Shown: positions 1-64,000 of the stretch, one piece after another
How the letters are laid out: every line of letters starts with the position of its first letter
Position numbering within the stretch: position 1 is the first letter of the stretch
Source: Natronorubrum texcoconense
GTDB taxonomy: Archaea; Halobacteriota; Halobacteria; Halobacteriales; Natrialbaceae
Direction of reading: 5' to 3'
DNA length: 64,000 bases
Assembly: GCF_900100335.1 (NCBI RefSeq)
Contig: NZ_FNFE01000005.1
Coordinates: 248,001-312,000, forward strand
Notes under the pieces: model-generated
The model's database searches: none
Seen by the model: the letters and a program-made list of their open reading frames with translations, nothing else
Told to the model about the DNA's origin: nothing
Made by a program: the position numbers and the translations under genes

Positions 1-733
1 CCTCGGGGTTCTCCGCGATGGGTTCCCCGACGAGCATCGATTCCGGAGCGTCCGCTTCCTCGTACGGCATCTCACTGTCCGGCGGTGCGGTTTCAACCAT
101 CTTGTGTAGCGCCATGATTCCGTACCAGGATGCTGCAGCCTGTACGTTGCTCGAGTAGCTAGCGTACGGACCGTCAGCCGTGAACTCGTCGACGTCATTC
201 GTAACCCCTGCCAGTGCAGCGAGGTGGCCACCAGCGGAGACCCCCCAGACACCGACGTTGCCTGTGTCGAGTCCGTACTCGTCCGCGTGAGCGCGGAGCC
301 ACCGGATAGCGGCGTTGACGTCGTGAATCTGTGCGGGGAAAAGCGCCTCCGAGATGAACCGATACTCGATACTGGCGACGGCGAACCCCTGTCGTGCGAA
401 GTGCTCGAGAATCTCTCGGTCCGTTTCTTTCGTTCCGAACATCCACATTCCGCCGTGTATGTACACGAGTACGGGAACCGGATGGGGATCGCGTTGCTCC
501 GGGAGATAGAGGTCGAGACGCAGTTCCCCCTCTCCGTGGCCCTCGCGGTCAACTTCAGGACGTTCAGCGAACGTGAGGTTTTCGTACGTTTCGATTCCGT
601 TTGCGGGCGTTGCTGGCTTTCCCGCCACAGTTCCAGCCGACAGTGCAAGCGCTGATCCGGCGATACCGAGTCCGCGAAGGACCGATCTTCGGGACGCACC
701 ACGGTTCTTCTTATGATTGATCATTGTCAACAT
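1..733 (-). CDS. alpha/beta hydrolase (esterase/lipase), Tat signal, 3' end outside window
   Basis: Reading frame open from the ATG at 733 to the window edge (244 residues seen, C-terminus missing). The N-terminus has a twin-arginine signal (SRRSVLRGLG, about residues 14-23) and a hydrophobic stretch, so export is likely. An oxyanion-hole HGG lies at residues 93-95 and the nucleophile elbow GVSAGG at 164-169 (Ser166), typical of BD-FAE/carboxylesterase-like hydrolases. The Asp and His of the triad would lie in the missing part. A second in-frame ATG at 724 is also possible. It lies on the same strand as livH, 176 bases downstream of it, and may or may not share its transcript. The substrate is unknown. 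Confidence 0.88.
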   Translation of the reverse strand, partial: MLTMINHKKNRGASRRSVLRGLGIAGSALALSAGTVAGKPATPANGIETYENLTFAERPEVDREGHGEGELRLDLYLPEQRDPHPVPVLVYIHGGMWMFGTKETDREILEHFARQGFAVASIEYRFISEALFPAQIHDVNAAIRWLRAHADEYGLDTGNVGVWGVSAGGHLAALAGVTNDVDEFTADGPYASYSSNVQAAASWYGIMALHKMVETAPPDSEMPYEEADAPESMLVGEPIAENPE

Positions 734-749
734 GCGGTAATGATGTCGG

Positions 750-768
750 AGCAACACATATATGTTGT
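750..768. promoter_or_regulatory. dyad with AT-rich core upstream of the hydrolase
   Basis: CAACA and TGTTG form inverted 5-base arms around an AT-rich CATATA centre, about 20-35 bases upstream of the hydrolase start. This could be the TATA element of that gene, possibly overlapped by an operator. No experimental support can be seen from sequence. Confidence 0.3.
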
Positions 769-909
769 GACGATCATCAAAATCGTACGGTGTGTCGGGA
801 GAGAAGACATGTATGTATTTTATTGTCAAATGCAGTATCCGCGATTCCAAAGACTGCAACGAAAGAAAGCGGTGCAGTGCAGGACCCAATACGAGGAGAG
901 GTGCCGATC

Positions 910-1767
910 TCAGGCCGGCAGCTCCCGGCCGTAGAGCCCGGTCGGTCTGACCAGCAACACGACGACGACGACCAGTAACGCGGTCATCCCGCTGAGTCGC
1001 GGCGATATGGCCGAGGTGGTAAACACCTCGAGAAAGCCAATGATGTACGCTGCGACGAGGCTACCCCGGATCGAGCCGATGCCGCCGAGGATGACGATCG
1101 CGAACGCGAGGACGAGGGGCGTCATCCCCATGTCGTACGACGCGGCGCGGAACGAGCCGTAGAGTACGCCGGCGGAGCCGGCGAGCAGTCCGGCCACGCC
1201 CCAGGTCAGCAGCGTGATGTCGCCGGTCTTGATGCCGACCAGTGCGGCGCCCTTCTCGTTCATGCTGGTGGCGATGATCGCCTGTCCGCGCTTCGTGTGG
1301 TTGACGAAGACGAACAGCGCGCCGATAAACACCCACGAGAGGACGAATATCAGCAGATTATTGTACAGGAGCGAGACGCTGCCGATCGAGGTACTTCCGG
1401 CGAGGAGCGACGGGACCGAGCGCGGCTCGGAGCCGATTCCGGCCCGAAACGAGTACTCGATGACGAACCACGCCAACAGCGTCAGTATTAACACGTTTAT
1501 CGGGTCGTCGATGTGTCTGACGAAGACCTGGTAGAGCAGGACGTGGAAGACCGCGCCGGCGACGGTACCCGCCAGCAGCCCGATCCAGACCCCACCGCCC
1601 CATCCGGCGACGAACCAGGCGGTAAACGCGCCGATCGTAATCGTCGCACCGTGTGCGAGGTTCGCCTGGCCAGCGACGCCGAAGACGAGGGTAAATCCGA
1701 CCGCGATGAGCGCGTACAGCGATCCGAGGATGATCGTGTTGGCGGCGATGCCGACGATATCGACCAT
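910..1767 (-). CDS. livH: branched-chain-type ABC transporter permease (LivH family)
   Basis: 285 residues, strongly hydrophobic with about eight membrane segments, normal length for LivH. It begins NTIILGSLYALIAVGFTLVFG, a hallmark of this permease family. It starts three bases after the stop of the solute-binding protein gene (1771), so the two are co-transcribed. With LivM it would form the membrane channel of a hydrophobic amino acid/amide (HAAT) importer. HAAT systems also carry urea, amides or aromatic acids. The neighbouring gentisate-pathway genes make an aromatic acid a reasonable guess, but this is inference. Confidence 0.92.
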   Translation of the reverse strand: MVDIVGIAANTIILGSLYALIAVGFTLVFGVAGQANLAHGATITIGAFTAWFVAGWGGGVWIGLLAGTVAGAVFHVLLYQVFVRHIDDPINVLILTLLAWFVIEYSFRAGIGSEPRSVPSLLAGSTSIGSVSLLYNNLLIFVLSWVFIGALFVFVNHTKRGQAIIATSMNEKGAALVGIKTGDITLLTWGVAGLLAGSAGVLYGSFRAASYDMGMTPLVLAFAIVILGGIGSIRGSLVAAYIIGFLEVFTTSAISPRLSGMTALLVVVVVLLVRPTGLYGRELPA

Positions 1768-1770
1768 GGA

Positions 1771-3066
1771 TCAGAACCACTCGGGCTCCTGGTACTCCGA
1801 GGTCGCCAGATCCTCGGGGTGGATGACCTGCTGAAGCCCCTCGCCGTCGTCTTCCTCCTGCCACTGGAAGTTGATTCGCCGAAGGTAGTCCTCCCCGAAC
1901 TTCGCGTCGTGTGGGTACTCGTGGTCCTCGTCGTTGAACTCGATCCGACCGCGCGTTCCCACGTAAGAGGCGTCAGCCAGCGCCGGGACGACCTCTTCGG
2001 AGTCCGTCGTCCCCAGCTCTTCGACGACCTCAGCCCACATCATGATCCCGTCGTAGGTCGCGTACGAGAAGGCATCGTTCGGATAGACGTCGAACTCGTC
2101 GTTGTACCGCTCCGCGAAGGCTGTCGTGTGCTCGGAGAGATCCGCGGTGTGGACCGCGGGCGCGTTACTGATTGCGTACTGGTTGTCGCCGTCGAACGCT
2201 TCGTAGGAGCCCGGATCGACGATCTGAGAGATCTGACCACATATCGAGAACTCACGTTCCTCGTCTCGCCACTGGATCATCGCCGGTCCCGCACTGTGGG
2301 CCTGTGCCATCACGACGGCGTCCGCGTCCTCGCCCTCGATGTTGTCGAACAGCGGCGTGAAGTTCTCCGTATCTGCCGGATATCGCTCGTTGTAGACGAC
2401 CTCGAGGCCGGCGTCTTCGAGCAGGTCGGGGAGGGCGTTCGTGAACGACTGGGTCCACTCGAACTCCTCGCAGAGTATAGCGACCTGATCCCAATCCTCC
2501 TCCTCTTGCATGTGCGCGGCGAGATCCGAGATCGACTCGATCCAGCGGGTCGCGTTCCCGTACGGACGGAACTGATACTTGTACTGCTCGTAGTCGTCCG
2601 CCAGCATCTCGGCGATCGTCGGCGACGTGTGGCCGCCGCTCATGTGAACCGTCTGGTGGTCGGCGATGTCGGACATGAGGGCGGTCATCACCTCAGTGAC
2701 GAACACGCCCGCCGTTACGTCGACGTTCTCCTCGACGACGAACTCGAGATACCGGTCCGAGGCGGTCGAGGAACTCCCCTGCGTGTCCGCGACGAGCAAC
2801 TCCACGTCCTCGTCGAGGACGCCACCGTCATCGTTGAGATCGCTGACGGCCAACTCGGCAGCCTGCTGCTGTGCGGTCCCCTGGGGAGCGCTCCCGGGGT
2901 CGTACGCGAGCAGCCCGATCTTGATTTCGTCGTCGTCGTCGCTATCCCCCATCCCGCCGATACAGCCGGCGAGTGAGGTGGTCGCGCCGATACCAGCTAG
3001 ACCGACGAACTGCCGTCTGTTCAGTTTCCCAGGGACACCTGTGATATGCCTTTGATTACCACGCAT
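1771..3066 (-). CDS. HAAT-family ABC transporter substrate-binding lipoprotein (LivK type)
   Basis: 431 residues. A Tat motif (NRRQF, RR at 17-18) is followed by a lipobox ending LAGC (Cys35), so it is exported folded and lipid-anchored, as is usual for haloarchaeal binding proteins. The mature part starts at IKIGLLAYDPGSAPQG and continues as a two-lobed periplasmic-binding fold of the branched-chain amino acid type (Peripla_BP_6). It is the first gene of the leftward unit with livH and is divergent from livM with 181 bases between. The ligand cannot be read from sequence; clustering with aromatic catabolism and an IclR regulator suggests an organic or aromatic acid. Confidence 0.9.
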   Translation of the reverse strand: MRGNQRHITGVPGKLNRRQFVGLAGIGATTSLAGCIGGMGDSDDDDEIKIGLLAYDPGSAPQGTAQQQAAELAVSDLNDDGGVLDEDVELLVADTQGSSSTASDRYLEFVVEENVDVTAGVFVTEVMTALMSDIADHQTVHMSGGHTSPTIAEMLADDYEQYKYQFRPYGNATRWIESISDLAAHMQEEEDWDQVAILCEEFEWTQSFTNALPDLLEDAGLEVVYNERYPADTENFTPLFDNIEGEDADAVVMAQAHSAGPAMIQWRDEEREFSICGQISQIVDPGSYEAFDGDNQYAISNAPAVHTADLSEHTTAFAERYNDEFDVYPNDAFSYATYDGIMMWAEVVEELGTTDSEEVVPALADASYVGTRGRIEFNDEDHEYPHDAKFGEDYLRRINFQWQEEDDGEGLQQVIHPEDLATSEYQEPEWF

Positions 3067-3247
3067 ATGAACCGAGTGTTTCTAATACCAAATAAAACTA
3101 CCGGCAATGTGGTGTGCCGAGGCCGACGACGGTCGCCCGAGTACGCGTTAGCAGATACAGCAAACGAAATGATAAGCAGGAACAGACCATGGTAGAAACA
3201 TATATAGTGGCGCGCCAGACATATACTGTCGAAGATCAAGTGAACAC
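3067..3247. promoter_or_regulatory. divergent promoter region of the Liv-type transporter
   Basis: This 181-base spacer separates the leftward binding-protein/livH unit from the rightward livMGF unit. An AT-rich box CATATATAG lies about 45 bases before livM, and AATACCAAATAAAAC lies 20-35 bases before the binding-protein ATG on the other strand. Both promoters of the importer must sit here, so one regulator could control the whole system. Confidence 0.5.
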
Positions 3248-4300
3248 ATGACACAGGTAGACCTCGAACCACGGTACGTCGTCGGCATTGTTTGCTTCAT
3301 TGGGCTCATTTCGGCGCCGTTCCTCCTCCCGATACTCACGCTCAGACAGCTCACCGCGGCGCTGTTCCTCGGGATGTTCGCGATGAGTTGGGACTACGTC
3401 TCCGGCTACACAGGCCAGTTGAGCTTCGGGCACAGCATGTTCTTCGGGATCGGTGGCTACACTGCAGCGGTGCTCAATCTCGAACTCGGTCTCACACCGG
3501 TGCTGGCGATTCTCGTCGGAACGATCGCTGCGGGCATCGCAGGACTCGCCGTCGGATTTCCGGCACTCCGCCTCGAGGGACCGTATCTGGCGCTCATCAC
3601 GCTGATCGCACCGCTCGTGCTCGTCCAGATCGTCAACATCTTCCCCGGAACGTTGGGTGGCGACGCGGGACTTCCGAGTCCGGCGGGCCTGGTCTCGGTC
3701 GACGAGCCCATCGGGATCCTCTCGACGATCGGCTTCGAAACGGTGTTCGTTCACGAGACGATCGTGTACTATTACCTCGCGCTAGCACTCTTTCTGGCGA
3801 TATACGCCCTCTTCTACGTCTTCACGCGGTCGTACGTCGGCTCGATATTCACGGCGATCCACGAGGACGAAGACGCGGTCCGATCCGTCGGCATCAACGC
3901 GGCGAAATTCAAGGTGTTCGCGTTCACGATGAGCGGGACGGTCGGCGGGCTGGCGGGCGCGGCGTTCGTACACACCGCCGGAGAGCCCAATCCCGGAGAG
4001 ATCCTTAGTATCGTCGTCAGCATCGAAGTCGTTCTGGTCAGTATCCTCGGTGGCATGGGGACGATCACCGGTCCCGCTGCCGCGGGGATCGTCTACTACT
4101 TCGTTCGGGACGCGCTCCAGACCAGTTCCCTGACGATTCCCGTCCTCGACGCCACGGTCGGGCATATCTCGATGGCGCTATTCTTCGCGATTGCGCTACT
4201 CGTCCTCTTCTTCCTGCCGAAGGGGGCGCTTCCCTGGGTCACCGAGTGGAGCCGAGACATACTCGAACGACGAAGCCAGCGGTCGGAGTCGCCATCGTAA
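3248..4300 (+). CDS. livM: branched-chain-type ABC transporter permease (LivM family)
   Basis: 350 residues with about ten predicted membrane helices. SGYTGQLSFGHSMFFGIGGY near residues 50-75 is the classic LivM signature. A conserved cytoplasmic loop (SIFTAIHEDEDAVRSVGIN) would contact the ATPases. It is first in the rightward unit livM-livG-livF and pairs with the divergent LivH. The length and motifs are those of a complete, intact subunit. Confidence 0.92.
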   Translation: MTQVDLEPRYVVGIVCFIGLISAPFLLPILTLRQLTAALFLGMFAMSWDYVSGYTGQLSFGHSMFFGIGGYTAAVLNLELGLTPVLAILVGTIAAGIAGLAVGFPALRLEGPYLALITLIAPLVLVQIVNIFPGTLGGDAGLPSPAGLVSVDEPIGILSTIGFETVFVHETIVYYYLALALFLAIYALFYVFTRSYVGSIFTAIHEDEDAVRSVGINAAKFKVFAFTMSGTVGGLAGAAFVHTAGEPNPGEILSIVVSIEVVLVSILGGMGTITGPAAAGIVYYFVRDALQTSSLTIPVLDATVGHISMALFFAIALLVLFFLPKGALPWVTEWSRDILERRSQRSESPS

Positions 4301-4305
4301 CCGAC

Positions 4306-4310
4306 GGAGG
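4306..4310 (+). promoter_or_regulatory. ribosome binding site deciding the livG start
   Basis: GGAGG lies seven bases before the ATG at 4318. It supports that start over a longer frame reaching back to 4246, which would overlap livM. Confidence 0.6.
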
Positions 4311-4317
4311 AACACGA

Positions 4318-5094
4318 ATGAGTACGCATACAACGCAATCGGCCCATGACGAAGCACAGACGACCGACATCCTCCGACTCGAAGATGTCACGAAACAGTT
4401 CGGGAACGTTACCGCGGTAGACAACCTCTCCTTTAGCGTCAGCGAGCGAGAGATACTCGGATTCATCGGTCCAAACGGCGCCGGAAAGTCGACGACGTTC
4501 GACTGCGTCTCCGGGACGATGGCGCCGACGGACGGCGAGATATACTACCGCGGCGAGAACGTCACCGGCGTCCCACAGCACGCCCTCGTGGAGAAGGGGA
4601 TCGCACGGACCTACCAGACGTTCCGCCCGCTGAACGACCGAACGGTACTGGAAAACATCGCGCTCTCACAGATGCCCAACTCGCTGTTCTCGTTCGCGGA
4701 TTTCCGCGCCGACACGGAACAGCGAGCCCGAGAGATCTGCGAGCAGGTCGGACTGGGCGACGTGGTCGACCAGACGCCCGACGAACTTCCCCACGCCGGA
4801 ATGCTCCGGCTCGAGATCGGACGGGCACTCGGAACCGATCCGGATTTGCTGTTGGTCGACGAGCCGTTCGCCGGACTCACGTCCGACGAAATCGACCGCA
4901 CCGCCGACCTGTTCACCTCGCTCCGCGAGGGTGGGATGACGCTGGTCGTGATCGACCACAACATGCACGGGCTGCTCGACCTCGTCGACCGCGTTATCGT
5001 CATCTCCTTCGGCGAGAAGATTGCCGAGGGGACGCCGGCGGAGATCCGCGACGATCCGACCGTCCAGGAGGCCTACCTCGGGGGTGAGATTTAA
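4318..5094 (+). CDS. livG: branched-chain-type ABC transporter ATP-binding protein (LivG family)
   Basis: 258 residues from the ATG at 4318. Walker A is GPNGAGKST and Walker B is LLLVDEPFAGL. The signature region reads PHAGMLRLEIGRAL, where most LivG proteins have an LSYGxQR-type signature, so the C-loop is atypical. The DHNM switch histidine is present (VIDHNMHGL). It provides half of the ATPase pair with LivF, whose ATG directly abuts its stop codon (TAAATG), implying coupled translation. Confidence 0.9.
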   Translation: MSTHTTQSAHDEAQTTDILRLEDVTKQFGNVTAVDNLSFSVSEREILGFIGPNGAGKSTTFDCVSGTMAPTDGEIYYRGENVTGVPQHALVEKGIARTYQTFRPLNDRTVLENIALSQMPNSLFSFADFRADTEQRAREICEQVGLGDVVDQTPDELPHAGMLRLEIGRALGTDPDLLLVDEPFAGLTSDEIDRTADLFTSLREGGMTLVVIDHNMHGLLDLVDRVIVISFGEKIAEGTPAEIRDDPTVQEAYLGGEI

Positions 5095-5811
5095 ATGGCG
5101 GACGACTCGCGCGAATCGATGCTCTCGGTTTCGGATCTCTCCGTCTCCTACGGGAAGGTGACGGCACTCGATGGCGTCGACCTCGACGTCCCGTCCGGTG
5201 AGACGATCGGCGTCATCGGACCGAACGGTGCGGGCAAGTCGACGCTGGTCGACACCATCGGCGGCTTCCTCGATTACGAGGGCTCGATCACCTATCGCGG
5301 TCTGGAGGTCTCGGAGACGGATACGCCGACGCTGATCGAAAACGGGCTGTTCTACTGCACCGAGCGGCGGGACCTGTTCGGCCAGATGTCCGTCGAACAG
5401 AACCTCCGCCTCGGATCGTACCTCAACGACGAGGGCGAAGACGAGCGACTCGAGGAGGTCTTCGACCTGTTCCCGCGACTCGAAGAGCGCCGATCACAGG
5501 AAGCGGAGAGTCTGAGCGGCGGCGAACAACAGATGCTGTCGCTCGGCCGCGGTCTGATGAGCGATCCGGAGTTTCTCGTTCTGGACGAACCGTCGATCGG
5601 ACTGGCGCCGGTCGTTCTCGACGACATCAGCGAGGCGCTAACGTCGATTCAGGAACTCGACGTCACGATCCTACTCTGTGAGCAGAACCTCACGTTCGCC
5701 CTCGAACACGCCGACCGACTCACGCTCCTCGAGAACGGAACGGTACAGCGATCCGGAACGACGGCGGAGCTTCAGTCGGACGAACTCGTCGAATCGTACA
5801 TCGGTGGCTGA
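5095..5811 (+). CDS. livF: branched-chain-type ABC transporter ATP-binding protein (LivF family)
   Basis: 238 residues, normal for LivF. Walker A is GPNGAGKST, the signature is LSGGEQQML and Walker B is FLVLDEPSIGLAP, all intact. It starts on the base after the livG stop and ends the unit. A 6-base inverted pair GGCTGA/TCAGCC (5806-5830) spans its stop codon and could form a weak hairpin. With LivG it would energise the LivHM channel. Confidence 0.92.
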   Translation: MADDSRESMLSVSDLSVSYGKVTALDGVDLDVPSGETIGVIGPNGAGKSTLVDTIGGFLDYEGSITYRGLEVSETDTPTLIENGLFYCTERRDLFGQMSVEQNLRLGSYLNDEGEDERLEEVFDLFPRLEERRSQEAESLSGGEQQMLSLGRGLMSDPEFLVLDEPSIGLAPVVLDDISEALTSIQELDVTILLCEQNLTFALEHADRLTLLENGTVQRSGTTAELQSDELVESYIGG

Positions 5812-6097
5812 CGGGGGGTTCGGCTCAGCCCACGTCATACGGAGCCACGAAGCATTGGAGGGCGATTTTGGTGCGACTGTGACTGTTCTCGATTGCGCCG
5901 AGTGACCGGTATACCTGCCCGTATCAGTCCGGTTCCCAGCCGCCGTGACGCTCCAATCTCGTTTTCGAATTCCGTCTGTCCATATTAGATGGGCGTTTCT
6001 TACCGACTGCCGCACCGATGGTCCGACGTGTCGTGAGCCAGTTTGTGGTTGCTCGAACCGTTCCCTACAGGGTCTGGGCCCGTCTCAGGAACCGGTT

Positions 6098-6131
6098 GGT
6101 GACTGGTTGGTCACCGACCGATGGTCGGTCG
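6098..6131. repeat. two adjoining perfect hairpins
   Basis: GGTGAC and GTCACC (6098-6103, 6110-6115) enclose six bases. CGACCGA and TCGGTCG (6115-6121, 6125-6131) enclose TGG. The two stem-loops share the base at 6115. There is no T-run after them, so a terminator is not obvious; a protein-binding site or structured RNA element is possible. Confidence 0.45.
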
Positions 6132-6460
6132 AACTGGCGAACCCTATTCCGCCGATCCGCGAATCTTCTCATGCCAGTCGTTCACGCACCACATTCGTTC
6201 GTCATCGTCTCCCATCGAGCGACCGAACATGCAGTGCCAGTCGATGACGACCGCTGTATTCGTCTACTAGTAGTAGACATCGTCTCGTACACGCCCAAGT
6301 TTCGGCTGCCGCTTCGGATTGATTACAGCGGTACTATTGTAATCGACGGTGGAACGAACGGAGACTCATCGCAGATCGCCCGAGAGATCAACCAGCGGCG
6401 GAGAGAAGTCCGGTTTGGTTCGCAGATGGTTTCAGAATATCGTCTGATATAATCGGACAG

Positions 6461-6468
6461 TTTAAGTA
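6461..6468 (+). promoter_or_regulatory. TATA box of the IclR gene
   Basis: TTTAAGTA lies 21 bases before the ATG at 6490, the spacing expected for a leaderless haloarchaeal transcript. Very similar CTTAAGTA boxes precede the aminotransferase (25151-25159) and the second IclR gene (26051-26060). Confidence 0.6.
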
Positions 6469-6489
6469 TCGGGACGGCGACATTCCGGT

Positions 6490-7251
6490 ATGACCGACGC
6501 AACACCCCCGATGTCATCGGTGCTCCGGGCGTTCGACGTACTGACTGTTCTCTGGGAAGTAAACGGCGCCGGCCCGTCGGAGGTCGCGACGCGGATGGAC
6601 GTACCGAAGAGCACGGCTCACGTCTATCTCCACACGCTCGAGGAGACTGGCTACGTCGTCAACGACGGCGGCGAGTACCGGCTCAGCCACCAGTTCCTGG
6701 CGACGGGATCGCGAATTAAACACCGCAACAGCCTCTTTCAGGCGGCGGAGCCGAAACTCCGCGAACTCGCGATGGAGACGGGCGAACTCATCACTCTGGT
6801 CATCGAGGAAGCTGGTCAGTCCGTAATCCTCCACAAGGAAACTGGCGACCGGTCGCTCGAACTGGGTATCTACTCGGGGATGATCACGCCGTTGCACTCG
6901 AACGCAACCGGAAAAGCGATTCTCGCCAATCTTCCACCGGAGCGGACGGACGAAATCATCGAGACCCACGGGCTCACGCCGTTGACAGAGAAGACGGTCA
7001 CCGACGAGGAGCGGTTACGAACCGAGCTCGACTCGATCCGGGAACAGGGGTACGCAGTCGACTGGGATCAACAGGTCAAGGGAATGGGGCTAATCGGGGC
7101 ACCGATCGAGATCGACGGCGAACTCAAGGGTGCAGTCGGTATCGCGGGGCCGACGGGGCGGATCCAGGACGAGACGTATCAGACCACGCTCCGACAGGAA
7201 CTCCAGGGGACGATCGATTCGATTACGATCAAGTATCGGTACGGCACGTGA
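6490..7251 (+). CDS. IclR family transcriptional regulator
   Basis: 253 residues, the usual IclR length. The N-terminal winged helix (about residues 10-70) includes GPSEVATRMDVPKSTAHVYL, with the recognition helix around PKSTAHVYLHTL. The C-terminal effector domain contains HSNATGKAILA and IGAPI...GAVGIAGPTGRI, typical of the IclR ligand pocket. IclR proteins commonly control aromatic-acid and sugar-acid catabolism. Its place between the importer and the gentisate-type genes suggests it regulates one or both, an inference from position. Confidence 0.92.
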   Translation: MTDATPPMSSVLRAFDVLTVLWEVNGAGPSEVATRMDVPKSTAHVYLHTLEETGYVVNDGGEYRLSHQFLATGSRIKHRNSLFQAAEPKLRELAMETGELITLVIEEAGQSVILHKETGDRSLELGIYSGMITPLHSNATGKAILANLPPERTDEIIETHGLTPLTEKTVTDEERLRTELDSIREQGYAVDWDQQVKGMGLIGAPIEIDGELKGAVGIAGPTGRIQDETYQTTLRQELQGTIDSITIKYRYGT

Positions 7252-7766
7252 CTCGAGGTGATACCGTCGTATCGGGGGGTCCATTACCGGAAACGATCAC
7301 GAACGACAAACGTTCGCTAAGAAGAAACCCACTGGTTCAGTTCCGCCAGCGAACGGGACCATTGATCTGAAGACGTGCTGACCGTACAGCCATCGTGAAA
7401 CCAATTGCGTGCTGACTGTCGGACCCTAGCCGGTCGATCCGAGATCGAGTTGATCCCAGATCGAGTGCCTGTGGGCAACTCGAGCGTGGGCTTCGACTCG
7501 AAACCGGCGTCGCCAAACGTCGGTCGGCGGCGGGTGTCGCGAGCAATTCGTTTCTCGGTAGCGAATACACGTCGATCACTTTTGACTCGTCGTGGGCGAA
7601 CCTCTCGAGTGGGACGAAACCGCGATCACTGTGACTGGATCGAACACGAGAGAGGAGGATATTCCCTGTTCACAGAGCGCTTGTTCTTCGTGAGAGAACC
7701 GTTTGCTGCTCAGGAAACGGGACGGTATCCCGTCGCGAATCGGGCCGATCGGACTGATAGGAACCC
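7252..7766. other. non-coding stretch between the IclR gene and the UbiA-like gene
   Basis: 515 bases without a supportable gene. Downstream of the IclR stop, CGAACG and CGTTCG (7300-7316) form a 6-base stem with a 5-base loop but no T-run follows. A near-repeat of GATCGAG occurs twice around 7441-7465. Both flanking genes end into this region. Confidence 0.55.
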
Positions 7767-8651
7767 TCAGCCGGAGATGCGAATCGCGATGAACAGCATC
7801 GTGGCGAAGACGTAGGTCACACCGATGAACAGCGCGACGAGTCGGTTCGGGTCGAGCGGCCTGACGAGACAGGCGAGCGTGACGGCACCTGGGACGGCCC
7901 CGGCGAGTGCAGCGACGGTCGGCAGCGGTCCGAACAGACTCGAGACGAGTAGAACGACCAGACAAGCACCGATCAGTCCCCAGGCGATTCGCTGGGCTCG
8001 AGTCGGGCCGAGAACGACCGGAAGCGTTCGCTTTGCCAGCCGCCGATCGTGATCGTAGTCGAGCCGGTCGAGCATGATGTTGATTGCCGCGAGCAGCAAA
8101 AATAGCGTGAGACAGACGGCGAGGACCGTGTCGCTGACTGTCCCGGTCTGGGTCGCGTAGCCGCCGACCGTCGCGAGGCAGATGCCAAGTGGGTAATCGA
8201 CGGTGACGGTGAGCGGATGGGTGTCCAGTTGCGGCGCGTGGAAGTAGCCAAGCACGAGCAACGGTGCCGTGGCGACGGCCGCGATCGGCCCGCCGAACTG
8301 CCAGAGGAGTCCCAGACAGAGGCCGAACAGGATCGTCGCTACGGCGATCGCGAGACGGATCTCCCGTGGCTCGAGGGGGTTTCTCTCGTCTTCGCCGCGG
8401 ACGTAGTAGTCCACGTAGCCGTCTTTCAGGTGAGCGACGTAGACGGCCAGACAGACGGCGAACGCGTGGATCGCCCCACTCGAGACCGATATATCGGTCG
8501 CGAGCGCCGTGCCGAACACTGACATCGCCGCTCCCGGAACCAGAAATATCGGTTGGACGTGGACCCACAGCCCGTGACCCCTACGCTCGAGTCGCGTTCG
8601 CGACGGTACGGATGGATCGGACACGAATTGCCTTACCACATCGCAGTACAT
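7767..8651 (-). CDS. UbiA superfamily prenyltransferase
   Basis: 294 residues from the ATG at 8651 (a GTG at 8750 would add 33 residues). Polytopic membrane protein with the two Asp-rich UbiA motifs: DGYVDYYVRGEDE, and later DRLDYDHD, which bind Mg-diphosphate of the isoprenoid donor. Such enzymes attach prenyl chains to aromatic rings or lipid head groups (menaquinone, archaeol or carotenoid pathways). The acceptor cannot be deduced. It is flanked by non-coding DNA on both sides and stands alone on the minus strand. Confidence 0.82.
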   Translation of the reverse strand: MYCDVVRQFVSDPSVPSRTRLERRGHGLWVHVQPIFLVPGAAMSVFGTALATDISVSSGAIHAFAVCLAVYVAHLKDGYVDYYVRGEDERNPLEPREIRLAIAVATILFGLCLGLLWQFGGPIAAVATAPLLVLGYFHAPQLDTHPLTVTVDYPLGICLATVGGYATQTGTVSDTVLAVCLTLFLLLAAINIMLDRLDYDHDRRLAKRTLPVVLGPTRAQRIAWGLIGACLVVLLVSSLFGPLPTVAALAGAVPGAVTLACLVRPLDPNRLVALFIGVTYVFATMLFIAIRISG

Positions 8652-8951
8652 CAATAGTGGTCGTTCGAGAGTGATTCGTCCCTTCCGGTGTCGCCTCAGG
8701 AAGATCGAAACGATCAGCGACGATGCCCCCGCCGGCTGTTCGAACAACACGTCGACAGAGCCCGCTAGATCGCCGGCAGGGCATACCCGCTCGAGAACGG
8801 TCGGATCGTTCGTCCGGAACCGGTGACGAACTTCTCAAGGGTGATCACGCGATAAACGCTACCCTCCGCGGATAGCGAGTCCGGTCGTCGGTCTCGGTGT
8901 TCGGTTCCCGCCAGTGGAAAACGCTTTCACCCAGTTTCCCCAATAGCCGGT

Positions 8952-10340
8952 ATGTCGGTAACTGACTTGTTCGATCCCAGGGGTATCGCGGTTGTCGGAG
9001 CCTCCGAAACGTCCGGAAAGATCGGCTACGAAGCCATGCAAAACGCGGTCGAGTTCGACGGCCCGGTGTACCCGGTTAACCCGTCGGCGTCCGGGACCAT
9101 CTTCGGCCGAGAGTTCGTCTCTTCGGTAACCGAGATCGACGGCGAGGTTGATCTGGCGCTGTGTTGCGTGCCGGCGCCGATCGTCCCGGACGTCATCGAA
9201 GACTGTGGTAAAGCGGGTATCGGCGGCGCAGTCGTCTTCGCCGGCGGGTTCGGCGAGGCCGGACCGGACGGTGAGGAACTCGAGGAGCGACTCATCGAGG
9301 CCGCATCCGAGGGGGACGTCGCGTTGCTCGGGCCGAACACGAGCGGCTTTCTGGTCCCCGAAGAGCATCTCTTCGCGACGTTCGCGACTGACGTCGACAC
9401 CATCCCCGCCGGCAACGTCGCTGTCGTCGCCCAGAGCGGCGGACTCGCGTACGCCATCGCGTTTCAGGCTGAAAATGAGGGAGTTGGCGTCTCCGCGATG
9501 GTTGGGCTCGGCAACCGCGCGAACGTCGGCTTCGAGGAGGCGATCGAGTACTTCGACGGCGACGCGAAGACCGACTCGATCGTCCTCCACGTCGAGGGGA
9601 CCGACGACGGTCGCGGCCTCCTCGAGACCTGCCGGCGCGTCGAGACGCCGGTCGTCGCCTACAACGTCGGCGAACAGGACGTCGGCGATTTCGCGGAGTC
9701 ACACACTGGGGCACTCACAGGCGAATACGAACTGTACGAAGCAGGATTCGCCCAGTACGGCGTGCCCACGGTCCGTACGTCGACGGAACTCCTCGATGCC
9801 GGCACGGCGCTTGCGTCGTCGCCACGACCGGACGGGCCGAACGTCGGCGTCGTCACGGCCCAGGCTGGCCCGGGGATCGCGATCACGGACCGACTGAAAG
9901 CGGCGGGGGCGAACCTCCCCTCGCTCACCGAGGAGACCCAAGACATCGTCGAGGAGATCCTCCCCGGAATCACGTTCTCGGCGAACCCGGTTGATACCGG
10001 CCGTCCGATGCCGGAGTTCGGCGACGTCGTCGCCGCCGTCGCTCGCGACGACAACATCGATATCGTTCTCGTCTACGAGCTTTACGAGGGCGGACTGGGG
10101 TATCCGACCGACACGCTTGCGGCCGTCGTCGACGAGGTGCAGAAACCGATCGTCTTCGCCAGCGGCGGCCCCGAGGCCGTCATCAACGAAGAGCTCGCCG
10201 AACTCGAGGCGCTCGGAATCCCGACCTTCACGGCGCCTGAACGCGGGGCGGACGCGGTCAGCGCGCTCGTCCAGTACGCCAAGCGCAACGCGGGGCCCGA
10301 CGCGGCCGTTGCGGGCGAGGAGGTGAGCGTCGATGACTGA
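8952..10340 (+). CDS. ADP-forming acyl-CoA synthetase, alpha (CoA-binding) subunit
   Basis: 462 residues. It begins MSVTDLFDPRGIAVVGAS, the Rossmann-like CoA-binding domain of the AcdA/Pat family. A succinyl-CoA-synthetase-like flavodoxin domain follows, and then a domain starting NVGVVTAQAG. His251 in ESHTGAL matches the phosphorylated His region of ADP-forming synthetases. The ATP-grasp part is a separate gene (10333) overlapping by 8 bases, so the enzyme is the two-subunit form. It interconverts acyl-CoA + ADP + Pi and acid + CoA + ATP. Next to aromatic genes it may activate an aryl acid (inference). A decayed paralogue lies at 23132. Confidence 0.9.
   Translation: MSVTDLFDPRGIAVVGASETSGKIGYEAMQNAVEFDGPVYPVNPSASGTIFGREFVSSVTEIDGEVDLALCCVPAPIVPDVIEDCGKAGIGGAVVFAGGFGEAGPDGEELEERLIEAASEGDVALLGPNTSGFLVPEEHLFATFATDVDTIPAGNVAVVAQSGGLAYAIAFQAENEGVGVSAMVGLGNRANVGFEEAIEYFDGDAKTDSIVLHVEGTDDGRGLLETCRRVETPVVAYNVGEQDVGDFAESHTGALTGEYELYEAGFAQYGVPTVRTSTELLDAGTALASSPRPDGPNVGVVTAQAGPGIAITDRLKAAGANLPSLTEETQDIVEEILPGITFSANPVDTGRPMPEFGDVVAAVARDDNIDIVLVYELYEGGLGYPTDTLAAVVDEVQKPIVFASGGPEAVINEELAELEALGIPTFTAPERGADAVSALVQYAKRNAGPDAAVAGEEVSVDD
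10319..10326 (+). promoter_or_regulatory. strong ribosome binding site inside the alpha-subunit gene
   Basis: GGAGGTGA precedes the beta-subunit ATG (10333) by six bases while still inside the alpha coding sequence, ensuring coupled translation of the two subunits. Confidence 0.7.
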
Positions 10341-11028
10341 CGCTCTCGAGGCCGCCCGCGACGAGCAGCGCTCCGCGCTGACAGAAGCCGAAGCGAAGGA
10401 GTTGCTCGCCAGTCGCGGGCTCTCCGTTCCGGACGGCGAGACGGTCACGTCGTCCGAAGAGGCGGTCGAGGCCGCCGAACGGATCGGTTACCCGGTCGTC
10501 GTAAAGGTCGCCTCGCCGGCAGTTCAGCACAAGAGCGAGTGGGGGAGCGGCGTCGGCGTAAACGTGAACCTCACGACCCCCGACGAGGTTCGGACGGCCG
10601 CGGTGGACATCTTCGAGGCGGCCGACCGCGAGGGGATCGACGCCGCGGTGTTCGTCGAAGAAGCCGCCGACCTCGAGGCCGGGCTCGAGGTGATCGTCGG
10701 CGGCACGCGAGATCCGTCGTTCGGCCCGACCGTTCTCGTCGGCCTTGGCGGGATTACCGTCGAGGTCCTCCAGGACACGAGCCACCGGATCGCCCCGATC
10801 TCGACCGCCGAGGCCGTCGCGATGACCCGCGAACTCGAGGCATCGCCGCTGTTCGACGGCTATCGCGGCTCTCCGGCGGTCGATCGGGAGGCCGTCGCCG
10901 AGGCGATCGTCACCGTTGGCGAGGTACTTGACGCGAACGAGGAGATCCGCGAGATCGAGATCAACCCGCTACTGGCGGAGTCGGATCGAGCGGTCGCGCT
11001 CGACGCGCTCGTCTCGCTCGACGACTGA
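10333..11028 (+). CDS. ADP-forming acyl-CoA synthetase, beta (ATP-grasp) subunit
   Basis: 231 residues, the length of AcdB-type subunits. It starts with TEAEAKELLASRGL and GYPVVVKVASPAVQHKSEWGSGVGVNV, the ATP-grasp nucleotide-binding core. It ends with EIREIEINPLL, the metal/nucleotide motif conserved in ATP-grasp CoA synthetases. It overlaps the alpha gene by 8 bases in another frame. Together they conserve acyl-CoA energy as ATP, common in archaea. The partner pairing is certain from arrangement; the acyl substrate is not. Confidence 0.9.
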   Translation: MTDALEAARDEQRSALTEAEAKELLASRGLSVPDGETVTSSEEAVEAAERIGYPVVVKVASPAVQHKSEWGSGVGVNVNLTTPDEVRTAAVDIFEAADREGIDAAVFVEEAADLEAGLEVIVGGTRDPSFGPTVLVGLGGITVEVLQDTSHRIAPISTAEAVAMTRELEASPLFDGYRGSPAVDREAVAEAIVTVGEVLDANEEIREIEINPLLAESDRAVALDALVSLDD

Positions 11029-11097
11029 CCGGCGGCTCTCGGCGTTGTCGCGTTCTCGAAAAATCGTCCCGCGGACGAGGATCGTTTCGATCGACTA

Positions 11098-11976
11098 TCA
11101 GTCGTCTTTCTGGCTCTTCTGAACGTTGACGTCCTCGAAGGCGAGGTCGCGTTCCGTGACGTCAACGGTCATCGCGCCGACGTCCTCGATCTCGGCGTCG
11201 ATGGTGTCGCCACCCTCGATCGCGCTGACGCCTTCCGGCGTCCCGGTGGTGATGACGTCCCCGGCTTCGATCGTCGCGCCGATCGAGGCGTACTCGACGA
11301 TGTCGGCGCAGCTGTAGATCATGCCGCCGGTGTTCTCTTGTTGCTTCGTCTCGCCGTTGAGTTGGAGTTCCATCTCGAGGTCGTGGGGATCGTCGAACTC
11401 GTCGGGGGTCGTGACGCAGGGACCGATGATGGTGAACGTGTCGTAGGACTTGCGGTTCGAGCGGTCCTGGTCGCCGCGAACGGAGACGTCGAGCAGGATC
11501 GTGTAGCCGAGAATAGCGCCCCAGACGTCGTCGGCGTCGATGTCCTTGACGTCCTCGCCCATGACGAAGCCGAGTTCGATCTCGTGGTCGACCCGTCGGT
11601 CGTTGAAGGGGAGTTCGATGCCGTCCTCAGGGCCGGCGACGCTCGAGGGCGCCTTGAGGAAGTAGCCCTTGTCCTCGATGGTGAACCACTCCTCGGTGAC
11701 GATGTCCTTGTCGGCCAGGGCCTCTTCGACGTGGTTCTCGTAGTTCAGCGGCGCCGCGATGACCTTCCCGGGGCGGCGGACGGGAGACTCGATGGTGACC
11801 TCCTCGCGGTCGTAGTCAGCGTCCTCACTTTCGTACTCGCTGGCGTCTAAGTCCTTGCGGGCGTATTCCTTGAGCGGGTCGTTCGTCTCGAGACCGAGGT
11901 CGTCGGTCACGTCGATGATGCCGTCGTCGTCGGTCAGGAGTCCGAGCCGATCGTCGTTGAATCTAACGAGTCGCAT
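11098..11976 (-). CDS. fumarylacetoacetate hydrolase (FAH) family protein
   Basis: 292 residues. I chose the ATG at 11976 (MRLVRFNDD) because the upstream ATG at 12003 coincides with an AT-rich promoter box about 25 bases away. The FAH fold is shown by KVIAAPLNYENHVEEA, the metal ligands around DHEIELGFVMG, and TTGTPEGVSAIEGGD. Family members hydrolyse fumarylpyruvate/maleylpyruvate or related 2,4-dioxo acids. With gentisate dioxygenase next door on the same strand, cleavage of the ring-fission product to pyruvate plus fumarate or maleate is the likely role (context inference). Confidence 0.9.
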   Translation of the reverse strand: MRLVRFNDDRLGLLTDDDGIIDVTDDLGLETNDPLKEYARKDLDASEYESEDADYDREEVTIESPVRRPGKVIAAPLNYENHVEEALADKDIVTEEWFTIEDKGYFLKAPSSVAGPEDGIELPFNDRRVDHEIELGFVMGEDVKDIDADDVWGAILGYTILLDVSVRGDQDRSNRKSYDTFTIIGPCVTTPDEFDDPHDLEMELQLNGETKQQENTGGMIYSCADIVEYASIGATIEAGDVITTGTPEGVSAIEGGDTIDAEIEDVGAMTVDVTERDLAFEDVNVQKSQKDD

Positions 11977-12218
11977 GGTAGACCCACTGCGATCCGACCA
12001 CATAAAACATCCTCTCTCGGTCTCGCACGTTCGAACAATAGTGAGGGATTGCGATCGGAACGGCGTCGCACCGCCTCCACGGTTTGGTAGGCTGTCCTCG
12101 GACCGATAACGGAAGGCGATCAGCCGATCCGATCATCATACGGTCTGCTGTACGTCGGTACAGGAGCGACCGCAGGACGAAACGCGGCCGCTCCGGTAAA
12201 ACGCTACAGCGAACCGTA

Positions 12219-12401
12219 TCAGTCGTTGGCGGCGATCTGGTCGTCGAAGACGGTGTCCGAGTCGAAGACGTTGCGACAGTCCTCACACACCATCTGTTGA
12301 TCCATCGCGTACTCCCAGAGTTTGCCGCCGCAGTCCAGACAGTCGAAGTGTGCCCGAACGAACGGACTGTGCTCCGCGTACGGATTCTCGAACTCTGCCA
12401 T
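12219..12401 (-). CDS. small zinc-ribbon protein, 60 residues
   Basis: 60 residues with two CxxC knuckles (CLDCGG and CEDCRN) spaced by about 18 residues, typical of CPxCG-like haloarchaeal micro-proteins that bind one zinc. The composition is acidic, as expected for a genuine halophile protein, and the ATG is preceded by an AT-rich stretch (TTTATTGG) about 25 bases upstream. It sits between the FAH-family and gentisate dioxygenase genes on the same strand. The function is unknown; a DNA- or partner-binding accessory role for the cluster is speculative. Confidence 0.7.
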   Translation of the reverse strand: MAEFENPYAEHSPFVRAHFDCLDCGGKLWEYAMDQQMVCEDCRNVFDSDTVFDDQIAAND

Positions 12402-12588
12402 ACGCGTACGGTACGTCCGCCGACCAATAAAGGATTCCCCATACCGATGATCTCGGGGACGGTGGCTCGAGCACGAGACGGGGAACGAAAACCACTATCG
12501 GGAGCGCGCCTGGGACGCGTAGTCACCGCTCGAGTCCGAGCGTCCATCGAAAAACGGACCGTGGCCGTGTGATCGCCGCCGTCAGTCG

Positions 12589-13674
12589 CTACTCGTTTGG
12601 CGCGGATTCGGCGTAGAAGTTGAACGCCTCGAACACGGGTCGGTCGGTCATGCCCAGGAGGATCGCTTCCTCGCCGTCCGGCTCGTGGCTGTGGAGTTCG
12701 TTCGGCGGGACCACGAAAATGTCCCACTGCCCCCACTCGAGGGTCTCGTCGCCGACGTGGGTGACACCCTCGCCCTCGATGACGAAGTAGACCTCCGTGG
12801 CATTGTGGAAGTGCGTCTCGGTGGCCTCCTGCAGAAGCTGCGCCCGGAACGACATCGTCGGGAACAGCGGCGCCTGGCCGTTCGCCGGGTTGACGTACGC
12901 CATACTGTAGCCGTCGTACGGGTCCGGCGTGGTGTTGTCGGCGCGCTGGCGCAGCGTCTCGAGGGTCTCGTCCCAGCCGAAGCGGTAGGGCGGGGTCGGA
13001 TCGCGGATCCCCTCGAACGGCCCCGGAATGCCGTCGCCGTTCGACTCGTTGGCGGGACGGGCCTGTCCGAACTGGGAATCCCAGTAGCCCTGGGTCTTCG
13101 TGACCGGCTGTCGCTCGAGTTCGTGGTTCTCGAAGACGTTCGAGGAGTTCAGCGAGTCCAAGATCAGCGGCAGATCCAGCACGTCGAGCCACATCGCGGT
13201 CTCGTCGGAGTCGTTGACGTGGTCGTGCCACTCCCACTGGGGCGTCGTAATGAGGTCGTTGTTCTCCATCGGGAACTCCTCGCCTGCAACGACGGTCTTC
13301 ATCTCCTCGTGGCCGTCGATGGTAAAGCGCAGGGCGTTGGCCCCGTGGCGATGGGAGGGCGCCGTCTCACCCGGCGAAACGGTCTGGACGCCGAGATAGA
13401 TCGTGTTCGAGATGGCGTTGTTCATTCCGGTGTTGATCGGGACCGCGACTCGCCGCTGGAACCCCGGCGGTAGTTCCTCGATCGGCATGTCCTCCTCGAC
13501 GTTGTCGATCGCCCGCTTGATGTCTTCCCACTTCCAGATGTCCGGCTCGAGATCGTCGTAGGTGTTTCCGAAGTCGTCCTCGACCTCCCACAGCGGCCGG
13601 AGGTTGTTCTCCTCGAGGATACTCCGGGTCTCCGAAGTCAGTTCGATACCCTCTTCGGGCTCCTGTTGTGCCAT
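12589..13674 (-). CDS. gentisate 1,2-dioxygenase family (double cupin)
   Basis: 361 residues from the ATG at 13674; an earlier ATG at 13701 falls in the TATA-like box GCATAAGT. Two cupin domains are visible. The first has SPGETAPSHRHGANALRF with the metal-binding His pair. The second includes EATETHFHNATEVYFVIEGEG with HFH and a downstream HSHE. This matches gentisate/1-hydroxy-2-naphthoate dioxygenases, Fe(II) enzymes that open the ring of gentisate to maleylpyruvate. Length agrees (about 340-370). The adjacent FAH-family hydrolase and FAD monooxygenase give a coherent aromatic route. Confidence 0.88.
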   Translation of the reverse strand: MAQQEPEEGIELTSETRSILEENNLRPLWEVEDDFGNTYDDLEPDIWKWEDIKRAIDNVEEDMPIEELPPGFQRRVAVPINTGMNNAISNTIYLGVQTVSPGETAPSHRHGANALRFTIDGHEEMKTVVAGEEFPMENNDLITTPQWEWHDHVNDSDETAMWLDVLDLPLILDSLNSSNVFENHELERQPVTKTQGYWDSQFGQARPANESNGDGIPGPFEGIRDPTPPYRFGWDETLETLRQRADNTTPDPYDGYSMAYVNPANGQAPLFPTMSFRAQLLQEATETHFHNATEVYFVIEGEGVTHVGDETLEWGQWDIFVVPPNELHSHEPDGEEAILLGMTDRPVFEAFNFYAESAPNE

Positions 13675-13697
13675 AGGTGTTACAACTGCAAGAATCG

Positions 13698-13705
13698 GCA
13701 TAAGT
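13698..13705 (-). promoter_or_regulatory. TATA-like box of the gentisate dioxygenase gene
   Basis: On the minus strand ACTTATGC lies about 24 bases upstream of the chosen ATG, consistent with a leaderless transcript and with rejecting the longer start. Confidence 0.4.
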
Positions 13706-13921
13706 GTGTTGGAGCACGAAGTCGAGAGGTTCCCTGTCGCGCGCAGACCCTACTGTGGGGCTACAGGGACAGATCGGCTCGCGTGGTCTCGTTGCGGTCG
13801 GTGATCGAGTCGACGTCGGGTCCTTCGCTCAATCGGAAGTGGCCGACGTTTGGAATCTTTCGAGAGGGTAGTACTGACCAAAAGGGAATGAATTTAGGTA
13901 TTCGCGCCACAGACTGTGAGT

Positions 13922-14245
13922 ATGGTACTAGAACGAGACCTCGAAGCGGTCACAGCGAAGCGAAACGACCTGCCATCTGCCGCCGACGTCTACGACGAGG
14001 GCGAGGACATCCCCATCGAGGACGTGTTCGACGACGCGTTCGTGCAGGCGCGGACCGAGTTCGAAACCTTCGACGAACTGGTCGCGGCCAGTCCCAGCGA
14101 GGCCGGCTCGGTTGAGGAATTCGAAAAGGTCTCTCACGGCGAGTGGGACGAGTTCGTCGCCGAGTCGACCGAGTTCGACGACGAGGAGGCGTTCGTGTTC
14201 GCCGCTCGTGATCACTGGGTCGCCAAGCGACTGCAATTGGTCTGA
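13922..14245 (+). CDS. conserved-looking acidic hypothetical protein, 107 residues
   Basis: Very acidic small protein starting MVLERDLEAVTAKR at an ATG; a GTG six bases earlier is possible. No known domain is recognised. It has a helical, non-membrane pattern and ends ARDHWVAKRLQLV. TTTAGGTA lies about 20-30 bases upstream, fitting a leaderless promoter. It sits on the plus strand between two minus-strand aromatic catabolism genes, so it is transcribed alone. Function unknown. Confidence 0.65.
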   Translation: MVLERDLEAVTAKRNDLPSAADVYDEGEDIPIEDVFDDAFVQARTEFETFDELVAASPSEAGSVEEFEKVSHGEWDEFVAESTEFDDEEAFVFAARDHWVAKRLQLV

Positions 14246-14473
14246 GCCGTATCGCTTTTCGCGCGTCGCGCGCGGCGCAGTCCGAATAGACGCGTCGTTC
14301 GGTCGGCGCTTTCGAGAACCGAGATGCGACTAGATCTGCTGCTCGAGGCGCTCGTATTCGCCGTTCGATCGAGCGACGCGTAAGCGACTGCTGTTCGGAT
14401 CGATGTCTCGAGCGACGTGAAGACCGCGAGCGCTCCTCGAAAGCGCGAGGAAAAAGCCGAACCGAGCGGATGC

Positions 14474-15709
14474 TCAGTAGTTACCGGTCGAGACGATCGG
14501 CGGCGCTTCGTGGGGGCCGTACGGCGCGTCGTCGAGCCACTCTCCGGCGACCTCGAAGTAGTCAGATAGCTCGGCCGCGACTTCCTTCCGGAGTACCGTC
14601 TCTGGATCGTCGCCCTGGAGATATTCCAGGGCCTGACCGGCCGCACTGAGGTTGAACTCGGCGGCCTTCTCGCGGCGCGCGGCGAACAGTTCGATCTCGT
14701 TGTGTGCAACGCCCTCCGTCGTGGCGTCGAGCGCGACGGAGATAGCCGAGGCTGCTTCGTCCGCATCGGGGACCCCGGAGTTCATCCCGCGAGCGCCAAA
14801 CGGCGCGAGCAGGTGGGCGGCCTCGCCGGCGAGCAGGACTCGGCGGTGCTCGTCGACGAAGGTGTCGGCCATCACCTGGAGGAAGTGATAGGTCGAGACC
14901 CACTTCAGCTTGTCCTCGTACTCCTCACCCATGATGTCTCGGACGAACTCCCGCATCTGTTCTTCGCCGCTGATTTCCCCGGGATCGTCGTCGCCGATAC
15001 ACTGGATGTCGAGGCGCCAGCCGCCGGTGAACGGAACGAGCAAGACGTTTCGACCGTCGGCCTCGGGCGCGTCGTAGTGGAACATCCGCTCGAGCCCGGG
15101 ATGGTCGTCCTCGATCGCTTCGTCCTCGACGTCGGCGATGATGAAGGCGTTCTCGGACTGATCGCCCTCGAAATTCGCACCGATTTCCTTGCGGACCTGC
15201 GAGCCGCCGCCGTCGGCGCCGACCAGGTACTCCGTCTTCCACTCGCGCCCGTCACCGGTCTCGACGGTGACGCCGTCAGGCGAGGAATCGACCGAAACGA
15301 CCTCGGACTCCCAGTGGATCTCGATACCGGCGTCCTCGAGCGCCTCGTGCATGTACCGCTCGGTGACGACCTGCGGGACGCTGGTGAAGTGCGGGATGTC
15401 ACCCGAGCCGCCGGGCGAGTCGTACGTCCGGTTGAACACCTCTTTTCCCTTGTAGAGTGTCCTGCGAGTCGGCCAGACGAGACCCTCATCGACGAGGTCC
15501 GTTCCGAGTCCGGGGCAGATCCGTTCGAACGTTCGAAGCGTCGCGCCATGGACGTAGATCGCACGACTCCCGTCCCGATCCCGGTCTTCGGGTTCGGCCT
15601 CGAGAATCGCCGTCTCGATTCCGCGCGCGTTCAATGCGAGTGCTGCCGTCATACCGACTGGCCCGGCGCCTGCAACTAGGGCTGGTTTGTCGTTCGTATC
15701 GCCGCTCAT
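14474..15709 (-). CDS. FAD-dependent aromatic monooxygenase (PHBH-like group A)
   Basis: 411 residues. The N-terminal dinucleotide fold reads VAGAGPVGMTAALAL, the DG motif is YLVGADGGGSQVRK, and the FAD-ribityl motif is RVLLAGEAAHLLAPFGARGMNSG (GEAAH in place of the common GDAAH). These define the p-hydroxybenzoate hydroxylase family. With gentisate dioxygenase nearby, the product should be gentisate or gentisyl-CoA, so it may be a 3-hydroxybenzoate 6-hydroxylase, a salicylate 5-hydroxylase type or a hydroxybenzoyl-CoA hydroxylase. Sequence alone does not decide. Its upstream region carries the TGGWCCA cluster. Confidence 0.88.
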   Translation of the reverse strand: MSGDTNDKPALVAGAGPVGMTAALALNARGIETAILEAEPEDRDRDGSRAIYVHGATLRTFERICPGLGTDLVDEGLVWPTRRTLYKGKEVFNRTYDSPGGSGDIPHFTSVPQVVTERYMHEALEDAGIEIHWESEVVSVDSSPDGVTVETGDGREWKTEYLVGADGGGSQVRKEIGANFEGDQSENAFIIADVEDEAIEDDHPGLERMFHYDAPEADGRNVLLVPFTGGWRLDIQCIGDDDPGEISGEEQMREFVRDIMGEEYEDKLKWVSTYHFLQVMADTFVDEHRRVLLAGEAAHLLAPFGARGMNSGVPDADEAASAISVALDATTEGVAHNEIELFAARREKAAEFNLSAAGQALEYLQGDDPETVLRKEVAAELSDYFEVAGEWLDDAPYGPHEAPPIVSTGNY

Positions 15710-15720
15710 TGTCGGTAGTG

Positions 15721-15769
15721 ATGGACCACGGTATCATAGTAGTTGTGGTCGTCCACTGTTTATGGACCA
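15721..15769. promoter_or_regulatory. candidate operator: paired TGGWCCA dyads upstream of the monooxygenase
   Basis: ATGGACCAC (15721-15729) and ATGGACCAT (15762-15770) lie 41 bases apart, four helical turns. Between them is GTGGTCGTCCAC (15745-15756), with the same GTGG...CCAC arms. The first copy is 12 bases upstream of the monooxygenase ATG, where a repressor could block initiation. Further copies lie at 15937, 16426 and 16474. Confidence 0.45.
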
Positions 15770-16425
15770 TTAGGTTACAAAAGTCGATGTTAGAGGTTTT
15801 AGCATTACGTTCAACGATAGCAGAGGATCGCTCAGAGTGTTTAAACATGCTCGAGACGAGAACACACCAGATGTAGATGCCGACGGTACCGTAACGGCCC
15901 GAAATCCACGATACCTGCGTGCGAGTGAGAATTTTCGTGGTCCAACAGTCGAGTTCCCGTCAGTCGTTCGCCACTGACTTTCGTCGGCAGCACCCGCGTT
16001 TCCTCACAGCGAACTAAACAGCGATGTCCGCAGAACACGACGGAGATGAGAAAGGGATAGTATCCAGTTGAAGTTGCGCTATTCCCCAACAGGTTGAATT
16101 ATGCCGTTCACCACACGCCTTCGGTGCCGCGACATCGAGCCAATAGTTGGCAGGGCACTCGATCCGTCACACGAATATTGCACACAGTACGTCTACCGGC
16201 GGTATCTCGGCAGGACGCGATCGGCAAACTGCCAAGCAGTACTATCGACAGTGACGGTTTCCGTCCGGCTGCACTGCTGTATACTCCGTAATCCATGCCA
16301 GGGTGAGGTTACAGTTATCGAGATAGGAAACTCATAGGTTACAAAGATCGTTCGAGCGCCAATTTAGTAAATGCTTGTAATGTTATTAGCCATATTAGTT
16401 GCAAACCCAACGGTATGAGGGGAGA

Positions 16426-16482
16426 ATGGTCCACGTTCGTCGATTTTTTACAATAGTACAATCGTCAATGAAGATGGTCCAC
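16426..16482. promoter_or_regulatory. second pair of TGGTCCA dyads
   Basis: ATGGTCCAC occurs at 16426-16434 and again at 16474-16482, 48 bases apart, resembling the pair at 15721/15762 in opposite orientation. A single related copy GTGGTCCAA lies at 15937-15945. No gene start lies immediately beside this pair, so its target is unclear. Confidence 0.35.
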
Positions 16483-16711
16483 GCTGAGACGGACCGAATA
16501 GTTGCGACAGGGACGGTATCAACCGTAAGCGAACGCAGCAAACGGGCTAAAGAGGGGGCCGTCGGCAATCAGCGCCATTGAGGGCAACTGCGCGGCGGAG
16601 TGCAGTCCCACGAAAAATCGGACGACCTGTCATATCGTCTGCTGTGACGATGTACAGGTGCAGTCGCAGAACGGTCACGTTGGCGCCGAAAATGACGTAC
16701 CGCAATCCGTC

Positions 16712-17107
16712 TCAGTTGTCGGTCGTGTCGAGCAGCACCGTACGGTCCGATCTCAAGATGACATCCTGTGCAACGCTGCCGAACAGCGCCTTTCCGGTCG
16801 GCGAGCGCTTTCGCCCGGCGAGGCTGATCACGTCGGCGTCGAGCGCCTCTGCCTCGTCCAGAATGTTTCGAACAGCGTCACCGCTTGATTGGCGGATTTC
16901 GACGTCGAAACCCGCCTCCTCAAGGCTGTCGAGAGCCACAGAAACCGACTTGAGATTCCTCGCGTCGGCCCCCTCGCCGTCCGCTCGAAAGACGTGATAG
17001 AGAACGAGATCCGTCTCATCCGTCTGCAATGGTAAGCTGGTAATCGACTCGACCTGTTCTTTCGCTCGTGTAACGTCCGTGTCGATGCTGACTAGTATCG
17101 TTGTCAT
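16712..17107 (-). CDS. universal stress protein (UspA family)
   Basis: 131 residues, one Usp domain. It starts MTTILVSIDTDVTRAKEQ and ends with the ATP-binding signature GRKRSPTGKALFGSVAQDV followed by VLL, matching the G-x2-G-x9-G(S/T) nucleotide loop approximately. Usp proteins bind ATP or signalling nucleotides and modulate stress responses or associated transporters. It stands alone between two non-coding stretches. No functional link to the aromatic genes is shown. Confidence 0.88.
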   Translation of the reverse strand: MTTILVSIDTDVTRAKEQVESITSLPLQTDETDLVLYHVFRADGEGADARNLKSVSVALDSLEEAGFDVEIRQSSGDAVRNILDEAEALDADVISLAGRKRSPTGKALFGSVAQDVILRSDRTVLLDTTDN

Positions 17108-17512
17108 GAATATCGCGGTTTGTGTCGTATTCTCTCGTTCTGCACGACCAATTCGTCTTTCGATCTGAATTTGGGTAGGAGGACTATTAATTCCCTGGAT
17201 TTACTGTCTCGCAACTGGCCCGTTCGCGAGGAGCGAACGGTGGCGGTCGTCACAGTGCCCTCAGAGAACACAGAGTACCAGCAGGAAGGCGACGGTGTTG
17301 CTTCGAAGAGAGCCCTTCGCGAATCATCGATTCGTGCAACCACGGAAATCACCGATTTCCGGACGACCAGGCACTCGGGCTGCTCCGCCTGTAGATTGAG
17401 TAACTTGTGAAATCGCCAGCGAGCAGTGTGACACGTATTGTTGGACGCCGTTCTCGACGCGACCACAGGTCGGTCGCAGTTGCTCTGTAGATCGGGACTG
17501 ACGACAGTTGTG
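17108..17512. other. non-coding stretch with one strong hairpin
   Basis: 405 bases without a gene I can support. The only clear structure is a perfect 8-base stem, CCGTTCGC/GCGAACGG (17220-17240), with a GAGGA loop. Confidence 0.5.
17220..17240. repeat. perfect 8-bp stem-loop
   Basis: CCGTTCGC (17220-17227), GAGGA loop, GCGAACGG (17233-17240). There is no T-tract after either side. Upstream of the Usp gene it could be an operator; alternatively it is a structural remnant. Confidence 0.4.
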
Positions 17513-17908
17513 TCAAATATTCTCCAGTGATTCGCGCAGGTCGTCGGGCACTTCGATGCCGCTGTCCCCGTCGAGCGGAACGCAGACGCGGTATTCGGTC
17601 CCCTCGAAGACGACATCGCTCTCGTGTGTTGCTCGATAGTTGAACTCGATGCTCGAGTCGCCAACGGTCGCGTCCAGTTCGATTTCGACCTCGTCGCCGC
17701 CGTTGACCTGACTCGTGAAGTCGAAGTCCATCGATACGAGGGGCAACCCCAGGCCGTATCGATCGTTGAGTTCCCAGTAGGGCCATCCGATCTCGTCCAT
17801 ACACATATCCGACGTCTCGTGGATCGCGTCGATCATCCGTGGATAGTGGGCGATACCAAACGGATCAGTGTCCGAAAATCGAACGGTCCAGGTGCGTGTA
17901 AAGCTCAT
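17513..17908 (-). CDS. hotdog-fold acyl-CoA thioesterase (4-hydroxybenzoyl-CoA thioesterase/YbgC type)
   Basis: 131 residues from the ATG at 17908; a TTG start at 17923 would add five. It begins SFTRTWTVRFSDTDPFGIAHYPRM. The D-x-D/FGIxHYPRM pattern, with Asp and His-Tyr, is the catalytic signature of 4-hydroxybenzoyl-CoA thioesterases. It would hydrolyse an aryl- or acyl-CoA to the free acid. Near a CoA ligase, an FAD hydroxylase and gentisate dioxygenase, release of gentisate or hydroxybenzoate from CoA is plausible. The distance (1.8 kb from the monooxygenase) keeps this an inference. Confidence 0.85.
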   Translation of the reverse strand: MSFTRTWTVRFSDTDPFGIAHYPRMIDAIHETSDMCMDEIGWPYWELNDRYGLGLPLVSMDFDFTSQVNGGDEVEIELDATVGDSSIEFNYRATHESDVVFEGTEYRVCVPLDGDSGIEVPDDLRESLENI

Positions 17909-17923
17909 GCGTTGGTGTTCCAA

Positions 17924-18388
17924 AACGAGTTCGCAGGTGTGATAAAGTTACTGCCGAACGGTGGGTCACTGGATGTAACACCCTTTAATTGAGATCGATG
18001 TGTCATCACAGTAGGTTGCAAGTGAGGAGTACAACAAGGATGTGATGGCAGTCATCGTACGAGTAGCCCTCACAGATGGCTGCTCGTACCGTCGACCGTT
18101 ACCCCCGTCGCCCGAACACCACACCGGGCGAATACCAGCGCTCGCTTTCGAGGTCGACGCTCCCCTCGCTGCGGGTCCGTTCGGAACAGACCGTCCGAGA
18201 GCCAGGTGCGAAGGCGGGTCTAACGGGAGTCGTGAACCGCTCGTGGACGCAGGAGAAAACGTCAACGTTACTTGTCCGTTTTGCGAACCGGAGACTGTGA
18301 CGCGATTTCAACGGAGCGGATCGAGCCCCCGAACGGGACCCCGTAGAGCTACCCACGGGACCCTCCACAGACACGAACTAATTCAGTT
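17924..18388. other. non-coding stretch upstream of the FAD/Fe-S oxidase
   Basis: 465 bases between divergent genes, so it should contain two promoters. I see no gene. TTTATC about 35 bases before the thioesterase ATG (minus strand) may be its TATA element; AACTAATTCAGTT immediately before 18389 is AT-rich. Confidence 0.5.
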
Positions 18389-21300
18389 ATGACTGCGACT
18401 CCCCCCACTTCGATCGAGGAGACCGACGCCGGGCCGGCGACCGACGAACGGGCCGGTTACGACTACGTTTCGGACGACGTCGAGCGACCAGAACTGGTCG
18501 CCGACCTTCGGAACAGGATCGCAGGCGACGTCCGGTTCGACACGTACACCCGTCAGCTGTACGCGACCGACGCCAGCGCGTACCAGGAGACGCCGATCGG
18601 CGTCGTCTTCCCGACGACGACCGAAGACGTCTCGAGCGCCGTTTCCTACTGCGCCGAACGCGGAATTCCCGTCCTCCCGCGGGGCGGCGGCACGAGCCTC
18701 GCCGGACAGGCGGTCAACGAGGCCGTCGTCCTCGATTTCACTCGCCACATGGACGACATCGTCTCGGTCGACCCGGACGAGCGGCGAGCGCGCGTCCAGT
18801 CGGGAGTCGTTCTCGAGGAACTCAACGAGACCCTCGCCGGCCACGGGCTGAAGTTCGCTCCCGATCCGGCCGCGGGGAACCGCAGCGTTATCGGTGGCGC
18901 GATTGGTAACAACTCGACGGGCGCTCACTCGCTGGTCTACGGAAAGACCGATGCCTACGTCGAGACCTGCGAGGTCGTCCTCGCCGACGGGACGGTCGCC
19001 ACGCTCGGCGAGATCGACGTCGATGAACTCCGAGCGCAGGCCGACCCCGACGGCGACCTCCTCGAGCGCGTCTCCGCCGAGGTCGTCCGCATCATCGACG
19101 ACGAGGCCGACGCGGTCCGTGATCGCTTCCCGAACCTGAAGCGAAACGTCTCCGGCTACAACCTCGATATGCTCGTCGCGGAGGCCGAGACCGGCACCGT
19201 GAACCTCGCACGCCTGCTCGCGGGCAGCGAGGGAACCCTCGCCGTCGTCACCGAAGCCGAGGTCTCTCTCGAGCCGGTCCCGGAAACGAAGGCCGTCTCC
19301 CTGCTGTTCTACGAGAGCGTTCTCGAGGCCGTGACGGACGTTCAGTACGTCCTCGAGCACGATCCGGCGGCAGTGGAGCTCATCGACGACGTGCTCATCG
19401 GACTGGCACGAAACACGGCGGACTTCGAGGAGGTCGCGTCTCTCGTCCCGGAGGACGCTGAAGCGGCGCTGCTGATCGAGTTCTACGCCGACGACGACGA
19501 GCACGGCCGAGAACAGACCGGTGGCCTCCTCTCCGACCGCGTGCCGGGAACCGAGAGCGCGGTCGCCTCGTCCGACGATCCAACGGACGTCGACGAGACC
19601 TTCGCCTTCGAGGGCCTCGAAGCCCACGCCGAGGCCGACCGCGAGCAGTTCTGGAAGCTGCGCAAGGCAGGCCTCCCGATTCTCCTCTCGCGGACCTCCG
19701 ACGAGAAGCACATCTCCTTCATGGAGGACTGTGCGATCCCGCCGGCACACCTGCCCGAGTTCGTCGAACGATTCCAGTCGCTGCTCGTCGAGAAGGGGCG
19801 GGACGTCGATGCGGCGTTCTACGCCCACGCGGGACCGGGTGTCCTCCACGTTCGCCCGCTGGTGAACACGAAGGCGGCCGACGACCGCGCGGACATGGTC
19901 GAGATCGCCGACGAAGTGACCGACATGGTCGTCGAGTTCGGCGGCTCCGTCTCGGGCGAACACGGCGACGGCCGCGCCCGGACCCAATGGAATCGCAAGC
20001 TCTACGGCGAGGAGCTCTGGGAGGCGTTCCGCGAACTGAAGACGGCGTTCGACCCCGACTGGCTGCTCAACCCCGGAAACGTCTGTGGCGACCACGACAT
20101 GACGGAGAACCTCCGGTACGACACCGACTACAGCCACGACGCCGGGTTCGATCCCGCACTCAACTGGGACAACGAGAACGGCATGCAGGGAATGGTCGAA
20201 CTCTGTCACGGCTGTGGCGGCTGCCGGGGCGACCAGGAGACCACCGGTGGCGTGATGTGTCCGACCTACCGCGCCGCCGAAGAAGAAGTCACCACCACTC
20301 GCGGCCGCGCGAACCTCCTCCGAAACGCGATGAGCGGCGAGTTGCCCGACGACCCGACCGACGACGAGTTCGTCGAGGAGGTCCTCGACCTCTGTATCGG
20401 CTGCAAGGGCTGTGCGCGGGACTGCCCGAGCGAAGTCGACATGGCCAAACTCAAGACCGAGGTCATGCACGAACGCCACCAGGAACACGGCGCGAGCCTC
20501 CGCGACAAACTCTTCGCGAACTTCGACCGGCTCGCACCGCTGGGCAGCGCCCTCGCTCCCCTCTCGAACCTCGCGCAGTCGCTGCCCGGCGCCGGAGTGA
20601 TCGGTGAGAAGACGGTCGGAATCGCCCGCGAACGGTCGCTGCCGGAGTTCCATCGCGAGACGGTCCAGGATTGGTTCGAGGCCCGCGGGGGCCCTCGCGT
20701 TCCCGAAGCCGAAGCCGAGCGGAAGGCAGTCTTCTTCGTAGACACCTACACGAACTACAGCCACCCCGACGTCGGCAAGGCGACGATTCGCGTCCTCGAG
20801 GCCGCCGGGGTCCACGTCGACGTCGCTCGACGGACCGACAGCGGTCGGCCGCCGCTCTCGAAGGGGTTCGTCGACAAGGCTCGTGAGACGATGCGGGCGA
20901 ACGTCGCCGAACTCGCACCCCGCATCGACGACGGTTGGGACGTCGTCCTCGCGGAACCCTCCGACGCGGTAATGTTCCAGTCGGACGCGCTCGACCTGCT
21001 CGGCGGCAGTAGCGTCGAGTCGGTTGCGGCGAACACGTACGGCGTCTCCGAGTACCTCGACACGTATCGGCTCGATGCGAACATCGACTGGGCGGCGCCG
21101 TCTGATTCGCTTGCCTACCACGGTCACTGCCACCAGAAGGCCACGAAGAAAGACCATCACGCGGTCGGCGTCCTTCGGCGCGCCGGCTACGCCGTCGATC
21201 CGTTGGACTCGGGCTGTTGTGGGATGGCCGGCTCCTTCGGCTACGAGGCCGAACACTACTCGCTGAGCCAGTCGATCGGCGACATCTTAGTCGACCAAAT

Positions 21301-21472
21301 CGACGACAGCGAGGCAACCGTCGTCACCGCGCCGGGGACCTCCTGTCGGACCCAACTCGGTGACAAGCGCGTCGAGCCCGTTCCCGCCGAGAGCGCGCTG
21401 GCCGGCAGCGATCTCGACAGGTCGGAGCCGCCGACCCCGATCGAACTACTCGCTTACGCACTGCCGCGATAG
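18389..21472 (+). CDS. FAD-linked oxidase/4Fe-4S fusion protein, D-lactate dehydrogenase-like
   Basis: 1027 residues with three parts. Residues about 30-270 form a PCMH-type FAD domain (PVLPRGGGTSLAGQAV, SVIGGAIGNNSTGAHS). Up to about 570 is the GlcD/Dld C-terminal domain (GSVSGEHGDGRART). The remainder has two 4Fe-4S motifs, CHGCGGC...CP and CIGCKGCARDCP, and one CCG-type cysteine motif (DSGCCGMAGSFGYE). This GlcD-GlcF-like fusion oxidises D-lactate, glycolate or 2-hydroxy acids and passes electrons to the respiratory chain. The substrate is not fixed by sequence. It is monocistronic, and nothing is missing from the expected domain order. Confidence 0.92.
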   Translation: MTATPPTSIEETDAGPATDERAGYDYVSDDVERPELVADLRNRIAGDVRFDTYTRQLYATDASAYQETPIGVVFPTTTEDVSSAVSYCAERGIPVLPRGGGTSLAGQAVNEAVVLDFTRHMDDIVSVDPDERRARVQSGVVLEELNETLAGHGLKFAPDPAAGNRSVIGGAIGNNSTGAHSLVYGKTDAYVETCEVVLADGTVATLGEIDVDELRAQADPDGDLLERVSAEVVRIIDDEADAVRDRFPNLKRNVSGYNLDMLVAEAETGTVNLARLLAGSEGTLAVVTEAEVSLEPVPETKAVSLLFYESVLEAVTDVQYVLEHDPAAVELIDDVLIGLARNTADFEEVASLVPEDAEAALLIEFYADDDEHGREQTGGLLSDRVPGTESAVASSDDPTDVDETFAFEGLEAHAEADREQFWKLRKAGLPILLSRTSDEKHISFMEDCAIPPAHLPEFVERFQSLLVEKGRDVDAAFYAHAGPGVLHVRPLVNTKAADDRADMVEIADEVTDMVVEFGGSVSGEHGDGRARTQWNRKLYGEELWEAFRELKTAFDPDWLLNPGNVCGDHDMTENLRYDTDYSHDAGFDPALNWDNENGMQGMVELCHGCGGCRGDQETTGGVMCPTYRAAEEEVTTTRGRANLLRNAMSGELPDDPTDDEFVEEVLDLCIGCKGCARDCPSEVDMAKLKTEVMHERHQEHGASLRDKLFANFDRLAPLGSALAPLSNLAQSLPGAGVIGEKTVGIARERSLPEFHRETVQDWFEARGGPRVPEAEAERKAVFFVDTYTNYSHPDVGKATIRVLEAAGVHVDVARRTDSGRPPLSKGFVDKARETMRANVAELAPRIDDGWDVVLAEPSDAVMFQSDALDLLGGSSVESVAANTYGVSEYLDTYRLDANIDWAAPSDSLAYHGHCHQKATKKDHHAVGVLRRAGYAVDPLDSGCCGMAGSFGYEAEHYSLSQSIGDILVDQIDDSEATVVTAPGTSCRTQLGDKRVEPVPAESALAGSDLDRSEPPTPIELLAYALPR

Positions 21473-22504
21473 CGGCCGACCATCGCGGCTCGAGCAGCGG
21501 TCTCGCTGTGACACGGCTCATCCCAACGGTGTACCCGATCGCACGTTGCCTGATCAGTCCGTGGGCGACGGTGTCAACTGATACTCGAGACGACAGTAGA
21601 GCGCACAACACGGTGCCCCACGGCTGTTCACAGTATCTGTAACACCGTTTCCCGGCCAGAAGAGGTGAGTGACTCCCCACGTAGTCTCGAGTGCGCTGCT
21701 CCGTCTTGCTCCCTGTCTCAACCGAAGGTGGGAATCACTCAATAGATTCGGTTCGAAGGCGATCGGCTCACGGGACTCGTGGACGTCCTCGGCGTACTTC
21801 GCACACACCTACGTCCCTCCTGATCCGGCGATTCGGGCCGTCTCGCCCGTCCTGTCTGGAAACTACGTCCGCAGTGAAACGTAGTTTCTTGAACAGCGGT
21901 GGGAATCGAAGAGGGAGCGCACCGATCCAACGTTCCTCATGAGGTACAAATCGAACCGGTCTTGTTTACGATCTACTATAAAAACAGTATTGGTGTTTAT
22001 ATTATTGGCAATATCTTGACCAGAGCCGTTCTCTGACATCGACTTCACAGTACTCCATTTGAACCAGACTATATTGTATAGCCATTTAACGACCCTGAAA
22101 GGGTGATTTCTTGAGATAGTGGGTCGCCTCTCATAGCCGTCAACGGATGAAATCTGACATTCTTGCCATTTCTCGCCCACATAGGGCAGAATGAGATTGT
22201 AATAGAGATATAAGAAAATTGTATGACAACTAGATAGATGTTTCAGCAATTGTTTCGGAAGAATTCTCTCGAGGTTATGCATCCTGCGACCCACAATACA
22301 AAACTATTAATATATTTTATTCGAATGAGAGTGATTATTCTAAGAATCCGTTGGACGCCGTCAAGCCAGTCTAGATTCGGCTCCAGTCCACCCATCCAAA
22401 CGTACCGTTGAACGAGACCGGTATCCCAGATATCCATATCATATGTACGGCGGTCGTGAGATATCGGGTACTCTTTTTACAGTGCATCCCCACGAACAAT
22501 TACA
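21473..22504. other. 1-kb gene-free stretch, right half unusually AT-rich
   Basis: No gene can be supported. The left half (to about 21950) has normal GC. The right half (about 21960-22440) is clearly AT-rich, with runs such as TATTAATATATTTTATT. A minus-strand open frame across it (21863-22294) is rich in Lys, Asn, Ile and Cys and has no recognisable domain. This is typical of haloarchaeal low-GC islands left by mobile elements, but no terminal repeats or transposase remnant was identified. Confidence 0.55.
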
Positions 22505-23050
22505 ATGGATGAAGACGATTCCTTCGACGTTTCTCCGCGCGATATCGCCATTCTGAAAGCAAGAGTTGATCATCCAACCTCGTCCACGCGAGAACTCAGT
22601 CGGATCCTCGAGGAAGAGTACGGTATCACGCTCTCTCACAATCGGATCAACGAGATTCTGCGGACGATGTCCGAACAGGAAATCTTTCGGGAAACGATCC
22701 TTCCGAACCGAGAAATATTCCGACACTACCTGTTCCGTATTTCGTTTAACTTCCCGAACTTCGAGGACAACTGGCGGGACTGTTACGATGCGCTCCAGAG
22801 TGATCCCCACGTACTGATGTTCTTTACCGCGGACAGCAACTACCAGTGGCACGCGATTTCACAGTTCCGAACGGATGATGAGATGGAACGATGGGTCCAC
22901 AATTTCTTTAAGGAGCACGGGAACCTCATTTCGGAGTTCCACAACACTATGCTTCATAGCGTTCACAAATTCCAAACGGAAGCGGCCGTCTTCGATACCA
23001 TTCTCGCGGAAACCGAAGAAGGACGACAGTATCTGGAGCACGACGAGTAA
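22505..23050 (+). CDS. Lrp/AsnC-like winged-helix transcriptional regulator
   Basis: 181 residues. An N-terminal winged helix (about residues 10-65: SPRDIAILKARVDHPTSS, then ELSRILEEEYGI and HNRINEILRTM) is followed by an AsnC/RAM-like alpha-beta domain that includes DPHVLMFFTADSNYQW. Acidic halophile composition supports expression. It lies in an AT-rich neighbourhood with TTTTTACA about 25 bases upstream as a TATA candidate. The target is unknown; the nearest downstream material is a pseudogene. Confidence 0.8.
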   Translation: MDEDDSFDVSPRDIAILKARVDHPTSSTRELSRILEEEYGITLSHNRINEILRTMSEQEIFRETILPNREIFRHYLFRISFNFPNFEDNWRDCYDALQSDPHVLMFFTADSNYQWHAISQFRTDDEMERWVHNFFKEHGNLISEFHNTMLHSVHKFQTEAAVFDTILAETEEGRQYLEHDE

Positions 23051-23131
23051 CTGTGTTAAAAATAGATCGGTAGCCGATTGTTTATCTTCGATAAGAGCTA
23101 CCCCTTTGCTAGTTATAGTACATTTCCGACT

Positions 23132-23650
23132 ATGAGTCTGTATGGAGTAAGTGATCTCTTCGATGCGACCGGAATTCGGAGACGCCGATCGCCGCATACA
23201 AAGCCGATAGCGAGGACCTGATCGAGTGCGTCCAATCTCACACCGGTGCGCCGATTCAGCACCCCGCGACTTCCGAAGAGACCCTCGCCAGTGAGAGAGT
23301 TGTTTTCGTAGAGTTGGTGGCCGAACTTCTAGATGTCTGCCGTACGATCGCGGACACGCCGATCCCCGCTGGGAAAACGCGGCGTAGTCACCGTTCAGGC
23401 CGGCCGGAGCATTGTTGACACCAAACTCATCGAGTGCGGTGTCGAGTTTCCCAAGCTACACGATGAAACGCATGAACGCATCGGCGACCTCCTGCAAGAG
23501 ATCACCTACACGGAGAACTCGGTCGACGTCGGCCGCCTGCTGCCCCGAGTTCGGTCAGGTCATCGGCGCCGTCAACCGCGGCGACAACGTCGACTTCGTC
23601 AACAATATCTACGAGGATTCACTCGGCAATCCCATTGCGGAACTGGAGAT
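23132..23650 (+). pseudogene. decayed ADP-forming acyl-CoA synthetase alpha subunit
   Basis: Aligning by eye with the intact alpha subunit at 8952 reveals a wreck. The first ~16 codons match (VSDLFDATGI versus VTDLFDPRGI). About 215 residues are then missing, and after a frame change PIAAYKADSEDL...QSHTGA matches residues 232-253 of the intact copy, including the His motif. A second frame change precedes GVVTVQAG and ECGVEFPKLHDETHE, and a third precedes PEFGQVIGAVNRGDNVDF and YEDSLGNP, which match PEFGDVVAAVARDDNID and YEGGLGYP. The sequence stops abruptly at about 23650, where a different dead gene begins on the other strand. Confidence 0.85.
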
Positions 23651-23796
23651 CTCTCGTGTCGCGCCATCACGAATTCGATGTCGTCGCGCTCGCCGATGGA
23701 CTCGTTCAACGGGAGCGTCTGCTTGCTTGGAATGCCGAACAGGGTGTCGATCCCGTTCGTCGCCGGGCGATCGATGACGGCTTCGTTACTTCGCAT
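23650..23796 (-). pseudogene. 5' fragment of a thiamine-diphosphate enzyme gene
   Basis: The ATG at 23796 opens a frame whose first ~48 codons read NEAVIDRPATNGIDTLFGIP, then KQTLPLNESIGERDDIEFV and MARHE. This is the start of acetolactate-synthase-like TPP enzymes, with the pyrimidine-binding half of the fold. After that the sequence is unrelated and the frame ends within 17 codons. The start overlaps the aminotransferase stop (23786) by 11 bases, showing the two were once one operon. The rest of the gene (about 500 codons) is gone. Confidence 0.8.
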
Positions 23797-25129
23797 ACTG
23801 TCCCGTATTCGCCGACGTAACCGGTGCGACCGTGGCGATCGCGTCTTCTAAGAGTTCGCCGGCGATGGCGAGTTCGCGGTCTCTGACGTCGAGCGGCGGG
23901 AGCAGTCGAAGCGACTTCCGTCCGCAGCCGAGCGTGAGCAGGCCGCGCTGGAGCGCCGCCTCCATCACGTCGTCGCGATGCTCCGCGGTGTCGAACTCGA
24001 TCGCGGCCATGAGACCGAGCCCGCGGACGTCCTCGACGACGGCGTCGTACTCGTCCTGCATGGCGGTTAGTCGCTCGAGGAGGGCCGCACCTTTCTGCGC
24101 CGCGTTGGCCATCAGGTTGTGGTCCTCGATCGCGGCGAGCGTCAGCGCCCCCTGCATGGACGCGATGACGTCACCGGCGCCCCACGTCGAAGAGATGCGG
24201 GCGGTCTCGTCGGGGAAGAGCTCCGCCCGACCGATCGTCGCGCCGACGCGGAGCGCCTTGGCCGACGTGATGATGTCGGGATCGAACGCGAAGTGGTCCG
24301 AGGCCCACATCTCCCCGGTCCGTCCGACACCGCTCTGGATCTCGTCGGCGATCAGCGGAATGTCGTACTCGGTGCAGAGCTCGTCGACGGCGGCCATAAA
24401 CTCCGCGCTGGGAACGCGGTAGCCGCCCTCGCCTTGCACTGGCTCGAGAATCAGGAACGCGACCTGTTCGGCGGGGATGTGGCCGTGTTTGGGGTCGAGT
24501 TTCTCCCGGAGGCGTTCGACGCCGGCAAGGTTGTGAGGGACGTCGTGAATGCCGCTGAGTTCGGGAAAGTCGCGCCGGTGGACCGACTTCGAGCGGTTCA
24601 GCGAGAGGGCCCCGAGCGTTCGGCCGTGGAACGCCCCCTCGAACGTCAGCCCGTACTTCGGCTGCTCGCAGTGATCGTAACAGATCTTCATCGCGTTCTC
24701 GACGGCCTCCGCCCCGGAGTTCGAGAGGAACACGGTGTCCATGTCGTACTGACTGGTGATATCGGTCAGCGTGTTCATGAGGTGGGCGGGCCCCGGCAGT
24801 TCGCTCTCCTCCGGCGGGCCGCCGGTGCTGATGTAGAAGTCCTGGCCGGCGATTTTCAGCGGATCGACGAGGTCGAACTCACGGAGTTTGTCCATCAGCA
24901 TCGGGTTGTTGTACCCGAGCGGGGCGGCGGCGACGTGGCTCGTGAAGTCGAGCAGGACGTTGCCGTCGGCGTCCGTACAGAAGGGACCTTCCGCGTCAGC
25001 AGTGATATCCCAGACGAAGTCGTAGACGTAGGTCGTCTTCGCTGCAGCCTGGTGGTGGTACTCGATCGACTCGGACGCGACGGGCCCTGGAAGTTGCTCT
25101 ACGGTCGGCTCTGCGGTCTCGCGGTCCAT
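23786..25129 (-). CDS. class III aminotransferase (ornithine/GABA/lysine transaminase-like)
   Basis: 447 residues, a complete PLP fold-type I enzyme. SGAEAVENAMKICYDH forms the cofactor phosphate site, LIADEIQSGVGRTGEMWA carries the Asp that contacts the pyridine nitrogen, and Lys in TSAKAL forms the Schiff base. STWGAGD resembles L-lysine 6-aminotransferases. An omega-amino acid or lysine-type substrate is likely but unproven. A CTTAAGTA box (25151-25159) gives a leaderless promoter. It formerly continued into a TPP enzyme, now a fragment. The divergently spaced IclR gene at 25228 is on the same strand upstream. Confidence 0.88.
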   Translation of the reverse strand: MDRETAEPTVEQLPGPVASESIEYHHQAAAKTTYVYDFVWDITADAEGPFCTDADGNVLLDFTSHVAAAPLGYNNPMLMDKLREFDLVDPLKIAGQDFYISTGGPPEESELPGPAHLMNTLTDITSQYDMDTVFLSNSGAEAVENAMKICYDHCEQPKYGLTFEGAFHGRTLGALSLNRSKSVHRRDFPELSGIHDVPHNLAGVERLREKLDPKHGHIPAEQVAFLILEPVQGEGGYRVPSAEFMAAVDELCTEYDIPLIADEIQSGVGRTGEMWASDHFAFDPDIITSAKALRVGATIGRAELFPDETARISSTWGAGDVIASMQGALTLAAIEDHNLMANAAQKGAALLERLTAMQDEYDAVVEDVRGLGLMAAIEFDTAEHRDDVMEAALQRGLLTLGCGRKSLRLLPPLDVRDRELAIAGELLEDAIATVAPVTSANTGQYAK

Positions 25130-25150
25130 ACGGAAATGTGACCGTCACTG

Positions 25151-25159
25151 TACTTAAGC
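25151..25159 (-). promoter_or_regulatory. TATA box of the class III aminotransferase gene
   Basis: GCTTAAGTA on the minus strand lies about 22 bases before the ATG at 25129. This is the same core as the TATA boxes of both IclR genes. Confidence 0.6.
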
Positions 25160-25227
25160 AATTACCTTCATAAATAGGGCCCTCGGTGGAAGTCACGACG
25201 GCGACACGATCCCCGACGGGCGGTCAC

Positions 25228-26028
25228 TCACCGATCGATCTGTGCGGTCTCGAGGTTCACTTCGATCAAATTCGCGGCCTCGATGACGCGTTTCGGCATT
25301 GTCGAGCGGAACCTATCGTCCGAAAGCCGGCTCGTGGGCGCCGTCACGCTCACCGCGCCGACGACGGTCTCGTCCGAATCGAGGATCGGCGCGCCGACGG
25401 CCCGCATGCCGCGGATCTCCTCCTCGTCGTTGAGCGCGTAGCCGCGCTCGCGGATCTCGGCGAGCGTCTCGCGGAGCGTGGGTGCGTCCGTGATCGTGTT
25501 TTTCGTCTGCCCTTCGAACTCGTGTGCCTCGAGAATCGCGTCGCGCCGATCCGACGGGAGGTGGGCGAGGATCGCCTTGCCGGCCGCGGTGTCGTGGAAG
25601 TACTGCGGCGTCTCGCGCATGCGAAGATGGTAGTCCTTCGCGATGGCGCGGTCCCCGTGGCTCTCGTACAGCACGGCGATCCGATTTCGCTCCTCGGCGA
25701 TCAGGTGGACGTACTCGCCGGTTCGATCCGCGAGGTCGTCGATCACGTCGTGACCGGCTACGTACAGGCCCGTTTCGTTCCGGACGTGCTCGCCGAGGGC
25801 AATGAACCGAAAGCTGAGTCGATACTCCCCCTCCCGTTTCGTCACGAATCCGGAGTCGACGAGCGTCTGCAGGTACGTGTAGACGGTTCCTTTCGTCAGA
25901 TCGATCTCCGCCGAGATCTCCGCGAGCGTCCCGCCTTGCAGCCGTTTGACGACGTCGATGATGTCGGAGCCCGTTCGCACCGATTTGATCCGTCTCGGTT
26001 CGGTTTCCCCGTCGGGATCGGGTGTCAT
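25228..26028 (-). CDS. IclR family transcriptional regulator
   Basis: 266 residues. The winged helix (about 15-80) includes GGTLAEISAEIDLTKGTVYTYL. The effector domain has FHDTAAGKAILAHLP and VGAPILDSDETVVGAVSVTA, the normal IclR pocket architecture. It is related to, but distinct from, the IclR protein at 6490. It lies 98 bases upstream of the aminotransferase on the same strand, so it may read into or regulate that gene. A TATA box ATACTTAAGT (26051-26060, minus strand) precedes it. Confidence 0.92.
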   Translation of the reverse strand: MTPDPDGETEPRRIKSVRTGSDIIDVVKRLQGGTLAEISAEIDLTKGTVYTYLQTLVDSGFVTKREGEYRLSFRFIALGEHVRNETGLYVAGHDVIDDLADRTGEYVHLIAEERNRIAVLYESHGDRAIAKDYHLRMRETPQYFHDTAAGKAILAHLPSDRRDAILEAHEFEGQTKNTITDAPTLRETLAEIRERGYALNDEEEIRGMRAVGAPILDSDETVVGAVSVTAPTSRLSDDRFRSTMPKRVIEAANLIEVNLETAQIDR

Positions 26029-26791
26029 ATACGATGATACTGTACGCGGAACTTAAGTATTTGCAATGATCAAACATCGCTCGCCGAAACCGGCCGCGTC
26101 GCGTTCCAACTCAGACTGGCACAATCGGCGTATCAATCAGAACCGCGTCTAAGAAAAAGACGTGGAGAGGAGAACTACTGCCCCGATATCGCGTCAGTGG
26201 TACTCTCACACTCCGATCGAACTCGGTGATGCGGCTAACGACGCGCAGTATCACACTGCCCAGCACTGTCAGATCAGCCGACTAATGTTTGATAGTTACA
26301 AACATACTGCAACAGGTGTTACAGATTACATTCGTATGTCTGTAACGAATTGTGGAAGATGACCAATCGCCACAACCGATCGACCAATATTAATAGACGC
26401 TCATACACTCAATACGTTTTATCGCCCAACGTATCAACTTTACACATAAAATAGAGTGAGAATGTCCAGCTCGAGATCCACTGCGACGTCGCCGGGTTAA
26501 CGTCGCGGATTTCAAATCGCGGTGAGAAGAGCGGGCCGTTCTACCAGTCAAACCGGTTGTAACCGATTATACGAGCCGATGTCTGCTTCGCGTGACAGCC
26601 GATTTCAGCCACACCCACATTCTCATATATCAAATGTACGCACGAGTAGTACTACCATGCGACGAACCGAGTCAGGACTCACGACGGTAGGAAACATGGG
26701 GTCGGACGCGATAGTTACATTCGACACGCTCACCGAACTGGCGTTCCGAACGGAGACGGGCGTCACCGCAGACTGGCGAAACTCGGTGTGG
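26029..26791. other. non-coding stretch with an inverted repeat
   Basis: 763 bases with no supportable gene. The first 500 bases are A/T-rich, with ATATTAATAGACGC and CATAAAATAG. The inverted repeat at 26318-26346 is the main structure. An open plus-strand frame from 26657 runs antisense into the deacylase gene and is not credible. Confidence 0.55.
26318..26346. repeat. perfect inverted repeat GTTACAGA / TCTGTAAC
   Basis: Eight-base arms (26318-26325 and 26339-26346) are separated by 13 bases. A further GTTACA stands at 26295-26300. The arm spacing is about two helical turns centre to centre, as for a dimeric regulator. It is about 290 bases upstream of the IclR gene. GTTACA words also recur in the 16-kb non-coding region. 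Confidence 0.4.
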
Positions 26792-28393
26792 TCACCGAAT
26801 CGCGACGCCGGGACGCGCGCCGGTGTGGTCCCCGCTTCGGACGACGAACTCGCCGTTGACCAGCACGTGGTGGATGCCGTCGGGATAGACAGCCGGGTCG
26901 ACGAACGAACCGCCCTGTCCGACGGTCTCGGGATCGAAGACGGTGAGATCCGCCCAGAGACCCTCCTTGAGAACGCCGCGGTCCTCGAGCCCCAACCGGG
27001 CTGCCGGCTGCCCCGTCATCTTGTAGACAGCCGTCTCGAGCGAGACGACGCCGCGTTCGCGGACGTAATGGCCGAGAACGCGGGGGAACGTCCCGTAGCT
27101 TCGCGGGTGGGGGACGCCGTCGCCGAGGGGGCCGGTCGGCCGCAGCGAGTTCCCGTCGCTGCCGATCATCGTGAGTTCGTGGGCCATGACCTCCTCGACG
27201 TCCGAATCGCGCATACAGAAGTGGATGTGTCTCGTCCGGACCCGGTCTTCGATCAGCAGGTCGATGACGATCTCCGCGGGGGGCCGGGACTCGCCGTCGC
27301 GTTCGGCGAGTTCGGCGACCGTCTGCCCCTGGACGTTCTCGAGGTCGGGCGTCCGAACGTTGGTAATGAGAATATCCCCCCACGAGTCGGTGTTGGCCTC
27401 AAGTTCCTCCCGGATCTCCGCTCGCGTCTCTTCGTCCGTCAGCCGGTCGAGTATCGCGTCGGTCCCACCCTCGCGGGCCCACGTCGGCAGGCGCGCGCCG
27501 AGACTGGTGGACGACGCGGTGTAGGGGTACTGCTCGCACTGGATTTCGACGCCGTCGCGGTCGCGGGCGCGTTGCATTCGGTCCAGGGTGTACTTGACCT
27601 TCCCCCAGTTGTCGCGGCCGACGGCCTTGTGATGTGAGACCTGTACCGGCACGCCCGCACGGTCGCCGATCTCGATGGCCTCCTCGAGCGCCTCGAAGAT
27701 GTCGTCACCTTCGCTTCGCATGTGCGTGGCGTACAGTTTGTCGTGGTCTGCGACGACCGACGCTAACTCGACGAGTTCCTCGGTGTCGGCGAACGCGCCG
27801 GGCGTGTAGATCAGCCCCGTTGAGAGTCCAACCGCGCCGTCCGAAAGCGCTTCGTCGACGATCGCTTTCATCTCCTCGAGTTCGTCGGCCGTCGGTTCGC
27901 GGTCCTCGTAGCCGAGGACGGGGATCCGCGCGTTTTCGTGCCCGATCAGCGAGCCGACGTTGAGCGAGACGCCGCCGGCGTCCGCGCCCTCGAGGTGGTC
28001 GAGGTAGTCGCCCATCGACTCCCACGCCGACGTATCGACAACGTCGCCGACGCCCCGGTAGGCGAAGCCCTCGTCGACGTCCTCGGCGCCCTCTCCGTAC
28101 CGCGGCGCCGCGCTCGTTCCACAGTTGCCGACGATCTCGAGAGTCACGCCCTGCCTGACCTTGCTGTGGGCGTCCCGGTTCGCGGGGAGCGTGAAATCCG
28201 AGTGCGTGTGGATGTCGATGAAGCCGGGTGCGACGACGGCGCCGTCGGCGTCGAGTTCGGTTCCGGCCGATCCCGGGACGTCCCCGACGGCGGCGATCCG
28301 GCCGTCGCTGACGGCGACGTCGCCGTCGAACCACGGTGCGCCCGTACCGTCGATCACTCGAGCGTTCCGAACGACCGTGTCGTATTCTATCAT
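26792..28393 (-). CDS. N-acyl-D-amino-acid deacylase (D-aminoacylase) family amidohydrolase
   Basis: 533 residues from the ATG at 28393. A metal-dependent amidohydrolase fold: IDIHTHSDF (His62, His64), the family-specific EIVGNCG (Cys91), THMRSEGDDIF and VSHHKAVG (metal-bridging His residues), and GSDGNSLRPTG (catalytic Asp). D-aminoacylases remove acyl groups from N-acyl-D-amino acids; relatives act on N-acyl-D-Glu/Asp or on D-amino-acid dipeptides. No signal peptide, so cytoplasmic. It is the last gene of the leftward unit with the epimerase and NlpC/P60 endopeptidase, 257 bases after the serine hydrolase. D-amino acid products from cell-wall peptides fit this context. Confidence 0.9.
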   Translation of the reverse strand: MIEYDTVVRNARVIDGTGAPWFDGDVAVSDGRIAAVGDVPGSAGTELDADGAVVAPGFIDIHTHSDFTLPANRDAHSKVRQGVTLEIVGNCGTSAAPRYGEGAEDVDEGFAYRGVGDVVDTSAWESMGDYLDHLEGADAGGVSLNVGSLIGHENARIPVLGYEDREPTADELEEMKAIVDEALSDGAVGLSTGLIYTPGAFADTEELVELASVVADHDKLYATHMRSEGDDIFEALEEAIEIGDRAGVPVQVSHHKAVGRDNWGKVKYTLDRMQRARDRDGVEIQCEQYPYTASSTSLGARLPTWAREGGTDAILDRLTDEETRAEIREELEANTDSWGDILITNVRTPDLENVQGQTVAELAERDGESRPPAEIVIDLLIEDRVRTRHIHFCMRDSDVEEVMAHELTMIGSDGNSLRPTGPLGDGVPHPRSYGTFPRVLGHYVRERGVVSLETAVYKMTGQPAARLGLEDRGVLKEGLWADLTVFDPETVGQGGSFVDPAVYPDGIHHVLVNGEFVVRSGDHTGARPGVAIR

Positions 28394-28650
28394 GAACCGG
28401 TGAACTCCCTTCACGCGTTAAAAACCAGCCCCTTGGAAGATAGGTCGGGCCCGCGGCCGGCAGCGGGCGGACGGGCCACGACTCACGCGCTTCGACGCTT
28501 GGTATCCCTCAGGAGTCCGACATCGCCGGCGTTCCGGACGCGACGATGGCCGACTACTTCGACGAGGGTCGAGACGCGTGTTCGGCGAGGTTCGAGACGC
28601 GTATTCGGACAGCGTCACACGGCGAACTGGATCGCAGCAGCGTGGCCTAC

Positions 28651-29748
28651 TCAGCCGAAAGAAGCCCCGACGATCGCGTGGTAGCGCTGCCGGAACCGGT
28701 ACAACTGCACCTGCTCGTAGACGGCGTTCGTGAGCAGACAGGCGAAGCGGCCGCGCTCGAGGTCGATCCACAGCGACGTTCCAGTAAACCCCGTGTGGCC
28801 GATCGATCGATCGGACCACTGCGGCGCCGGAATCAGCGCCGTCGCGACGCGCCAGCCGTACCCCTGTGCGGCGGTGTCCGTCCCGCTCCGTCGAACCGGC
28901 AGGCAGTCGACGGTCGGCGCGGCGAGCAGTCGGCTCCCGCCAGAGGTATCTGCATCTGCGAGCACCGCCTGTGCGTAGCGAGCGACGTCTCGAGCCGGCG
29001 CGAACAGGCCGGCGTTGCCGCTCTCGCCGTTCATCGCGTTCGCGATCGGATCGTTGATCGCGTTTCGACGCGCCCCGAGTCCGCGCTCGTGCTCGTAGGT
29101 CTCGACGACACCCGGATCGGGGTCGTCGTACGGCCCGAGCGAGGAGCCGTCCATTCCGGCGGGCTCGAAGACGTGATCCTCGGCGAGGTCCGCGAGCGAT
29201 CGCCCGGTGACCTGCCGAAGCGCTTCGGCGAGGTGGACGTAGTTCAGACAGCTGTAAACGTAGCCGTCGCCGATCCGTCGGTCGAACAGCTGTCGATCGT
29301 AGAGATCCGCGAGCGCGTCGTCGACGCCGTCCCACGCGTCGGAGTAGGCGTAGGGCTGCAGGCCGGACGTGTGGGTCACCAGCCGCCAGAGCGGAATCTC
29401 GCCGCGGCGGCGGCGCTCGAGGGCGGGGACGTGCTCTCCAAGTTCGTCCGTCAGCGTCAGCGCGCCGCGCTCGAGAAGACGAAAGAGGATCGTCGTCGTG
29501 ACGATCGGTTTGGTGAGCGAGGCGACGTCGAACGGCGTCTCGAGTCCGACGGGAGTCTCGTCGGTCGGCGACTGCTGCCCGATTGCCACCTCGACGGAGC
29601 AGTCGTCGGCGGTGCCAGCGACGGCGGCGGCCGCCGTGTAGTACTGGCGCTCTAGCCCTTCTTCGAGGAGGGATCGAACGCGCGCCGTGGTCGGATCGTC
29701 GGCGTCGCCACGCTGCGACTCGATTCGGCGAGTATCGTTGACTGTCAT
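28651..29748 (-). CDS. serine hydrolase, beta-lactamase class C/penicillin-binding fold
   Basis: 365 residues from the ATG at 29748, one base after the epimerase stop. The active-site SxxK is SLTK in DVASLTKPIV. The second motif is atypical, YSCLNY rather than YxN at the first position, and the third is GHTGFTGT in place of KTG. This pattern is shared by EstB-like esterases and D-aminopeptidases of family S12. No signal peptide is seen, so the enzyme should act inside the cell. In this operon a D-aminopeptidase or DD-peptidase role on imported peptides is more natural than beta-lactam resistance (inference). Confidence 0.85.
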   Translation of the reverse strand: MTVNDTRRIESQRGDADDPTTARVRSLLEEGLERQYYTAAAAVAGTADDCSVEVAIGQQSPTDETPVGLETPFDVASLTKPIVTTTILFRLLERGALTLTDELGEHVPALERRRRGEIPLWRLVTHTSGLQPYAYSDAWDGVDDALADLYDRQLFDRRIGDGYVYSCLNYVHLAEALRQVTGRSLADLAEDHVFEPAGMDGSSLGPYDDPDPGVVETYEHERGLGARRNAINDPIANAMNGESGNAGLFAPARDVARYAQAVLADADTSGGSRLLAAPTVDCLPVRRSGTDTAAQGYGWRVATALIPAPQWSDRSIGHTGFTGTSLWIDLERGRFACLLTNAVYEQVQLYRFRQRYHAIVGASFG

Positions 29749-29749
29749 C

Positions 29750-30826
29750 TCAGACGGGGGAGTCGGGAACAACGTCGGGATCGGGAACGATACCGTGGCC
29801 GGGGCCGAATAGATCGTGTGTTGGGCCCTTCGAAACGTCGGTTATGCCGCGTTCGAACGAGAGATTGCCGTCGAGATCGACGTACGAGAAGTCGCCGAGT
29901 CCGGCGACCAGGTGGGCGCTGGCGTGGAGCCCGAGAGCGCTCTCGAGCATACAGCCGATCATCACCTCGAGGTTCGCGCCGCGGGCGATTTCGGCGATCG
30001 CCGCGCCGTCGGTCAGCCCCGATTTCGCGGCTTTGATATTGATGACGTCGGCGGCCCCCTCCGCCGCGATTCGATGGGCGTCCGCGGGCGTGAAGACGGC
30101 CTCGTCGGCGGCAACCGGCACCCGGACGGTCTCGGTGACTCGCCTGAGTCCGCTGATATCGTCCCGATGGACGGGCTGTTCGAGGAGTTCGAGGTCGAAC
30201 CCTCGATCCTCGGCCTCGTGGGCGAATCGGATCGCTTCCTTCGGCGTCCAGCCCTGATTCGCGTCGACTTTGATCTCCGCGTCGGGCCCGGCGTCCCGGA
30301 CCGCGGCGACGCGCTCGAGGTCCGAGTCGACGCTCCCGCCGACTTTGACCTTGATCTCGTCGAAACCCGCCTCGAGGGCATCGTTCGTTTCAGCGGCGGC
30401 GGTCTCCGGGTCGACGATCGAGACCGTGAGATCGGTTCGAACGGGGGCGGGTTTGCCGCCGAAACACTCCGCGAGGGCGATCCCCCGCTCGCGACAGTAG
30501 GCGTCGTACAACGCCGTCTCGAGCGCGAATTTCGAGGAGACGGCCCCCGGAAGCGCCGCATCGAGTTCGGCGACGAGGCCGCGACGGTCTCGCAAATCTC
30601 GACCCTCCAGGATGGATGCCCCGGCCTTCGCGCACGCGACCGCGCTCTCGACGGTTTCGCCCGTGATCGGCTCGAGTGGTGCGCCTTCACCCCAGCCGAC
30701 GACACCCGAGTCCGTCTCGAGTTCGACGAGCACGTTCGTCGCCCGGTGTTTCGAACCCAGCGAGATCTCGAAGCTGTCGGTCAGCGGTAACTCGAGTTCG
30801 TAGACGTCAACCCGATCGACGATCAT
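29750..30826 (-). CDS. dipeptide epimerase, L-Ala-D/L-Glu epimerase type (enolase superfamily)
   Basis: 358 residues from the ATG at 30826, which overlaps the NlpC/P60 stop by four bases (ATGA). Muconate-lactonizing subgroup residues are all present: KVK (Lys159, Lys161), Asp188 in DANQGW, Glu216 in LLEQP, Asp241 in ADEAVF and a Lys at 265 or 268 in NIKAAKSG. A C-terminal D-x-D (Asp317, Asp319) that grips the dipeptide amino group marks Ala-Glu epimerases, and the numbering nearly matches Bacillus YkfB. It would convert L-Ala-D-Glu from murein to L-Ala-L-Glu for ordinary peptidases. Confidence 0.9.
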   Translation of the reverse strand: MIVDRVDVYELELPLTDSFEISLGSKHRATNVLVELETDSGVVGWGEGAPLEPITGETVESAVACAKAGASILEGRDLRDRRGLVAELDAALPGAVSSKFALETALYDAYCRERGIALAECFGGKPAPVRTDLTVSIVDPETAAAETNDALEAGFDEIKVKVGGSVDSDLERVAAVRDAGPDAEIKVDANQGWTPKEAIRFAHEAEDRGFDLELLEQPVHRDDISGLRRVTETVRVPVAADEAVFTPADAHRIAAEGAADVINIKAAKSGLTDGAAIAEIARGANLEVMIGCMLESALGLHASAHLVAGLGDFSYVDLDGNLSFERGITDVSKGPTHDLFGPGHGIVPDPDVVPDSPV

Positions 30827-31845
30827 GACTGACCCTCCGGGAGCAGTCGCTTCGTTGCCGACATCGATTCGTCGAGCGATTCGACGTACCGTTCGTCGTC
30901 CGGGTCGAAGCTGTTGATCGTCACCGCTTCGGCGCTGCCGTAGGCGTGGATGTACTCGCTCCCGCCGAGACTGATCGCGACGTGTCCCGGGAAGAAGAGC
31001 AGGTCGCCGGGTGCGAGCGCGTCGCGGTCGACGTCCCTCCCCATCGTCGACTGCTGATCGGCATCCCTCGGAAGCGAGACGCCGGCCGCGGCGTAGGAGA
31101 CCCAGGCCAGCCCGGAGCAGTCGATTCCTGCGGCCGTCATCCCGCCCCACTCGTAGGGCGTCCCGAGGAACTGCCGGGCGACGGAAACGACGTGGTCGCC
31201 GGCCCCCACCGGTCTCCGCTCGCTGACGCTCGAGGCGGGAAGCGTCGCTCGAGCGCCGGTTCTGAACGAGACCGAAATCTCGTCACCGTCGGCGGCGCGC
31301 GACTCGAGCCGGCAGTCGACGCCCGCGGGAACGGTCTCCAGCGCGGTTTCCGACTCGTCGACCACGTCGGCCGGCGCGGCGGTGACGACCGCGTCTGCGG
31401 TCCATTCGCCCCCCGTGGGTTCGGCGACGGTCGTCAGCGCGCCGTCGTCGACCCAGCCGAGGTAGCCGCCGGGCGTCCGGACCCGCCGCCACCCGTCGCG
31501 TCCGTCGTACGCGGTCACCGCGGCTCCGTAGAGGAGTTTCGTGACCTGCTCGGCATCATCGTCGGGCGCGCCGCGAACGGAGAGCACGCGACGGTCGGGG
31601 GCTCGGGGCTCACTCCCGTCCTCGAGCACAGCGAGTTCGTCGCGAACCTCGCGCACGCTCGCTCGCTCGACCGCGTCGACGACGGCCCGCCGCAGGCGGT
31701 CGGTCTGGACGATTCCCGAGAGCGTAACCGGACCCTCCGTCCCTCGCTCCGGCGTCTCGACGTCGACCTCGAGACAGGTCACGCGCTGGTCGGGCGCGTA
31801 CGCGGCCCTCGCTCGCTGGACGGCGAGGCGCTCACTGGAGGTCAT
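30823..31845 (-). CDS. NlpC/P60 family endopeptidase with SH3-like N-terminus (YkfC-like)
   Basis: 340 residues. The C-terminal NlpC/P60 cysteine peptidase has GTPYEWGGMTAAGIDCSGL (Cys243), FFPGHVAIS (His288) and YIHAYG (His300). The preceding ~200 residues contain SH3b-like beta segments such as GYLGWVDDGAL, as in Bacillus YkfC. YkfC cleaves gamma-D-Glu to diamino-acid bonds in free peptides with N-terminal L-Ala. There is no signal peptide, which argues against a lytic enzyme and for intracellular peptide processing. It overlaps both neighbours (14 bases with the decarboxylase, 4 with the epimerase). Confidence 0.9.
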   Translation of the reverse strand: MTSSERLAVQRARAAYAPDQRVTCLEVDVETPERGTEGPVTLSGIVQTDRLRRAVVDAVERASVREVRDELAVLEDGSEPRAPDRRVLSVRGAPDDDAEQVTKLLYGAAVTAYDGRDGWRRVRTPGGYLGWVDDGALTTVAEPTGGEWTADAVVTAAPADVVDESETALETVPAGVDCRLESRAADGDEISVSFRTGARATLPASSVSERRPVGAGDHVVSVARQFLGTPYEWGGMTAAGIDCSGLAWVSYAAAGVSLPRDADQQSTMGRDVDRDALAPGDLLFFPGHVAISLGGSEYIHAYGSAEAVTINSFDPDDERYVESLDESMSATKRLLPEGQS

Positions 31846-33097
31846 CCGGCACCTCCGCGTTAGCGACGACGTCCGCCGCGCGTTCGGGTCGGCGAATCAC
31901 GTCGACGTCGCCGTTCGACCGCGCGAGCAACACCGGCGGCTTCGGCTGGGCGTTCGTGTGCGAGGCGCTGCCCAGCGAGTACGCGCCGATTCGATCGACC
32001 GCGAGCAGGTCGCCGCGCTCGAGCGGCGGCAACGAGACGTCTTCGGAGATGACGTCGCCGGAGTAACAGAGCGGCCCCGCGACGTGGTAGCGTTCGCTGC
32101 GTTCGCCGTCCGCGAGGGCGTAGATCGGGTACGGCCAGTACGACGACACCGCGTTCGTGCCGGCGTCGAGCACCGCGAACGTCGTGTGCGGCGTCTCCTT
32201 GACGACGCCGACGGACGACACCAGGGTTCCGGCGTTGCCGACGAGCCGTCGACCCGGCTCGAGAAAGAGCGTCGGCAGCGACAGGTCGAGTTCGGCGGCC
32301 GTCTCGCGGACCGTCGTCGCGATCTCCGCGATGATCTCCTCGGTGTCGGGAACCGGGCCGTCGTAGGGAACGGGAAAGCCGCCGCCGAGGTCGAGCACGT
32401 CGATCTCGACGTCGAGTTCGTCCCGAATGTCGGCCGCGAACGACAGCATCTCGCGGGCGGCGACGGCGTACGGTTCGACGCCGCGGATCTGGCTGCCGAT
32501 GTGGAGTTGGACGCCGGCGAGTTCGACCGCGGGCGCCGACGCGGCCCGCTCGGCGACCGCCATCGCCCGACCGGAGTCGGTGTCGAGACCGAACTTCGTC
32601 TCCCGCGTCGCCGTCGCCACCTCGGGATGGGTTGGCACCTCCATCGCGGGGTTTCCACGAACGAGCACCTTCGGCCGCGCCCCCGTCGTTTCGGCGGCCT
32701 CGATCAATCGCTCGAGTTCCGTCGCGTTGTCGACGAGAAGGTACTCGACGCCGAGGGAGAGCGCGCGCTCGACGTCCTCGGGGCGGCGATTCATTCCGGT
32801 CAGCAGCAGCTCCTCGGGTTCGTAGCCGGCCGTCAGCGCCGCTGATAGCTCGCCCCGGGCGTACGCCTCGGCGTGACAGCCCTCGTCGCGAAGCACTGAG
32901 AGGATGCCGGGGTTGTAGTTCGCCTTCACGGCGAAGTGGACGACGGAGTCCGGGTACTGCTCGTCGAGCGCCCCACGAAGCGTTCGGTAGTTCTCTCTGA
33001 TATCGTCCTCGAAGAAGACGTACGCCGGCGTCCCGTGCGAAGAGATGAGTTCGGATTCGATTCCGGAGAGCCGTTCTCTCCGTTCCTGTAGTTCCAT
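31832..33097 (-). CDS. PLP-dependent decarboxylase, diaminopimelate decarboxylase-like (fold III)
   Basis: 421 residues from the ATG at 33097. Alanine-racemase-fold decarboxylase: Lys58 in HFAVKAN binds PLP, GGGFP lies in the phosphate loop, and EPGRRLVG and GPLCYSGDVI (Cys344) face the substrate. True DAP decarboxylases usually read CES at that site; here it is CYS (Tyr345). The substrate may therefore be DAP or another D/L diamino acid or peptide-linked relative. It leads an operon with the NlpC/P60 and epimerase genes, so decarboxylation of released meso-DAP to lysine would complete the route. Confidence 0.88.
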   Translation of the reverse strand: MELQERRERLSGIESELISSHGTPAYVFFEDDIRENYRTLRGALDEQYPDSVVHFAVKANYNPGILSVLRDEGCHAEAYARGELSAALTAGYEPEELLLTGMNRRPEDVERALSLGVEYLLVDNATELERLIEAAETTGARPKVLVRGNPAMEVPTHPEVATATRETKFGLDTDSGRAMAVAERAASAPAVELAGVQLHIGSQIRGVEPYAVAAREMLSFAADIRDELDVEIDVLDLGGGFPVPYDGPVPDTEEIIAEIATTVRETAAELDLSLPTLFLEPGRRLVGNAGTLVSSVGVVKETPHTTFAVLDAGTNAVSSYWPYPIYALADGERSERYHVAGPLCYSGDVISEDVSLPPLERGDLLAVDRIGAYSLGSASHTNAQPKPPVLLARSNGDVDVIRRPERAADVVANAEVPDDLQ

Positions 33098-33194
33098 TAC
33101 CCACAGTAGGCGCAGGTATCGGGGAAAACACACCCCCTCGCATACTAGGCGCTCGTTTCTCACCGACGCCGGCGGAAGCGACGTCCATGGGACG

Positions 33195-34145
33195 ATGCAC
33201 GCACTCGAGGGCGACACCGCGGGTGAACGATCGGTGACGGGACCGCGGCCGGAACTCGAGAGCTGGACCGAACTTCGATCGGCCGCGAAAAGGATCGACG
33301 AGCGCCTCGACGGGCGACTGGGGATGGTCGTCTGCGACGCCGGACCTGATCAGAATGTCGAATCGGATCACGACGTCGAATCAGATTCCAGCAGTACTCC
33401 CCTCGTCGCGATCCGTCCGACCGAGCGCTTCGGCGCCGCGAGCCTCGTCAAACTCCCGATTCTGTACGCGCTGTACCGCACGTACGACGGTCGACTCGCA
33501 GACCTCGACCGTCCGCACTCGATCGCTCCCGAAAACCGCGTCGGTGGCGATGGGCTGTTCCACCTCTTGTCGGACCCCACTCCCACGACCGAGGATCTGG
33601 CGACGGCGATGATCTCGGTGAGCGACAACGCCGCGACCAACGAACTGATCGACCATCTCGGCTTCGACGCGATTGACGAAGGAGCGGCCGACCTCGGACT
33701 CGAGGGAACCCGCCTCGGTCGAAAGATGATGCAGACGCCGGCGGTCGATCCGTCGGCTGCGGCCCTGGAAACCGACCGCGCGTCGCCAATCGAATCGAAC
33801 GGCCATCGGTACGTGAACTGGGTAACGCCGCGGGACTGCGCGACGCTGCTCTCGGATATTCACGGCGGGCGGACGCTCTCGAGTGCGGCGTACGAGCGAC
33901 TCGCGAGACCGCTCGCTCACCAGCACGACGGCTCGATGGTCCCCCGATATCTCCCGCCCGACGTTGATATCCTGCACAAGACCGGGAACCTGCCGTCGGT
34001 CGCCGCCGATGCGGGACTGCTGACGGTCGGCGAGCGAACGGTCGCCTACGCGATCTGCTGTGACGGACTCGAGCACCGCGGCGAGGGGGTCGACGCCATC
34101 GCCGAACTGAGTGCGGGCGTGTATCGGATTCTCGAGCAAGGATGA
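33195..34145 (+). CDS. serine hydrolase, class A beta-lactamase fold
   Basis: 316 residues from the ATG at 33195; longer starts would run into the divergent decarboxylase gene. SLVK (Ser83, Lys86), SDN (143-145) and KTG (262-264) are all intact. I see no ExxLN motif, the deacylating Glu of class A beta-lactamases. It is therefore more likely a peptidase or esterase, or a penicillin-binding relative, than a true beta-lactamase. No signal peptide. It is divergent from the murein-peptide operon with 97 bases between, a shared promoter region. Confidence 0.85.
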   Translation: MHALEGDTAGERSVTGPRPELESWTELRSAAKRIDERLDGRLGMVVCDAGPDQNVESDHDVESDSSSTPLVAIRPTERFGAASLVKLPILYALYRTYDGRLADLDRPHSIAPENRVGGDGLFHLLSDPTPTTEDLATAMISVSDNAATNELIDHLGFDAIDEGAADLGLEGTRLGRKMMQTPAVDPSAAALETDRASPIESNGHRYVNWVTPRDCATLLSDIHGGRTLSSAAYERLARPLAHQHDGSMVPRYLPPDVDILHKTGNLPSVAADAGLLTVGERTVAYAICCDGLEHRGEGVDAIAELSAGVYRILEQG

Positions 34146-34248
34146 CCGGAGATCGGGCAACTGAGAGCTGGGTCCCTCGATCCCTCGCGTTCGGCAGCCT
34201 CGAGTGAGCGCGCTCGGCGACGTCGAATACGAGTTTGCAGCCAGTGAG

Positions 34249-34650
34249 TCAAGAGGTCCCTTTCCCGACGAGAAAACCGCCGAGGGCACCGGGAATCGCG
34301 CAGGCTGGCCCGCCGAAGAAGAGGAACGTCGCGACGAACAGCACGGGGTTCCCGGCGAACGGCTCGAGGAACAGCGGCCCGGTTGGGACGGACGCTCCGG
34401 TGACGGACGCGGCGATCAGCACAACGAGAGCGTAGCCGACGGCGAATATGGGGGCGCCGAACAGTCCAGCGAGACCGCCATCGACCCATCCGTCGGCGGG
34501 ATCCGCCGTCGTTACGCCGGCGACGAGCCCGCCGACGAGTCCGGTGACGACGAACAGCGGGCCGAAATCCGGCCGCACCGCTATCACGATGCTCACCATC
34601 GCGCCGGTCAGTGCGAGCGCACCGAGTAGCACGGGTCGCCACCGAATCAT
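34249..34650 (-). CDS. small integral membrane protein, DUF5518-like
   Basis: 133 residues with four hydrophobic segments and several Gly-rich turns (GLVGGLVAGVTT, GGLAGLFGAP). It ends GALGGFLVGKGTS. This layout is common in haloarchaeal DUF5518 proteins of unknown function. No catalytic residues are apparent. It sits between the class A-fold hydrolase and the amidase and is likely monocistronic. A link to the peptide pathway is not shown. Confidence 0.7.
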   Translation of the reverse strand: MIRWRPVLLGALALTGAMVSIVIAVRPDFGPLFVVTGLVGGLVAGVTTADPADGWVDGGLAGLFGAPIFAVGYALVVLIAASVTGASVPTGPLFLEPFAGNPVLFVATFLFFGGPACAIPGALGGFLVGKGTS

Positions 34651-34863
34651 GAGCGATCACGTCGCTCGAGGAGGTGACGATCGATTGGGTTCGTCGCAGC
34701 CGGCAGTATCGAGGACGAAGCCATTGACGACCAACACTTGTTAGTAAGGTGTAATAATCTTGGCGGCAGTTGACGGCGTTCTCGGTGGCGATACCCACGC
34801 GAGCCACCAACTCCGTCGGTTCGATCGCTGGTAACGATCCGATCACCGACGTTGTGCGGCCAC

Positions 34864-36378
34864 TTACGAGAGCGCGCCGAACCCGTCCGGAGGCCGACGA
34901 TGCTTGGTCGCTTGCTCGTAGGCGTAGGCGAGTTCGAACAGCCGATCCTCGGCGAACTGTCGTCCCAGTAGCTCCATCCCCACGGGGAGCCCGTCATCGG
35001 TGAATCCGGCAGGGACGACGATCGAGGGAAGCCCCGTGTTGGCGGCCAGTTCGCAGGGCAGTTCCGCGAACGGCTGATGGTCGGGAATCTGCACGGGCGG
35101 GATCGTCGACGGCGGGTACAACAGCGCGTCGAGATCCTGAGCCGCCATTCGATCGAGCGTGTCGATCCTGAGCTCCCGTCGTCGCTCGAGTCGGGCGAGG
35201 TAGCCGCTGTGCTGATCCAGCGACTCGGGATCGAGATCTAACATGATGCCGTCCTCCAGCCGGGACTGGACCGGCGGGGCGATCACGTCGGCCTCGAGGA
35301 TCTCCGAAAAGCTGTCGTAGGGAGCATCGTCCCCCAGCGCCGACAGGTAGCGGTCGATGTCTCGTTCGAACTCGTAGCCGATGACGCGAGCCGACGCGAG
35401 GTGGTTCGTGTCGACGATTTCGACGGGATCGACGATCGTTGCCCCCGCCGACTCGAGGTCCTCGATCGCCGTCTCGAGCACGTCGGTTACCGCGTCCGCG
35501 GCGGCCTGCGGCGCGCTCGCTTCGTCCTGCAGTCCGAACAGCTCGCGAACGACCCCGATTCGGGCGTCCTCGAGCCCGCGCTCGTCCAGATGTGAGACGT
35601 ACCCCGCATCGGGGGTGTTGCCTACGCCCGCGGACGTGGTGGGGTCGTCCGGGTCGTAGCCGGCCATCGCGTCCAGCAGCCGCGCGGCGTCCGCGACGGT
35701 CCGGGTGATGGGACCGGCCGTGTCCTGCGTCGCGCTCAGAGGAACGATGCCCGCCGCGCTGACGAGCCCCTTGGTCGGCCGGACGCCCACGAGATTGTTG
35801 AACGCGGGCGGCGAGCGGACCGACGAACAGGTGTCGCTCCCCGTGCCGATCGCGCCCAGGTTTGCGGCGATCGCCGCCGCTGTGCCGCCGCTCGAGCCCG
35901 ACGGCCGTCGATCCAGCGCGTAGGCGTTTCGCGTCTCGCCGCCGAGCGAACTGATCGTGTCCACGCCGAAGGAGAACTCCTGCAAGTTCGCCTTCGCGAG
36001 AACGATGCCGCCCGCGTCCCGGAGTCGGTCGACGACGAACGCGTCCCGCGGCGGGACCGAGTCAGCGAGCGCTACCGATCCCGCCGTCGTCGGCATATCG
36101 TGCGTGTCGTGGTTGTCCTTCAGAACGATCGGGATCCCGTGGAGCGGGCCGACGAAGCCGTCGGATTCGAACTGCGAGTCGAGCCGTCTGGCCCGCTCTC
36201 CGGCGTTCGGGTTGACGGTCAGAATCGCGTTCAACTCGTCGTCGTAAGCTTCGATCCGCTCGAGATAACGTTCGACGAGCGACTCGGCGGTGAGCGATCC
36301 GCTATCGAACGCTGCGTGGAGCTCCTCGACGGTCGCTTCGACGACGTCGGTCGACCCGTCGGATGCTGTCGGAGACAT
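34864..36378 (-). CDS. amidase signature family protein
   Basis: 504 residues. Ser-cisSer-Lys amidase: the Lys lies in PIVLKDNHDT, the cis-Ser in RRPSGSSGGTAAAIAANLG, and the nucleophile in GTGSDTCSSVRSPPAFN, where most family members read GGS instead of CSS. The remainder (PTKGLVSAAGIVPLSATQDT) is standard. Substrates range from peptide C-terminal amides to aryl amides. In this region it could remove amide groups from amidated iso-Gln or amidated DAP, but that is speculation. No signal peptide. It faces the HTH-10 regulator gene divergently. Confidence 0.9.
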   Translation of the reverse strand: MSPTASDGSTDVVEATVEELHAAFDSGSLTAESLVERYLERIEAYDDELNAILTVNPNAGERARRLDSQFESDGFVGPLHGIPIVLKDNHDTHDMPTTAGSVALADSVPPRDAFVVDRLRDAGGIVLAKANLQEFSFGVDTISSLGGETRNAYALDRRPSGSSGGTAAAIAANLGAIGTGSDTCSSVRSPPAFNNLVGVRPTKGLVSAAGIVPLSATQDTAGPITRTVADAARLLDAMAGYDPDDPTTSAGVGNTPDAGYVSHLDERGLEDARIGVVRELFGLQDEASAPQAAADAVTDVLETAIEDLESAGATIVDPVEIVDTNHLASARVIGYEFERDIDRYLSALGDDAPYDSFSEILEADVIAPPVQSRLEDGIMLDLDPESLDQHSGYLARLERRRELRIDTLDRMAAQDLDALLYPPSTIPPVQIPDHQPFAELPCELAANTGLPSIVVPAGFTDDGLPVGMELLGRQFAEDRLFELAYAYEQATKHRRPPDGFGALS

Positions 36379-36601
36379 GTGCTGTGTGCCGATACCGACG
36401 CCATCACCTAATAGCTCGCCACAGATGGCAGCAGTCTAACCAGTGTTGAGATTCCGGATAGGAGATGCACGCTCTCGTGTGATTCCCCAAAGATTGCTAA
36501 CTTCGCAATATAGACTAGTAATTCAAGGACGTTTCAGCTACACAGACGTCCATAAATATTTATACGATGTATGCCAACAGAAGACATAGTTCGGTATCTC
36601 T

Positions 36602-37312
36602 ATGAAAAAACGGATCGATCTGACGCTGTGGCACGAAGCGTGCTGGATGCTGTCGGTCACTCGCGAGTATCCGTCGGCCACGCTCGTCATCACCGACATG
36701 TGTTCGGACGGCACCGATATTCTGGCGACGCTCGTCGTCACCGGTGAGGACGGACTCGACCTCGAGGCGGTCGCCGAAACGATCGCCGCGTATCCGGACG
36801 TTCGGGCGACGGATCTCCTCGAGGCTGGCGCCCGACACCGCCGCATTCACGCTCGGTTCGACGCGACGAGTTCGGTGTACGACACGATCGTTCGGTCGTC
36901 GCTGACCCCCATCGGCGAGATCCGGATCGCCGACGACACGGAACACTGGACGCTCCTCGCCGACGGCGAGGCGATCGGGTCCGCCATCGCCGACCTCGAG
37001 ACGGTTGCCGACGTCGACATCCGCCGCGTGGTCGACTACGAACCCGACGCGTCGACGAACTACACGCTGATCGACGAGATCAGGGACGAACTCTCCGGCC
37101 GACAGACGGAGTACCTCCTCTCGGCGCTCGAGGAGGGCTACTACGGCTGGCCGCGCGACGTCGCGGCGAAGGATCTCGCCGAGAAACACGACGTCTCCGG
37201 TCCGACGGCGCTCGAGCACCTTCGAAAGGGCGAAGCCGTGGTCCTCGAGCGCGTGCTCAACAGCGTCAAGGAACAGCAGCGATCCGATCCATCGTTCCGG
37301 AAGTCCGCCTGA
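36602..37312 (+). CDS. HTH-10 (bacterio-opsin activator-type) transcriptional regulator
   Basis: 236 residues. The N-terminal ~160 residues are a Bat-associated sensor-like domain (LWHEACWMLSV, ATDLLEAGARHRRIHARF). The C-terminal ~55 residues are the HTH-10 helix-turn-helix: LSGRQTEYLLSALEEGYYGW, then DLAEKHDVSGPTALEHLRKGE. ATTTATACG about 45 bases upstream looks like its TATA box. It lies between the two halves of the peptide-catabolism region and divergent from the amidase, making it the best candidate for a local regulator. Confidence 0.88.
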   Translation: MKKRIDLTLWHEACWMLSVTREYPSATLVITDMCSDGTDILATLVVTGEDGLDLEAVAETIAAYPDVRATDLLEAGARHRRIHARFDATSSVYDTIVRSSLTPIGEIRIADDTEHWTLLADGEAIGSAIADLETVADVDIRRVVDYEPDASTNYTLIDEIRDELSGRQTEYLLSALEEGYYGWPRDVAAKDLAEKHDVSGPTALEHLRKGEAVVLERVLNSVKEQQRSDPSFRKSA

Positions 37313-37414
37313 GGCCGTCAGCCGGCCTCCCGACCGAGCGGCGCTCGGCGTTCGACGCCGCTCGTCGGTCTTTCTCCGAAAATAGCGTCCGGTCGACTCG
37401 AGTGGCGCTACCGC

Positions 37415-38188
37415 TTAACTGCGCCGGCGAAGCGCCAGCACGGCGCTCGCGAGCAGGGCGACGAGCGCGATACCGACGCCGAAGCCGGGCATTCCTTCGT
37501 CGTCCGCGTCGTCGGCGCTGTCGGCCATACCGTCTGCGTCATCGGTACCGCTCTCGGCGTCGTCGGCATCATCGTCGTCCGCACCGTTCTCGGCATCGTC
37601 GGCATCATCGTCGTCCGCACCGTTCTCGGCATCGTCGGCATCATCGTCGTCCGCACCGCTCTCATCGGCACCGTCGGCATCATCGTCGTCAGTTTCGCCG
37701 TCGTCCGCGCCGTTCTCGTCGGCATCGGTGTCGTCGTCACCGGCGTCGTCGCCGTTGGCGTTCTCGTCGGCGACGTCGCCGACGGTGAGCGCGCCGTTCG
37801 CCTGCGCGTTCTCCGCGCTCACGGACCACTCGTACTCGCCGTCGGTGAGGGCGAACGATTCGACGACGAACGTGGCGCCCCCTTCGCCGTCGGTGTTTGC
37901 GGTGACCTCTTCGATGACCTCGTCCGCGCCGATCTCGAAGACGACGTCGGTCGCGGCCGCCTCGCCGTCGGGGGTGGTCACGGTGACGTGGAACTCGGCC
38001 GACTCGTCGCTGCCGATCGCTTCGGGTCCGTCGACCGTCACCTCGAAGTCGTCGGCCGACTCGTCGGTGGTCGCGGCGACGGGCGCCGCACCCGCGGCGA
38101 CTGCCGACAGCGCGACGATCGATACGATCAGCAGGGTCGTCAATCGGGTTGTGCGGCTTCTTTCGCGTCGTTGGTTTCCGGTTGTCAT
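37415..38188 (-). CDS. secreted PGF-CTERM surface protein with acidic repeats
   Basis: 257 residues: N-terminal signal segment (TTLLIVSIVALSAVAAGAAP), then an Ig-like domain of about 100 residues (FEVTVDGPEAIGSDESAEF...), then a very acidic linker with three copies of GADDDDADDAEN or close variants. The C-terminal PGF-CTERM tripartite tail follows: GMPGFG, a hydrophobic helix and RRRS. PGF-CTERM proteins are processed by archaeosortase A and lipid-anchored to the cell surface. The linker probably spans the S-layer. Its function is unknown and it is separate from the dacB gene that follows. Confidence 0.88.
   Translation of the reverse strand: MTTGNQRRERSRTTRLTTLLIVSIVALSAVAAGAAPVAATTDESADDFEVTVDGPEAIGSDESAEFHVTVTTPDGEAAATDVVFEIGADEVIEEVTANTDGEGGATFVVESFALTDGEYEWSVSAENAQANGALTVGDVADENANGDDAGDDDTDADENGADDGETDDDDADGADESGADDDDADDAENGADDDDADDAENGADDDDADDAESGTDDADGMADSADDADDEGMPGFGVGIALVALLASAVLALRRRS
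37561..37668. repeat. three 36-bp tandem repeats inside the PGF-CTERM gene
   Basis: Units at 37561-37596, 37597-37632 and 37633-37668; the first two are virtually identical and the third diverges at its end. They encode the acidic linker repeat of 12 residues and are expected to vary in copy number between strains. Confidence 0.8.
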
Positions 38189-38457
38189 TTTGGTAGAGAT
38201 CGTGTTCGTGCGTGTGCCTCGAACGCCGAGCGTACGGCGTCGAACCTGTGCCGGTCGGTGGTAGATCTGCCTAGGCTCCGTGTTTCGTGACTATGATCTC
38301 GATTGACCGACCGCGGTCATATTTATTACAGCGCTATCGACGGTTGCGCGGTCGTTGCGAACAGCTCATGCGTGTCTGACGGCGATGGAACGGTTGGCAT
38401 CAGCAAAACAGGGCCCCGAAACGGTTGTTCGTGGTGGGATCCTCGCGCACGAGCGCC

Positions 38458-39804
38458 TCACTCGAGGTCCGTCGCCGCGACGATCTCGCCGACCAGTTCG
38501 TCGATCCGGTCCGTCGCCGTCGCCTCGAGGTCGCCGGTGAGATTCGAGAGGAGACAGGAGAAGACGATCGCGGGCTCGCCCTCGCGGTCCTCGACGTAGC
38601 CCGAGAGCGTCCGAACGCCGGTGAGCGTCCCCGTCTTCGCTCTGACCGGGGCCGAGACGTCCGCGAGTCGATTCTCGACAGTGCCCTCGGCGCCGGCGAG
38701 GGGCAGCGACTGGCGGTACTGCTCGCCCCAGGGCTGTTCGAGGGCCCACTCGAGGACGGCGCTCACGCTCGCGGCCGACAGGAGATTGTATCGCGAGAGT
38801 CCCGACCCATCGCGGAGCCGAACGGCGTCGGCGCCGCGCTCGGAGAGGAACGCGTCAGCGTGTTCCTCCCAGGTCCCCCACGATCCCTGCCCCTCGAGTT
38901 CGAGCGCGACCGCCCTGGCGAGCTGTTCGGCGACGAAGTTGTCCGAGTTGACGAGCATCTCCCGCACCAGCGTCGACAGCGGCGCCGACTCGACGGCCGC
39001 ACACGGAAGTCCGTCCGTTTCCACGGGGTCGTGTTCGATTCGCGTCCAGCCGTCGATATCGATCGCGTTCGCCTCGAGTGCATCGCACAGAAGCGAACTC
39101 GCGTGCATCACGGGGTCGTCGACGGGACTGGCTTCGACCGCCGTCTCGCCCGGCGGAATCTCGCCCTCGACGCGGATGATCTCGGAAGCGCGTTTCTTGT
39201 ACACCTCGAGTCGTTCGCTCGGGCCCGTCTCGACGTCGGACTCGATCCGGACGATTTCCGAGGTCGGCGACGCGTCGACCGTCACCGAGTCGGTACGGTG
39301 GCTGACGGTGATATCGACGGTGTTTCGCTCGACCGCCAGCGGCGTGCTCTTGGCGCCGTAGGCGAACTGGCCGTCGTCCCACGTCCAGCCCGGACCGAGC
39401 GACTCGCGGTCGAACGCGGAGGCGTCGACGACGAGTTCGCCGGCGACGGTGTCGATCCCCGAGGCGGCGACGCCGTCGGCGAGCGTCATCAGATCCGCCT
39501 GCGAGAGATCCGGTGCGCCACGGCCGGTCAACACGAGATCCCCGAGGAGGTGGCCGTCTCTGATCTCGCCGACCGCGTGAAGCGTCGTCTCGAACCGGTA
39601 GGCGGGTCCGAGTTCGGCGAACGCTCTCGCCGCCGTGACGAGCTTTGCGTTCGAGGCCGGCAGCAGCGGCACCGCCGGATCGATCGCGACGATCGGCTCG
39701 CCCGTCCGCAGATCGACGGCGTAGACGCTCGCACTGATTCTGTCCAACGCCGGCAGTGCCGATTCGACGCGTGTCCGCACGTCAGTCCGTTCCTCAAGGC
39801 TCAC
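38458..39804 (-). CDS. dacB: PBP4-type D-alanyl-D-alanine carboxypeptidase/endopeptidase (peptidase S13)
   Basis: 448 residues from a GTG at 39804, set by a perfect GGAGGTGA five bases upstream. All three penicillin-binding motifs are present: SNAK (Ser51, Lys54), SDN (287-289) and KTG (390-392). The long insertion between motifs 1 and 2 is typical of PBP4/S13. Bacterial DacB is periplasmic; this protein has no signal peptide. It overlaps the end of the dppF gene, so it is translated with the peptide importer. Trimming D-Ala from imported pentapeptides inside the cell is the natural reading. Confidence 0.92.
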   Translation of the reverse strand: MSLEERTDVRTRVESALPALDRISASVYAVDLRTGEPIVAIDPAVPLLPASNAKLVTAARAFAELGPAYRFETTLHAVGEIRDGHLLGDLVLTGRGAPDLSQADLMTLADGVAASGIDTVAGELVVDASAFDRESLGPGWTWDDGQFAYGAKSTPLAVERNTVDITVSHRTDSVTVDASPTSEIVRIESDVETGPSERLEVYKKRASEIIRVEGEIPPGETAVEASPVDDPVMHASSLLCDALEANAIDIDGWTRIEHDPVETDGLPCAAVESAPLSTLVREMLVNSDNFVAEQLARAVALELEGQGSWGTWEEHADAFLSERGADAVRLRDGSGLSRYNLLSAASVSAVLEWALEQPWGEQYRQSLPLAGAEGTVENRLADVSAPVRAKTGTLTGVRTLSGYVEDREGEPAIVFSCLLSNLTGDLEATATDRIDELVGEIVAATDLE

Positions 39805-41101
39805 GGCTGTCACCTCCTTCGTCGACCTCGAGATGGCAGGCGGCGACGCGACCAGCAGCCGTCGACTCGAGTGCCGGCGCGGTCGACTGGCAGACCGACT
39901 CGTGGGCTTCGAGGGTCTCTCGAGCGGTCGCCCACTCGCCCTCGAGTGCGCGTTCGACCGCGCGTTCGGCGTCCCCACGTGCTGCGGTTGGGATACCGTC
40001 GGAATCGCCGAGATACGCGTCGACGACGGCGCTCGGCTCGTTCGCGTCGGCGTCGATCGTTCGGTCCCGGACGTCGTCGAGCAGCCGTTCGTACGCCTCG
40101 TAGCCATCGCTGCTGAAGCCGTCCGGGAGGATGAAGTCGGGACAGCGGGTGTGGAAACGACAGCCTCGCGGCGGGTTCGAGGCGCTCGGGACGGTGCCGC
40201 CGAGCACCGACTGGACGCCCGGCTGATCCGGATCCGGGTTCGGGACGGATCGCAACAGCGACCTGGTGTAGGGGTGGTGCTGGTCGGTGAACAGCTCCTC
40301 CGTCGGCGACAGTTCGACGAACTCGCCGAGGTACATCACGGCGACCCGGTCGGCGATGTACCTGACGACGCTCAGGTCGTGCGAGATGAGGAGGTACGTC
40401 AGGCCGTACTCCTCCTGCAGGTCGTCCATCAGGTTGAGAATCTGGGCCTGCACGCTGACGTCGAGCCCGCTGACCGGCTCGTCGGCGATGACGAGGTCGG
40501 GGTTGATCGACAGCGACCGGGCGAGGTTGATCCGCTGGCGCTGGCCGCCCGAGAACTCGTGTGGATACCGGTTGTAGTACTCCCGCTTGAGACCCACCTG
40601 CTCGAGCAACTCGAGCGAGCGCTCCTGTCGCCGCGATTTCTCCCAGCCGGCCCCCTCGAGCGGATCTTCGATGATGTGGCCGATCTTCCGGCGGCCGTTC
40701 AGACTGGATTGGGGGTCCTGAAACACCATTTGCGTTCGCTTTCGGAACTCCGACTCCTCGATCTCGTCCGTTCGTTCGCCGTCGAAACGAACCTCGCCGG
40801 CAGTTGGCTCCTCGAGGCCGACGATCGTCCGCGCGAGCGTGGATTTGCCGCAGCCGGACTCGCCGACGACCCCGAGGGTCTCCCCGGGTTCGACCGAGAA
40901 GCTGACGCCGTCAACGGCTTTCACGCTCGACTCGTCGAAGCGGACGGGGAGACCGCCCGAGTCGCGGTCGAATCGTACCGAGGCGAAGAGCCCGGAGTGG
41001 ACGGGGAAGTGTTTCTGCAGGTCGGTGACCTCGAGCAGGGGCTCTCGGCCGTCGACGCGGTCGGTTCGGTCGTCAGTGTCGCGCTGGTCGATCGTGCTCA
41101 T
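39794..41101 (-). CDS. dppF: oligopeptide/dipeptide ABC transporter ATP-binding protein (DppF/OppF)
   Basis: 435 residues. Walker A is GESGCGKST, the signature is FSGGQRQR and Walker B is LVIADEPVSGLD. The C-terminal oligo_HPY region includes HPYTRSLL and the CRFHTRCP cysteine cluster, normal for peptide transporters. A ~100-residue extension follows, with further Cys (HESVCQ, AACHLEV) as in haloarchaeal OppF. It is the fifth gene of the dppABCDF-dacB operon and pairs with DppD to drive peptide uptake. Confidence 0.92.
   Translation of the reverse strand: MSTIDQRDTDDRTDRVDGREPLLEVTDLQKHFPVHSGLFASVRFDRDSGGLPVRFDESSVKAVDGVSFSVEPGETLGVVGESGCGKSTLARTIVGLEEPTAGEVRFDGERTDEIEESEFRKRTQMVFQDPQSSLNGRRKIGHIIEDPLEGAGWEKSRRQERSLELLEQVGLKREYYNRYPHEFSGGQRQRINLARSLSINPDLVIADEPVSGLDVSVQAQILNLMDDLQEEYGLTYLLISHDLSVVRYIADRVAVMYLGEFVELSPTEELFTDQHHPYTRSLLRSVPNPDPDQPGVQSVLGGTVPSASNPPRGCRFHTRCPDFILPDGFSSDGYEAYERLLDDVRDRTIDADANEPSAVVDAYLGDSDGIPTAARGDAERAVERALEGEWATARETLEAHESVCQSTAPALESTAAGRVAACHLEVDEGGDSREP
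39810..39817 (-). promoter_or_regulatory. strong ribosome binding site for the GTG-started dacB gene
   Basis: GGAGGTGA on the minus strand, five bases before GTG 39804 and inside the dppF coding sequence. It settles the start and shows coupled translation with the transporter. The dppD gene (GTG at 42196) has the same GGAGGTGA at 42203-42210. Confidence 0.75.
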
Positions 41102-41143
41102 GCGTGGCTCCGTGCTGGCTCAGTTAGTCGTGGGCGTCCCATC

Positions 41144-42196
41144 TCAATCATCCGCAGTCCCTCCTGACTCCGCGGGGTCGGTATCCGTATTCGACTCGTG
41201 TAACGCCGGCTCCGCTCGCGAGACGGTCTCGTCGTAGAGGAGGCAGGCGACCTCGTGCGGGTCGTCCTCGCCGACGTCGTACGACGGCGGCGTCGCCTTC
41301 GAGCAGTCGTCGAAGGCGGCCGGACACCGCGTGCGGAATCGACAGCCCGAGGGCGGCGATACCGCGCTCGGCATCGTTCCGCCGATCGGATCGATCTCGT
41401 CTAACGTCTCGTCGGGCGTCACCACCGAGTTGAGCAGCGACTGCGTGTAGGGGTGTTTCGGGTTTCGGTACAGTTCGTCGTACGGCGCACACTCGACCAT
41501 GTTGCCGAGGTACATCACGCCGACGCGGTCACACACCTCTCGGACGACGCCGAGGTCGTGCGTGACGTACACCATGCTCGTCTCGTACTTCTCCTGGATG
41601 TCGTCGAACAGGTCGAGGATGCCGGCCTGAATCGTGACGTCGAGCGCCGTCGTCGGCTCGTCGGCGATGATGAGCCGCGGGTCGCAGGCCAGCGCCATCG
41701 CGATCATCGCTCGCTGTTGCATCCCGCCGGAGTACTGGTGTGGGTACTCGTCGATTCGCTGTTCGGGGTCCGGGATGCCGACGTCGTCGAGCAGTTCGAC
41801 CGCCCGCGAGCGGGCCTCTTTCGGCGATCGGTCCGTGTTCTCGACGATGACTTCCTCGATCTGGCTTCCGACGGTGAAGACGGGGTTGAGCGCCGACATG
41901 GCGTCCTGGAAGATAATCGCGATCTCGTTGCCGCGAATCTCCTGTCTGAGTTCGCGTTCGGAGAGGTCAGTCAGTTCGCGGCCGTCGAAACGGATACTTC
42001 CGTCAACGACCCGTCCGGGGTCCCGGATCAGGCCCATGATACTCTTGACCGCGACGCTCTTTCCGGCACCCGATTCGCCGACGATTCCCAGTGATTCGCC
42101 GGTGTCGACCTCGAAACTGACGCCGTCGACGGCCTGGACGATCCCGTCGGCCGTAAAGAAGTACGTCCGGAGGTCTTCGACCTCGAGGAGGCTCAC
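41144..42196 (-). CDS. dppD: oligopeptide/dipeptide ABC transporter ATP-binding protein (DppD/OppD)
   Basis: 350 residues beginning at a GTG (42196) six bases after GGAGGTGA. Walker A is GESGAGKSV, the signature is YSGGMQQRA and Walker B is LIIADEPTTALD. The oligo_HPY C-terminus contains HPYTQSLL and CRFRTRCP, the 4Fe-4S-like cysteine segment known in OppD/DppD. It overlaps the DppC stop by four bases (GTGA). It forms a heterodimer with DppF. Confidence 0.92.
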   Translation of the reverse strand: MSLLEVEDLRTYFFTADGIVQAVDGVSFEVDTGESLGIVGESGAGKSVAVKSIMGLIRDPGRVVDGSIRFDGRELTDLSERELRQEIRGNEIAIIFQDAMSALNPVFTVGSQIEEVIVENTDRSPKEARSRAVELLDDVGIPDPEQRIDEYPHQYSGGMQQRAMIAMALACDPRLIIADEPTTALDVTIQAGILDLFDDIQEKYETSMVYVTHDLGVVREVCDRVGVMYLGNMVECAPYDELYRNPKHPYTQSLLNSVVTPDETLDEIDPIGGTMPSAVSPPSGCRFRTRCPAAFDDCSKATPPSYDVGEDDPHEVACLLYDETVSRAEPALHESNTDTDPAESGGTADD

Positions 42197-43257
42197 GGGC
42201 GATCACCTCCCTCGGGCGCGCTCGAGCCGCCGTCCGTGCTGGCCGGCTGTCGGCCGCCGTCCTCGAGGTCGCCGAACCCGTACCCGTGGTCGGGTTCCGT
42301 CGGGAGGTCGTCGAGATCGAAGTCGTCGATTCCGACGTCTTCGACGGTCATCTTCGGGTCCATTACGTCTCGTAGTCCGTCGCCGAGCATGTTGAATCCC
42401 ATGACTGTGAGGAAGATCATTATTCCGGGGAACAGCGCGACCCACCAGGCGACGAGCAACGCCGTTCGGCCGTCCGCGAGCATCCGGCCCCAGTCGGCCG
42501 TCGGCGGCTGGACGCCGAAGCCGAGGAACGACAGCGCGGCCGCGCCGATGATCACGGTCCCCATCGAGAGGGTTCCCTGAACCACCACCGGGGCGAGCCC
42601 GTTCGGAACGATCTCGCGAAAGAGGATCGTCCGTCGCGGGAGCCCGGCGAGTTTTGCCGCCTCGACGTACTGTCGATCGCGCAGGGAGAGCACTTCGGAG
42701 CGCATCACCCGCGCGTACGCCGGGATACCGACGATACCGTAGGCGATGAAGAGGTTGTAGATGCTCGGGCCGAAGATCGCCATGAAGATCATCGCGAGGA
42801 CGAGGCCGGGGATCGCGTACAGAACCTCGACCGTTCGCATCAGGCCGTCGTCGACGTAGCCGCCGAAGTAGGCGGAGACGGCGCCGATGATGATCCCGCC
42901 GATAAAGCTGATTCCGACCGCGAGAATGCCGATCGCGAGCGCCGTTCGACTCCCGTAAATTAGCCGAGAGAGGATGTCACGGCCGTAGCGGTCGGTCCCG
43001 AACGGGTGCTCCCTCGAGGGACCCTCGTACCGCATCGTCTGGTCCATCGCGTACGGGTCCGCGTGGAGCCACGTGATCATCGCCCGGTCGAAGACGAAGC
43101 TATCGATCGTCGTGAACAGCGCCATCAGTACGAGCACGGCGATGATACCGAGACCGGCGAGCGAGGTCGGACTGTGTTTGAGTTTCAGGAGCGTCGTGAC
43201 GAACCCGCTTCTGGCGTCGAACTCCGCCTCTTTCACGCGGCTGCCGTCCTGGCTCAT
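42193..43257 (-). CDS. dppC: oligopeptide/dipeptide ABC transporter permease (DppC/OppC)
   Basis: 354 residues, six membrane helices with the OppC N-terminal segment. HPFGTDRYGRDILSRLIYGSR is split by helix 2, and the EAA loop reads EAAKLAGLPRRTILFREIVPN. A ~65-residue acidic cytoplasmic tail (DDFDLDDLPTEPDHG) follows, longer than in bacteria but common in haloarchaea. It lies between dppB and dppD in one leftward operon. Confidence 0.92.
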   Translation of the reverse strand: MSQDGSRVKEAEFDARSGFVTTLLKLKHSPTSLAGLGIIAVLVLMALFTTIDSFVFDRAMITWLHADPYAMDQTMRYEGPSREHPFGTDRYGRDILSRLIYGSRTALAIGILAVGISFIGGIIIGAVSAYFGGYVDDGLMRTVEVLYAIPGLVLAMIFMAIFGPSIYNLFIAYGIVGIPAYARVMRSEVLSLRDRQYVEAAKLAGLPRRTILFREIVPNGLAPVVVQGTLSMGTVIIGAAALSFLGFGVQPPTADWGRMLADGRTALLVAWWVALFPGIMIFLTVMGFNMLGDGLRDVMDPKMTVEDVGIDDFDLDDLPTEPDHGYGFGDLEDGGRQPASTDGGSSAPEGGDRP

Positions 43258-43314
43258 CTCGCCTCACCTCGAGCGGGCGTCGGGTGGCGAACGGTCGAAC
43301 TCGTGGTGGGTGTG

Positions 43315-44265
43315 TCAGTCATATTTGATCCGTGGATCGATGTAGGCGTAGGCGATGTCGGTGAGCACGACGCCGATCAGGAACAGCGTCGAGAAGAACA
43401 GCGTGACGCCGACGGCGACGGAGTAGTCCTGGTCGATGATCGAGTCGAAGAACAGCCGTCCCAGACCGGGGATGGCGAAGATCTCTTCGACGATGACGCT
43501 GCCGCCGAGCAGCGTCGACAGCTGAAGCCCGACGATCGTAATCAGCGGTAGGAGGGCGTTTCGGAACGAGTGACGGACCATGATCTTGCGCTCCGGAATG
43601 CCGTAGGCGCGTGCGGTCTCGACGTGTTCCGAGCGGAGCTCTTCGATCATGCTCGAGCGCGTCATCCGCATGAGCAGCGCCGTCTGTGCCGTCGCGAGCG
43701 TCAACACGGGCATGACGAGCAACATTGCGGACTCGACCGGATTGACAAAGGGCGACGTGTAGCCCGACGCGGGGAGGAGTCCGAGGTGGTAGGTCATGAC
43801 GTAGATCAGCATCAGCGCCAGCCAGAAGTTCGGCGTCGAAATGCCGGCCAGACCGGCGAATCTCGAGACGTGGTCGCCGGCTTCGTTGTGTCGGGCGGCG
43901 CCGTAGATGCCGAGCCCGATGGCGACCGGCAGCGCCACGACGTAGGACAGCCCCATCACGACGAGCGTCGGCTCCATGCGCTCCCAGATGAGGTCGGTCA
44001 CCGGTCGGTTGTAGACGAACGACTGACCGAGGTCGCCCTGTACGAGCCGCCAGAGGTGTTCGAAGTACTGTTCGTAAAGCGGCCGATCGAAGCCGTGGCT
44101 CTCGATCAGGTCGTCCGCCAGCTCCTGTCCGGGCTCCGTCCCGAGGTAGAGACGGACGGGGTCCCCCGGCAGTGCGTGCATCATGATGAACGTCAGCGTC
44201 ACGATGCCGAACAGGACCGGAACGAGCTGGGCGAACCGTCGGAGTGTGTATCTAAACAATCCCAT
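43315..44265 (-). CDS. dppB: oligopeptide/dipeptide ABC transporter permease (DppB/OppB)
   Basis: 316 residues, the typical DppB length. It starts FRYTLRRFAQLVPVLFGIVT, with HALPGDPVRLYLG in the first external loop and the EAA motif ETARAYGIPERKIMVRHSFRN. Six membrane helices are apparent. It is 42 bases after the binding-protein gene and forms the pore with DppC. Confidence 0.92.
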   Translation of the reverse strand: MGLFRYTLRRFAQLVPVLFGIVTLTFIMMHALPGDPVRLYLGTEPGQELADDLIESHGFDRPLYEQYFEHLWRLVQGDLGQSFVYNRPVTDLIWERMEPTLVVMGLSYVVALPVAIGLGIYGAARHNEAGDHVSRFAGLAGISTPNFWLALMLIYVMTYHLGLLPASGYTSPFVNPVESAMLLVMPVLTLATAQTALLMRMTRSSMIEELRSEHVETARAYGIPERKIMVRHSFRNALLPLITIVGLQLSTLLGGSVIVEEIFAIPGLGRLFFDSIIDQDYSVAVGVTLFFSTLFLIGVVLTDIAYAYIDPRIKYD

Positions 44266-44307
44266 CTATGGTCGAAATAGTCGTATAGTGCGTGTCTCCG
44301 TCCGCCG

Positions 44308-45972
44308 TTAGTTGTCGATCGTTGCCGACTGCCACTCGTTGAAGACCTCCTGATCGCCGAACTCGGTCGGCTCGTAGCCCTGTACGTCCGTGTGGACGCC
44401 GGTCGCGCTCTCGGCGGAGTAGACGCCGAGAACCGGATACAGCGGCATCAGGAGATCGACGGCCTCGACGTAGTACTCGTAGCGCTCGTCTCGGTCCGTC
44501 GTCATTCGCGCCTCGCGAACGATCTCGTCGAGTCGCTCGAGATCCTCGAGGTGATCGTCTTCGCCCCGCTCTCGGGCACCCTCGTAGAGGTAGCCGATCG
44601 AGGAGTGACCGACGACGTCGTCGCTCATCCCGCCGTCGTCGTTGGCGATGTCCCGGAACATGTGGTAGTAGTAGCCGTCCGGGTCGTCGTTCCCACCCCA
44701 GCCGTACGTGGTGATGTCGAAGTCGCCGACGTCGAGGGAGTCGAGCCACTCGCCGTCGGAGACCTCGCTGACCGTCGCGTCGATGCCGGCCTGTTCGAAC
44801 TCGTTCTGTAAGACGGTCGCCCGTCCCGTCATCGCTTCACCAGCCCGGGCGGTGATATTGACCTCGAAGTCGGTGCCGATCCCCGCCTCCTCGAACAGCT
44901 CGAGCGCGCGCTCGTGGTCCTGCTCGGGATAGTACTCCGCCTCCCACTCGTCGGCGGGGAAGTCCCAGCCGTTGACGACGCCCGGCGGCATGTGCCCCCA
45001 GTTCCGGCTCCCGAGGTCGCCCACGGCACCCGTCAGCAGATCGTCGTAGTCGACGAGGTAATTGAGCCCCTCGCGAGCCCTGACGTCTTCGAACGGGCCC
45101 TCGAGACAGTTGATGAGGAAGCCCTGGAAGTCGAAGTTGTCGAGCTGGTAGACGTCGATATTGTCGTCGTCCTCCGCTTCGTCGACCAGCGCCTCCGTCA
45201 CGCCCGACTGGTGGATCGTGCCGTCGGCCAGTTCGACGTAGCCGACCTCCGTCTCGGGGATGATGCGGTACTCGAGTCCGTCGAGTTCCGGCTCGCCCAT
45301 GAAGTAGTCGCTGTTGGCCTCGAGTTCGACGCTGGCCGACGGATCGTGGTTGGCGAGTTCGAACGGACCGCTCCCGACCGGGTTCTGGCCGAACTCCTCC
45401 TGGCCCATCTCTTCGGCCGCGTCCTTCGAAACAATCGCCGCGTTCATCCCCGCGAGCGTCCGCTCCATGAGCGCCGACTGGTACTCGAGGTGGAGCGTGA
45501 CTTCGTACTCGCCCGTCGCCTCGGCCTCGTCGAGGAACTCGACGTTCGAGAGGTTCGGCGAGTCGTTGTCCGGGTCCCGCACCCAGTTGAGCGAGTAGGC
45601 GACGTCCTCCGCGGTCAGCTGCGAGCCGTCGTGGAAGGTGACGTCGTCTCGGATGTCGGCGACGAACGTCGTCTCGTCGACCTCCTCGAGCTCGCCGTCC
45701 GCGAGGTGCGGAATCGTGCCGCTGCCGTCCGGCTCCATCATGAGCAGCGAGTCGAACAGGTAGTGTGCGGCGGTGCTGTACCACGCCATCTGATTCATCC
45801 GCGGATCGAACGTCTCCACTTCGTCCGACGTCGCGATCCGGAAGGTCCCCCCGCCGTCGCCGTCGGGATCCGCGCCGATGCAACCGGCGAACAGACCGGC
45901 AGTGCCGGCGGCCGCCATCGATTTGACGAACCGACGCCGATTCATGTCTGGTGTGCTGAGTTTATTGCGCAT
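44308..45972 (-). CDS. dppA: peptide ABC transporter substrate-binding lipoprotein (DppA/OppA, SBP family 5)
   Basis: 554 residues. Tat motif NRRRFVKS plus lipobox FAGC (Cys31), so it is exported folded and anchored by lipid. An ATG at 45945 would also leave the Tat motif intact. The SBP_bac_5 fold is clear: TFRIATSDEVETFDPRMNQM, then DITFHDGS-like DVTFHDGSQLTAEDVAYSLN. It is first in the operon, so it determines what enters. Family 5 proteins in this position bind di- to oligopeptides, and murein peptides are a known ligand class in bacteria (MppA/DppA). The ligand here is inferred from the co-encoded enzymes. Confidence 0.92.
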   Translation of the reverse strand: MRNKLSTPDMNRRRFVKSMAAAGTAGLFAGCIGADPDGDGGGTFRIATSDEVETFDPRMNQMAWYSTAAHYLFDSLLMMEPDGSGTIPHLADGELEEVDETTFVADIRDDVTFHDGSQLTAEDVAYSLNWVRDPDNDSPNLSNVEFLDEAEATGEYEVTLHLEYQSALMERTLAGMNAAIVSKDAAEEMGQEEFGQNPVGSGPFELANHDPSASVELEANSDYFMGEPELDGLEYRIIPETEVGYVELADGTIHQSGVTEALVDEAEDDDNIDVYQLDNFDFQGFLINCLEGPFEDVRAREGLNYLVDYDDLLTGAVGDLGSRNWGHMPPGVVNGWDFPADEWEAEYYPEQDHERALELFEEAGIGTDFEVNITARAGEAMTGRATVLQNEFEQAGIDATVSEVSDGEWLDSLDVGDFDITTYGWGGNDDPDGYYYHMFRDIANDDGGMSDDVVGHSSIGYLYEGARERGEDDHLEDLERLDEIVREARMTTDRDERYEYYVEAVDLLMPLYPVLGVYSAESATGVHTDVQGYEPTEFGDQEVFNEWQSATIDN

Positions 45973-46062
45973 TGCGAACAGTCCTCATGTGTACCACCAG
46001 CTTGCTACACTAGGGGAAAATAGTCGTTCCCTATCATACTAGAGGAGAACGGTGACCGAGAA

Positions 46063-46563
46063 CTACGCGTGTTCGATCCTGACCGTCTGCGCTGTGTAAA
46101 CGCCACGATCGCGCCAGTCGTCGACCGCGAGATACACAATTAGTTCGCGATCGCCGGGGACGGGCGACCAGCGGTCCCGGCCGTCCGCTCGCTCGCGAAC
46201 CTGGCCGTCCCAGTGGCCGGTGAACGTTCGTCGTTCCCGCGGGCCGAACGCGAGCTGGGAATTCGCCTCCGGCGGGTCGAACCGTCCGACTCCCGCCTCC
46301 GGGAGATCGTCGATGGTCCACCCCCAGGGTCGGCTCGTCGGGAGTTCGAGCACGACGCTCGTCGGCAACCGATTCCTGACGTGAAACCGAAACGGCGTCT
46401 GTCGACCGACGACGATCCGATCGGGGACCTCGAGCGAACAGGTGAGCGCCCGGTACGCGAGCCCCGTCGGAACGAGCGACCCGGGAAACCCGACGCGCGT
46501 CTCGTCGCCGGTCGTCCGATCGAGCTCCGTGCGGGCGTTTCGTCGCTCGTCTCTGGGTGCCAT
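46063..46563 (-). CDS. BsuPI-like beta-sandwich protein, hypothetical
   Basis: 166 residues from the ATG at 46563. All-beta pattern: FRFHVRNRLPTSVVLELPTS, then WGWTIDDLPEAGVGRFDPPE, then RERRTFTGHWDGQV and a final GVYTAQTVRIEHA. This resembles the intracellular proteinase inhibitor BsuPI/Ig-like fold. No signal peptide. It follows the dpp operon direction but is upstream of dppA (90 bases) and could be its first gene. The family assignment is by pattern only; an unrelated beta-sandwich is possible. Confidence 0.6.
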   Translation of the reverse strand: MAPRDERRNARTELDRTTGDETRVGFPGSLVPTGLAYRALTCSLEVPDRIVVGRQTPFRFHVRNRLPTSVVLELPTSRPWGWTIDDLPEAGVGRFDPPEANSQLAFGPRERRTFTGHWDGQVRERADGRDRWSPVPGDRELIVYLAVDDWRDRGVYTAQTVRIEHA

Positions 46564-46719
46564 CGTCTCGATTCGAGCGACGCAAGCGGACGATTTGGTG
46601 CTTTCGGTGAGGCTCTCGGCTCTCCTGTGTGGCGTGTGCGCGATGTCGTCGCTGTCATCCGAACGGGGGTCGCGTGCCGCTGCCCCAAGAGCTACCACCG
46701 TCGACCGAGCACGCCACCC

Positions 46720-47841
46720 ATGGACATCGACCGAACCGAACTGGACAGACTCGTTGCTGCTCGGGGTGGACCCGGCGGAGAGTATCGCGTCGCTCGCGTG
46801 TTCGAGGAGCTAATCGAGCCCCACGTCGACGAGATCTCGTGGGATGCGATGGGAAACGTGGTGGCTACGAGCTACGGCGACGGAGCGAACGAAGACGGCG
46901 GCGACGGGACGAACGAAAACGGGGACGACGAGGGGAGCGAGGAGATCATGCTCGCCGCCCACACCGACGAACTCGCGTTCCTGATCGACGGAATTACCGA
47001 CGACGGGCTCTGTTCGTTCTCGATGCTCGGGGGCCACTACCGGGGCTACCTGCTCGGCCAGCACGTCCGCGTCGGCCCGGACGCCGTGCCGGGCGTCATC
47101 GGTGCGAAGCCGCGACACTTCATGGACAACGAGGAGAAGGAGGCGCTCCCCGAGACCCTCCACATCGACCTCGGCGCGCGGAGCCGAGACGAGGTCGCGG
47201 ATTTGAACGTCGAACCGGGCGATCAGGCGACCTGGGACCGCGAACTGACCGACCTCGCGAACGGCCGACTCACGGGCCGAGCGCTCGACGACCGGATCGC
47301 CCTCGCGATTCTCGTCGCCGTCGCCCGCGCCGCCGATCCCGATAGAACGGTCCACTACGTCGCGACCGTCCAGGAGGAAGTCGGTCTCCGGGGCGCTCGC
47401 GCCGCAGTGCACGAGGTCGACCCCGACGTGGCCGTCGCCCTCGAGATTTTCCCGACCGACGATTACCCGATCGACGGCGAGCGCTCGGTCGACGTCGAAC
47501 TCGGGTCGGGACCCGTCGTCGAACTCGGCGACGGCACCTCGGAGTACCTCTTCGGCGGCGTTCTCGTCGACAGACAGACCCTCGAGTGGCTCAAGCGAGC
47601 CGGCGAGAGCGCTGACGTCTCCCTCCAACACGACCTCATGATCGGCGGGACGACCGACGCCACGGAGTTTCAGAGCGCCGGTGGCGGGCGCCACGCCGGC
47701 GCGATCGCCGTCCCCTGTCGGTACACCCACTCGCCCGTGGAGCTGATCGACCTCGCCGACGCGGAGGAGACCGCCGACGTGCTCGCGGCCGCCCTCGAGT
47801 CCCCGTTCCCCGACCGAACGGACGTTCGCGGTCGGCGGTAG
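46720..47841 (+). CDS. M42 family metallo-aminopeptidase
   Basis: 373 residues from the ATG at 46720. Dinuclear-zinc peptidase motifs in order: AAHTDELAF (His, Asp), GRALDDRIALAI (bridging Asp), VQEEVGLRGA (catalytic Glu pair), ALEI and CRYTHSPVE (last His). An acidic Asn/Gly-rich insertion (about residues 47-70) interrupts the first domain. M42 enzymes form large tetrahedral aminopeptidases in archaea and act on short peptides, including glutamyl- and leucyl-peptides. It is divergent from the dpp side, suited to finishing L-Ala-L-Glu or other imported peptides (inference). Confidence 0.9.
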   Translation: MDIDRTELDRLVAARGGPGGEYRVARVFEELIEPHVDEISWDAMGNVVATSYGDGANEDGGDGTNENGDDEGSEEIMLAAHTDELAFLIDGITDDGLCSFSMLGGHYRGYLLGQHVRVGPDAVPGVIGAKPRHFMDNEEKEALPETLHIDLGARSRDEVADLNVEPGDQATWDRELTDLANGRLTGRALDDRIALAILVAVARAADPDRTVHYVATVQEEVGLRGARAAVHEVDPDVAVALEIFPTDDYPIDGERSVDVELGSGPVVELGDGTSEYLFGGVLVDRQTLEWLKRAGESADVSLQHDLMIGGTTDATEFQSAGGGRHAGAIAVPCRYTHSPVELIDLADAEETADVLAAALESPFPDRTDVRGRR

Positions 47842-48020
47842 TGTCGGTTCTCGACAGTTCGCTCCGCTGGAAGCGATCGAAGCCGTCTCGAGTGTGAGCG
47901 GCGAGAAAGCGGTGACGGCTACGGAGCAGCGGCGACGACTGCGGAGCAGCGCTTACTGAGGTGTGGCGACACCGGATCAAGGGGAGAGCGGGAAACACGG
48001 TCCTCAGCTGCCGTCCGGGA

Positions 48021-49556
48021 CTACGAGTCGGTCGTCGTAATGTCGGCCGACAGCCCCTGGGCCATCTCGATCTCTTTGGAGTTGTTCAGCGTCCAGGCGG
48101 TGCGTTCGGTGACGGCCTCGATGGACTCGCGGGCGCTCGGGTAGCCGTTGCCGGACTTCTTCGCGCCGCCGAAGGGCAACTGGACCTCCGCGCCGATACA
48201 CGGGAGGTTCGCGTACGCGAGTCCGATCTCGGCTCGGTCGCGGAACCGGTTGAGTTGGCGGTAATCCTCCGACACGATCGCACCGGAGAGCCCGTACGGC
48301 GTGTCGTTGTGGATCTCGAGCGCGCGGTCGATATCGCCCGAGTACTCGAGGAGGGCGACGTGCGGGCCGAAACACTCCTCTTTGAGACAGCGCAGGTCGG
48401 TGTCGTACTCGATCTCGTAGACGAACGGGCCGACCCAGTGGCCCTCTTCGTGGCCCTCGGGTATCTCCTCGTCACCGAGTTCGAATCGGTCGACCAGCAC
48501 CTCTGCACCCTCTTCGACGGCCAGTTCGTTGTGCTCGCGGATCTTCTCGACGTGGCCCGCCTCGATCGCCGGCCCCATGAACGTATCCGCCTCGAGCGGA
48601 TCACCCACGGCGACGTTCTCCGCGATCTCGACGAACCGTTCTTTGAACTCGTCGTAGACGTCCTCGTGGACGATCAGGCGCTCGCTCGAGACGCAGCGCT
48701 GGCCGGTCGTCTTGAACGACGACATCACCGCCGCGTGGACGGCGATGTCCAGGTCCGCCTGTTCCGTAACGATGATGCCGTTCTTGCCGCCCATCTCGCA
48801 GGCCGCGAGTTTCCCGGGTTCGCCGCCGACTTTGCCCGCGATTTCGTGGCCGACTTCCGCGGAGCCGGTAAACTGCACCGTATCGACGCGGGCGTCCTCG
48901 ACGATAGCGGCGCCGGCGTCGCCGTAGCCCTGGACTAAGTTGAAAACGCCCTTGGGAATCCCGGCGTCGTCCATCATCTCGGCGACGATCTGGGCGGTCC
49001 ACGGCGTCTGCTCGGCGGGTTTCCAGACGATCGTGTTGCCCTCGACCAGCGCGATGGCCATCTGCCAGAACGGGACCGCGACGGGGAAGTTCCACGGGGT
49101 GATGCAGCCGACGACGCCGCGGGGCTTGCGGCGCATGTAGGCGTCCTTGGAGGCGACCTCGCTCGGGACGACGTCGCCGTGGGGATGGCGGGCGTTCGCG
49201 GCGGCCCACTCGACCATGTGCCAGGCTTCGGTCACCTCGGCCTTCCCTTCGGAGATCTCCTTCCCGCACTCCTTCGAGACGGTCGCGCCGAGTTCTTCGT
49301 GGCGCTCGCGCAGTTCGTGGTAGATTTCCCAGAGGTACTCCGCGCGGTCGATATACGAGAGGGCGCGCCACTCGTCGAAGGCGTCTTCGGCGGCCTCGAG
49401 GGCGGCGTCGACGTCGTCGGCCGTCCCGCGTCGGAACGTCGCCAGCGTCTCGCCCGTCGCGGGATTTACGCTCGAGAACGTTTCGGACCCGTTCCCGTCG
49501 GTCCACTCACCGTCGATGTAGTGGAGACAGTCTCCACTGGTAGCCGGTTGGCTCAC
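48021..49556 (-). CDS. NAD(P)-dependent aldehyde dehydrogenase
   Basis: 511 residues from a GTG at 49556. The preceding in-frame codons are Arg-rich and no ATG lies closer. CITPWNFPVAVPFWQ and GNTIVWKPAEQTPW bind the cofactor, Glu in CEMGGKNG is the general base and Cys in GQRCVSSERL is the nucleophile. The final EIGLAYANLP and GAKKSGNG patterns are standard. Close to semialdehyde dehydrogenases used in amino-acid breakdown. Substrate unknown. It stands alone on the minus strand between the M42 gene and the ATPase. Confidence 0.9.
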   Translation of the reverse strand: MSQPATSGDCLHYIDGEWTDGNGSETFSSVNPATGETLATFRRGTADDVDAALEAAEDAFDEWRALSYIDRAEYLWEIYHELRERHEELGATVSKECGKEISEGKAEVTEAWHMVEWAAANARHPHGDVVPSEVASKDAYMRRKPRGVVGCITPWNFPVAVPFWQMAIALVEGNTIVWKPAEQTPWTAQIVAEMMDDAGIPKGVFNLVQGYGDAGAAIVEDARVDTVQFTGSAEVGHEIAGKVGGEPGKLAACEMGGKNGIIVTEQADLDIAVHAAVMSSFKTTGQRCVSSERLIVHEDVYDEFKERFVEIAENVAVGDPLEADTFMGPAIEAGHVEKIREHNELAVEEGAEVLVDRFELGDEEIPEGHEEGHWVGPFVYEIEYDTDLRCLKEECFGPHVALLEYSGDIDRALEIHNDTPYGLSGAIVSEDYRQLNRFRDRAEIGLAYANLPCIGAEVQLPFGGAKKSGNGYPSARESIEAVTERTAWTLNNSKEIEMAQGLSADITTTDS

Positions 49557-49696
49557 ACCGTCTTCTCTTAGCGATAGCGTATAACGGTTCCTCTTCCGGA
49601 ACCGGTCGAGGTACAGTGATCGGAGGTCCCGTGATAGAGAACCGATGACACACCGAAACACGTAAGGTCATTATCGTACTAATCATTAGCCAGAGT

Positions 49697-51088
49697 ATGA
49701 CCTTCTACGACCGGGACGACGAACTCGCGGCGCTGGAGACGGCCGCTGACTCGCCCGGCCACGATTTCTACGTCGTCTACGGGCGACGCCGTGTCGGGAA
49801 AACGGAACTTCTCAAAGAGTTCTGCGCAGATCGTCCGCACAGCTACTTCCTCGCGGCTCAAGAAGCCGAACATCGCCAGCGGGAGAAGTTCGTCCAGCAG
49901 ATTGCCGACAGCTTCGGTGACCGCGTCCCGCGCATCGACGGCTGGGACGACGCGTTCGAGTATCTCGGTGAACGGCTCGCTTCGGAGCACCGGATCGTCG
50001 TCATCGACGAGTTTCCCTATCTGGTCGAAGCGAACGACTCGGTGCCGTCGTACGTCCAGGCGTTCGTCGACGAACAGCTGCGGGACACCGACTCCATGCT
50101 CGTGCTCTGTGGCTCGAGCGTGAGCACCATGGAGTCAGAGGTACTCGGCCACGAAAGTCCGTTGTACGGCCGTCGAACGGGCCAGATCGATCTCCAGCCG
50201 TTCTCGTTCCGACAGGCACGAGACGTCATCTCGTACGATCTCGAGGCGGCGATTCGGTCGTACTCGGTCACCGGCGGGACGCCGATGTACCTCACGCTCT
50301 TCGATTACGACCGATCGCTCGCCGAGAACATCCAGAAGCGAATTCTCTCGCCGACGGCCGTCCTCTACAACGAGCCGGAGTTCCTGTTGCGCACCGAGTT
50401 GCGGAATCCTGCGCGATACATGAGTATCCTCGAGGCGGTCGCGCTGGGCCACACGACGCCGAACGAGATTTCGGGGGCGACGGGAATCGATCCGGGGCCG
50501 CTGTCGAAATACCTCCAGACGCTCCGACGACTCCGACTCATCGACCGCGACGTCCCGGTCACCGCGTCCGGAAAGAAGTCCAAACGATCCCGGTATCGCG
50601 TCGCCGACGAGTTCCTGCGCTTCTGGTTCCGATACGTCGAACCGAACCGTTCCAGCATCGAAGCGGCGCCGACGGTCGTCTTCGACGGGACCATCGAACC
50701 CGATCTCCCCTCCCACGTCGCAACCACGTTCGAAGACGTCTGCCAGGAGGGTATCTGGGAAGCGATCCGACGCGGTGACGTCGATCCGTACTCCGAGGTC
50801 GGGCGGTGGTGGTACGGCGAAGAGGAGGTCGATATCGTCGGTCTCGCACCCGACGACGATCGAATCCTGCTCGCGGAGTGTAAGTGGACCGCCGAACCCG
50901 TCGGGCGCTCGCTCGTCGAGAGCCTTCGAGCGAAGGCCGAAAGCGTCCGGTGGGGGTCGGGGACGCGAGACGAACGGTTCGCCCTCTTCTCGAAAAGCGG
51001 GTTCGTCGATGGGCTCGACGACGAAGTCGGCGATAACTGGTCGCTCGTTACGCTCGAGGACCTCGAGGCGCTCCTTGCAGCCCCGTAG
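49697..51088 (+). CDS. archaeal ATPase with DUF234-type nuclease-like C-terminus
   Basis: 463 residues. The N-terminal AAA-like ATPase (1-220) has Walker A GRRRVGKTELL and Walker B IVVIDEFPYL. A winged-helix segment (TTPNEISGATGIDPGPLSKYL) follows. The C-terminal DUF234 domain contains DVDPYSEVGRWWYGEEEVDIVGLAPDD and ECKWT, i.e. E-x...D-x...ECK as in PD-(D/E)xK nucleases. This family is often mobile and patchily distributed in archaea. Its function is not established. No adjacent partner is apparent. Confidence 0.88.
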   Translation: MTFYDRDDELAALETAADSPGHDFYVVYGRRRVGKTELLKEFCADRPHSYFLAAQEAEHRQREKFVQQIADSFGDRVPRIDGWDDAFEYLGERLASEHRIVVIDEFPYLVEANDSVPSYVQAFVDEQLRDTDSMLVLCGSSVSTMESEVLGHESPLYGRRTGQIDLQPFSFRQARDVISYDLEAAIRSYSVTGGTPMYLTLFDYDRSLAENIQKRILSPTAVLYNEPEFLLRTELRNPARYMSILEAVALGHTTPNEISGATGIDPGPLSKYLQTLRRLRLIDRDVPVTASGKKSKRSRYRVADEFLRFWFRYVEPNRSSIEAAPTVVFDGTIEPDLPSHVATTFEDVCQEGIWEAIRRGDVDPYSEVGRWWYGEEEVDIVGLAPDDDRILLAECKWTAEPVGRSLVESLRAKAESVRWGSGTRDERFALFSKSGFVDGLDDEVGDNWSLVTLEDLEALLAAP

Positions 51089-51162
51089 TCACCGCCGTTC
51101 GAAACACCAGGATTCTTGCGGCAGAAGACGAGGTGCGGAGGACTGGGCGCTCACGCGCCGGT

Positions 51163-52320
51163 TCAACTCGGCAGGCGTCCCGTTCGCTCGAGAACAACGA
51201 GGCCGAGAGTCGTCGCCCCGAGGAAGAGCCCAGCGGCGATGAACACCGCGTCGTAGGAGTAGCCGCCTTCGATAAAGACGCCCAGAACGAACGAGCCGAG
51301 CGCCTGAATGAGCATCCACAGAGAGCTGAAGACGGCGTAGGCGCTCCCCCGCGTCGAGTCCGGGAGCGTATCGAGGAGGAACGTATCCGTCGCCGGAAAC
51401 AGCGCGTGGATGACGAAGCCGATGACACCCGACATTACTATCAATCCGAAGAGCCCGTCCACCGTCGTCAACACGAGGAGGGTCCCGGCGAACGTTCCGA
51501 CGACGCCGAGCAGATACGGCACGCGGGGGAGCCTGTCGGCCAGATCGCCGCCGAAGTAAAACGCGGGAATGCCGGCGGCGAAGACGATCGTCAGCATTAG
51601 TCCGGAGGCTCGAGGCGAGAGCCCCTTCGACTGCATGTACAGCTCGTAGAAGTTGAACACGCCCTGCCAGATGAACGACGCGATGCCGACGATCGCCAGC
51701 GCGGTCACGATGATCCGCCACTCCGACAGCGCGCCGGCGACGAAGTTTCGATCCTCGCTCCCCGCCCGCGGCAACTCGGTCCGCATCGCGGCGACTCCCG
51801 TGTACGCCGTCACCACCGCCGCACCGACGGCGATCGCCCACAGCGAGAGTCGCCAGTCGACGAGGAGCGTAAGCGCCACGAGCGGAGCGGCAATCACCGC
51901 GGCGATCTGACTGGCGGCGCCGTGAATGCCGATCACGTGCCCGACGCGGTCCGGATACAGCTCGCTCAAAAACGGGTTCGCCGAGACGAAGTAGACGCCG
52001 GAGGCGATACCCATCAGGAAGGCACCGACCATGAGGTGGCGAACCGATGTCGCGGTCGCGGCGAACCCGGAGGCGACAGTGAGAATCGCTCCGGACCCGA
52101 TCACGACGGAGTGTCTGGGGACCTTCGTCAGGAGCCACCCCGTCGGTAAGCGGGGGGCCGCACTTCCGACCCACGCGAGCGTGACGAGGAGTCCGGCGGT
52201 CGCCTCGCCGATCGAGAACTCCGCGATGATGACGTCCAGCAGCGGTGCGAAGATGATTCTGGCGAGATTGAGGAGAAAGACCAGTCCACAGAGGGAGGCA
52301 AACAGTCGGGATCGAGACAC
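51163..52320 (-). CDS. major facilitator superfamily transporter
   Basis: 385 residues, twelve predicted membrane helices in two six-helix halves. A motif-A-like loop is GLLVTLAWVGSAAPRLPTGWLL, followed by KVPRHSV. The second half starts LMLTIVFAAGIPAFYFGG. No substrate-specific motif is recognised. It is 79 bases downstream of another MFS gene in the same direction, so the two may be co-transcribed. Confidence 0.85.
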   Translation of the reverse strand: MSRSRLFASLCGLVFLLNLARIIFAPLLDVIIAEFSIGEATAGLLVTLAWVGSAAPRLPTGWLLTKVPRHSVVIGSGAILTVASGFAATATSVRHLMVGAFLMGIASGVYFVSANPFLSELYPDRVGHVIGIHGAASQIAAVIAAPLVALTLLVDWRLSLWAIAVGAAVVTAYTGVAAMRTELPRAGSEDRNFVAGALSEWRIIVTALAIVGIASFIWQGVFNFYELYMQSKGLSPRASGLMLTIVFAAGIPAFYFGGDLADRLPRVPYLLGVVGTFAGTLLVLTTVDGLFGLIVMSGVIGFVIHALFPATDTFLLDTLPDSTRGSAYAVFSSLWMLIQALGSFVLGVFIEGGYSYDAVFIAAGLFLGATTLGLVVLERTGRLPS

Positions 52321-52399
52321 GGTCGGTGTTTTCGACAGGAGGTCTCAAGGCTTCCGAAATCGGATCGGTGCAGATCGAAAATCGACGACAGACTACCTA

Positions 52400-53572
52400 T
52401 CAGTAGCCGAGCTCGAGCAGCCGATTGCCGGCGAGCGCGGCGAACGTGATCGCGAACAGGACGGCAAGTATCAGAAACGACGTTCCCCACCCGAACAGGT
52501 CCGCGAACAGCCCCGCGCCGACCGACCCCGCGGAGCCGACGACGGTGTAGACCGTCCGAACGAGGCCGAAGCCCGACCCGCGTTCGGCGTGTCCGAGCTT
52601 GTCGAGAAAGCGCGGATCGAGCGCCGCGAAGAAACTCGAGCCGAATCCGGCGAGGATCACGGACGCGCCGAGCACAACCGAACTCGCGCCGGCGACCAGT
52701 CCGAGCAGGCCGACAGCCCCGCCGAGCATCGACGCACCGATCGCGAGGTCGCGACCGTACCGATCGGAGAGTTCGCCCAACACGAACTGGCCGACGGTTC
52801 GGACGACGAAAAACACCGAAAAAGCCACGCCAGCGTGCGTCGCCGAGTACCGGTGGTGTTCGATGAAAAACGTCGGGAGAAACGTGAGCAGGCCCTGCAC
52901 GACGAACGTCCCGAGCATGGCGATCACGAGCGTGAACGCGATCGACGGTCTCGAGACGAGTTCGACCACGGCGTCGAGTTCGAACCGCTCGCGCATCGGC
53001 TGGGCCGGCCGTCGCGGCTCGGTCGGTCGGATCCGCCAGGCGAACAGCGCGAACACCGGCAGTCCGACGACGAGCGCGAGCGCCACCGCCGGCCGCCAGC
53101 CGAACCGAACGCCGACCCACGCCGCCACGACGGGGGCGACCAGCCCCGCGAACGGGCCGCCCATCGAATGGATCCCGACGGCTCGTCCCAGTTCGTCGTA
53201 CGTCCGTGACAGCAGCGTCACCGCGACGGTGTAGTGCAGCCCCGCGACCAGTCCGAGGAGGACGGCGAAGAGGACGAACGCGGCGAACACCGGGGCGAAC
53301 GCGAGCAAAAGACTGGCAACCGCCGTACCGCCGACGGCCACGAGTATCACCCGCTTTTCTCCGAACCGGTCGCCGAGGACACCGCTCGGGAACTGTGAAA
53401 GCCCGTAGGCGAGCCACATACCCGACAGGGCGAACCCGATCTGCGTGTTGGAGACGTCGAAGTCGTCGGCGATGAACGGGATGACCGGACTGATCGCCAT
53501 TCGTGCAAAGTAGGTGACAAAGAACGCGAGGAGACACAACGCGAGAACCGTCGTCCGATAGTGCCAGCGCAT
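52400..53572 (-). CDS. major facilitator superfamily transporter
   Basis: 390 residues, twelve helices. Motif A is clear: GLSQFPSGVLGDRFGEKR, repeated in part as LGELSDRYGRDLA in the second half. It belongs to the organic anion/nitrate-like MFS group by overall pattern, but the substrate is not predictable. First of a two-gene MFS tandem, with a class III aminotransferase upstream on the same strand. Confidence 0.87.
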   Translation of the reverse strand: MRWHYRTTVLALCLLAFFVTYFARMAISPVIPFIADDFDVSNTQIGFALSGMWLAYGLSQFPSGVLGDRFGEKRVILVAVGGTAVASLLLAFAPVFAAFVLFAVLLGLVAGLHYTVAVTLLSRTYDELGRAVGIHSMGGPFAGLVAPVVAAWVGVRFGWRPAVALALVVGLPVFALFAWRIRPTEPRRPAQPMRERFELDAVVELVSRPSIAFTLVIAMLGTFVVQGLLTFLPTFFIEHHRYSATHAGVAFSVFFVVRTVGQFVLGELSDRYGRDLAIGASMLGGAVGLLGLVAGASSVVLGASVILAGFGSSFFAALDPRFLDKLGHAERGSGFGLVRTVYTVVGSAGSVGAGLFADLFGWGTSFLILAVLFAITFAALAGNRLLELGY

Positions 53573-53697
53573 TAGATCTCTATCGATCGGATAGCCGATA
53601 GGTGCAGATATACGTGATGAAAGCGGCCGGAAGCGGACCGTTCACTCTGGGAGAATCGCTCGAAAACGAATTTCCGTGACGACGCCCCGACGACGGC

Positions 53698-55059
53698 TCA
53701 GTTCGAGACGGTGTGCGGCGCGACCGATTCGGCGACGGCGTCGACCGCATCGGTAACCGCCTCCGCGACGATCCTGACCGACGGTTCGCTGATCGTTAAC
53801 GGCGGCGAGAGCATGAGGTGATCGCCTTTCAGCCCGTCGACCGAGCCCGATCCCGGATAGGTGTAAACGCCGCGCTCGAGCGCACGGTCGTAGACGCGGC
53901 CGTTGACGTTGAGATCGGGATCGAACGGCTCGCCAGTGTCGCGGTCTGCGACGAACTCGATACCGATCATCGCACCGATCTGTCGGAAGTCGCCGACGAT
54001 CGGGTTGTCGGCTAGGGGCTCGAGTTCCGCAGCCAGCAACTCGCCGCGTTTCCGTCCCGTTTGCAACACAGAATCCGTGTACTGGTCGACGACGTGGGCT
54101 GCGATCGCCGCCGAAAGCGGGTTTCCGCCGAAGGTGTGGCCGTGCGAAAACGACCGACCGGTGCCGTTCTCGAACTCGTCGGCGATCTCGTCTCGAACCA
54201 TCGTCGCACTGATCGGAGCGTAGCCGCCCGACAACCCCTTGCCGAGGGCCATCATGTCCGGAACAACGTCGAAGTGTTCCATCGCGAACATCGTCCCCGT
54301 TCGGCCGAACCCGGTCATCACCTCATCCGCGATGAAGAGGACATCGTACTCGTCGCAGATGCGACGGACTTCTTGGAAATAGGCGGGATGCGGGTGGGCC
54401 GCGGGGATGCTCGCCCCTGAAACGGGCTCCGCGATGAACGCCGCGACCGTCTCCGGTCCTTCCTGCTTGATCGTCGTCTCCAGTTCCGCAGCGGCGGCGA
54501 TCGCTTGCTCCTCGGGCGTTCCCTCGTACTCCCAGCGGTAGGGGTACGCCGGCGGAACGTGGGGCCAGCCGTGGAGCAGTGGTTCGTACTCGGATCGACG
54601 GGACGTGTTACCGGTCGCGGATAGCGCGCCGAGGGTTGCACCGTGGTAGGATTGCCAGCGGCCGATGATCGTGCTCTTGTGCGGGTTCCCCGTCTCCCGG
54701 TGGTACGCTCTGGCGAGTTTGAACGCCATCTCGTTCGCTTCGCTCCCGGAGTTTACGAAGAACGCGGCGTTCAGATCGCCGGGGGATACCGCAGCCAGCG
54801 TTTCGGCCAGCGCTTCCGGCGCCTCGTGAGAGAAGTGCGAGAGGCTCAGATAGGACAGTTCCGAGAGCTGCGCATCAGCGACGCTCTCGACGCCCTCCAC
54901 GGAGTGGCCGAGGTTGACGACCGCGGCACCCGCCGCAGCGTCGACGAGTTCGCGTCCATCTTCGGTAACGAGAAATTCGTCGTGAGCGGAGCGGATCCGG
55001 GGAAAATCCGGCTTCATTCCCCCGCCCCACTTATAAAACAGGTTCGCTGTGTTGGCCAT
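53698..55059 (-). CDS. class III aminotransferase (omega-amino acid type)
   Basis: 453 residues. VNSGSEANEMAFKLARAYH forms the phosphate-binding turn, IADEVMTGFGRTGTMFAMEH carries the conserved Asp, and Lys in ALGKGLSGGY makes the internal aldimine. It resembles beta-alanine/taurine-pyruvate type transaminases more than the enzyme at 23786. The Lrp gene is upstream on the opposite strand and a dead sodium symporter remnant lies beyond it, suggesting a former uptake-plus-transamination unit. Confidence 0.9.
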   Translation of the reverse strand: MANTANLFYKWGGGMKPDFPRIRSAHDEFLVTEDGRELVDAAAGAAVVNLGHSVEGVESVADAQLSELSYLSLSHFSHEAPEALAETLAAVSPGDLNAAFFVNSGSEANEMAFKLARAYHRETGNPHKSTIIGRWQSYHGATLGALSATGNTSRRSEYEPLLHGWPHVPPAYPYRWEYEGTPEEQAIAAAAELETTIKQEGPETVAAFIAEPVSGASIPAAHPHPAYFQEVRRICDEYDVLFIADEVMTGFGRTGTMFAMEHFDVVPDMMALGKGLSGGYAPISATMVRDEIADEFENGTGRSFSHGHTFGGNPLSAAIAAHVVDQYTDSVLQTGRKRGELLAAELEPLADNPIVGDFRQIGAMIGIEFVADRDTGEPFDPDLNVNGRVYDRALERGVYTYPGSGSVDGLKGDHLMLSPPLTISEPSVRIVAEAVTDAVDAVAESVAPHTVSN

Positions 55060-55419
55060 ATACGACTCTAGATGGGGTATGCTAAAATAAATCTTGCTGA
55101 AGGGGCCGAAATCAGTCCTATTTCTAATCTATTGGTTTTTAATTTGGAATGGGCACAATAACAGAGTTCAGTCGAAGGGCGGCACGCGCGATACCCTCTC
55201 GAATCGCCGTGAAAAAAGCTCCACCGCTCGCGTCGTACGGGCCGATTTACGTGATTCGTCCCACCGTGCGTGTCGTCGATCGGATTTCCCTCGCTGAAGA
55301 ATGCTATCTGATCGAGGCTCGCCTACGTCGATAGCACGGGATTGGAACCCGTCTAACATTCCACCCGCTTTTCGATAGCTGTAACAATCTATATACTCGT
55401 CCTCTCCCCGTGTTCGAGT
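55060..55419. other. divergent intergenic region, aminotransferase/Lrp
   Basis: 360 bases with no supportable gene. The left part is AT-rich (TCTAATCTATTGGTTTTTAATTTGG), fitting the aminotransferase promoter. AACAATCTATATACTCG about 25-40 bases before 55420 would serve the Lrp gene. An Lrp-controlled divergent promoter is likely. Confidence 0.5.
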
Positions 55420-55932
55420 ATGGTAGAACTCAATCTTGACGAGAACGACCTCGAGATCCTGCGCTGGTTGGACCGAGAGGGAGAAATCGACGTCGATCAG
55501 CTGAGCGAAGAGCTCGGGATCAGTACCTCGACGATCTACTACCGTCTGGATAACTACCGTGAAAAGGGGATCCTCCAGGGGAACGTGGCGGATATCGACC
55601 ACCAGAAACTCGGCTTCGAACTCACTGCCATCACGGAGATCAAAAGCGAGTACGGTCCCGGCTACGACGACATCGGCGACCGACTCACGGAACTGTCCGG
55701 CGTCCAGTCGGTGTACTTCATGCTCGGGGAAATGTCGTTCACCCTGGTCTCTCGCCTTCGCGATCACGAACACCTCCAGGCGCTGATCGACGAGATCATT
55801 CATACAGACGGCGTCGAACACTCCTCGACGCACATCGTTCTCAAGACGTTCAAGGACGAATCCCGACTCCTGGTCAACTACGACGACGACGACCTCGAGA
55901 AACTGTTGGACGACGGAACGCTCGCGAAGTGA
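55420..55932 (+). CDS. Lrp/AsnC family transcriptional regulator
   Basis: 170 residues. The N-terminal helix-turn-helix (NLDENDLEILRWLDREGEID, then LSEELGISTSTIYYRLDNY) is followed by a RAM-like domain (ELTAITEIKSEYG, GVQSVYFMLGEMSF). Divergent from the class III aminotransferase gene, it is the obvious regulator of that gene in response to an amino acid. Intact and of normal length for haloarchaeal Lrp proteins. Confidence 0.9.
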   Translation: MVELNLDENDLEILRWLDREGEIDVDQLSEELGISTSTIYYRLDNYREKGILQGNVADIDHQKLGFELTAITEIKSEYGPGYDDIGDRLTELSGVQSVYFMLGEMSFTLVSRLRDHEHLQALIDEIIHTDGVEHSSTHIVLKTFKDESRLLVNYDDDDLEKLLDDGTLAK

Positions 55933-56121
55933 GTCCAACGCAGCGGTCGTACCGTGTCGGCGACTGAACCGTGATTTCTTCGTTTCTCGTTCGACGAGCA
56001 CAGCGACTCGCATCGTTGATTCGGTCCCGTATAGTAATAATTACAGCCGCAGACTTTACAACTGTCCCTCAGTATAGAAATTATTCCCATAGTCAATCCG
56101 AATCGGAGGGGGTTGGTGGAC

Positions 56122-56549
56122 ATGGCTCAGCGTACGAATACCGAATCGAAAGAATCCACCCGTTCGATCGAGACGAGTGGCTGGTTCTACCTCGATCCGG
56201 TGTCGAAAGTCATGACCGTAGCGTGCGTAGTCTGACTCCTCGTCGTCTACCTGCCGGTCCTGTACTCGCCGGAGTTGAGCATCGACGGAATGTGGGCGAT
56301 CACCGCAACCGACTTCCTGCAGGGTGTTCTGATGTGGGGTCTGTTCGCGGTGATCTGGGTCATCAGCTTCCGCTACTTCGGCTACTCGATGTCCGCACCG
56401 GTTCTCGAGGCGCCTCGACTGGCAGAAACCGGCGGCTCCCTATCGAGACCTACATCGGCTTCGCGCTGGTCTGGGCGTTCGCCGTGGCAGTGTTGCCACA
56501 CATCGCAATGCGGGCTTTCTCCGCGAAGAGCCCCGAGTCGGCGAAGTGA
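56122..56549 (+). pseudogene. broken sodium:solute symporter (SSS family)
   Basis: From ATG 56122 the frame reads through WFYLDPVSKVMTVACVV into an in-frame TGA (56233-56235). It continues as LLVVYLPVLYSPELSIDGMW, then ITATDFLQGVLMWGLFAVIW. Near 56437 it shifts frame into PIETYIGFALVWAFAVAVLP, ending HIAMRAFSAKS, a typical SSS helix and loop (PHI.MR....K). Intact SSS proteins have about 500 residues, so a large internal part is missing as well as the stop and frameshift. It presumably once imported the substrate of the neighbouring aminotransferase. Confidence 0.75.
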
Positions 56550-56587
56550 GCCTATCAGTCTAATTCTGAACGGTAACTCTCAATTAC

Positions 56588-57637
56588 TCAGCGTAATTGC
56601 CAGATTACTCGTTGGTCCTCGCCCCACTCGGTGAAGTCGAACACCCAGTACAGTTCGGAGAGCCCTTCTTCGACCTGATAGGCGATTTTACTTTCGTGTT
56701 CCTCACCGGCGTTTAGGGTTGTGCCGTCGAAGTCTTCGAGCGCTGGTAATATACCCGACGTTTCGCCGTGGATTCGTCCGAATTCATCCTTGAGCTGAAC
56801 CTGTTCCGCCGAGAGCGTTCGATCGCGTCCGCTCCCGTTCTCGACGAGAACACCGATCGCGATGATCTCGTACCCTTCGTCGGACTGCATGAACCCGCCG
56901 AGGTTGTTTCCGTGCTCGAGGCTCGCCACCGTAACTTCGATCCCCGCTCGTTCGACTCCCTGAGAAAAACCGAGCGCGTCGTCGGTGAGGTCGTGTTCGA
57001 GCGATTCGCTGGCGGCTGCGTCCCGCTTCGTGTCGAGGTCGATAGTGGCGGTCTCGCCCGACGGCAGTGACTCGAGTTCGAGCACGAGTCCCTCGATATC
57101 GTCGTCGACGTCGTAAACGAGATCGCCCCGAACGACTTCGCCGGGTGCAAGGTGACGCTCGGTTGGATCGAGCGCCGCAGCGTCGAGTTCGTCGACGCGG
57201 TCGTACGTCTCGCCGTCTTCGTCGCTAAGGGTGACCGTTACCGTGTCGTCGACGTCCACCACCGCCTCGTCACCGACGTGCTGGAGCGCGAGGTCGACGA
57301 CCGCGAACGCCGCTCCGTCGTCCGCCTCGAGAACCTCGCGGTCCGATCCGGTCACGACGTCCGCGACCAGATCCAGATCGGCGACGACGACGTGCAGGTC
57401 ACCCACCTCGAGGCGGTCTCCGACCCCGAACTCGGGAGTCGCCGCGTCCGACTCGTCGCTCTCGTCCGCGCTACCAAGCTCGTCACTCGAAGCGGAGCCG
57501 TCCGTCTCAGTTTTCGATCGTGTTTCGTCGTCGTCACCCGCCTCCGTTTCGTCCTCCCCGTCGCTCGTGCAGCCGGCAATAGCGATCGCTCCACCTCCGA
57601 TCAACGCGAGGTACGTTCGACGGTCGATACGGTCCAT
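56588..57637 (-). CDS. secreted lipoprotein with DUF4352-like domains
   Basis: 349 residues from the ATG at 57637. The signal carries RR (DRRTYLALIGGG) and a lipobox IAGC (Cys23), so export by Tat with lipid anchoring is likely. A Ser/Asp/Glu linker (about 24-70) is followed by two beta-rich repeats. The first starts VGDRLEVGDLHVVVADLDLV, and the second VERAGIEVTVASLEHGNNLG. Both contain the hydrophobic-xV-x-NxG pattern of DUF4352/telomere-repeat-like Ig domains. Function unknown; presumably a cell-surface binding or structural protein. Confidence 0.8.
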   Translation of the reverse strand: MDRIDRRTYLALIGGGAIAIAGCTSDGEDETEAGDDDETRSKTETDGSASSDELGSADESDESDAATPEFGVGDRLEVGDLHVVVADLDLVADVVTGSDREVLEADDGAAFAVVDLALQHVGDEAVVDVDDTVTVTLSDEDGETYDRVDELDAAALDPTERHLAPGEVVRGDLVYDVDDDIEGLVLELESLPSGETATIDLDTKRDAAASESLEHDLTDDALGFSQGVERAGIEVTVASLEHGNNLGGFMQSDEGYEIIAIGVLVENGSGRDRTLSAEQVQLKDEFGRIHGETSGILPALEDFDGTTLNAGEEHESKIAYQVEEGLSELYWVFDFTEWGEDQRVIWQLR

Positions 57638-57837
57638 AGTCGGTACCGGTCCCGGTGGGAGAAGTACAGTGGGTGAAGACGCTCGCCGAACGGGGAAGCA
57701 TCGCGTGGAAGTGGCGGTAGTCGTTCCGTGGAAGTGATGGGAACGTTGCTCCACAGCCGAGGTCCCGCGACGAGTAGCGACCCGATTCTTCGACCCCTCT
57801 TCATACTCCGTCGACGCCTGTTCGTCTTCTAACGCCG

Positions 57838-58470
57838 ATGACAACGCACTGTACCTACTGCGGGGACGCCGTTCCCGACGACGACTACGAGACGCACCTC
57901 AGGCGGACACACGCCGACGAGCTGACGGGGATCGACGAACGACGAGTGGGGCCGCCGTCCGACGAGTCGAAGCGCCGAAATCTGGCGTTTTACGCGGGCG
58001 CCGGCGTCATCCTCGTCGTGTTCGTTCTGGGATACAGTCTGGTGTTCCTCGGTTCCGGCGCCGACGCCAGTTCCGCGGCCGTCCAACCCGACGCGACGGC
58101 TCAGATACACGAACACGGGCTGCTCACCGTTCAGTACGATGATACCACCGTCGAGTTTACCGAGCCGCGGTACGTCGAAGCCGACGGCTGTTTCCACTTC
58201 CACGAAAGCGACGCGCAGGTCTGGCACACCCATTGCGATGGTGTCACGATCGAATACGCCCTCGAGACGCTCGGCATGGACGTGACGGCCGACACGTTCA
58301 CCGTCGACGGGCAGACGTTCGCCGAGGCGGACGGTGACGACGTCAGCGTGACCGTCGACGGCGAGGCGGTCGATCCGCAGGAGCACGTGCTCGAGGGCGT
58401 CGAATCCGTCGACGAGGCGGGTGATGGAGCGGGTGATACCGTCGAAATCGTCGTCCGATCCGGTGACTGA
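57838..58470 (+). CDS. C2H2 zinc-finger membrane protein with His-rich outer domain
   Basis: 210 residues. The N-terminus has a C2H2-type finger (CTYCGD ... HLRRTH). One transmembrane helix (about 50-72, FYAGAGVILVVFVLGYSLVF) separates it from a ~135-residue domain rich in His and with two Cys (IHEHGLLTV, CFHFHES, WHTHCDG). The orientation would put the finger in the cytoplasm and the His/Cys cluster outside, a possible metal-binding sensor or chaperone. It is transcribed away from the lipoprotein gene (200 bases between). Function unknown. Confidence 0.78.
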   Translation: MTTHCTYCGDAVPDDDYETHLRRTHADELTGIDERRVGPPSDESKRRNLAFYAGAGVILVVFVLGYSLVFLGSGADASSAAVQPDATAQIHEHGLLTVQYDDTTVEFTEPRYVEADGCFHFHESDAQVWHTHCDGVTIEYALETLGMDVTADTFTVDGQTFAEADGDDVSVTVDGEAVDPQEHVLEGVESVDEAGDGAGDTVEIVVRSGD

Positions 58471-58603
58471 GCGGCCACTTCGGATCCTAATCATCCGAGG
58501 CGCCTGGAGACGGGAACGAGGATCTAACGCGGGTGATTTGTCTCCTAACCTACGCCGTCGTTCACCGACCCTATACGATCCTGCCCGGCGTTCGAGACGG
58601 TGT

Positions 58604-58732
58604 ATGACGTACCAGAACCCGTCACTGTGCATTACCTGTGGCCACACGTACGAGCAGGAGAATAGATACCACGGCTACTACTGTATCAATTGCCGCCTGA
58701 AGCCGAGTAAGCAGCGTAGCGTGGAGTCATAG
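58604..58732 (+). CDS. zinc-ribbon micro-protein, 42 residues
   Basis: MTYQNPSLCITCGH starts a 42-residue protein with a second knuckle YCINCRLK; the two CxxC pairs are spaced about 15 residues apart. It ends KPSKQRSVES. A TATA-like CTATACGATC lies 25-35 bases upstream. Such short zinc proteins are common in haloarchaea and easily missed. It is basic at its C-terminus, unlike its acidic neighbours. Function unknown. Confidence 0.65.
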   Translation: MTYQNPSLCITCGHTYEQENRYHGYYCINCRLKPSKQRSVES

Positions 58733-58885
58733 TATCCCAGTCTGAATCTCCGAACAGCCAGCTTTTACCGCGATTCTTCCCTACCCTTCGTCGTCTCTAT
58801 TTGACCGTAACCACCGAAGAGCGACCAGTCTAGAGACCGACCTACAGCGTAACTGGCAGTCATACTAGATATTGGATAGACACAC

Positions 58886-60757
58886 ATGATAGATCGAGTC
58901 GGTGTCATCGCGTTGATTGCTCTCGTGGTGTTAGGTGGTGTCGTGGCAGCGACTGGTTCCGTCACGAACGGTGACGACCAGACCGTCATCTACACACTTG
59001 ACGACGAGCGATGCGACGTGAGCGAACACCTGGACGAAACTGTCGATATCACGAACGAGATCGACGAGCGAGAGAGTCAAAGCGAGAGCGAGCGGGACCG
59101 GGCGAATAACGATCACCGCGAAAACGAACGCGACTACGACGTCAGCGAGAGCGACAGCGAGCGCGACAGTTCGAGCGCAGTCGACGAGAGCGATCGCGAC
59201 GTCAGCGAGAGCGATCGCAGCTCCGACAGCGAGTACGATCGCGACGGCAGCAGCTCCGACGTGAACGACCGCGACGAACAACGCGACTCGAGCAGCGAGC
59301 GCGACGCGAGCGACGTCGACGAGAGCGAACGCGACGTCAGCGAGAGCGAAACCGACGACACGGACGTCGAGATCGACGAAAGCGAGCGCGACAGCGAGCA
59401 CGATGTCAGCGAACGCGACGCGAGCGAGTCGGACGCCGACAGCACGCACAGCGAGAGCGACTCGAGCGCCAGCGACAGCGCCGCCGACGAGAACGAGGCG
59501 AGTGCCAGCGAGAGTTCGAACGACATCGCCGAAAGCGGGAGTTCCGCCGACGAGAGCGCGAGCGATCGCAGCGAGAGCGACGTCGACCACGACGATGCGG
59601 AGCGTGACGTGAGCGAACGCGACAGTAGCGATACCGAAGCGAACGAGAGCGAGACGACATCCGACGAACGCGACCTCGAAGAACGCACCGCGGACGAAAG
59701 CGAACGCGACGTCATCGACGGCGAACGCGACGAGCGCGAGGGCGAGCACGAGGCCAATTCGAGCGACGAGAGCGATCAGTCCGCGAGCGGGACGGACTCC
59801 GAACGGATCGATGCGGACCGATTCGATCGCGGTGACGACGTCGACGCCGAAAACGTCAACGACAGCGAAGCGAGTGAATCGAGCGAGCGGAACGAACGCG
59901 ACGGCGAGAGCGAAACGAACGAGTCGGAACGCGAGGAGAGCGATCGCGAGGCGAGCGAGAGCGACCGTAGCGAAAGCGACAGGAACGACTTCAACAGCGA
60001 ATCGTTCCGCGGCGAGAGCGTCGAGTCCGCCCTCGACGACTCCGAAAGCACTCGAGCGGGTAGCGAGAGCGACCTCGACCAGAGCGATCGGGAGGCGAGT
60101 AGCGCCGAACGCGACAGTTCCCGCGCAGACTTCGACAGCGAAGAGTTCGCCGGAGATCGCAGCGAATCGGCGAGCGAGCAGCGCGATACGAGTCTCGACA
60201 CCACAGATAACGACTCCGAACGCAACGAGAGCGACCGTACCGACCGCGGCAGTGACAGCGACCGTACCTCGAGCGAACGCGACGGGAGTACGCACTCCGA
60301 CGAACGCGACGAGAGCGAGCGCGAGCGCAGCGAGTCGACCGAGTCCGCACTCGACACCGAGAGCGAGAGCGACACGGGAATCGACGAGCGTCAGGACACC
60401 GACACCGAACGCGAACGGACCAGCGACCGCGACAGCGACCGAGACGAGAGCGAACGCGACCGCAGCGAGCGCGCGGACGAGAGCGAACGCGACAGTCAGC
60501 GCGACCAGAGCGAGCGCGAGCGCGGCCTCGAGACGCGCGACAGCGACCGTAGCGAGTCCGACGCCGACAGCGAGAGCGAACGAACACAGAGCGAACGCGA
60601 CCAGAGTGAACGCGAACAGACGACAGATTCGGACTGTGAGACGGTTTCGGAGCGTATGATCGTCACCGGCGACAGTCCGCAGGAGCTCGAGCGAAAGGGC
60701 GTCCTCGTCGAGAACGATAACGGATCGTACGACGTCGACGTCAGCAAACTCGAGTGA
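58886..60757 (+). CDS. exported Ser/Asp/Glu/Arg-repeat protein 1
   Basis: 623 residues. A membrane/signal segment (VGVIALIALVVLGGVVAATG, residues 5-24) is followed by a short acidic head with Cys43 in DDERCD. About 520 residues of Ser, Asp, Glu and Arg in irregular short units (ESERD, SDRD, ESDVS) come next. A structured-looking C-terminal end of 40 residues starts at Cys584 (CETVSERMIV, ELERKGVLVEND). There is no PGF-CTERM or sortase tail. I see no other Cys. It resembles in composition staphylococcal SD-repeat stalks and RD/RS-type dipeptide proteins, without homology evidence. A T-run at 60789-60793 may end transcription. Confidence 0.82.
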   Translation: MIDRVGVIALIALVVLGGVVAATGSVTNGDDQTVIYTLDDERCDVSEHLDETVDITNEIDERESQSESERDRANNDHRENERDYDVSESDSERDSSSAVDESDRDVSESDRSSDSEYDRDGSSSDVNDRDEQRDSSSERDASDVDESERDVSESETDDTDVEIDESERDSEHDVSERDASESDADSTHSESDSSASDSAADENEASASESSNDIAESGSSADESASDRSESDVDHDDAERDVSERDSSDTEANESETTSDERDLEERTADESERDVIDGERDEREGEHEANSSDESDQSASGTDSERIDADRFDRGDDVDAENVNDSEASESSERNERDGESETNESEREESDREASESDRSESDRNDFNSESFRGESVESALDDSESTRAGSESDLDQSDREASSAERDSSRADFDSEEFAGDRSESASEQRDTSLDTTDNDSERNESDRTDRGSDSDRTSSERDGSTHSDERDESERERSESTESALDTESESDTGIDERQDTDTERERTSDRDSDRDESERDRSERADESERDSQRDQSERERGLETRDSDRSESDADSESERTQSERDQSEREQTTDSDCETVSERMIVTGDSPQELERKGVLVENDNGSYDVDVSKLE

Positions 60758-61035
60758 GACGGAACCGACCCGACAGTTTCGGCCGCTATTTTTCGGCGTT
60801 TCGGTTCGCAGACGATCAGGGGCACCGTCGCACGGCTCTCAGTGGGGAGCCGTCTCCGCGGGGACGGCGTTTCTCGCACGTCAGGTGAGTTCCGAACGGT
60901 GGCCGCGTTCCGTTCGGCGCCCGATCGCCGTCAGTGGGTCCGATCTCCCCCGTATCTCCCCGTGGCTTCGTCTCCAGTTCTTAACACCATCCGGCAAAGA
61001 GGGCAGTGACCTACGGGATAGGTTTCGAGCATAGC

Positions 61036-62919
61036 ATGAAACAGAAATTAGCAACCCTCACAGTGGTTTGTCTCTTGTTGCTGTCCGGCGCGGCCGGCGT
61101 AAGCGGGGTGGCTGGAGCGAGCTCCGGCGCCAGCATGCAAGTGGACGATCGGTGTGACGCGGATGAATCCGTCGAGGACAGTACGTCGACGGCCGCCGAC
61201 GAGGAGGAAAGTCAGCGGGACAGTAGCAGCGACCGAGATCGCTCCAGTAGCGACCTCCGAGAGAGTTCGAACGACGCCGATCTGAGCGAAAGTGACAGCG
61301 CGAGCGATAGCTCCAGCGACGTCGACGAGAGCGATCTCGACCAAAGCGACCGCGACAGTTCGAGCGACAGCGCGTCCGACCGCGACGGAAGCACGTTCGA
61401 CGAGAGCGACCGCGACGAACAGCGCGACTCGAGCAGCGAGCGCACCGTCAGCAACGTCGACGAGAGCGACCGCAGCGAGAGTCAAAGCAACGTCGACGAC
61501 GCGGACGTCGAGGTCGACGAGAGCGAAACCGACCTCGACCGCGACGTCAGCGAGCGTAGCGAGAGCGAGTCCGACAGGGACAGCACGCTCAGCGAGAGCG
61601 ACTCGAGCGCCAACGACAGCGCCTCGGACGCGAGCGACTCGAGCGCCAGCGACAGTTCGAGCGACACGGACGAGACCGACAGCTCTACCGACGAGAGTTC
61701 GAGCGACTCGAACTCCAGCGACATCGACCACGACGACGCCGACGTCGACGTGAGCGAGCGTAATTCGAGTTCCTCGGACGAGAGCGACAGCTCGAGTGAC
61801 CTCGAAGAGAGCGACGTCGAAGAGAGCGACAGCTCCGAGAGCGAACGCGACACGAGCGACCACAGCCTCGACGAGAGCGAGAGCGACTCCGAGGAGAGCG
61901 AGAGCGACGAGAGCGAGAGCGCCGACAGTTCGAGCGATTCCGAACACGACGAACGCGACTCGAGCGACCGCGGCGAGAACGATCGCGACACCTTCGACCG
62001 CATCGATAGCAGCAGCGACAGCGACTCAGACGAGAGCTCACAGAGCGAAACGGACTCGAGCGAGAGCGACCGCAGCGTGAGCGAGAGCGCCTTCGACGAA
62101 TCGGAGCGCGACGCGAGTCAGAACGACCGCACCCAGAGCGACCGCACGAGCTCCGACAGCGACAGCGACTCGAGTTCGAGCGACGAATCTGAACGCGACG
62201 CGAGCAAGAGCGACCGTCACGGCTCCGAGAGCTCCCTCGACCAGAGCGACCGCGACGCGAGTACCGCCGACAGCGACCGGACCCACAGCGAGTCCGCCAG
62301 CGATCAGAACACGAGCGACAGCAGCGACACCCAGAGCGACCAACAGGATAGTAGCCTAGACAGCACGGACAACGACAACGAACGCAGTAGCAGCGCGAAC
62401 GACGAGCACGAAGTCTCGAGCGACCGCACCTACAGCGAGAACGACCAGAGCACGACCACCGACGAGAGCGACGTGAGCGAGAACGACCGCAGCGAGAGCA
62501 GCGAGTCCGAACTCGACACCGACAGCGAGAGCGACGCTGGCGTCGACACCAGCGAGACGAAGGACGTCGAGAGCGAGTCCAGCAGCGACGCGGACAGCGC
62601 CTCCGACAGCAGCCAGAGCGACCGTAGCGAGAGCAGTACCGACAGCCAGAGCGAGTCCAGCCTCGACAGCAGCGACAGCGACAGCGACGTCGACAGTCGG
62701 GACAGCACCCGAAGCGACTCCGACACTGACTCCGAGAGCGTGAGCTCCCAGAGCGAGTCCGACGACAGTAGCTTCGACGAGTCCTACGACTCCAACTGCG
62801 GCCACGGCGACTCCGACGCGGACGACGACAGCGACAACTCCGAAAGCACCGAGCGCTCCAGCGTGACCTCGAGCATCGGCAACGCATTCGGGAACCTCGT
62901 GTCCGCCATCCTCGGCTAG
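61036..62919 (+). CDS. exported Ser/Asp/Glu/Arg-repeat protein 2
   Basis: 627 residues from the ATG at 61036. A classical signal peptide (KQKLATLTVVCLLLLSGAAG) is followed by a short head with Cys40 in DDRCDA and ~540 residues of Ser/Asp/Glu/Arg repeats, with more Ser-Asp (SDSD, SSSD) and less Arg-Glu than its neighbour. The 40-residue C-terminus begins at Cys588 (CGHGDSDADDD) and ends in a hydrophobic helix-like tail (SSIGNAFGNLVSAILG). It follows its paralogue by 278 bases on the same strand. A surface or secreted polyampholyte is likely; the function is unknown. Confidence 0.82.
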   Translation: MKQKLATLTVVCLLLLSGAAGVSGVAGASSGASMQVDDRCDADESVEDSTSTAADEEESQRDSSSDRDRSSSDLRESSNDADLSESDSASDSSSDVDESDLDQSDRDSSSDSASDRDGSTFDESDRDEQRDSSSERTVSNVDESDRSESQSNVDDADVEVDESETDLDRDVSERSESESDRDSTLSESDSSANDSASDASDSSASDSSSDTDETDSSTDESSSDSNSSDIDHDDADVDVSERNSSSSDESDSSSDLEESDVEESDSSESERDTSDHSLDESESDSEESESDESESADSSSDSEHDERDSSDRGENDRDTFDRIDSSSDSDSDESSQSETDSSESDRSVSESAFDESERDASQNDRTQSDRTSSDSDSDSSSSDESERDASKSDRHGSESSLDQSDRDASTADSDRTHSESASDQNTSDSSDTQSDQQDSSLDSTDNDNERSSSANDEHEVSSDRTYSENDQSTTTDESDVSENDRSESSESELDTDSESDAGVDTSETKDVESESSSDADSASDSSQSDRSESSTDSQSESSLDSSDSDSDVDSRDSTRSDSDTDSESVSSQSESDDSSFDESYDSNCGHGDSDADDDSDNSESTERSSVTSSIGNAFGNLVSAILG

Positions 62920-62944
62920 AGACGCGAACGCGACCCGTCGGCTC

Positions 62945-62950
62945 TTTTTT
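62945..62950 (+). terminator. T-run after repeat gene 2
   Basis: Six T residues (62945-62950) follow the stop of repeat gene 2 by 25 bases. Archaeal termination is often driven by such U-tracts. No hairpin is needed or seen. Confidence 0.4.
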
Positions 62951-63212
62951 GTGGCACCGTCGACGACTCGAGAGCAGCCGCATCGGACGTCGATCGAGTC
63001 GACGAACGAGGTTATGATATCGACCGGAGCGACTCCGTCGTACACCCGTGAGACCACCTTCGGTCACGTCGACCATCCAGACGTGAGTCCGCGAGGGAGT
63101 CGGTATCGTCCGTCGACAGCGAGTTCGGTCAGTCCGTTCCAACGTCCTCCGGTATCCCCCGATCAACGACATCGGCGCACGTCCTACTACCGTTGCGCTC
63201 CTTTGAGAACGT

Positions 63213-63866
63213 ATGAGCACCAACGAAACGACGATAGGCTCCGTCGAACGCCAACCTTCGGGACCACGGTGGGGCAACGCCACTCAACACGCAGTCGACA
63301 GCTATCTCCACGCCAACGACGCGCTGTTCTCCGCGTTCGGTCTCTCCGCCCCGAGGACGACGGACGATCGAATCGACGCACCGATCGGCGGACTGACCTA
63401 CGCGGCACCCGACTGGTCGATGGAGCGATCGGCGGAACGCGTCGACGAACTCGACGTGGGATCGTACGTCCGATTCACGAAGTCCATTCCGGCAAGTGAC
63501 CTCGAAGCGTTCGCGCGGATCAGCGGTGATACGAACCGGCTACACCTGGAGGAGTCGTTCGCGACCCACACGCGCTTCGACGGCCGCATCGCCCACGGAG
63601 CGCTCGTCGCGGGGACGATCAGTGCCGCCCTCGCTCGCCTCCCCGGACTCGCGATCTACCTCTCGCAAAACCTGCAGTTCAACGCGCCGGTCTATCCCGG
63701 CGATACCGTCACCGCCGAGTGTGAAATCGTCGAGACGCTCGGGGGTGGGCGCTACCGCCTCGCCACCACGGTGTACGACGAGGACGGCGACGCCGTGATC
63801 GACGGCGAGGCGGTCGTCCTCGTCGAAGATCGATCGCCAGTAGCGGCGACGACTCCGGATCTGTGA
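63213..63866 (+). CDS. MaoC-family (R)-hydratase/dehydratase
   Basis: 217 residues. The C-terminal hotdog domain (about 80-205) carries the hydratase-2 motif AFARISGDTNRLHLEESFA, followed by RFDGRIAHGAL, with the catalytic Asp and His. An N-terminal extension of ~75 residues (RWGNATQHAVDSYLHANDALF) is helical and resembles phasin-like regions of haloarchaeal MaoC/PhaJ proteins. The enzyme hydrates trans-2-enoyl-CoA to (R)-3-hydroxyacyl-CoA, a supply route for polyhydroxyalkanoate. An opposing gene tail begins 50 bases downstream. Confidence 0.87.
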   Translation: MSTNETTIGSVERQPSGPRWGNATQHAVDSYLHANDALFSAFGLSAPRTTDDRIDAPIGGLTYAAPDWSMERSAERVDELDVGSYVRFTKSIPASDLEAFARISGDTNRLHLEESFATHTRFDGRIAHGALVAGTISAALARLPGLAIYLSQNLQFNAPVYPGDTVTAECEIVETLGGGRYRLATTVYDEDGDAVIDGEAVVLVEDRSPVAATTPDL

Positions 63867-63915
63867 CGCGACCGACGTCGCGTATCGAAAGCGTTCAGAC
63901 GCGTCAACCCTGTTT

Positions 63916-64000
63916 TTACAGCCGGGACAGTCGCTGATTCAGTATCGTTCGAGTCTGTTCCGTACCGTCGTCCGGAGCATCACTAGGAAACTCGAGGCTC
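63916..64000 (-). CDS. C-terminal tail of an unidentified protein (partial)
   Basis: A minus-strand frame enters at the window edge and reads EFPSDAPDDGTEQTRTILNQ, then RLSRL and a stop (TAA at 63918-63916). The acidic, helical composition is typical of a genuine haloarchaeal C-terminus. Next to a MaoC gene, a PHA-locus protein (PhaE, phasin or its AbrB-like regulator) would fit, but 27 residues cannot prove it. A T-run at 63913-63917 lies between the two convergent genes. Confidence 0.4.
   Translation of the reverse strand, partial: SLEFPSDAPDDGTEQTRTILNQRLSRL

Follow-up and report, generated by a model that had tools for sequence, protein, structure and literature searches.

The salt-loving archaeon Natronorubrum texcoconense probably degrades plant-type aromatic acids as CoA-attached forms. 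We propose, with a probability of roughly 0.55, that haloarchaea possess a CoA-dependent gentisate route with a dedicated, reversible ADP-forming aryl-CoA synthetase. We observed which genes are present and co-occur, their order and clade membership, and the folds and catalytic residues of their products; from this we infer all substrates, the NIH shift and the direction of the synthetase.

Gene inventory of the Natronorubrum locus

The analysed window is a 64-kb stretch of N. texcoconense (assembly GCF_900100335.1, contig NZ_FNFE01000005.1, positions 248,001-312,000 of the forward strand), and all coordinates given here are those of the window. The five functions that the initial annotation had placed within 9 kb (8952-17908) are all encoded by intact open reading frames: a two-subunit ADP-forming synthetase (ACD), a flavin hydroxylase (HYD), a thioesterase (THIO), a gentisate dioxygenase-type protein (GDO) and an FAH-family hydrolase (FAH) (Table 1). 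These genes do not form one operon, as the ACD α and β reading frames, which share 8 bases, lie on the strand opposite to the other four.

Table 1. Features of the gentisate gene region and its flanks, in window coordinates; THIO is counted from its ATG.
Feature	Position	Strand	Family or model matches and remarks
Pair of ABC transporter ATPases of the branched-chain amino acid type (LivG/LivF-like from the sequence)	4246..5811	+	
IclR-family regulator	6490..7251	+	Closest curated models, neither reaching its cut-off: BhcR and PcaR/PcaU/PobR
ACD α, CoA-binding/ligase subunit of putative ADP-forming aryl-CoA synthetase	8952..10340	+	PF13607/PF13380 (Succ_CoA_lig 129 bits, CoA_binding_2)
ACD β, ATP-grasp subunit	10333..11028	+	PF13549 (ATP-grasp_5) 217 bits
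FAH-family hydrolase	11098..12003	-	PF01557 (FAA_hydrolase) 174 bits
GDO, gentisate 1,2-dioxygenase-type double cupin	12589..13701	-	NF049978, TIGR02272
107-aa acidic protein	13922..14245	+	No family assigned; between GDO and HYD
HYD, PHBH-fold flavin hydroxylase	14474..15709	-	PF01494 (FAD_binding_3) 145 bits
Universal stress protein	16712..17107	-	PF00582
THIO, hotdog thioesterase	17513..17908	-	PF13279 (4HBT_2) 33 bits
FAD/Fe-S D-2-hydroxyacid dehydrogenase-like protein	18389..21472	+	PF02913, PF01565, PF02754

HYD is a one-domain protein of 411 residues whose AF2 model (pLDDT 87) matches PHBH and PnpA equally (Z 33.7 to each, at 14% identity for the best PHBH match), so that HYD shares the PHBH fold. 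It scores 59 bits against a cut-off of 351 with the 4-hydroxybenzoate 3-monooxygenase (PobA/PHBH) model NF006091, and no Oxidored_FMN match was found in it at E 0.001. We propose that HYD is an aroyl-CoA hydroxylase, presumably acting on 4-hydroxybenzoyl-CoA, while another aroyl-CoA or a free acid could also be its substrate.

For THIO, alignment with the 4-hydroxybenzoyl-CoA thioesterase 1bvq places the Asp of the motif TDPFGI (TDxxGI) on the catalytic Asp17 and a His where 1bvq has Asp32. We propose gentisyl-CoA as its substrate. Passages of PMC516016 describe the gentisyl-CoA thioesterase BH1999 of Bacillus halodurans as likewise a hotdog protein in a gentisate gene cluster with the catalytic Asp kept; in THIO, which we liken to it by description, a His takes the place of the second Asp when aligned to 1bvq. 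GDO scores 214 bits with the 5-aminosalicylate 1,2-dioxygenase model NF049978 (cut-off 650) and 209 bits with the gentisate 1,2-dioxygenase model TIGR02272 (cut-off 442), which is below equivalog level; these two were the only NCBIfam models matching it at E 0.001, and from its sequence GDO likely has gentisate dioxygenase activity. FAH is probably a fumarylpyruvate/maleylpyruvate hydrolase.

ACD has the CoA-binding, ligase and ATP-grasp domains of its superfamily and keeps both phosphorylation histidines, in SHTGA of the α subunit and in HK of the β subunit. The α subunit falls below the cut-off for the α subunit of ADP-forming acetate--CoA ligase (355 versus 567 bits, TIGR02717). The role of the α histidine is documented in passages of PMC6388921.

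The conserved 107-aa protein was overlooked in the initial annotation. It has no Pfam match over cut-off, and its structure model (pLDDT 57) is too poor for use. As for the flanking genes, the universal stress protein is often close to HYD in relatives (17 of 46 loci, cluster 6), the D-2-hydroxyacid dehydrogenase-like protein is so in some (8 of 46 loci, cluster 20), and a gene pair related to the LivG/LivF-like ATPases is so in several. It is possible that these ATPases serve aromatic acid uptake.

Distribution of the gene set in haloarchaea and bacteria

We surveyed 292 haloarchaeal genomes, 45 with HYD and 247 without. GDO was found in 43 of the HYD genomes and in 1 of the others, THIO in 39 versus 1 (38 if the doubtful G221, with a match only at paralogue level, is left uncounted) and ACDβ orthologues in 39 versus 1, while the 107-aa protein has strong matches (at least 91 bits) in 38 and 0, respectively. 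Thus THIO is missing from six HYD genomes, or seven without G221, and ACDβ from six. The gene set is far from a chance assembly, as every partner is found chiefly where HYD is present; since the 292 genomes are related, Fisher p values overstate its significance. In 24 of 37 genomes ACDβ and THIO adjoin on one strand, their matches being at most 107 bp apart, and 39 of 40 genomes have GDO no more than 5 kb from ACDβ. Three genomes of one genus (G017, G061 and G098) have ACD and lack THIO. One genome, G142, in which HYD gave no match above the chosen cut-off, nevertheless holds the same ACD, THIO, GDO and FAH together with a protein carrying FAD_binding_3 and Oxidored_FMN domains, for which the best model is salicylyl-CoA 5-hydroxylase.

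Outside the haloarchaea, HYD is 43-50% identical to proteins at nine Bacillota loci, with GDO nearby at 8 of the 9 and a hotdog thioesterase at 6. At the four Brevibacillus/Geobacillus loci, GDO is near in three, in keeping with the known phgABC (NIH-shift) route, and thioesterase in two. Three Brevibacillus loci (47-50% identity), which we used as stand-ins for phgB, carry HYD beside thioesterase, GDO and FAH (L148), with GDO and FAH (L161) or with FAH only (L166), and in Geobacillus a PaaK-like ligase lies directly ahead of HYD. Together with the haloarchaeal co-occurrence of HYD, THIO, GDO and either ACD or AMP-forming ligase, the proximity of Bacillota and gammaproteobacterial HYD relatives to thioesterase, GDO or side-chain β-oxidation genes gives good comparative support to the earlier suggestion of a gentisate route through CoA esters.

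The suggested membership of an ADP-forming synthetase in this route held up as well. Route-linked ACDs of haloarchaea, Kibdelosporangium and two gammaproteobacteria form one clade (SH-aLRT 100) apart from the generic ACDs sampled, in a tree that left out FCS1, 2csu and 4xyl; the catalytic His pair is retained in the route-linked α-β forms read, and both the frequent THIO neighbour noted above and a route-type ACD within 4 kb of HYD in three bacterial genomes point the same way. Bacterial cases are limited to these three; two AMP-forming ligases take the place of ACD in 66 of the best 80 bacterial loci. Two gammaproteobacterial loci read thiolase-HYD-GDO-FAH-ACD (L222) and HYD-GDO-FAH-ACD-GST-domain protein (L187), and tblastn with two thioesterase queries found no thioesterase in the fetched stretches of L222, L187 (a short contig) and L162. 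In the HYD tree, ACD-linked HYDs do not form one lineage. An ADP-forming CoA enzyme appears to be tied to the gentisate route in archaea and a few bacteria.

The idea that this enzyme replaces an AMP-forming ligase is weaker and was not borne out in its original form. All 44 GDO genomes contain ACDβ or a dedicated AMP-forming ligase, and 32 contain both; of the eight with ACD alone, seven have AMP-forming ligases of other types near HYD or ACD, while for the eighth (G281) the single 19.5-kb stretch searched (L058) showed no such ligase. The present genome is one of the seven: tblastn with six AMP-forming ligases (E 1e-3) gave no match inside the window, and such a ligase lies outside, 0.4 kb upstream, directly ahead of the window together with HADH/ECH and thiolase genes. 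Because AMP-forming ligases co-occur with ACD, ACD is possibly not the activator.

Proposed reactions and competing explanations

In the route that we favor, the aromatic acid would arrive at HYD as a CoA ester, made either by activating a free hydroxybenzoate or by β-oxidation of a side chain, and HYD would hydroxylate the aroyl-CoA. Most likely, 4-hydroxybenzoyl-CoA would be attacked at the thioester-bearing carbon, with migration of the thioester (NIH shift) yielding gentisyl-CoA, from which THIO would free gentisate; GDO would then open the ring and FAH would split the ring product. ACD would be a dedicated and reversible aryl-CoA synthetase. Its role may be ATP-forming release of gentisyl-CoA, but we slightly prefer activation of free hydroxybenzoate, a reaction that oxygenation and hydrolysis of the thioester would pull forward. 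A fuller scheme, which we hold only tentatively, is that ACD activates the acid for one ATP and/or regains ATP at gentisyl-CoA by substrate-level phosphorylation at release, so that the CoA tag would cost almost nothing, that this is common to haloarchaea, an actinobacterium and gammaproteobacteria, and that the 107-aa protein is a haloarchaeal partner of the hydroxylase.

A somewhat unlikely alternative is that ACD works chiefly in the ATP-forming direction (gentisyl-CoA + ADP + Pi -> gentisate + CoA + ATP), so that the CoA tag is partly repaid, with AMP-forming ligases or a β-oxidation thiolase supplying the aroyl-CoA that HYD turns into gentisyl-CoA. This would fit the coexistence of ACDβ with dedicated AMP-forming ligases, the genus with ACD and no THIO, the gene order of L222, and G142, which retains ACD beside another hydroxylase and an AMP-forming ligase of its own, gentisyl-CoA being the common intermediate; according to passages of PMC6388921, some members of the NDP-forming superfamily do run that way. 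However, THIO, so often adjoining ACD, would waste the same thioester, and the lack of thioesterase matches in the L222, L187 and L162 stretches says less if thioesterases sit unlinked.

We consider it unlikely that the route is CoA-dependent with 3-hydroxybenzoyl-CoA, benzoyl-CoA or salicylyl-CoA as the HYD substrate and no carboxyl shift. Through the neighbouring β-oxidation genes, cinnamate or phenylpropionate would likewise be turned into benzoyl-CoA, and Haloferax D1227 uses cinnamate and 3-phenylpropionate (passages of PMC4005966), but HYD is present in Geobacillus, Brevibacillus and Haloarcula, and some Bacillus, Haloarcula sp. D1 and Brevibacillus laterosporus reportedly convert 4-hydroxybenzoate to gentisate; in the one annotated Streptomyces record inspected, the HYD homologue sits among para-aminobenzoate synthesis genes. 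Least probable is a conventional gentisate pathway with HYD as a free-acid hydroxylase (e.g. 3-hydroxybenzoate 6-hydroxylase) and ACD and THIO serving some other acid: it would suit the PHBH fold of HYD and the growth of strain D1227 on benzoate and 3-hydroxybenzoate via gentisate (passages of PMC4005966), but it sits poorly with the near-exclusive presence of THIO and ACDβ in HYD/GDO genomes, with the thioesterases, AMP-forming ligases, thiolases and ACDs near HYD relatives in several phyla, and with the low 4-hydroxybenzoate 3-monooxygenase score of HYD.

Relation to known gentisate routes

Conversion of 4-hydroxybenzoate to gentisate has been reported for Brevibacillus laterosporus, whose strain PHB-7a reportedly uses the phgABC route of Zhao et al. 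(2018), and Bacillus stearothermophilus now belongs to Geobacillus. The same conversion is ascribed in passages of PMC10815724 to some Bacillus (B. stearothermophilus in a reference title) and to Haloarcula sp. D1. As outlined in passages of PMC7862547, the phgABC (NIH-shift) route likewise has a CoA ligase, a flavin hydroxylase and a thioesterase feeding gentisate, and phgABC expressed in Pseudomonas gave no gentisate. Our locus shares with it a single-domain hydroxylase related to enzymes of Brevibacillus clusters and a hotdog thioesterase with the catalytic Asp. It differs in having an ADP-forming synthetase tied to the route, a 107-aa partner of no known family, and an AMP-forming ligase that lies just outside the window, within which ACD may serve.

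Haloarcula sp. D1, which according to Fairley et al. (2002) reportedly turns 4-hydroxybenzoate into gentisate with an NIH shift, is also a haloarchaeon with gentisate as the ring-cleavage substrate; here, genes beyond the dioxygenase, the sole gene of this route named in the passages of PMC4005966, are proposed from the sequence of another haloarchaeon. The salicylyl-CoA 5-hydroxylase (SdgC) route shares the proposed intermediate gentisyl-CoA (passages of PMC13215587), and G142 joins an SdgC-type hydroxylase with ACD and THIO, whereas HYD lacks the Oxidored_FMN domain of that protein. The archaeal NDP-forming ACDs 2csu and 4xyl and the metagenomic feruloyl-CoA synthetase FCS1, whose aromatic substrate is known (passages of PMC6388921), have the same CoA-binding/ligase architecture and catalytic His as our ACD, which differs in its linkage to gentisate genes and in forming a clade separate from the generic ACDs sampled.

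These observations provide a concrete gene set for the haloarchaeal route, with HYD in 45 of 292 genomes and a tie to an ADP-forming synthetase, though earlier assignments in the literature are possible, and they bring to light a small protein that is a near-perfect genomic partner in HYD genomes. Should ACD regain ATP from gentisyl-CoA, a step of substrate-level phosphorylation would be added to the aerobic breakdown of aromatics.

Composition and conservation of the cluster

The genes named in the initial annotation, here described as a two-subunit ADP-forming acyl-CoA synthetase (ACD), a PHBH-fold flavin hydroxylase (HYD), a hotdog thioesterase (THIO), a gentisate-dioxygenase-type double cupin (GDO) and an FAH-family hydrolase (FAH), are all present with intact open reading frames. 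Since they lie on both strands, with the gene for an acidic 107-aa protein between the dioxygenase and the hydroxylase, the cluster here is not a single operon. The window spans C6:248001-312000 of genome G000 (4.64 Mb).

Coordinates of the cluster genes and of other features mentioned in the text
Feature	Position	Strand	Remark
ACD α	8952-10340	+	8-base overlap with β
ACD β	10333-11028	+	
FAH	11098-12003	-	
GDO	12589-13701	-	
107-aa protein	13922-14245	+	acidic
HYD	14474-15709	-	
Interval compared with locus L112	15710-16711		
THIO	17513-17908	-	
Peptidase S13	38458-40107	-	D-Ala-D-Ala carboxypeptidase 3 family, 310 bits
Gate protein homologue	C6:240642-242087		upstream of the window
3-hydroxyacyl-CoA dehydrogenase/enoyl-CoA hydratase fusion, thiolase, AMP-forming ligase	C6:242257-247578	all on one strand	upstream, ending 0.4 kb before the window
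Gate membrane protein of L112	13294-14754		
ACDβ of genome G185	G185:C9:9269-9956		read as two overlapping pieces

HYD, THIO, ACDβ, GDO, the 107-aa protein and an AMP-forming ligase encoded near HYD in relatives were each used as queries against one common set of 292 genomes from the class. HYD occurs in 45 of them, from 23 of 77 genera, and GDO is found in 43 of these 45 versus 1 of the 247 others. The corresponding counts are 39 versus 1 for THIO (38 strictly, without the paralogue-level match of G221), 39 versus 1 for ACDβ, 36 versus 1 for the AMP-forming ligase and 38 versus 0 for the 107-aa protein (Fisher p ≤ 2e-36, with p values that ignore kinship among genomes). These counts used cut-offs of >200 bits for ACDβ (G185 being added), >500 bits for the AMP-forming ligase, a loose group with second copies at 526-591 bits in some genomes, and at least 91 bits for the 107-aa protein, whose next best match scores 55; for THIO and GDO, all matches at E 1e-15 and 1e-80, respectively, were counted. 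Weaker matches, in 33 further genomes for ACDβ, 73 for the ligase and 24 for the 107-aa protein, were excluded as paralogues. Judged by sequence, the THIO match of G221 (101 bits, 42% identity) may also be a paralogue, second copies elsewhere scoring 86-101 bits, and the divided ACDβ of G185 points to a frameshift or a fault in the assembly. HYD genomes without THIO are G017, G061, G081, G098, G182 and G246, and those without ACDβ are G081, G129, G182, G221, G246 and G255.

Gene order is also shared among relatives. Of the 37 genomes with both ACDβ and THIO, 24 have them on the same strand with no more than 107 bp separating the matches (in the window the distance is 6.5 kb and the strands are opposite). 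GDO lies no more than 5 kb from ACDβ in 39 of 40 genomes, the exception being G186, where the two are on different contigs. Open reading frames lying up to about 10 kb from HYD were counted in 46 loci (the window and 45 others), and the counts are lower bounds, HYD itself having been missed in L077: at least 33 loci have the 107-aa gene, 22 the AMP-forming ligase, 20 GDO, 20 ACDα (a cluster that takes in α-only paralogues), 17 ACDβ, 13 THIO and 13 FAH. The closest plasmid-borne HYD copies are from Natrinema, Natribaculum, Halostagnicola, Haladaptatus, Haloarcula and other haloarchaea, which marks the window as haloarchaeal. The 107-aa gene, whose strong matches among the 292 genomes are confined to those with HYD, occurs in both orientations relative to it; distant homologues (27-42% identity) exist in other haloarchaea, and a single-sequence AF2 model reached pLDDT 57.

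Two further observations concern the surroundings. Where the window has the interval next to HYD, relatives such as L112 encode a nucleoside-recognition (Gate) membrane protein between HYD and a stress protein; no credible match to it was found anywhere in the 64-kb window, and a homologue lies upstream. The window also encodes a Peptidase S13 protein.

The hydroxylase, its bacterial relatives and its candidate substrate

HYD is a single-domain FAD_binding_3 enzyme that the curated PobA model did not identify as PobA (59 of 351 bits). Its predicted model (pLDDT 87) has the PHBH fold, matching PHBH 8y2s with Z 33.7 and rmsd 3.1 over 361 aligned residues (14% identity) and p-nitrophenol 4-monooxygenase PnpA, the first Foldseek match, with Z 33.7 and rmsd 3.2 over 364 (21% identity). 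The carbon hydroxylated by PnpA is the substituted one para to a phenol. Such ipso attack is the kind required for an NIH shift of a carboxyl group, and the model gives a hint that HYD could act in this way. THIO keeps the catalytic Asp of the hotdog 4-hydroxybenzoyl-CoA thioesterase, whose Asp32 aligns with a His in THIO, and a gentisyl-CoA thioesterase of the same class is known from a gentisate gene cluster of Bacillus halodurans (PMC516016). The only NCBIfam matches of the dioxygenase are the gentisate and 5-aminosalicylate dioxygenase models, both under cut-off.

A scan of 84,980 species genomes gave 411 HYD relatives. The analysis retained the 80 best (L114-L193), which lean to Streptomyces because a homologue from that genus served as confirming query. 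Two AMP-forming ligases lie near HYD in 66 of the best 80 of 411, mostly in Streptomyces. In one annotated record, from Streptomyces sp. Mg1 (L109), the HYD homologue and two AMP-forming ligases are accompanied by pabB and a gene for a class IV aminotransferase, which suggests biosynthetic use of an aminobenzoyl thioester. Bacillota account for 9 of the best 80 of 411 (Brevibacillus, Geobacillus, Paenibacillus, Litchfieldia and Alicyclobacillus), and with the thresholds used GDO is near HYD in 8 of the 9 and a hotdog thioesterase in 6. A PaaK-like ligase is immediately 5' of HYD in Geobacillus jurassicus, while a 3-hydroxyacyl-CoA dehydrogenase, a thiolase and, by reading of the sequence, an enoyl-CoA-hydratase-like ORF surround it in Brevibacillus panacihumi. 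These Bacillota loci have the arrangement expected for phgABC, the ligase, hydroxylase and thioesterase route from 4-hydroxybenzoate to gentisate reportedly described by Zhao et al. in 2018.

By analogy, 4-hydroxybenzoyl-CoA is favoured over other aroyl-CoA esters as the substrate of HYD, since Geobacillus, Brevibacillus and Haloarcula, where HYD is found, are groups with conversion of 4-hydroxybenzoate to gentisate, and since the Mg1 homologue sits among para-aminobenzoate genes. The conversion is known in Brevibacillus. It is also recorded for Bacillus stearothermophilus and Haloarcula D1 (PMC10815724); another paper reports that Pseudomonas chlororaphis carrying phgABC made no gentisate (PMC7862547).

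A probably dedicated synthetase beside AMP-forming ligases

A quickly built tree of 56 sequences places 37 route-linked ACDs in one group with SH-aLRT 100: 24 α-β and 10 α-only forms from haloarchaea, and 3 fused forms from bacteria. Its background was picked by hand, and the program warned of long branches meeting at the clade's stem. The 19 generic ACDs outside include the sole other ACD of the window genome; duplicate sequences, HSPs covering <290 residues of the query, and L196/L197, which repeat L162/L187, were left out. In the HYD tree, with Streptomyces thinned to one row in four (136 to 89 rows), ACD-linked HYDs are scattered over several lineages, a split unlike that of the ACD tree. 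The α-only paralogues (L061:10879, L070:10894, L112:6070 and others; 10 tree rows) have no β part directly 3'. They keep the catalytic His in an often altered SHTGA context, and in two genomes immediately precede the 107-aa gene and HYD.

Among bacteria, ACD lies <4 kb from HYD in three genomes: Kibdelosporangium persicum (L162), a gammaproteobacterial MAG (L187) and a second member of the MAG's order (L222). Among 110 genomes of one group search, 7 had HYD, 1 of them with linked ACD; a second search found HYD in 2 of 107, both with linked ACD. Seven Bacillota genomes searched whole gave no ACDα match at E 1e-20. In L222 a thiolase, HYD, GDO, FAH and ACD follow one another in this order on one strand, with ECH/HADH and an AMP-binding protein nearby.

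The initial interpretation, a gentisate route through CoA esters in which the ADP-forming enzyme could replace the usual AMP-forming ligase, was partly supported, the idea of replacement being its weaker part. All 44 GDO genomes have ACDβ or the AMP-forming ligase: 8 have just ACDβ, 4 just the ligase, and 32 the two together. No AMP-forming ligase was found within the 64-kb window itself. Simple substitution was dropped because of the 32 genomes with both and because of the ligase and β-oxidation genes just upstream of the window. The upstream ligase is 68% identical to one that lies no more than about 10 kb from HYD in 12 of 46 loci, and aroyl-CoA may thus come from β-oxidation of a side chain as well as from free-acid activation. 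The dedicated ligase is missing from eight ACD genomes. Seven of them (the window genome G000, G062, G105, G137, G142, G151 and G189) have another AMP-forming ligase nearby, and one 19.5-kb stretch (L058) of the eighth, G281, gave no match. Because generic AMP-forming ligases abound in these genomes, with 11 matches in G000 by itself, such nearness to HYD or ACD is weak evidence.

Both phosphorylation histidines are kept in ACD, which scores 355 of 567 bits, under cut-off, against the acetate model; a feruloyl-CoA synthetase offers an aromatic precedent in the superfamily (PMC6388921). The adjacency of ACD to THIO and GDO argues for activation of the acid, to which we give a probability of about 0.4; a thioesterase downstream would draw the near-equilibrium reaction forward. 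ATP-forming release, which we consider somewhat less likely, would agree with the AMP-forming ligases present alongside ACD, with the gene order of L222, where two queries found no thioesterase, and with G017, G061 and G098, of one genus, which have ACD without THIO. It would also agree with G142, which has no HYD match yet carries ACD (85/80% identical), THIO, GDO, FAH and its own AMP-forming ligase. That the ACD acts in both directions is improbable.

At the G142 locus (L225), a DHB-AMP-ligase-like enzyme and a protein that scores best against the salicylyl-CoA 5-hydroxylase model (562 bits, cut-off 1078) are joined to the same ACD, THIO, GDO and FAH. The intermediate common to this route and that of HYD would be gentisyl-CoA.

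Searches of open-licence PMC papers yielded no ADP-forming synthetase tied to a gentisate route; the one paper retrieved for the pair of terms concerns indole in Corynebacterium. What is new here is a probably dedicated ADP-forming synthetase, together with a small putative partner protein, within a known kind of pathway.

Follow-up and report, generated by a model that had tools for sequence, protein, structure and literature searches.

What might a haloarchaeon gain from two neighbouring genes whose exported products consist almost wholly of serine, aspartate, glutamate and arginine, with a single cysteine at either end of the repetitive chain? Two such genes, here termed type A and type B, lie in the window, the whole 64,000-nucleotide stretch of Natronorubrum texcoconense DNA that was analysed; features are on its plus strand unless stated otherwise. 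A preliminary description had reported them as adjacent open reading frames, with cysteines at positions 43 and 584 of one product and 40 and 588 of the other, and this reading holds. So does the signal segment it gave to both, since each has a hydrophobic N-terminus, which is conserved in type A.

The type A gene (58886..60757), recognised by its open reading frame, homologues and core dN/dS, encodes a protein of 623 amino acids. Its hydrophobic signal segment (58886..58957) is kept in all type A proteins and is modelled by AF2 as a helix over residues 2-21. No twin-arginine motif was seen, so export is probably by the Sec route. Cys43 (59012..59014), in an invariant LDDERCD head, and Cys584 (60635..60637) are both invariant across the family. 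The C-terminal segment, DCETxSERLIVTGDSxxELExKG...DVDVSKLE (60635..60754), has an AF2 pLDDT of 60-72 and is predicted to form a beta-alpha-beta-beta mini-domain; in most type A pairs it has the lowest dN/dS of the protein. Searched alone against the PDB, this tail matched only filamins, none significantly. No other protein was found to carry it in the manner of a sorting signal (best other E value 0.016).

The type B gene (61036..62919), an open reading frame with 22 known members, encodes a 627-residue protein of the same make-up. The ATG at 61036 is favoured as its start over the GTG at 61006. Cys40 (61153..61155), in a DDRCD head, is invariant, and Cys588 (62797..62799) follows exactly 548 residues later; the window's protein has an additional Cys12, within the signal segment. 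Near the C-terminus, AF2 places with low confidence an amphipathic helix (residues 612-625, S-IGNAFGNLVSAILG; 62869..62910), whose motif is conserved outside the Natronococcus-like clade. PGF-CTERM, a C-terminal PGF motif with a hydrophobic segment, had been noted as missing from both window proteins, and a reading of all tails found it in no member of the family. A lipobox cysteine directly after the signal peptide is also absent; the head cysteine stands in RCD, 34-43 residues in.

Sequence comparison indicates that A and B are two co-inherited types of one uncharacterised family of exported proteins. We found 38 intact members (16 type A and 22 type B) across 18 genomes, all but one in the taxonomic family of the window. 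Type A homologues occur in 15 genomes of that family and one outside it, and type B in all 18. Within the window's genus, Natronorubrum, several genomes have neither gene. Searches of Pfam and NCBIfam (E<=1), the PDB and IMG/VR returned no match or relative for either type, and the sole relative in PLSDB lies on an 827-kb plasmid of N. bangense. Literature on haloarchaeal Ser/Asp proteins yielded nothing relevant. One cysteine at each end of the core is kept in 38 of 38 members, and none has a third in the mature chain; the preliminary description had noted for the window's pair that no other lies between the two. Its suggestion that the bracketing cysteines are under selection is strongly supported: homologues lacking either one would speak against it, and there is none among the 38. 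Because all of these full-length members retain both residues, chance composition is ruled out.

One 28-bp promoter element is common to both genes, as TTCCCTACCCTTCGTCGTCTCTATTTGA 81 nt before the ATG of type A (58777..58804) and as TCCCCGTGGCTTCGTCTCCAGTTCTTAA 51 nt before that of type B (60957..60984). Allowing up to two mismatches, these are its only copies in the 4.64-Mb genome, and a scan of 125 genomes of the taxonomic family gave 28 matches, 26 of them at A or B genes. Outside the Natronococcus-like clade, the type B copy stands 49-52 nt from the ATG. Besides sharing this conserved element, the two genes are under purifying selection.

Further members of the neighbourhood appear to travel with these genes. 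Upstream lies a membrane protein that we call ZnTM (57838..58470), noted as a partner for its co-occurrence with type A and its invariant motifs. It combines a zinc-finger-like N-terminus (CxxC..H....H), one transmembrane helix and an exported domain with HxHG, CFHFH and WHxHC motifs, which are invariant; it matches no Pfam family. A close ZnTM orthologue is present in 15 of 15 type A carriers, against 1 of 110 other genomes. Another usual member, recognised by synteny, is a DUF4352 lipoprotein (56588..57637, minus strand; PF11611, 1.2e-26), whose family is also present in non-carriers. Bat-type regulators, like the lipoprotein, are usually found near A and B. The whole neighbourhood of A, B, ZnTM, lipoprotein and Bat regulator recurs among carriers, including a genome of another family.

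In type B, the length of the core is conserved. The distance from one cysteine to the other is exactly 548 residues in all members but one (21 of 22), even where identity has fallen to about 39%, and this spacing persists into another archaeal family. Heads (34-43 residues) and tails (27-78) vary, so the length constraint falls on the segment between the cysteines. In every type B pair compared, most 40-residue blocks are in register at offset 0. The type B tree carries about 4.26 changes per column over 549 columns, some 2,300 substitutions, with one net length change, where the indel rate of ZnTM would predict about 45. Nine pairs with at least 57% identity show a single gap in the core, whereas the neighbouring genes and type B's own tail accumulate 1.9-6.8 gaps per 100 substitutions. 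Core dN/dS is 0.12-0.43, except in more diverged pairs (for type A, 0.12-0.34 in most pairs). Together with the constant type B spacing, these values indicate that a seemingly "low-complexity" core is selected for both sequence and length.

Type A is looser. Its inter-cysteine length ranges from 504 to 551 residues, with 2.0 indels per 100 substitutions, near the rate of ZnTM, which makes an in-register A-B pair unlikely; a strict version was rejected, as type A lengths differ in genomes where type B stays at 548 (504 against 548 in L027). The preliminary description had placed the second cysteine exactly 40 residues from the C-terminus. This is true of both window proteins and nearly so across type A (39-40 in 16 of 16), but in type B the distance runs from 27 to 78, so the match at 40 in the window is a coincidence. 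In type B, the conserved quantity is the cysteine-to-cysteine distance, rather than the distance to the C-terminus.

The cores of the window's two proteins contain 22-34% Ser, 20-23% Asp, 12-19% Glu and 6-12% Arg, mixed without a dominant dipeptide, and have a net charge of approximately -145 to -155 (-120 to -190 per core across the family). Family-wide, serine content is 16-39%, the best-conserved columns are of the Ser and acid classes, and N-glycosylation sequons are scarce (1-11 per core). The preliminary description had spoken of differing repeats. This must be revised: the A and B cores align with a score of 1352, against 559 +/- 21 when the B core is shuffled with its composition preserved, which points to colinear paralogues, beyond mere likeness of composition. 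Acidic residues recur about every 2.4 residues in type B cores. The observed peaks, at 5, 7, 12, 14, 19 and 24 residues, are matched by a loose 2.36-residue period and not by a fixed unit, so that a plain pentad or heptad repeat was discarded. The AF2 monomer model, built on shallow alignments, leaves the core unstructured (mean pLDDT about 37).

We tentatively suggest, at somewhat less than an even chance, that haloarchaea, probably haloalkaliphiles, have a dedicated and co-regulated system for a surface polymer, of which A and B are the two structural proteins, with their chain ends joined through cysteine. The cluster-encoded Bat-type PAS/GAF regulator would turn on both genes, and the chains, once secreted, would cover the cell surface with an extended polyanionic layer. 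Their end thiols, as oxidation-prone thiolates at pH 9-10.5, could tie one chain to another, or a chain to an anchor, through disulfides. Type B chains may further assemble in register with others of their own kind, and such packing would account for the intolerance of one-residue indels between the cysteines. Such a layer might concentrate Na+ and H+ at the membrane, much as the acidic wall polymers of alkaliphilic Bacillus (teichuronopeptide among them), likewise polyanionic surface material, lower surface pH (PMC8153356). That likeness is a functional analogy drawn solely from host names and charge: the Bacillus polymers are enzyme-made poly-gamma-glutamate and polyglucuronate, whereas A and B are gene-encoded proteins. 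We infer both the cysteine linkage and the alkaline role, the latter from 12 named carrier loci only. The genera of the named carriers are known for soda-lake species, and a salt-alkaline lake is given as the source in the N. bangense record. Culturable carriers include Natrialba hulunbeirensis, Natronococcus amylolyticus and Natronorubrum bangense.

Against this reading, an exact length would be superfluous for a pure tether or buffer, and the absence of both genes from several Natronorubrum genomes speaks against the alkaline link. A bolder variant, which we consider unlikely, is that type B cores form a new kind of hydrophobic-free, in-register filament made of Ser, Asp, Glu and Arg. Cysteine would clamp it covalently at both ends, it would fold in saturated brine alone, and the gain or loss of one residue would be lethal to its assembly. 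Synaptonemal complex proteins offer a precedent for length kept despite sequence divergence, with indels depleted, which is credited to their multi-chain structure (PMC8598163). The type B core shares this behaviour with such rod proteins; however, they are eukaryotic coiled coils, and A and B have neither homology to them nor coiled-coil composition. Also unlikely is a disordered tether or ruler, anchored at one end (by the signal anchor or the type B amphipathic helix) and linked by its far cysteine to a surface component, setting the distance from membrane to outer layer. Conserved inter-cysteine length, predicted disorder and distinct end pieces all fit, yet the span of a random coil would shift by just about 0.1-0.2% with one residue in 548, which leaves type B's exactness unexplained by a distance ruler, and type A lengths differ by as many as 47 residues.

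Chemical roles seem improbable. Serving as a surface metal trap, the end cysteines and the His/Cys domain of ZnTM would bind or transfer Cu, Zn or Hg while the acidic core held cations. The closest partner is indeed ZnTM, with its invariant motifs, and conservation in A and B is limited to cysteines and acidic groups, but one cysteine per end with no conserved histidine nearby makes a poor metal site, and the cluster lacks metal-resistance genes. We would give equally little weight to a modified polyanion, phosphophoryn- or mucin-like, in which many phosphorylated or glycosylated serines sequester divalent cations or control mineral growth. The abundance and conservation of serine beside acidic residues would suit it, whereas the cluster encodes no kinase or glycosyltransferase and sequons are few. 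Dentin phosphophoryn and other SIBLING-type proteins are secreted, disordered and rich in Ser, Asp and Glu, and vary freely in length; A and B resemble them in their acidic, serine-rich chain, but the SIBLING proteins have no bracketing cysteines and homology is not shown. Staphylococcal Clf/Sdr stalks, which are also exported, Ser/Asp-rich and of low complexity, might suggest an adhesion stalk or phage-facing decoy, a remote prospect here. Those stalks consist of (SD)n dipeptides, vary in length and connect an adhesin domain to an LPXTG anchor. A and B, in contrast, contain Glu and Arg, have a cysteine at each end and lack an adhesive domain, sortase signal and PGF-CTERM; stalk lengths change freely where type B's is fixed, and selection is purifying rather than diversifying. 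Lastly, biased DNA stays open easily, as long antisense reading frames here attest, and might yield low-complexity frames that are no genes at all. This is already refuted by dN/dS below 1, fixed length, invariant cysteines, a dedicated promoter element and orthologues in several genera.

A disordered-looking, repeat-like protein is expected to gain and lose residues easily, and type B does not: the register of a nearly hydrophobic-free chain is being read by something. If an assembly does so, it would to our knowledge be a protein architecture without precedent in archaea, and salt may be required for it to work. Two genes, a promoter element confined to them and a co-inherited membrane partner provide a clean genetic handle, and the build-up of the outermost layer of a haloalkaliphile would thereby become directly testable.

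Types A and B are real genes whose products carry an invariant pair of cysteines, and type B is fixed in length. The preliminary description placed both at 58886-62919, and the open reading frames were found where it had put them. Type A (58886-60757, forward strand) encodes a product of 623 residues with Cys43 and Cys584. Type B (61036-62919, forward strand), read from the ATG at 61036, encodes one of 627 residues with Cys40, Cys588 and a further Cys within the signal segment. A GTG at 61006 is a less likely start, since the promoter element shared with A stops at 60984 and, except in the Natronococcus-like clade, every carrier has the B ATG 49-52 nt downstream of it. The cores, bounded by the two cysteines, consist of nearly nothing but Ser, Asp, Glu and Arg. 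The likeness of A and B exceeds mere composition: aligned globally they score 1352, compared with 559 +/- 21 once the B core is shuffled, and the two run colinearly at offset 0 over about the first 280 residues and at offset 1 over about the last 240. Antisense reading frames of 454 and 532 residues (58931-60295 and 61685-63283, reverse strand) are by-products of the skewed codon usage in A and B, and nothing marks them as genes.

Full-length proteins were collected from 18 genomes, 16 of type A and 22 of type B; beyond the signal segment each contains two Cys, no more and no fewer. The finding set beforehand as counting against conservation, a homologue lacking either Cys, was encountered in none of the 38, and the proposed conservation of the pair is upheld. 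Type A terminates in DCETxSERLIVTGDSxxELExKG..ENDDGSxDVDVSKL(E), with a beta-alpha-beta-beta piece predicted by AF2 (pLDDT 60-72). Most type B proteins are predicted by AF2 to end in an amphipathic helix; Natronococcus-like ones end differently.

Neither type matches Pfam, NCBIfam or PDB, and the Natronorubrum bangense copies are annotated as hypothetical proteins in RefSeq. A whole-genome search recovered members in 9 of 100 related genomes, and 19 of 125 Natrialbaceae genomes have them, 17 intact and two as degraded remnants. In a sample of 392 genomes of the order, the A and B pair occurs outside this family in G415 (locus L061) alone. Named carriers comprise N. thiooxidans and N. bangense in Natronorubrum, Natrialba chahannaoensis, N. 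hulunbeirensis and Natrialba sp. SSL1, a Halostagnicola, Natronolimnohabitans innermongolicus, four Natronococcus and one MAG. In N. bangense the entire cluster sits on an 827-kb plasmid (L062, NZ_CP031306.1 394634-420451), a location that may account for the patchy distribution. One decayed copy (G104; L059, about 8394-8953) retains A head and tail pieces alone, with stops; the other (G137; L060, about 9209-9691) consists of a 160-residue remnant whose tail is B-like and, separately, a piece of an A tail. Neither genome has a close orthologue of ZnTM.

This membrane protein (57838-58470, forward strand; 210 residues) lies directly upstream of A and has no Pfam family. Its N-terminus, predicted to be cytoplasmic, is zinc-finger-like (CxxC...H....H) and accompanied by one predicted transmembrane helix; HxHG, CFHFH and WHxHC are invariant in the exported part. 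The close form, above 175 bits, occurs in 15 of 15 genomes with A and in 1 of 110 others, one having B alone; more distant relatives spread more widely. Most clusters include a DUF4352 lipoprotein (here 56588-57637, reverse strand), of a family broader than the cluster, and beside many stand Bat-type regulators (PAS/GAF/BAT/HTH_10) and an S8 protease. In several carriers an S8 subtilase with a long N-terminal extension adjoins the regulator Bat2 (L023:17165-18998; L022:17768-19001); the window's own cluster has none. A and B have co-inherited neighbours. In Natronococcus-like genomes where the two genes lie apart, ZnTM and the regulator Bat1 stay with A, and the lipoprotein and Bat2 with B. 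The window's genome has a Bat1 relative a few kb past the window end.

A and B share a private promoter element, YYCCCNNNNCTTCGTCKYCNNTNYTTRA, adjoining a T-rich TATA-like end, which was found by aligning their upstream regions separately. Within two mismatches, the whole 4.64-Mb genome contains two matches alone, before A and before B, and a reversed control pattern gave none. A slightly relaxed form, with one mismatch permitted, gave 28 matches in 125 genomes, 26 of them upstream of A or B genes by position. It is present in 16 of 17 carriers and in 2 of 108 non-carriers, one copy each (Fisher P 4e-17, relatedness uncorrected). The element occurs within three mismatches at all 38 genes examined, both G415 genes included; as the pattern was built from part of these same sequences, its presence there is partly by construction, whereas its absence elsewhere is not. 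The two types form a private regulon.

The Cys-Cys distance of type B is 548 residues in 21 of 22 proteins and 536 in the remaining one, in a comparison that takes in the G415 copy and pairs with as little as about 39% identity, while the first Cys falls at position 34 to 43 and the last 27 to 78 residues from the C-terminus. Compensating indels do not obviously produce this equality, since offset 0 is the best alignment for most 40-residue blocks in the B pairs compared; deviating blocks are weak ones in more divergent pairs. Across the nine pairs with 57% identity or more, the B core shows one gap in total. In two more divergent pairs the aligner places 8-10 gaps with net length zero, which we take for overfitting of low-complexity sequence. 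Gaps per 100 substitutions in the same genome pairs number 1.9 in ZnTM, 5.4 in the lipoprotein, 2.6-3.3 in the Bat proteins, 2.0 in the A core and 6.8 in the B tail. The B tree covers 549 columns at about 4.26 changes each, for which the ZnTM rate predicts some 45 indels, against one net length change observed (Poisson P about 1e-18, or 4e-14 assuming five hidden indels, tree uncertainty not included). Type A distances are 541-551 in 14 of 16, with outliers of 504 and 529. One A gene (L027:9292-11052) has a core deletion of about 44 residues beside a type B of 548, so type A length is evidently less constrained. The genes are under purifying selection: core dN/dS is 0.12-0.43 in all computed pairs but three (0.52-0.88), the two most divergent comparisons among them.

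Span alone cannot explain the fixed length of B, because one residue in 548 barely alters span; register within an assembly would explain it better. Synaptonemal complex proteins likewise keep length while sequence diverges, a feature linked to multi-chain structure (PMC8598163). With 18-22 sequences as input, AF2 left both cores without a predicted fold (mean pLDDT about 37). Acidic residues in the cores show a periodicity of close to 2.36 residues, and power in this band exceeded that of first- and second-order Markov versions of the respective sequence in 8 of 8 proteins tested and, at p<=0.05, third-order versions in the same number.

A and B constitute a family of exported proteins that is new and uncharacterised; its unusual length constraint is well supported, while its function we infer. 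After putative Sec export, the chains would lie at the surface, linked through their cysteines and, in type B, packed in register, with the cluster's Bat proteins as putative regulators. In alkaliphilic Bacillus, acidic wall polymers lower surface pH (PMC8153356); by analogy, a polyanionic layer is plausible in carriers of A and B, where it may have a role at high pH.
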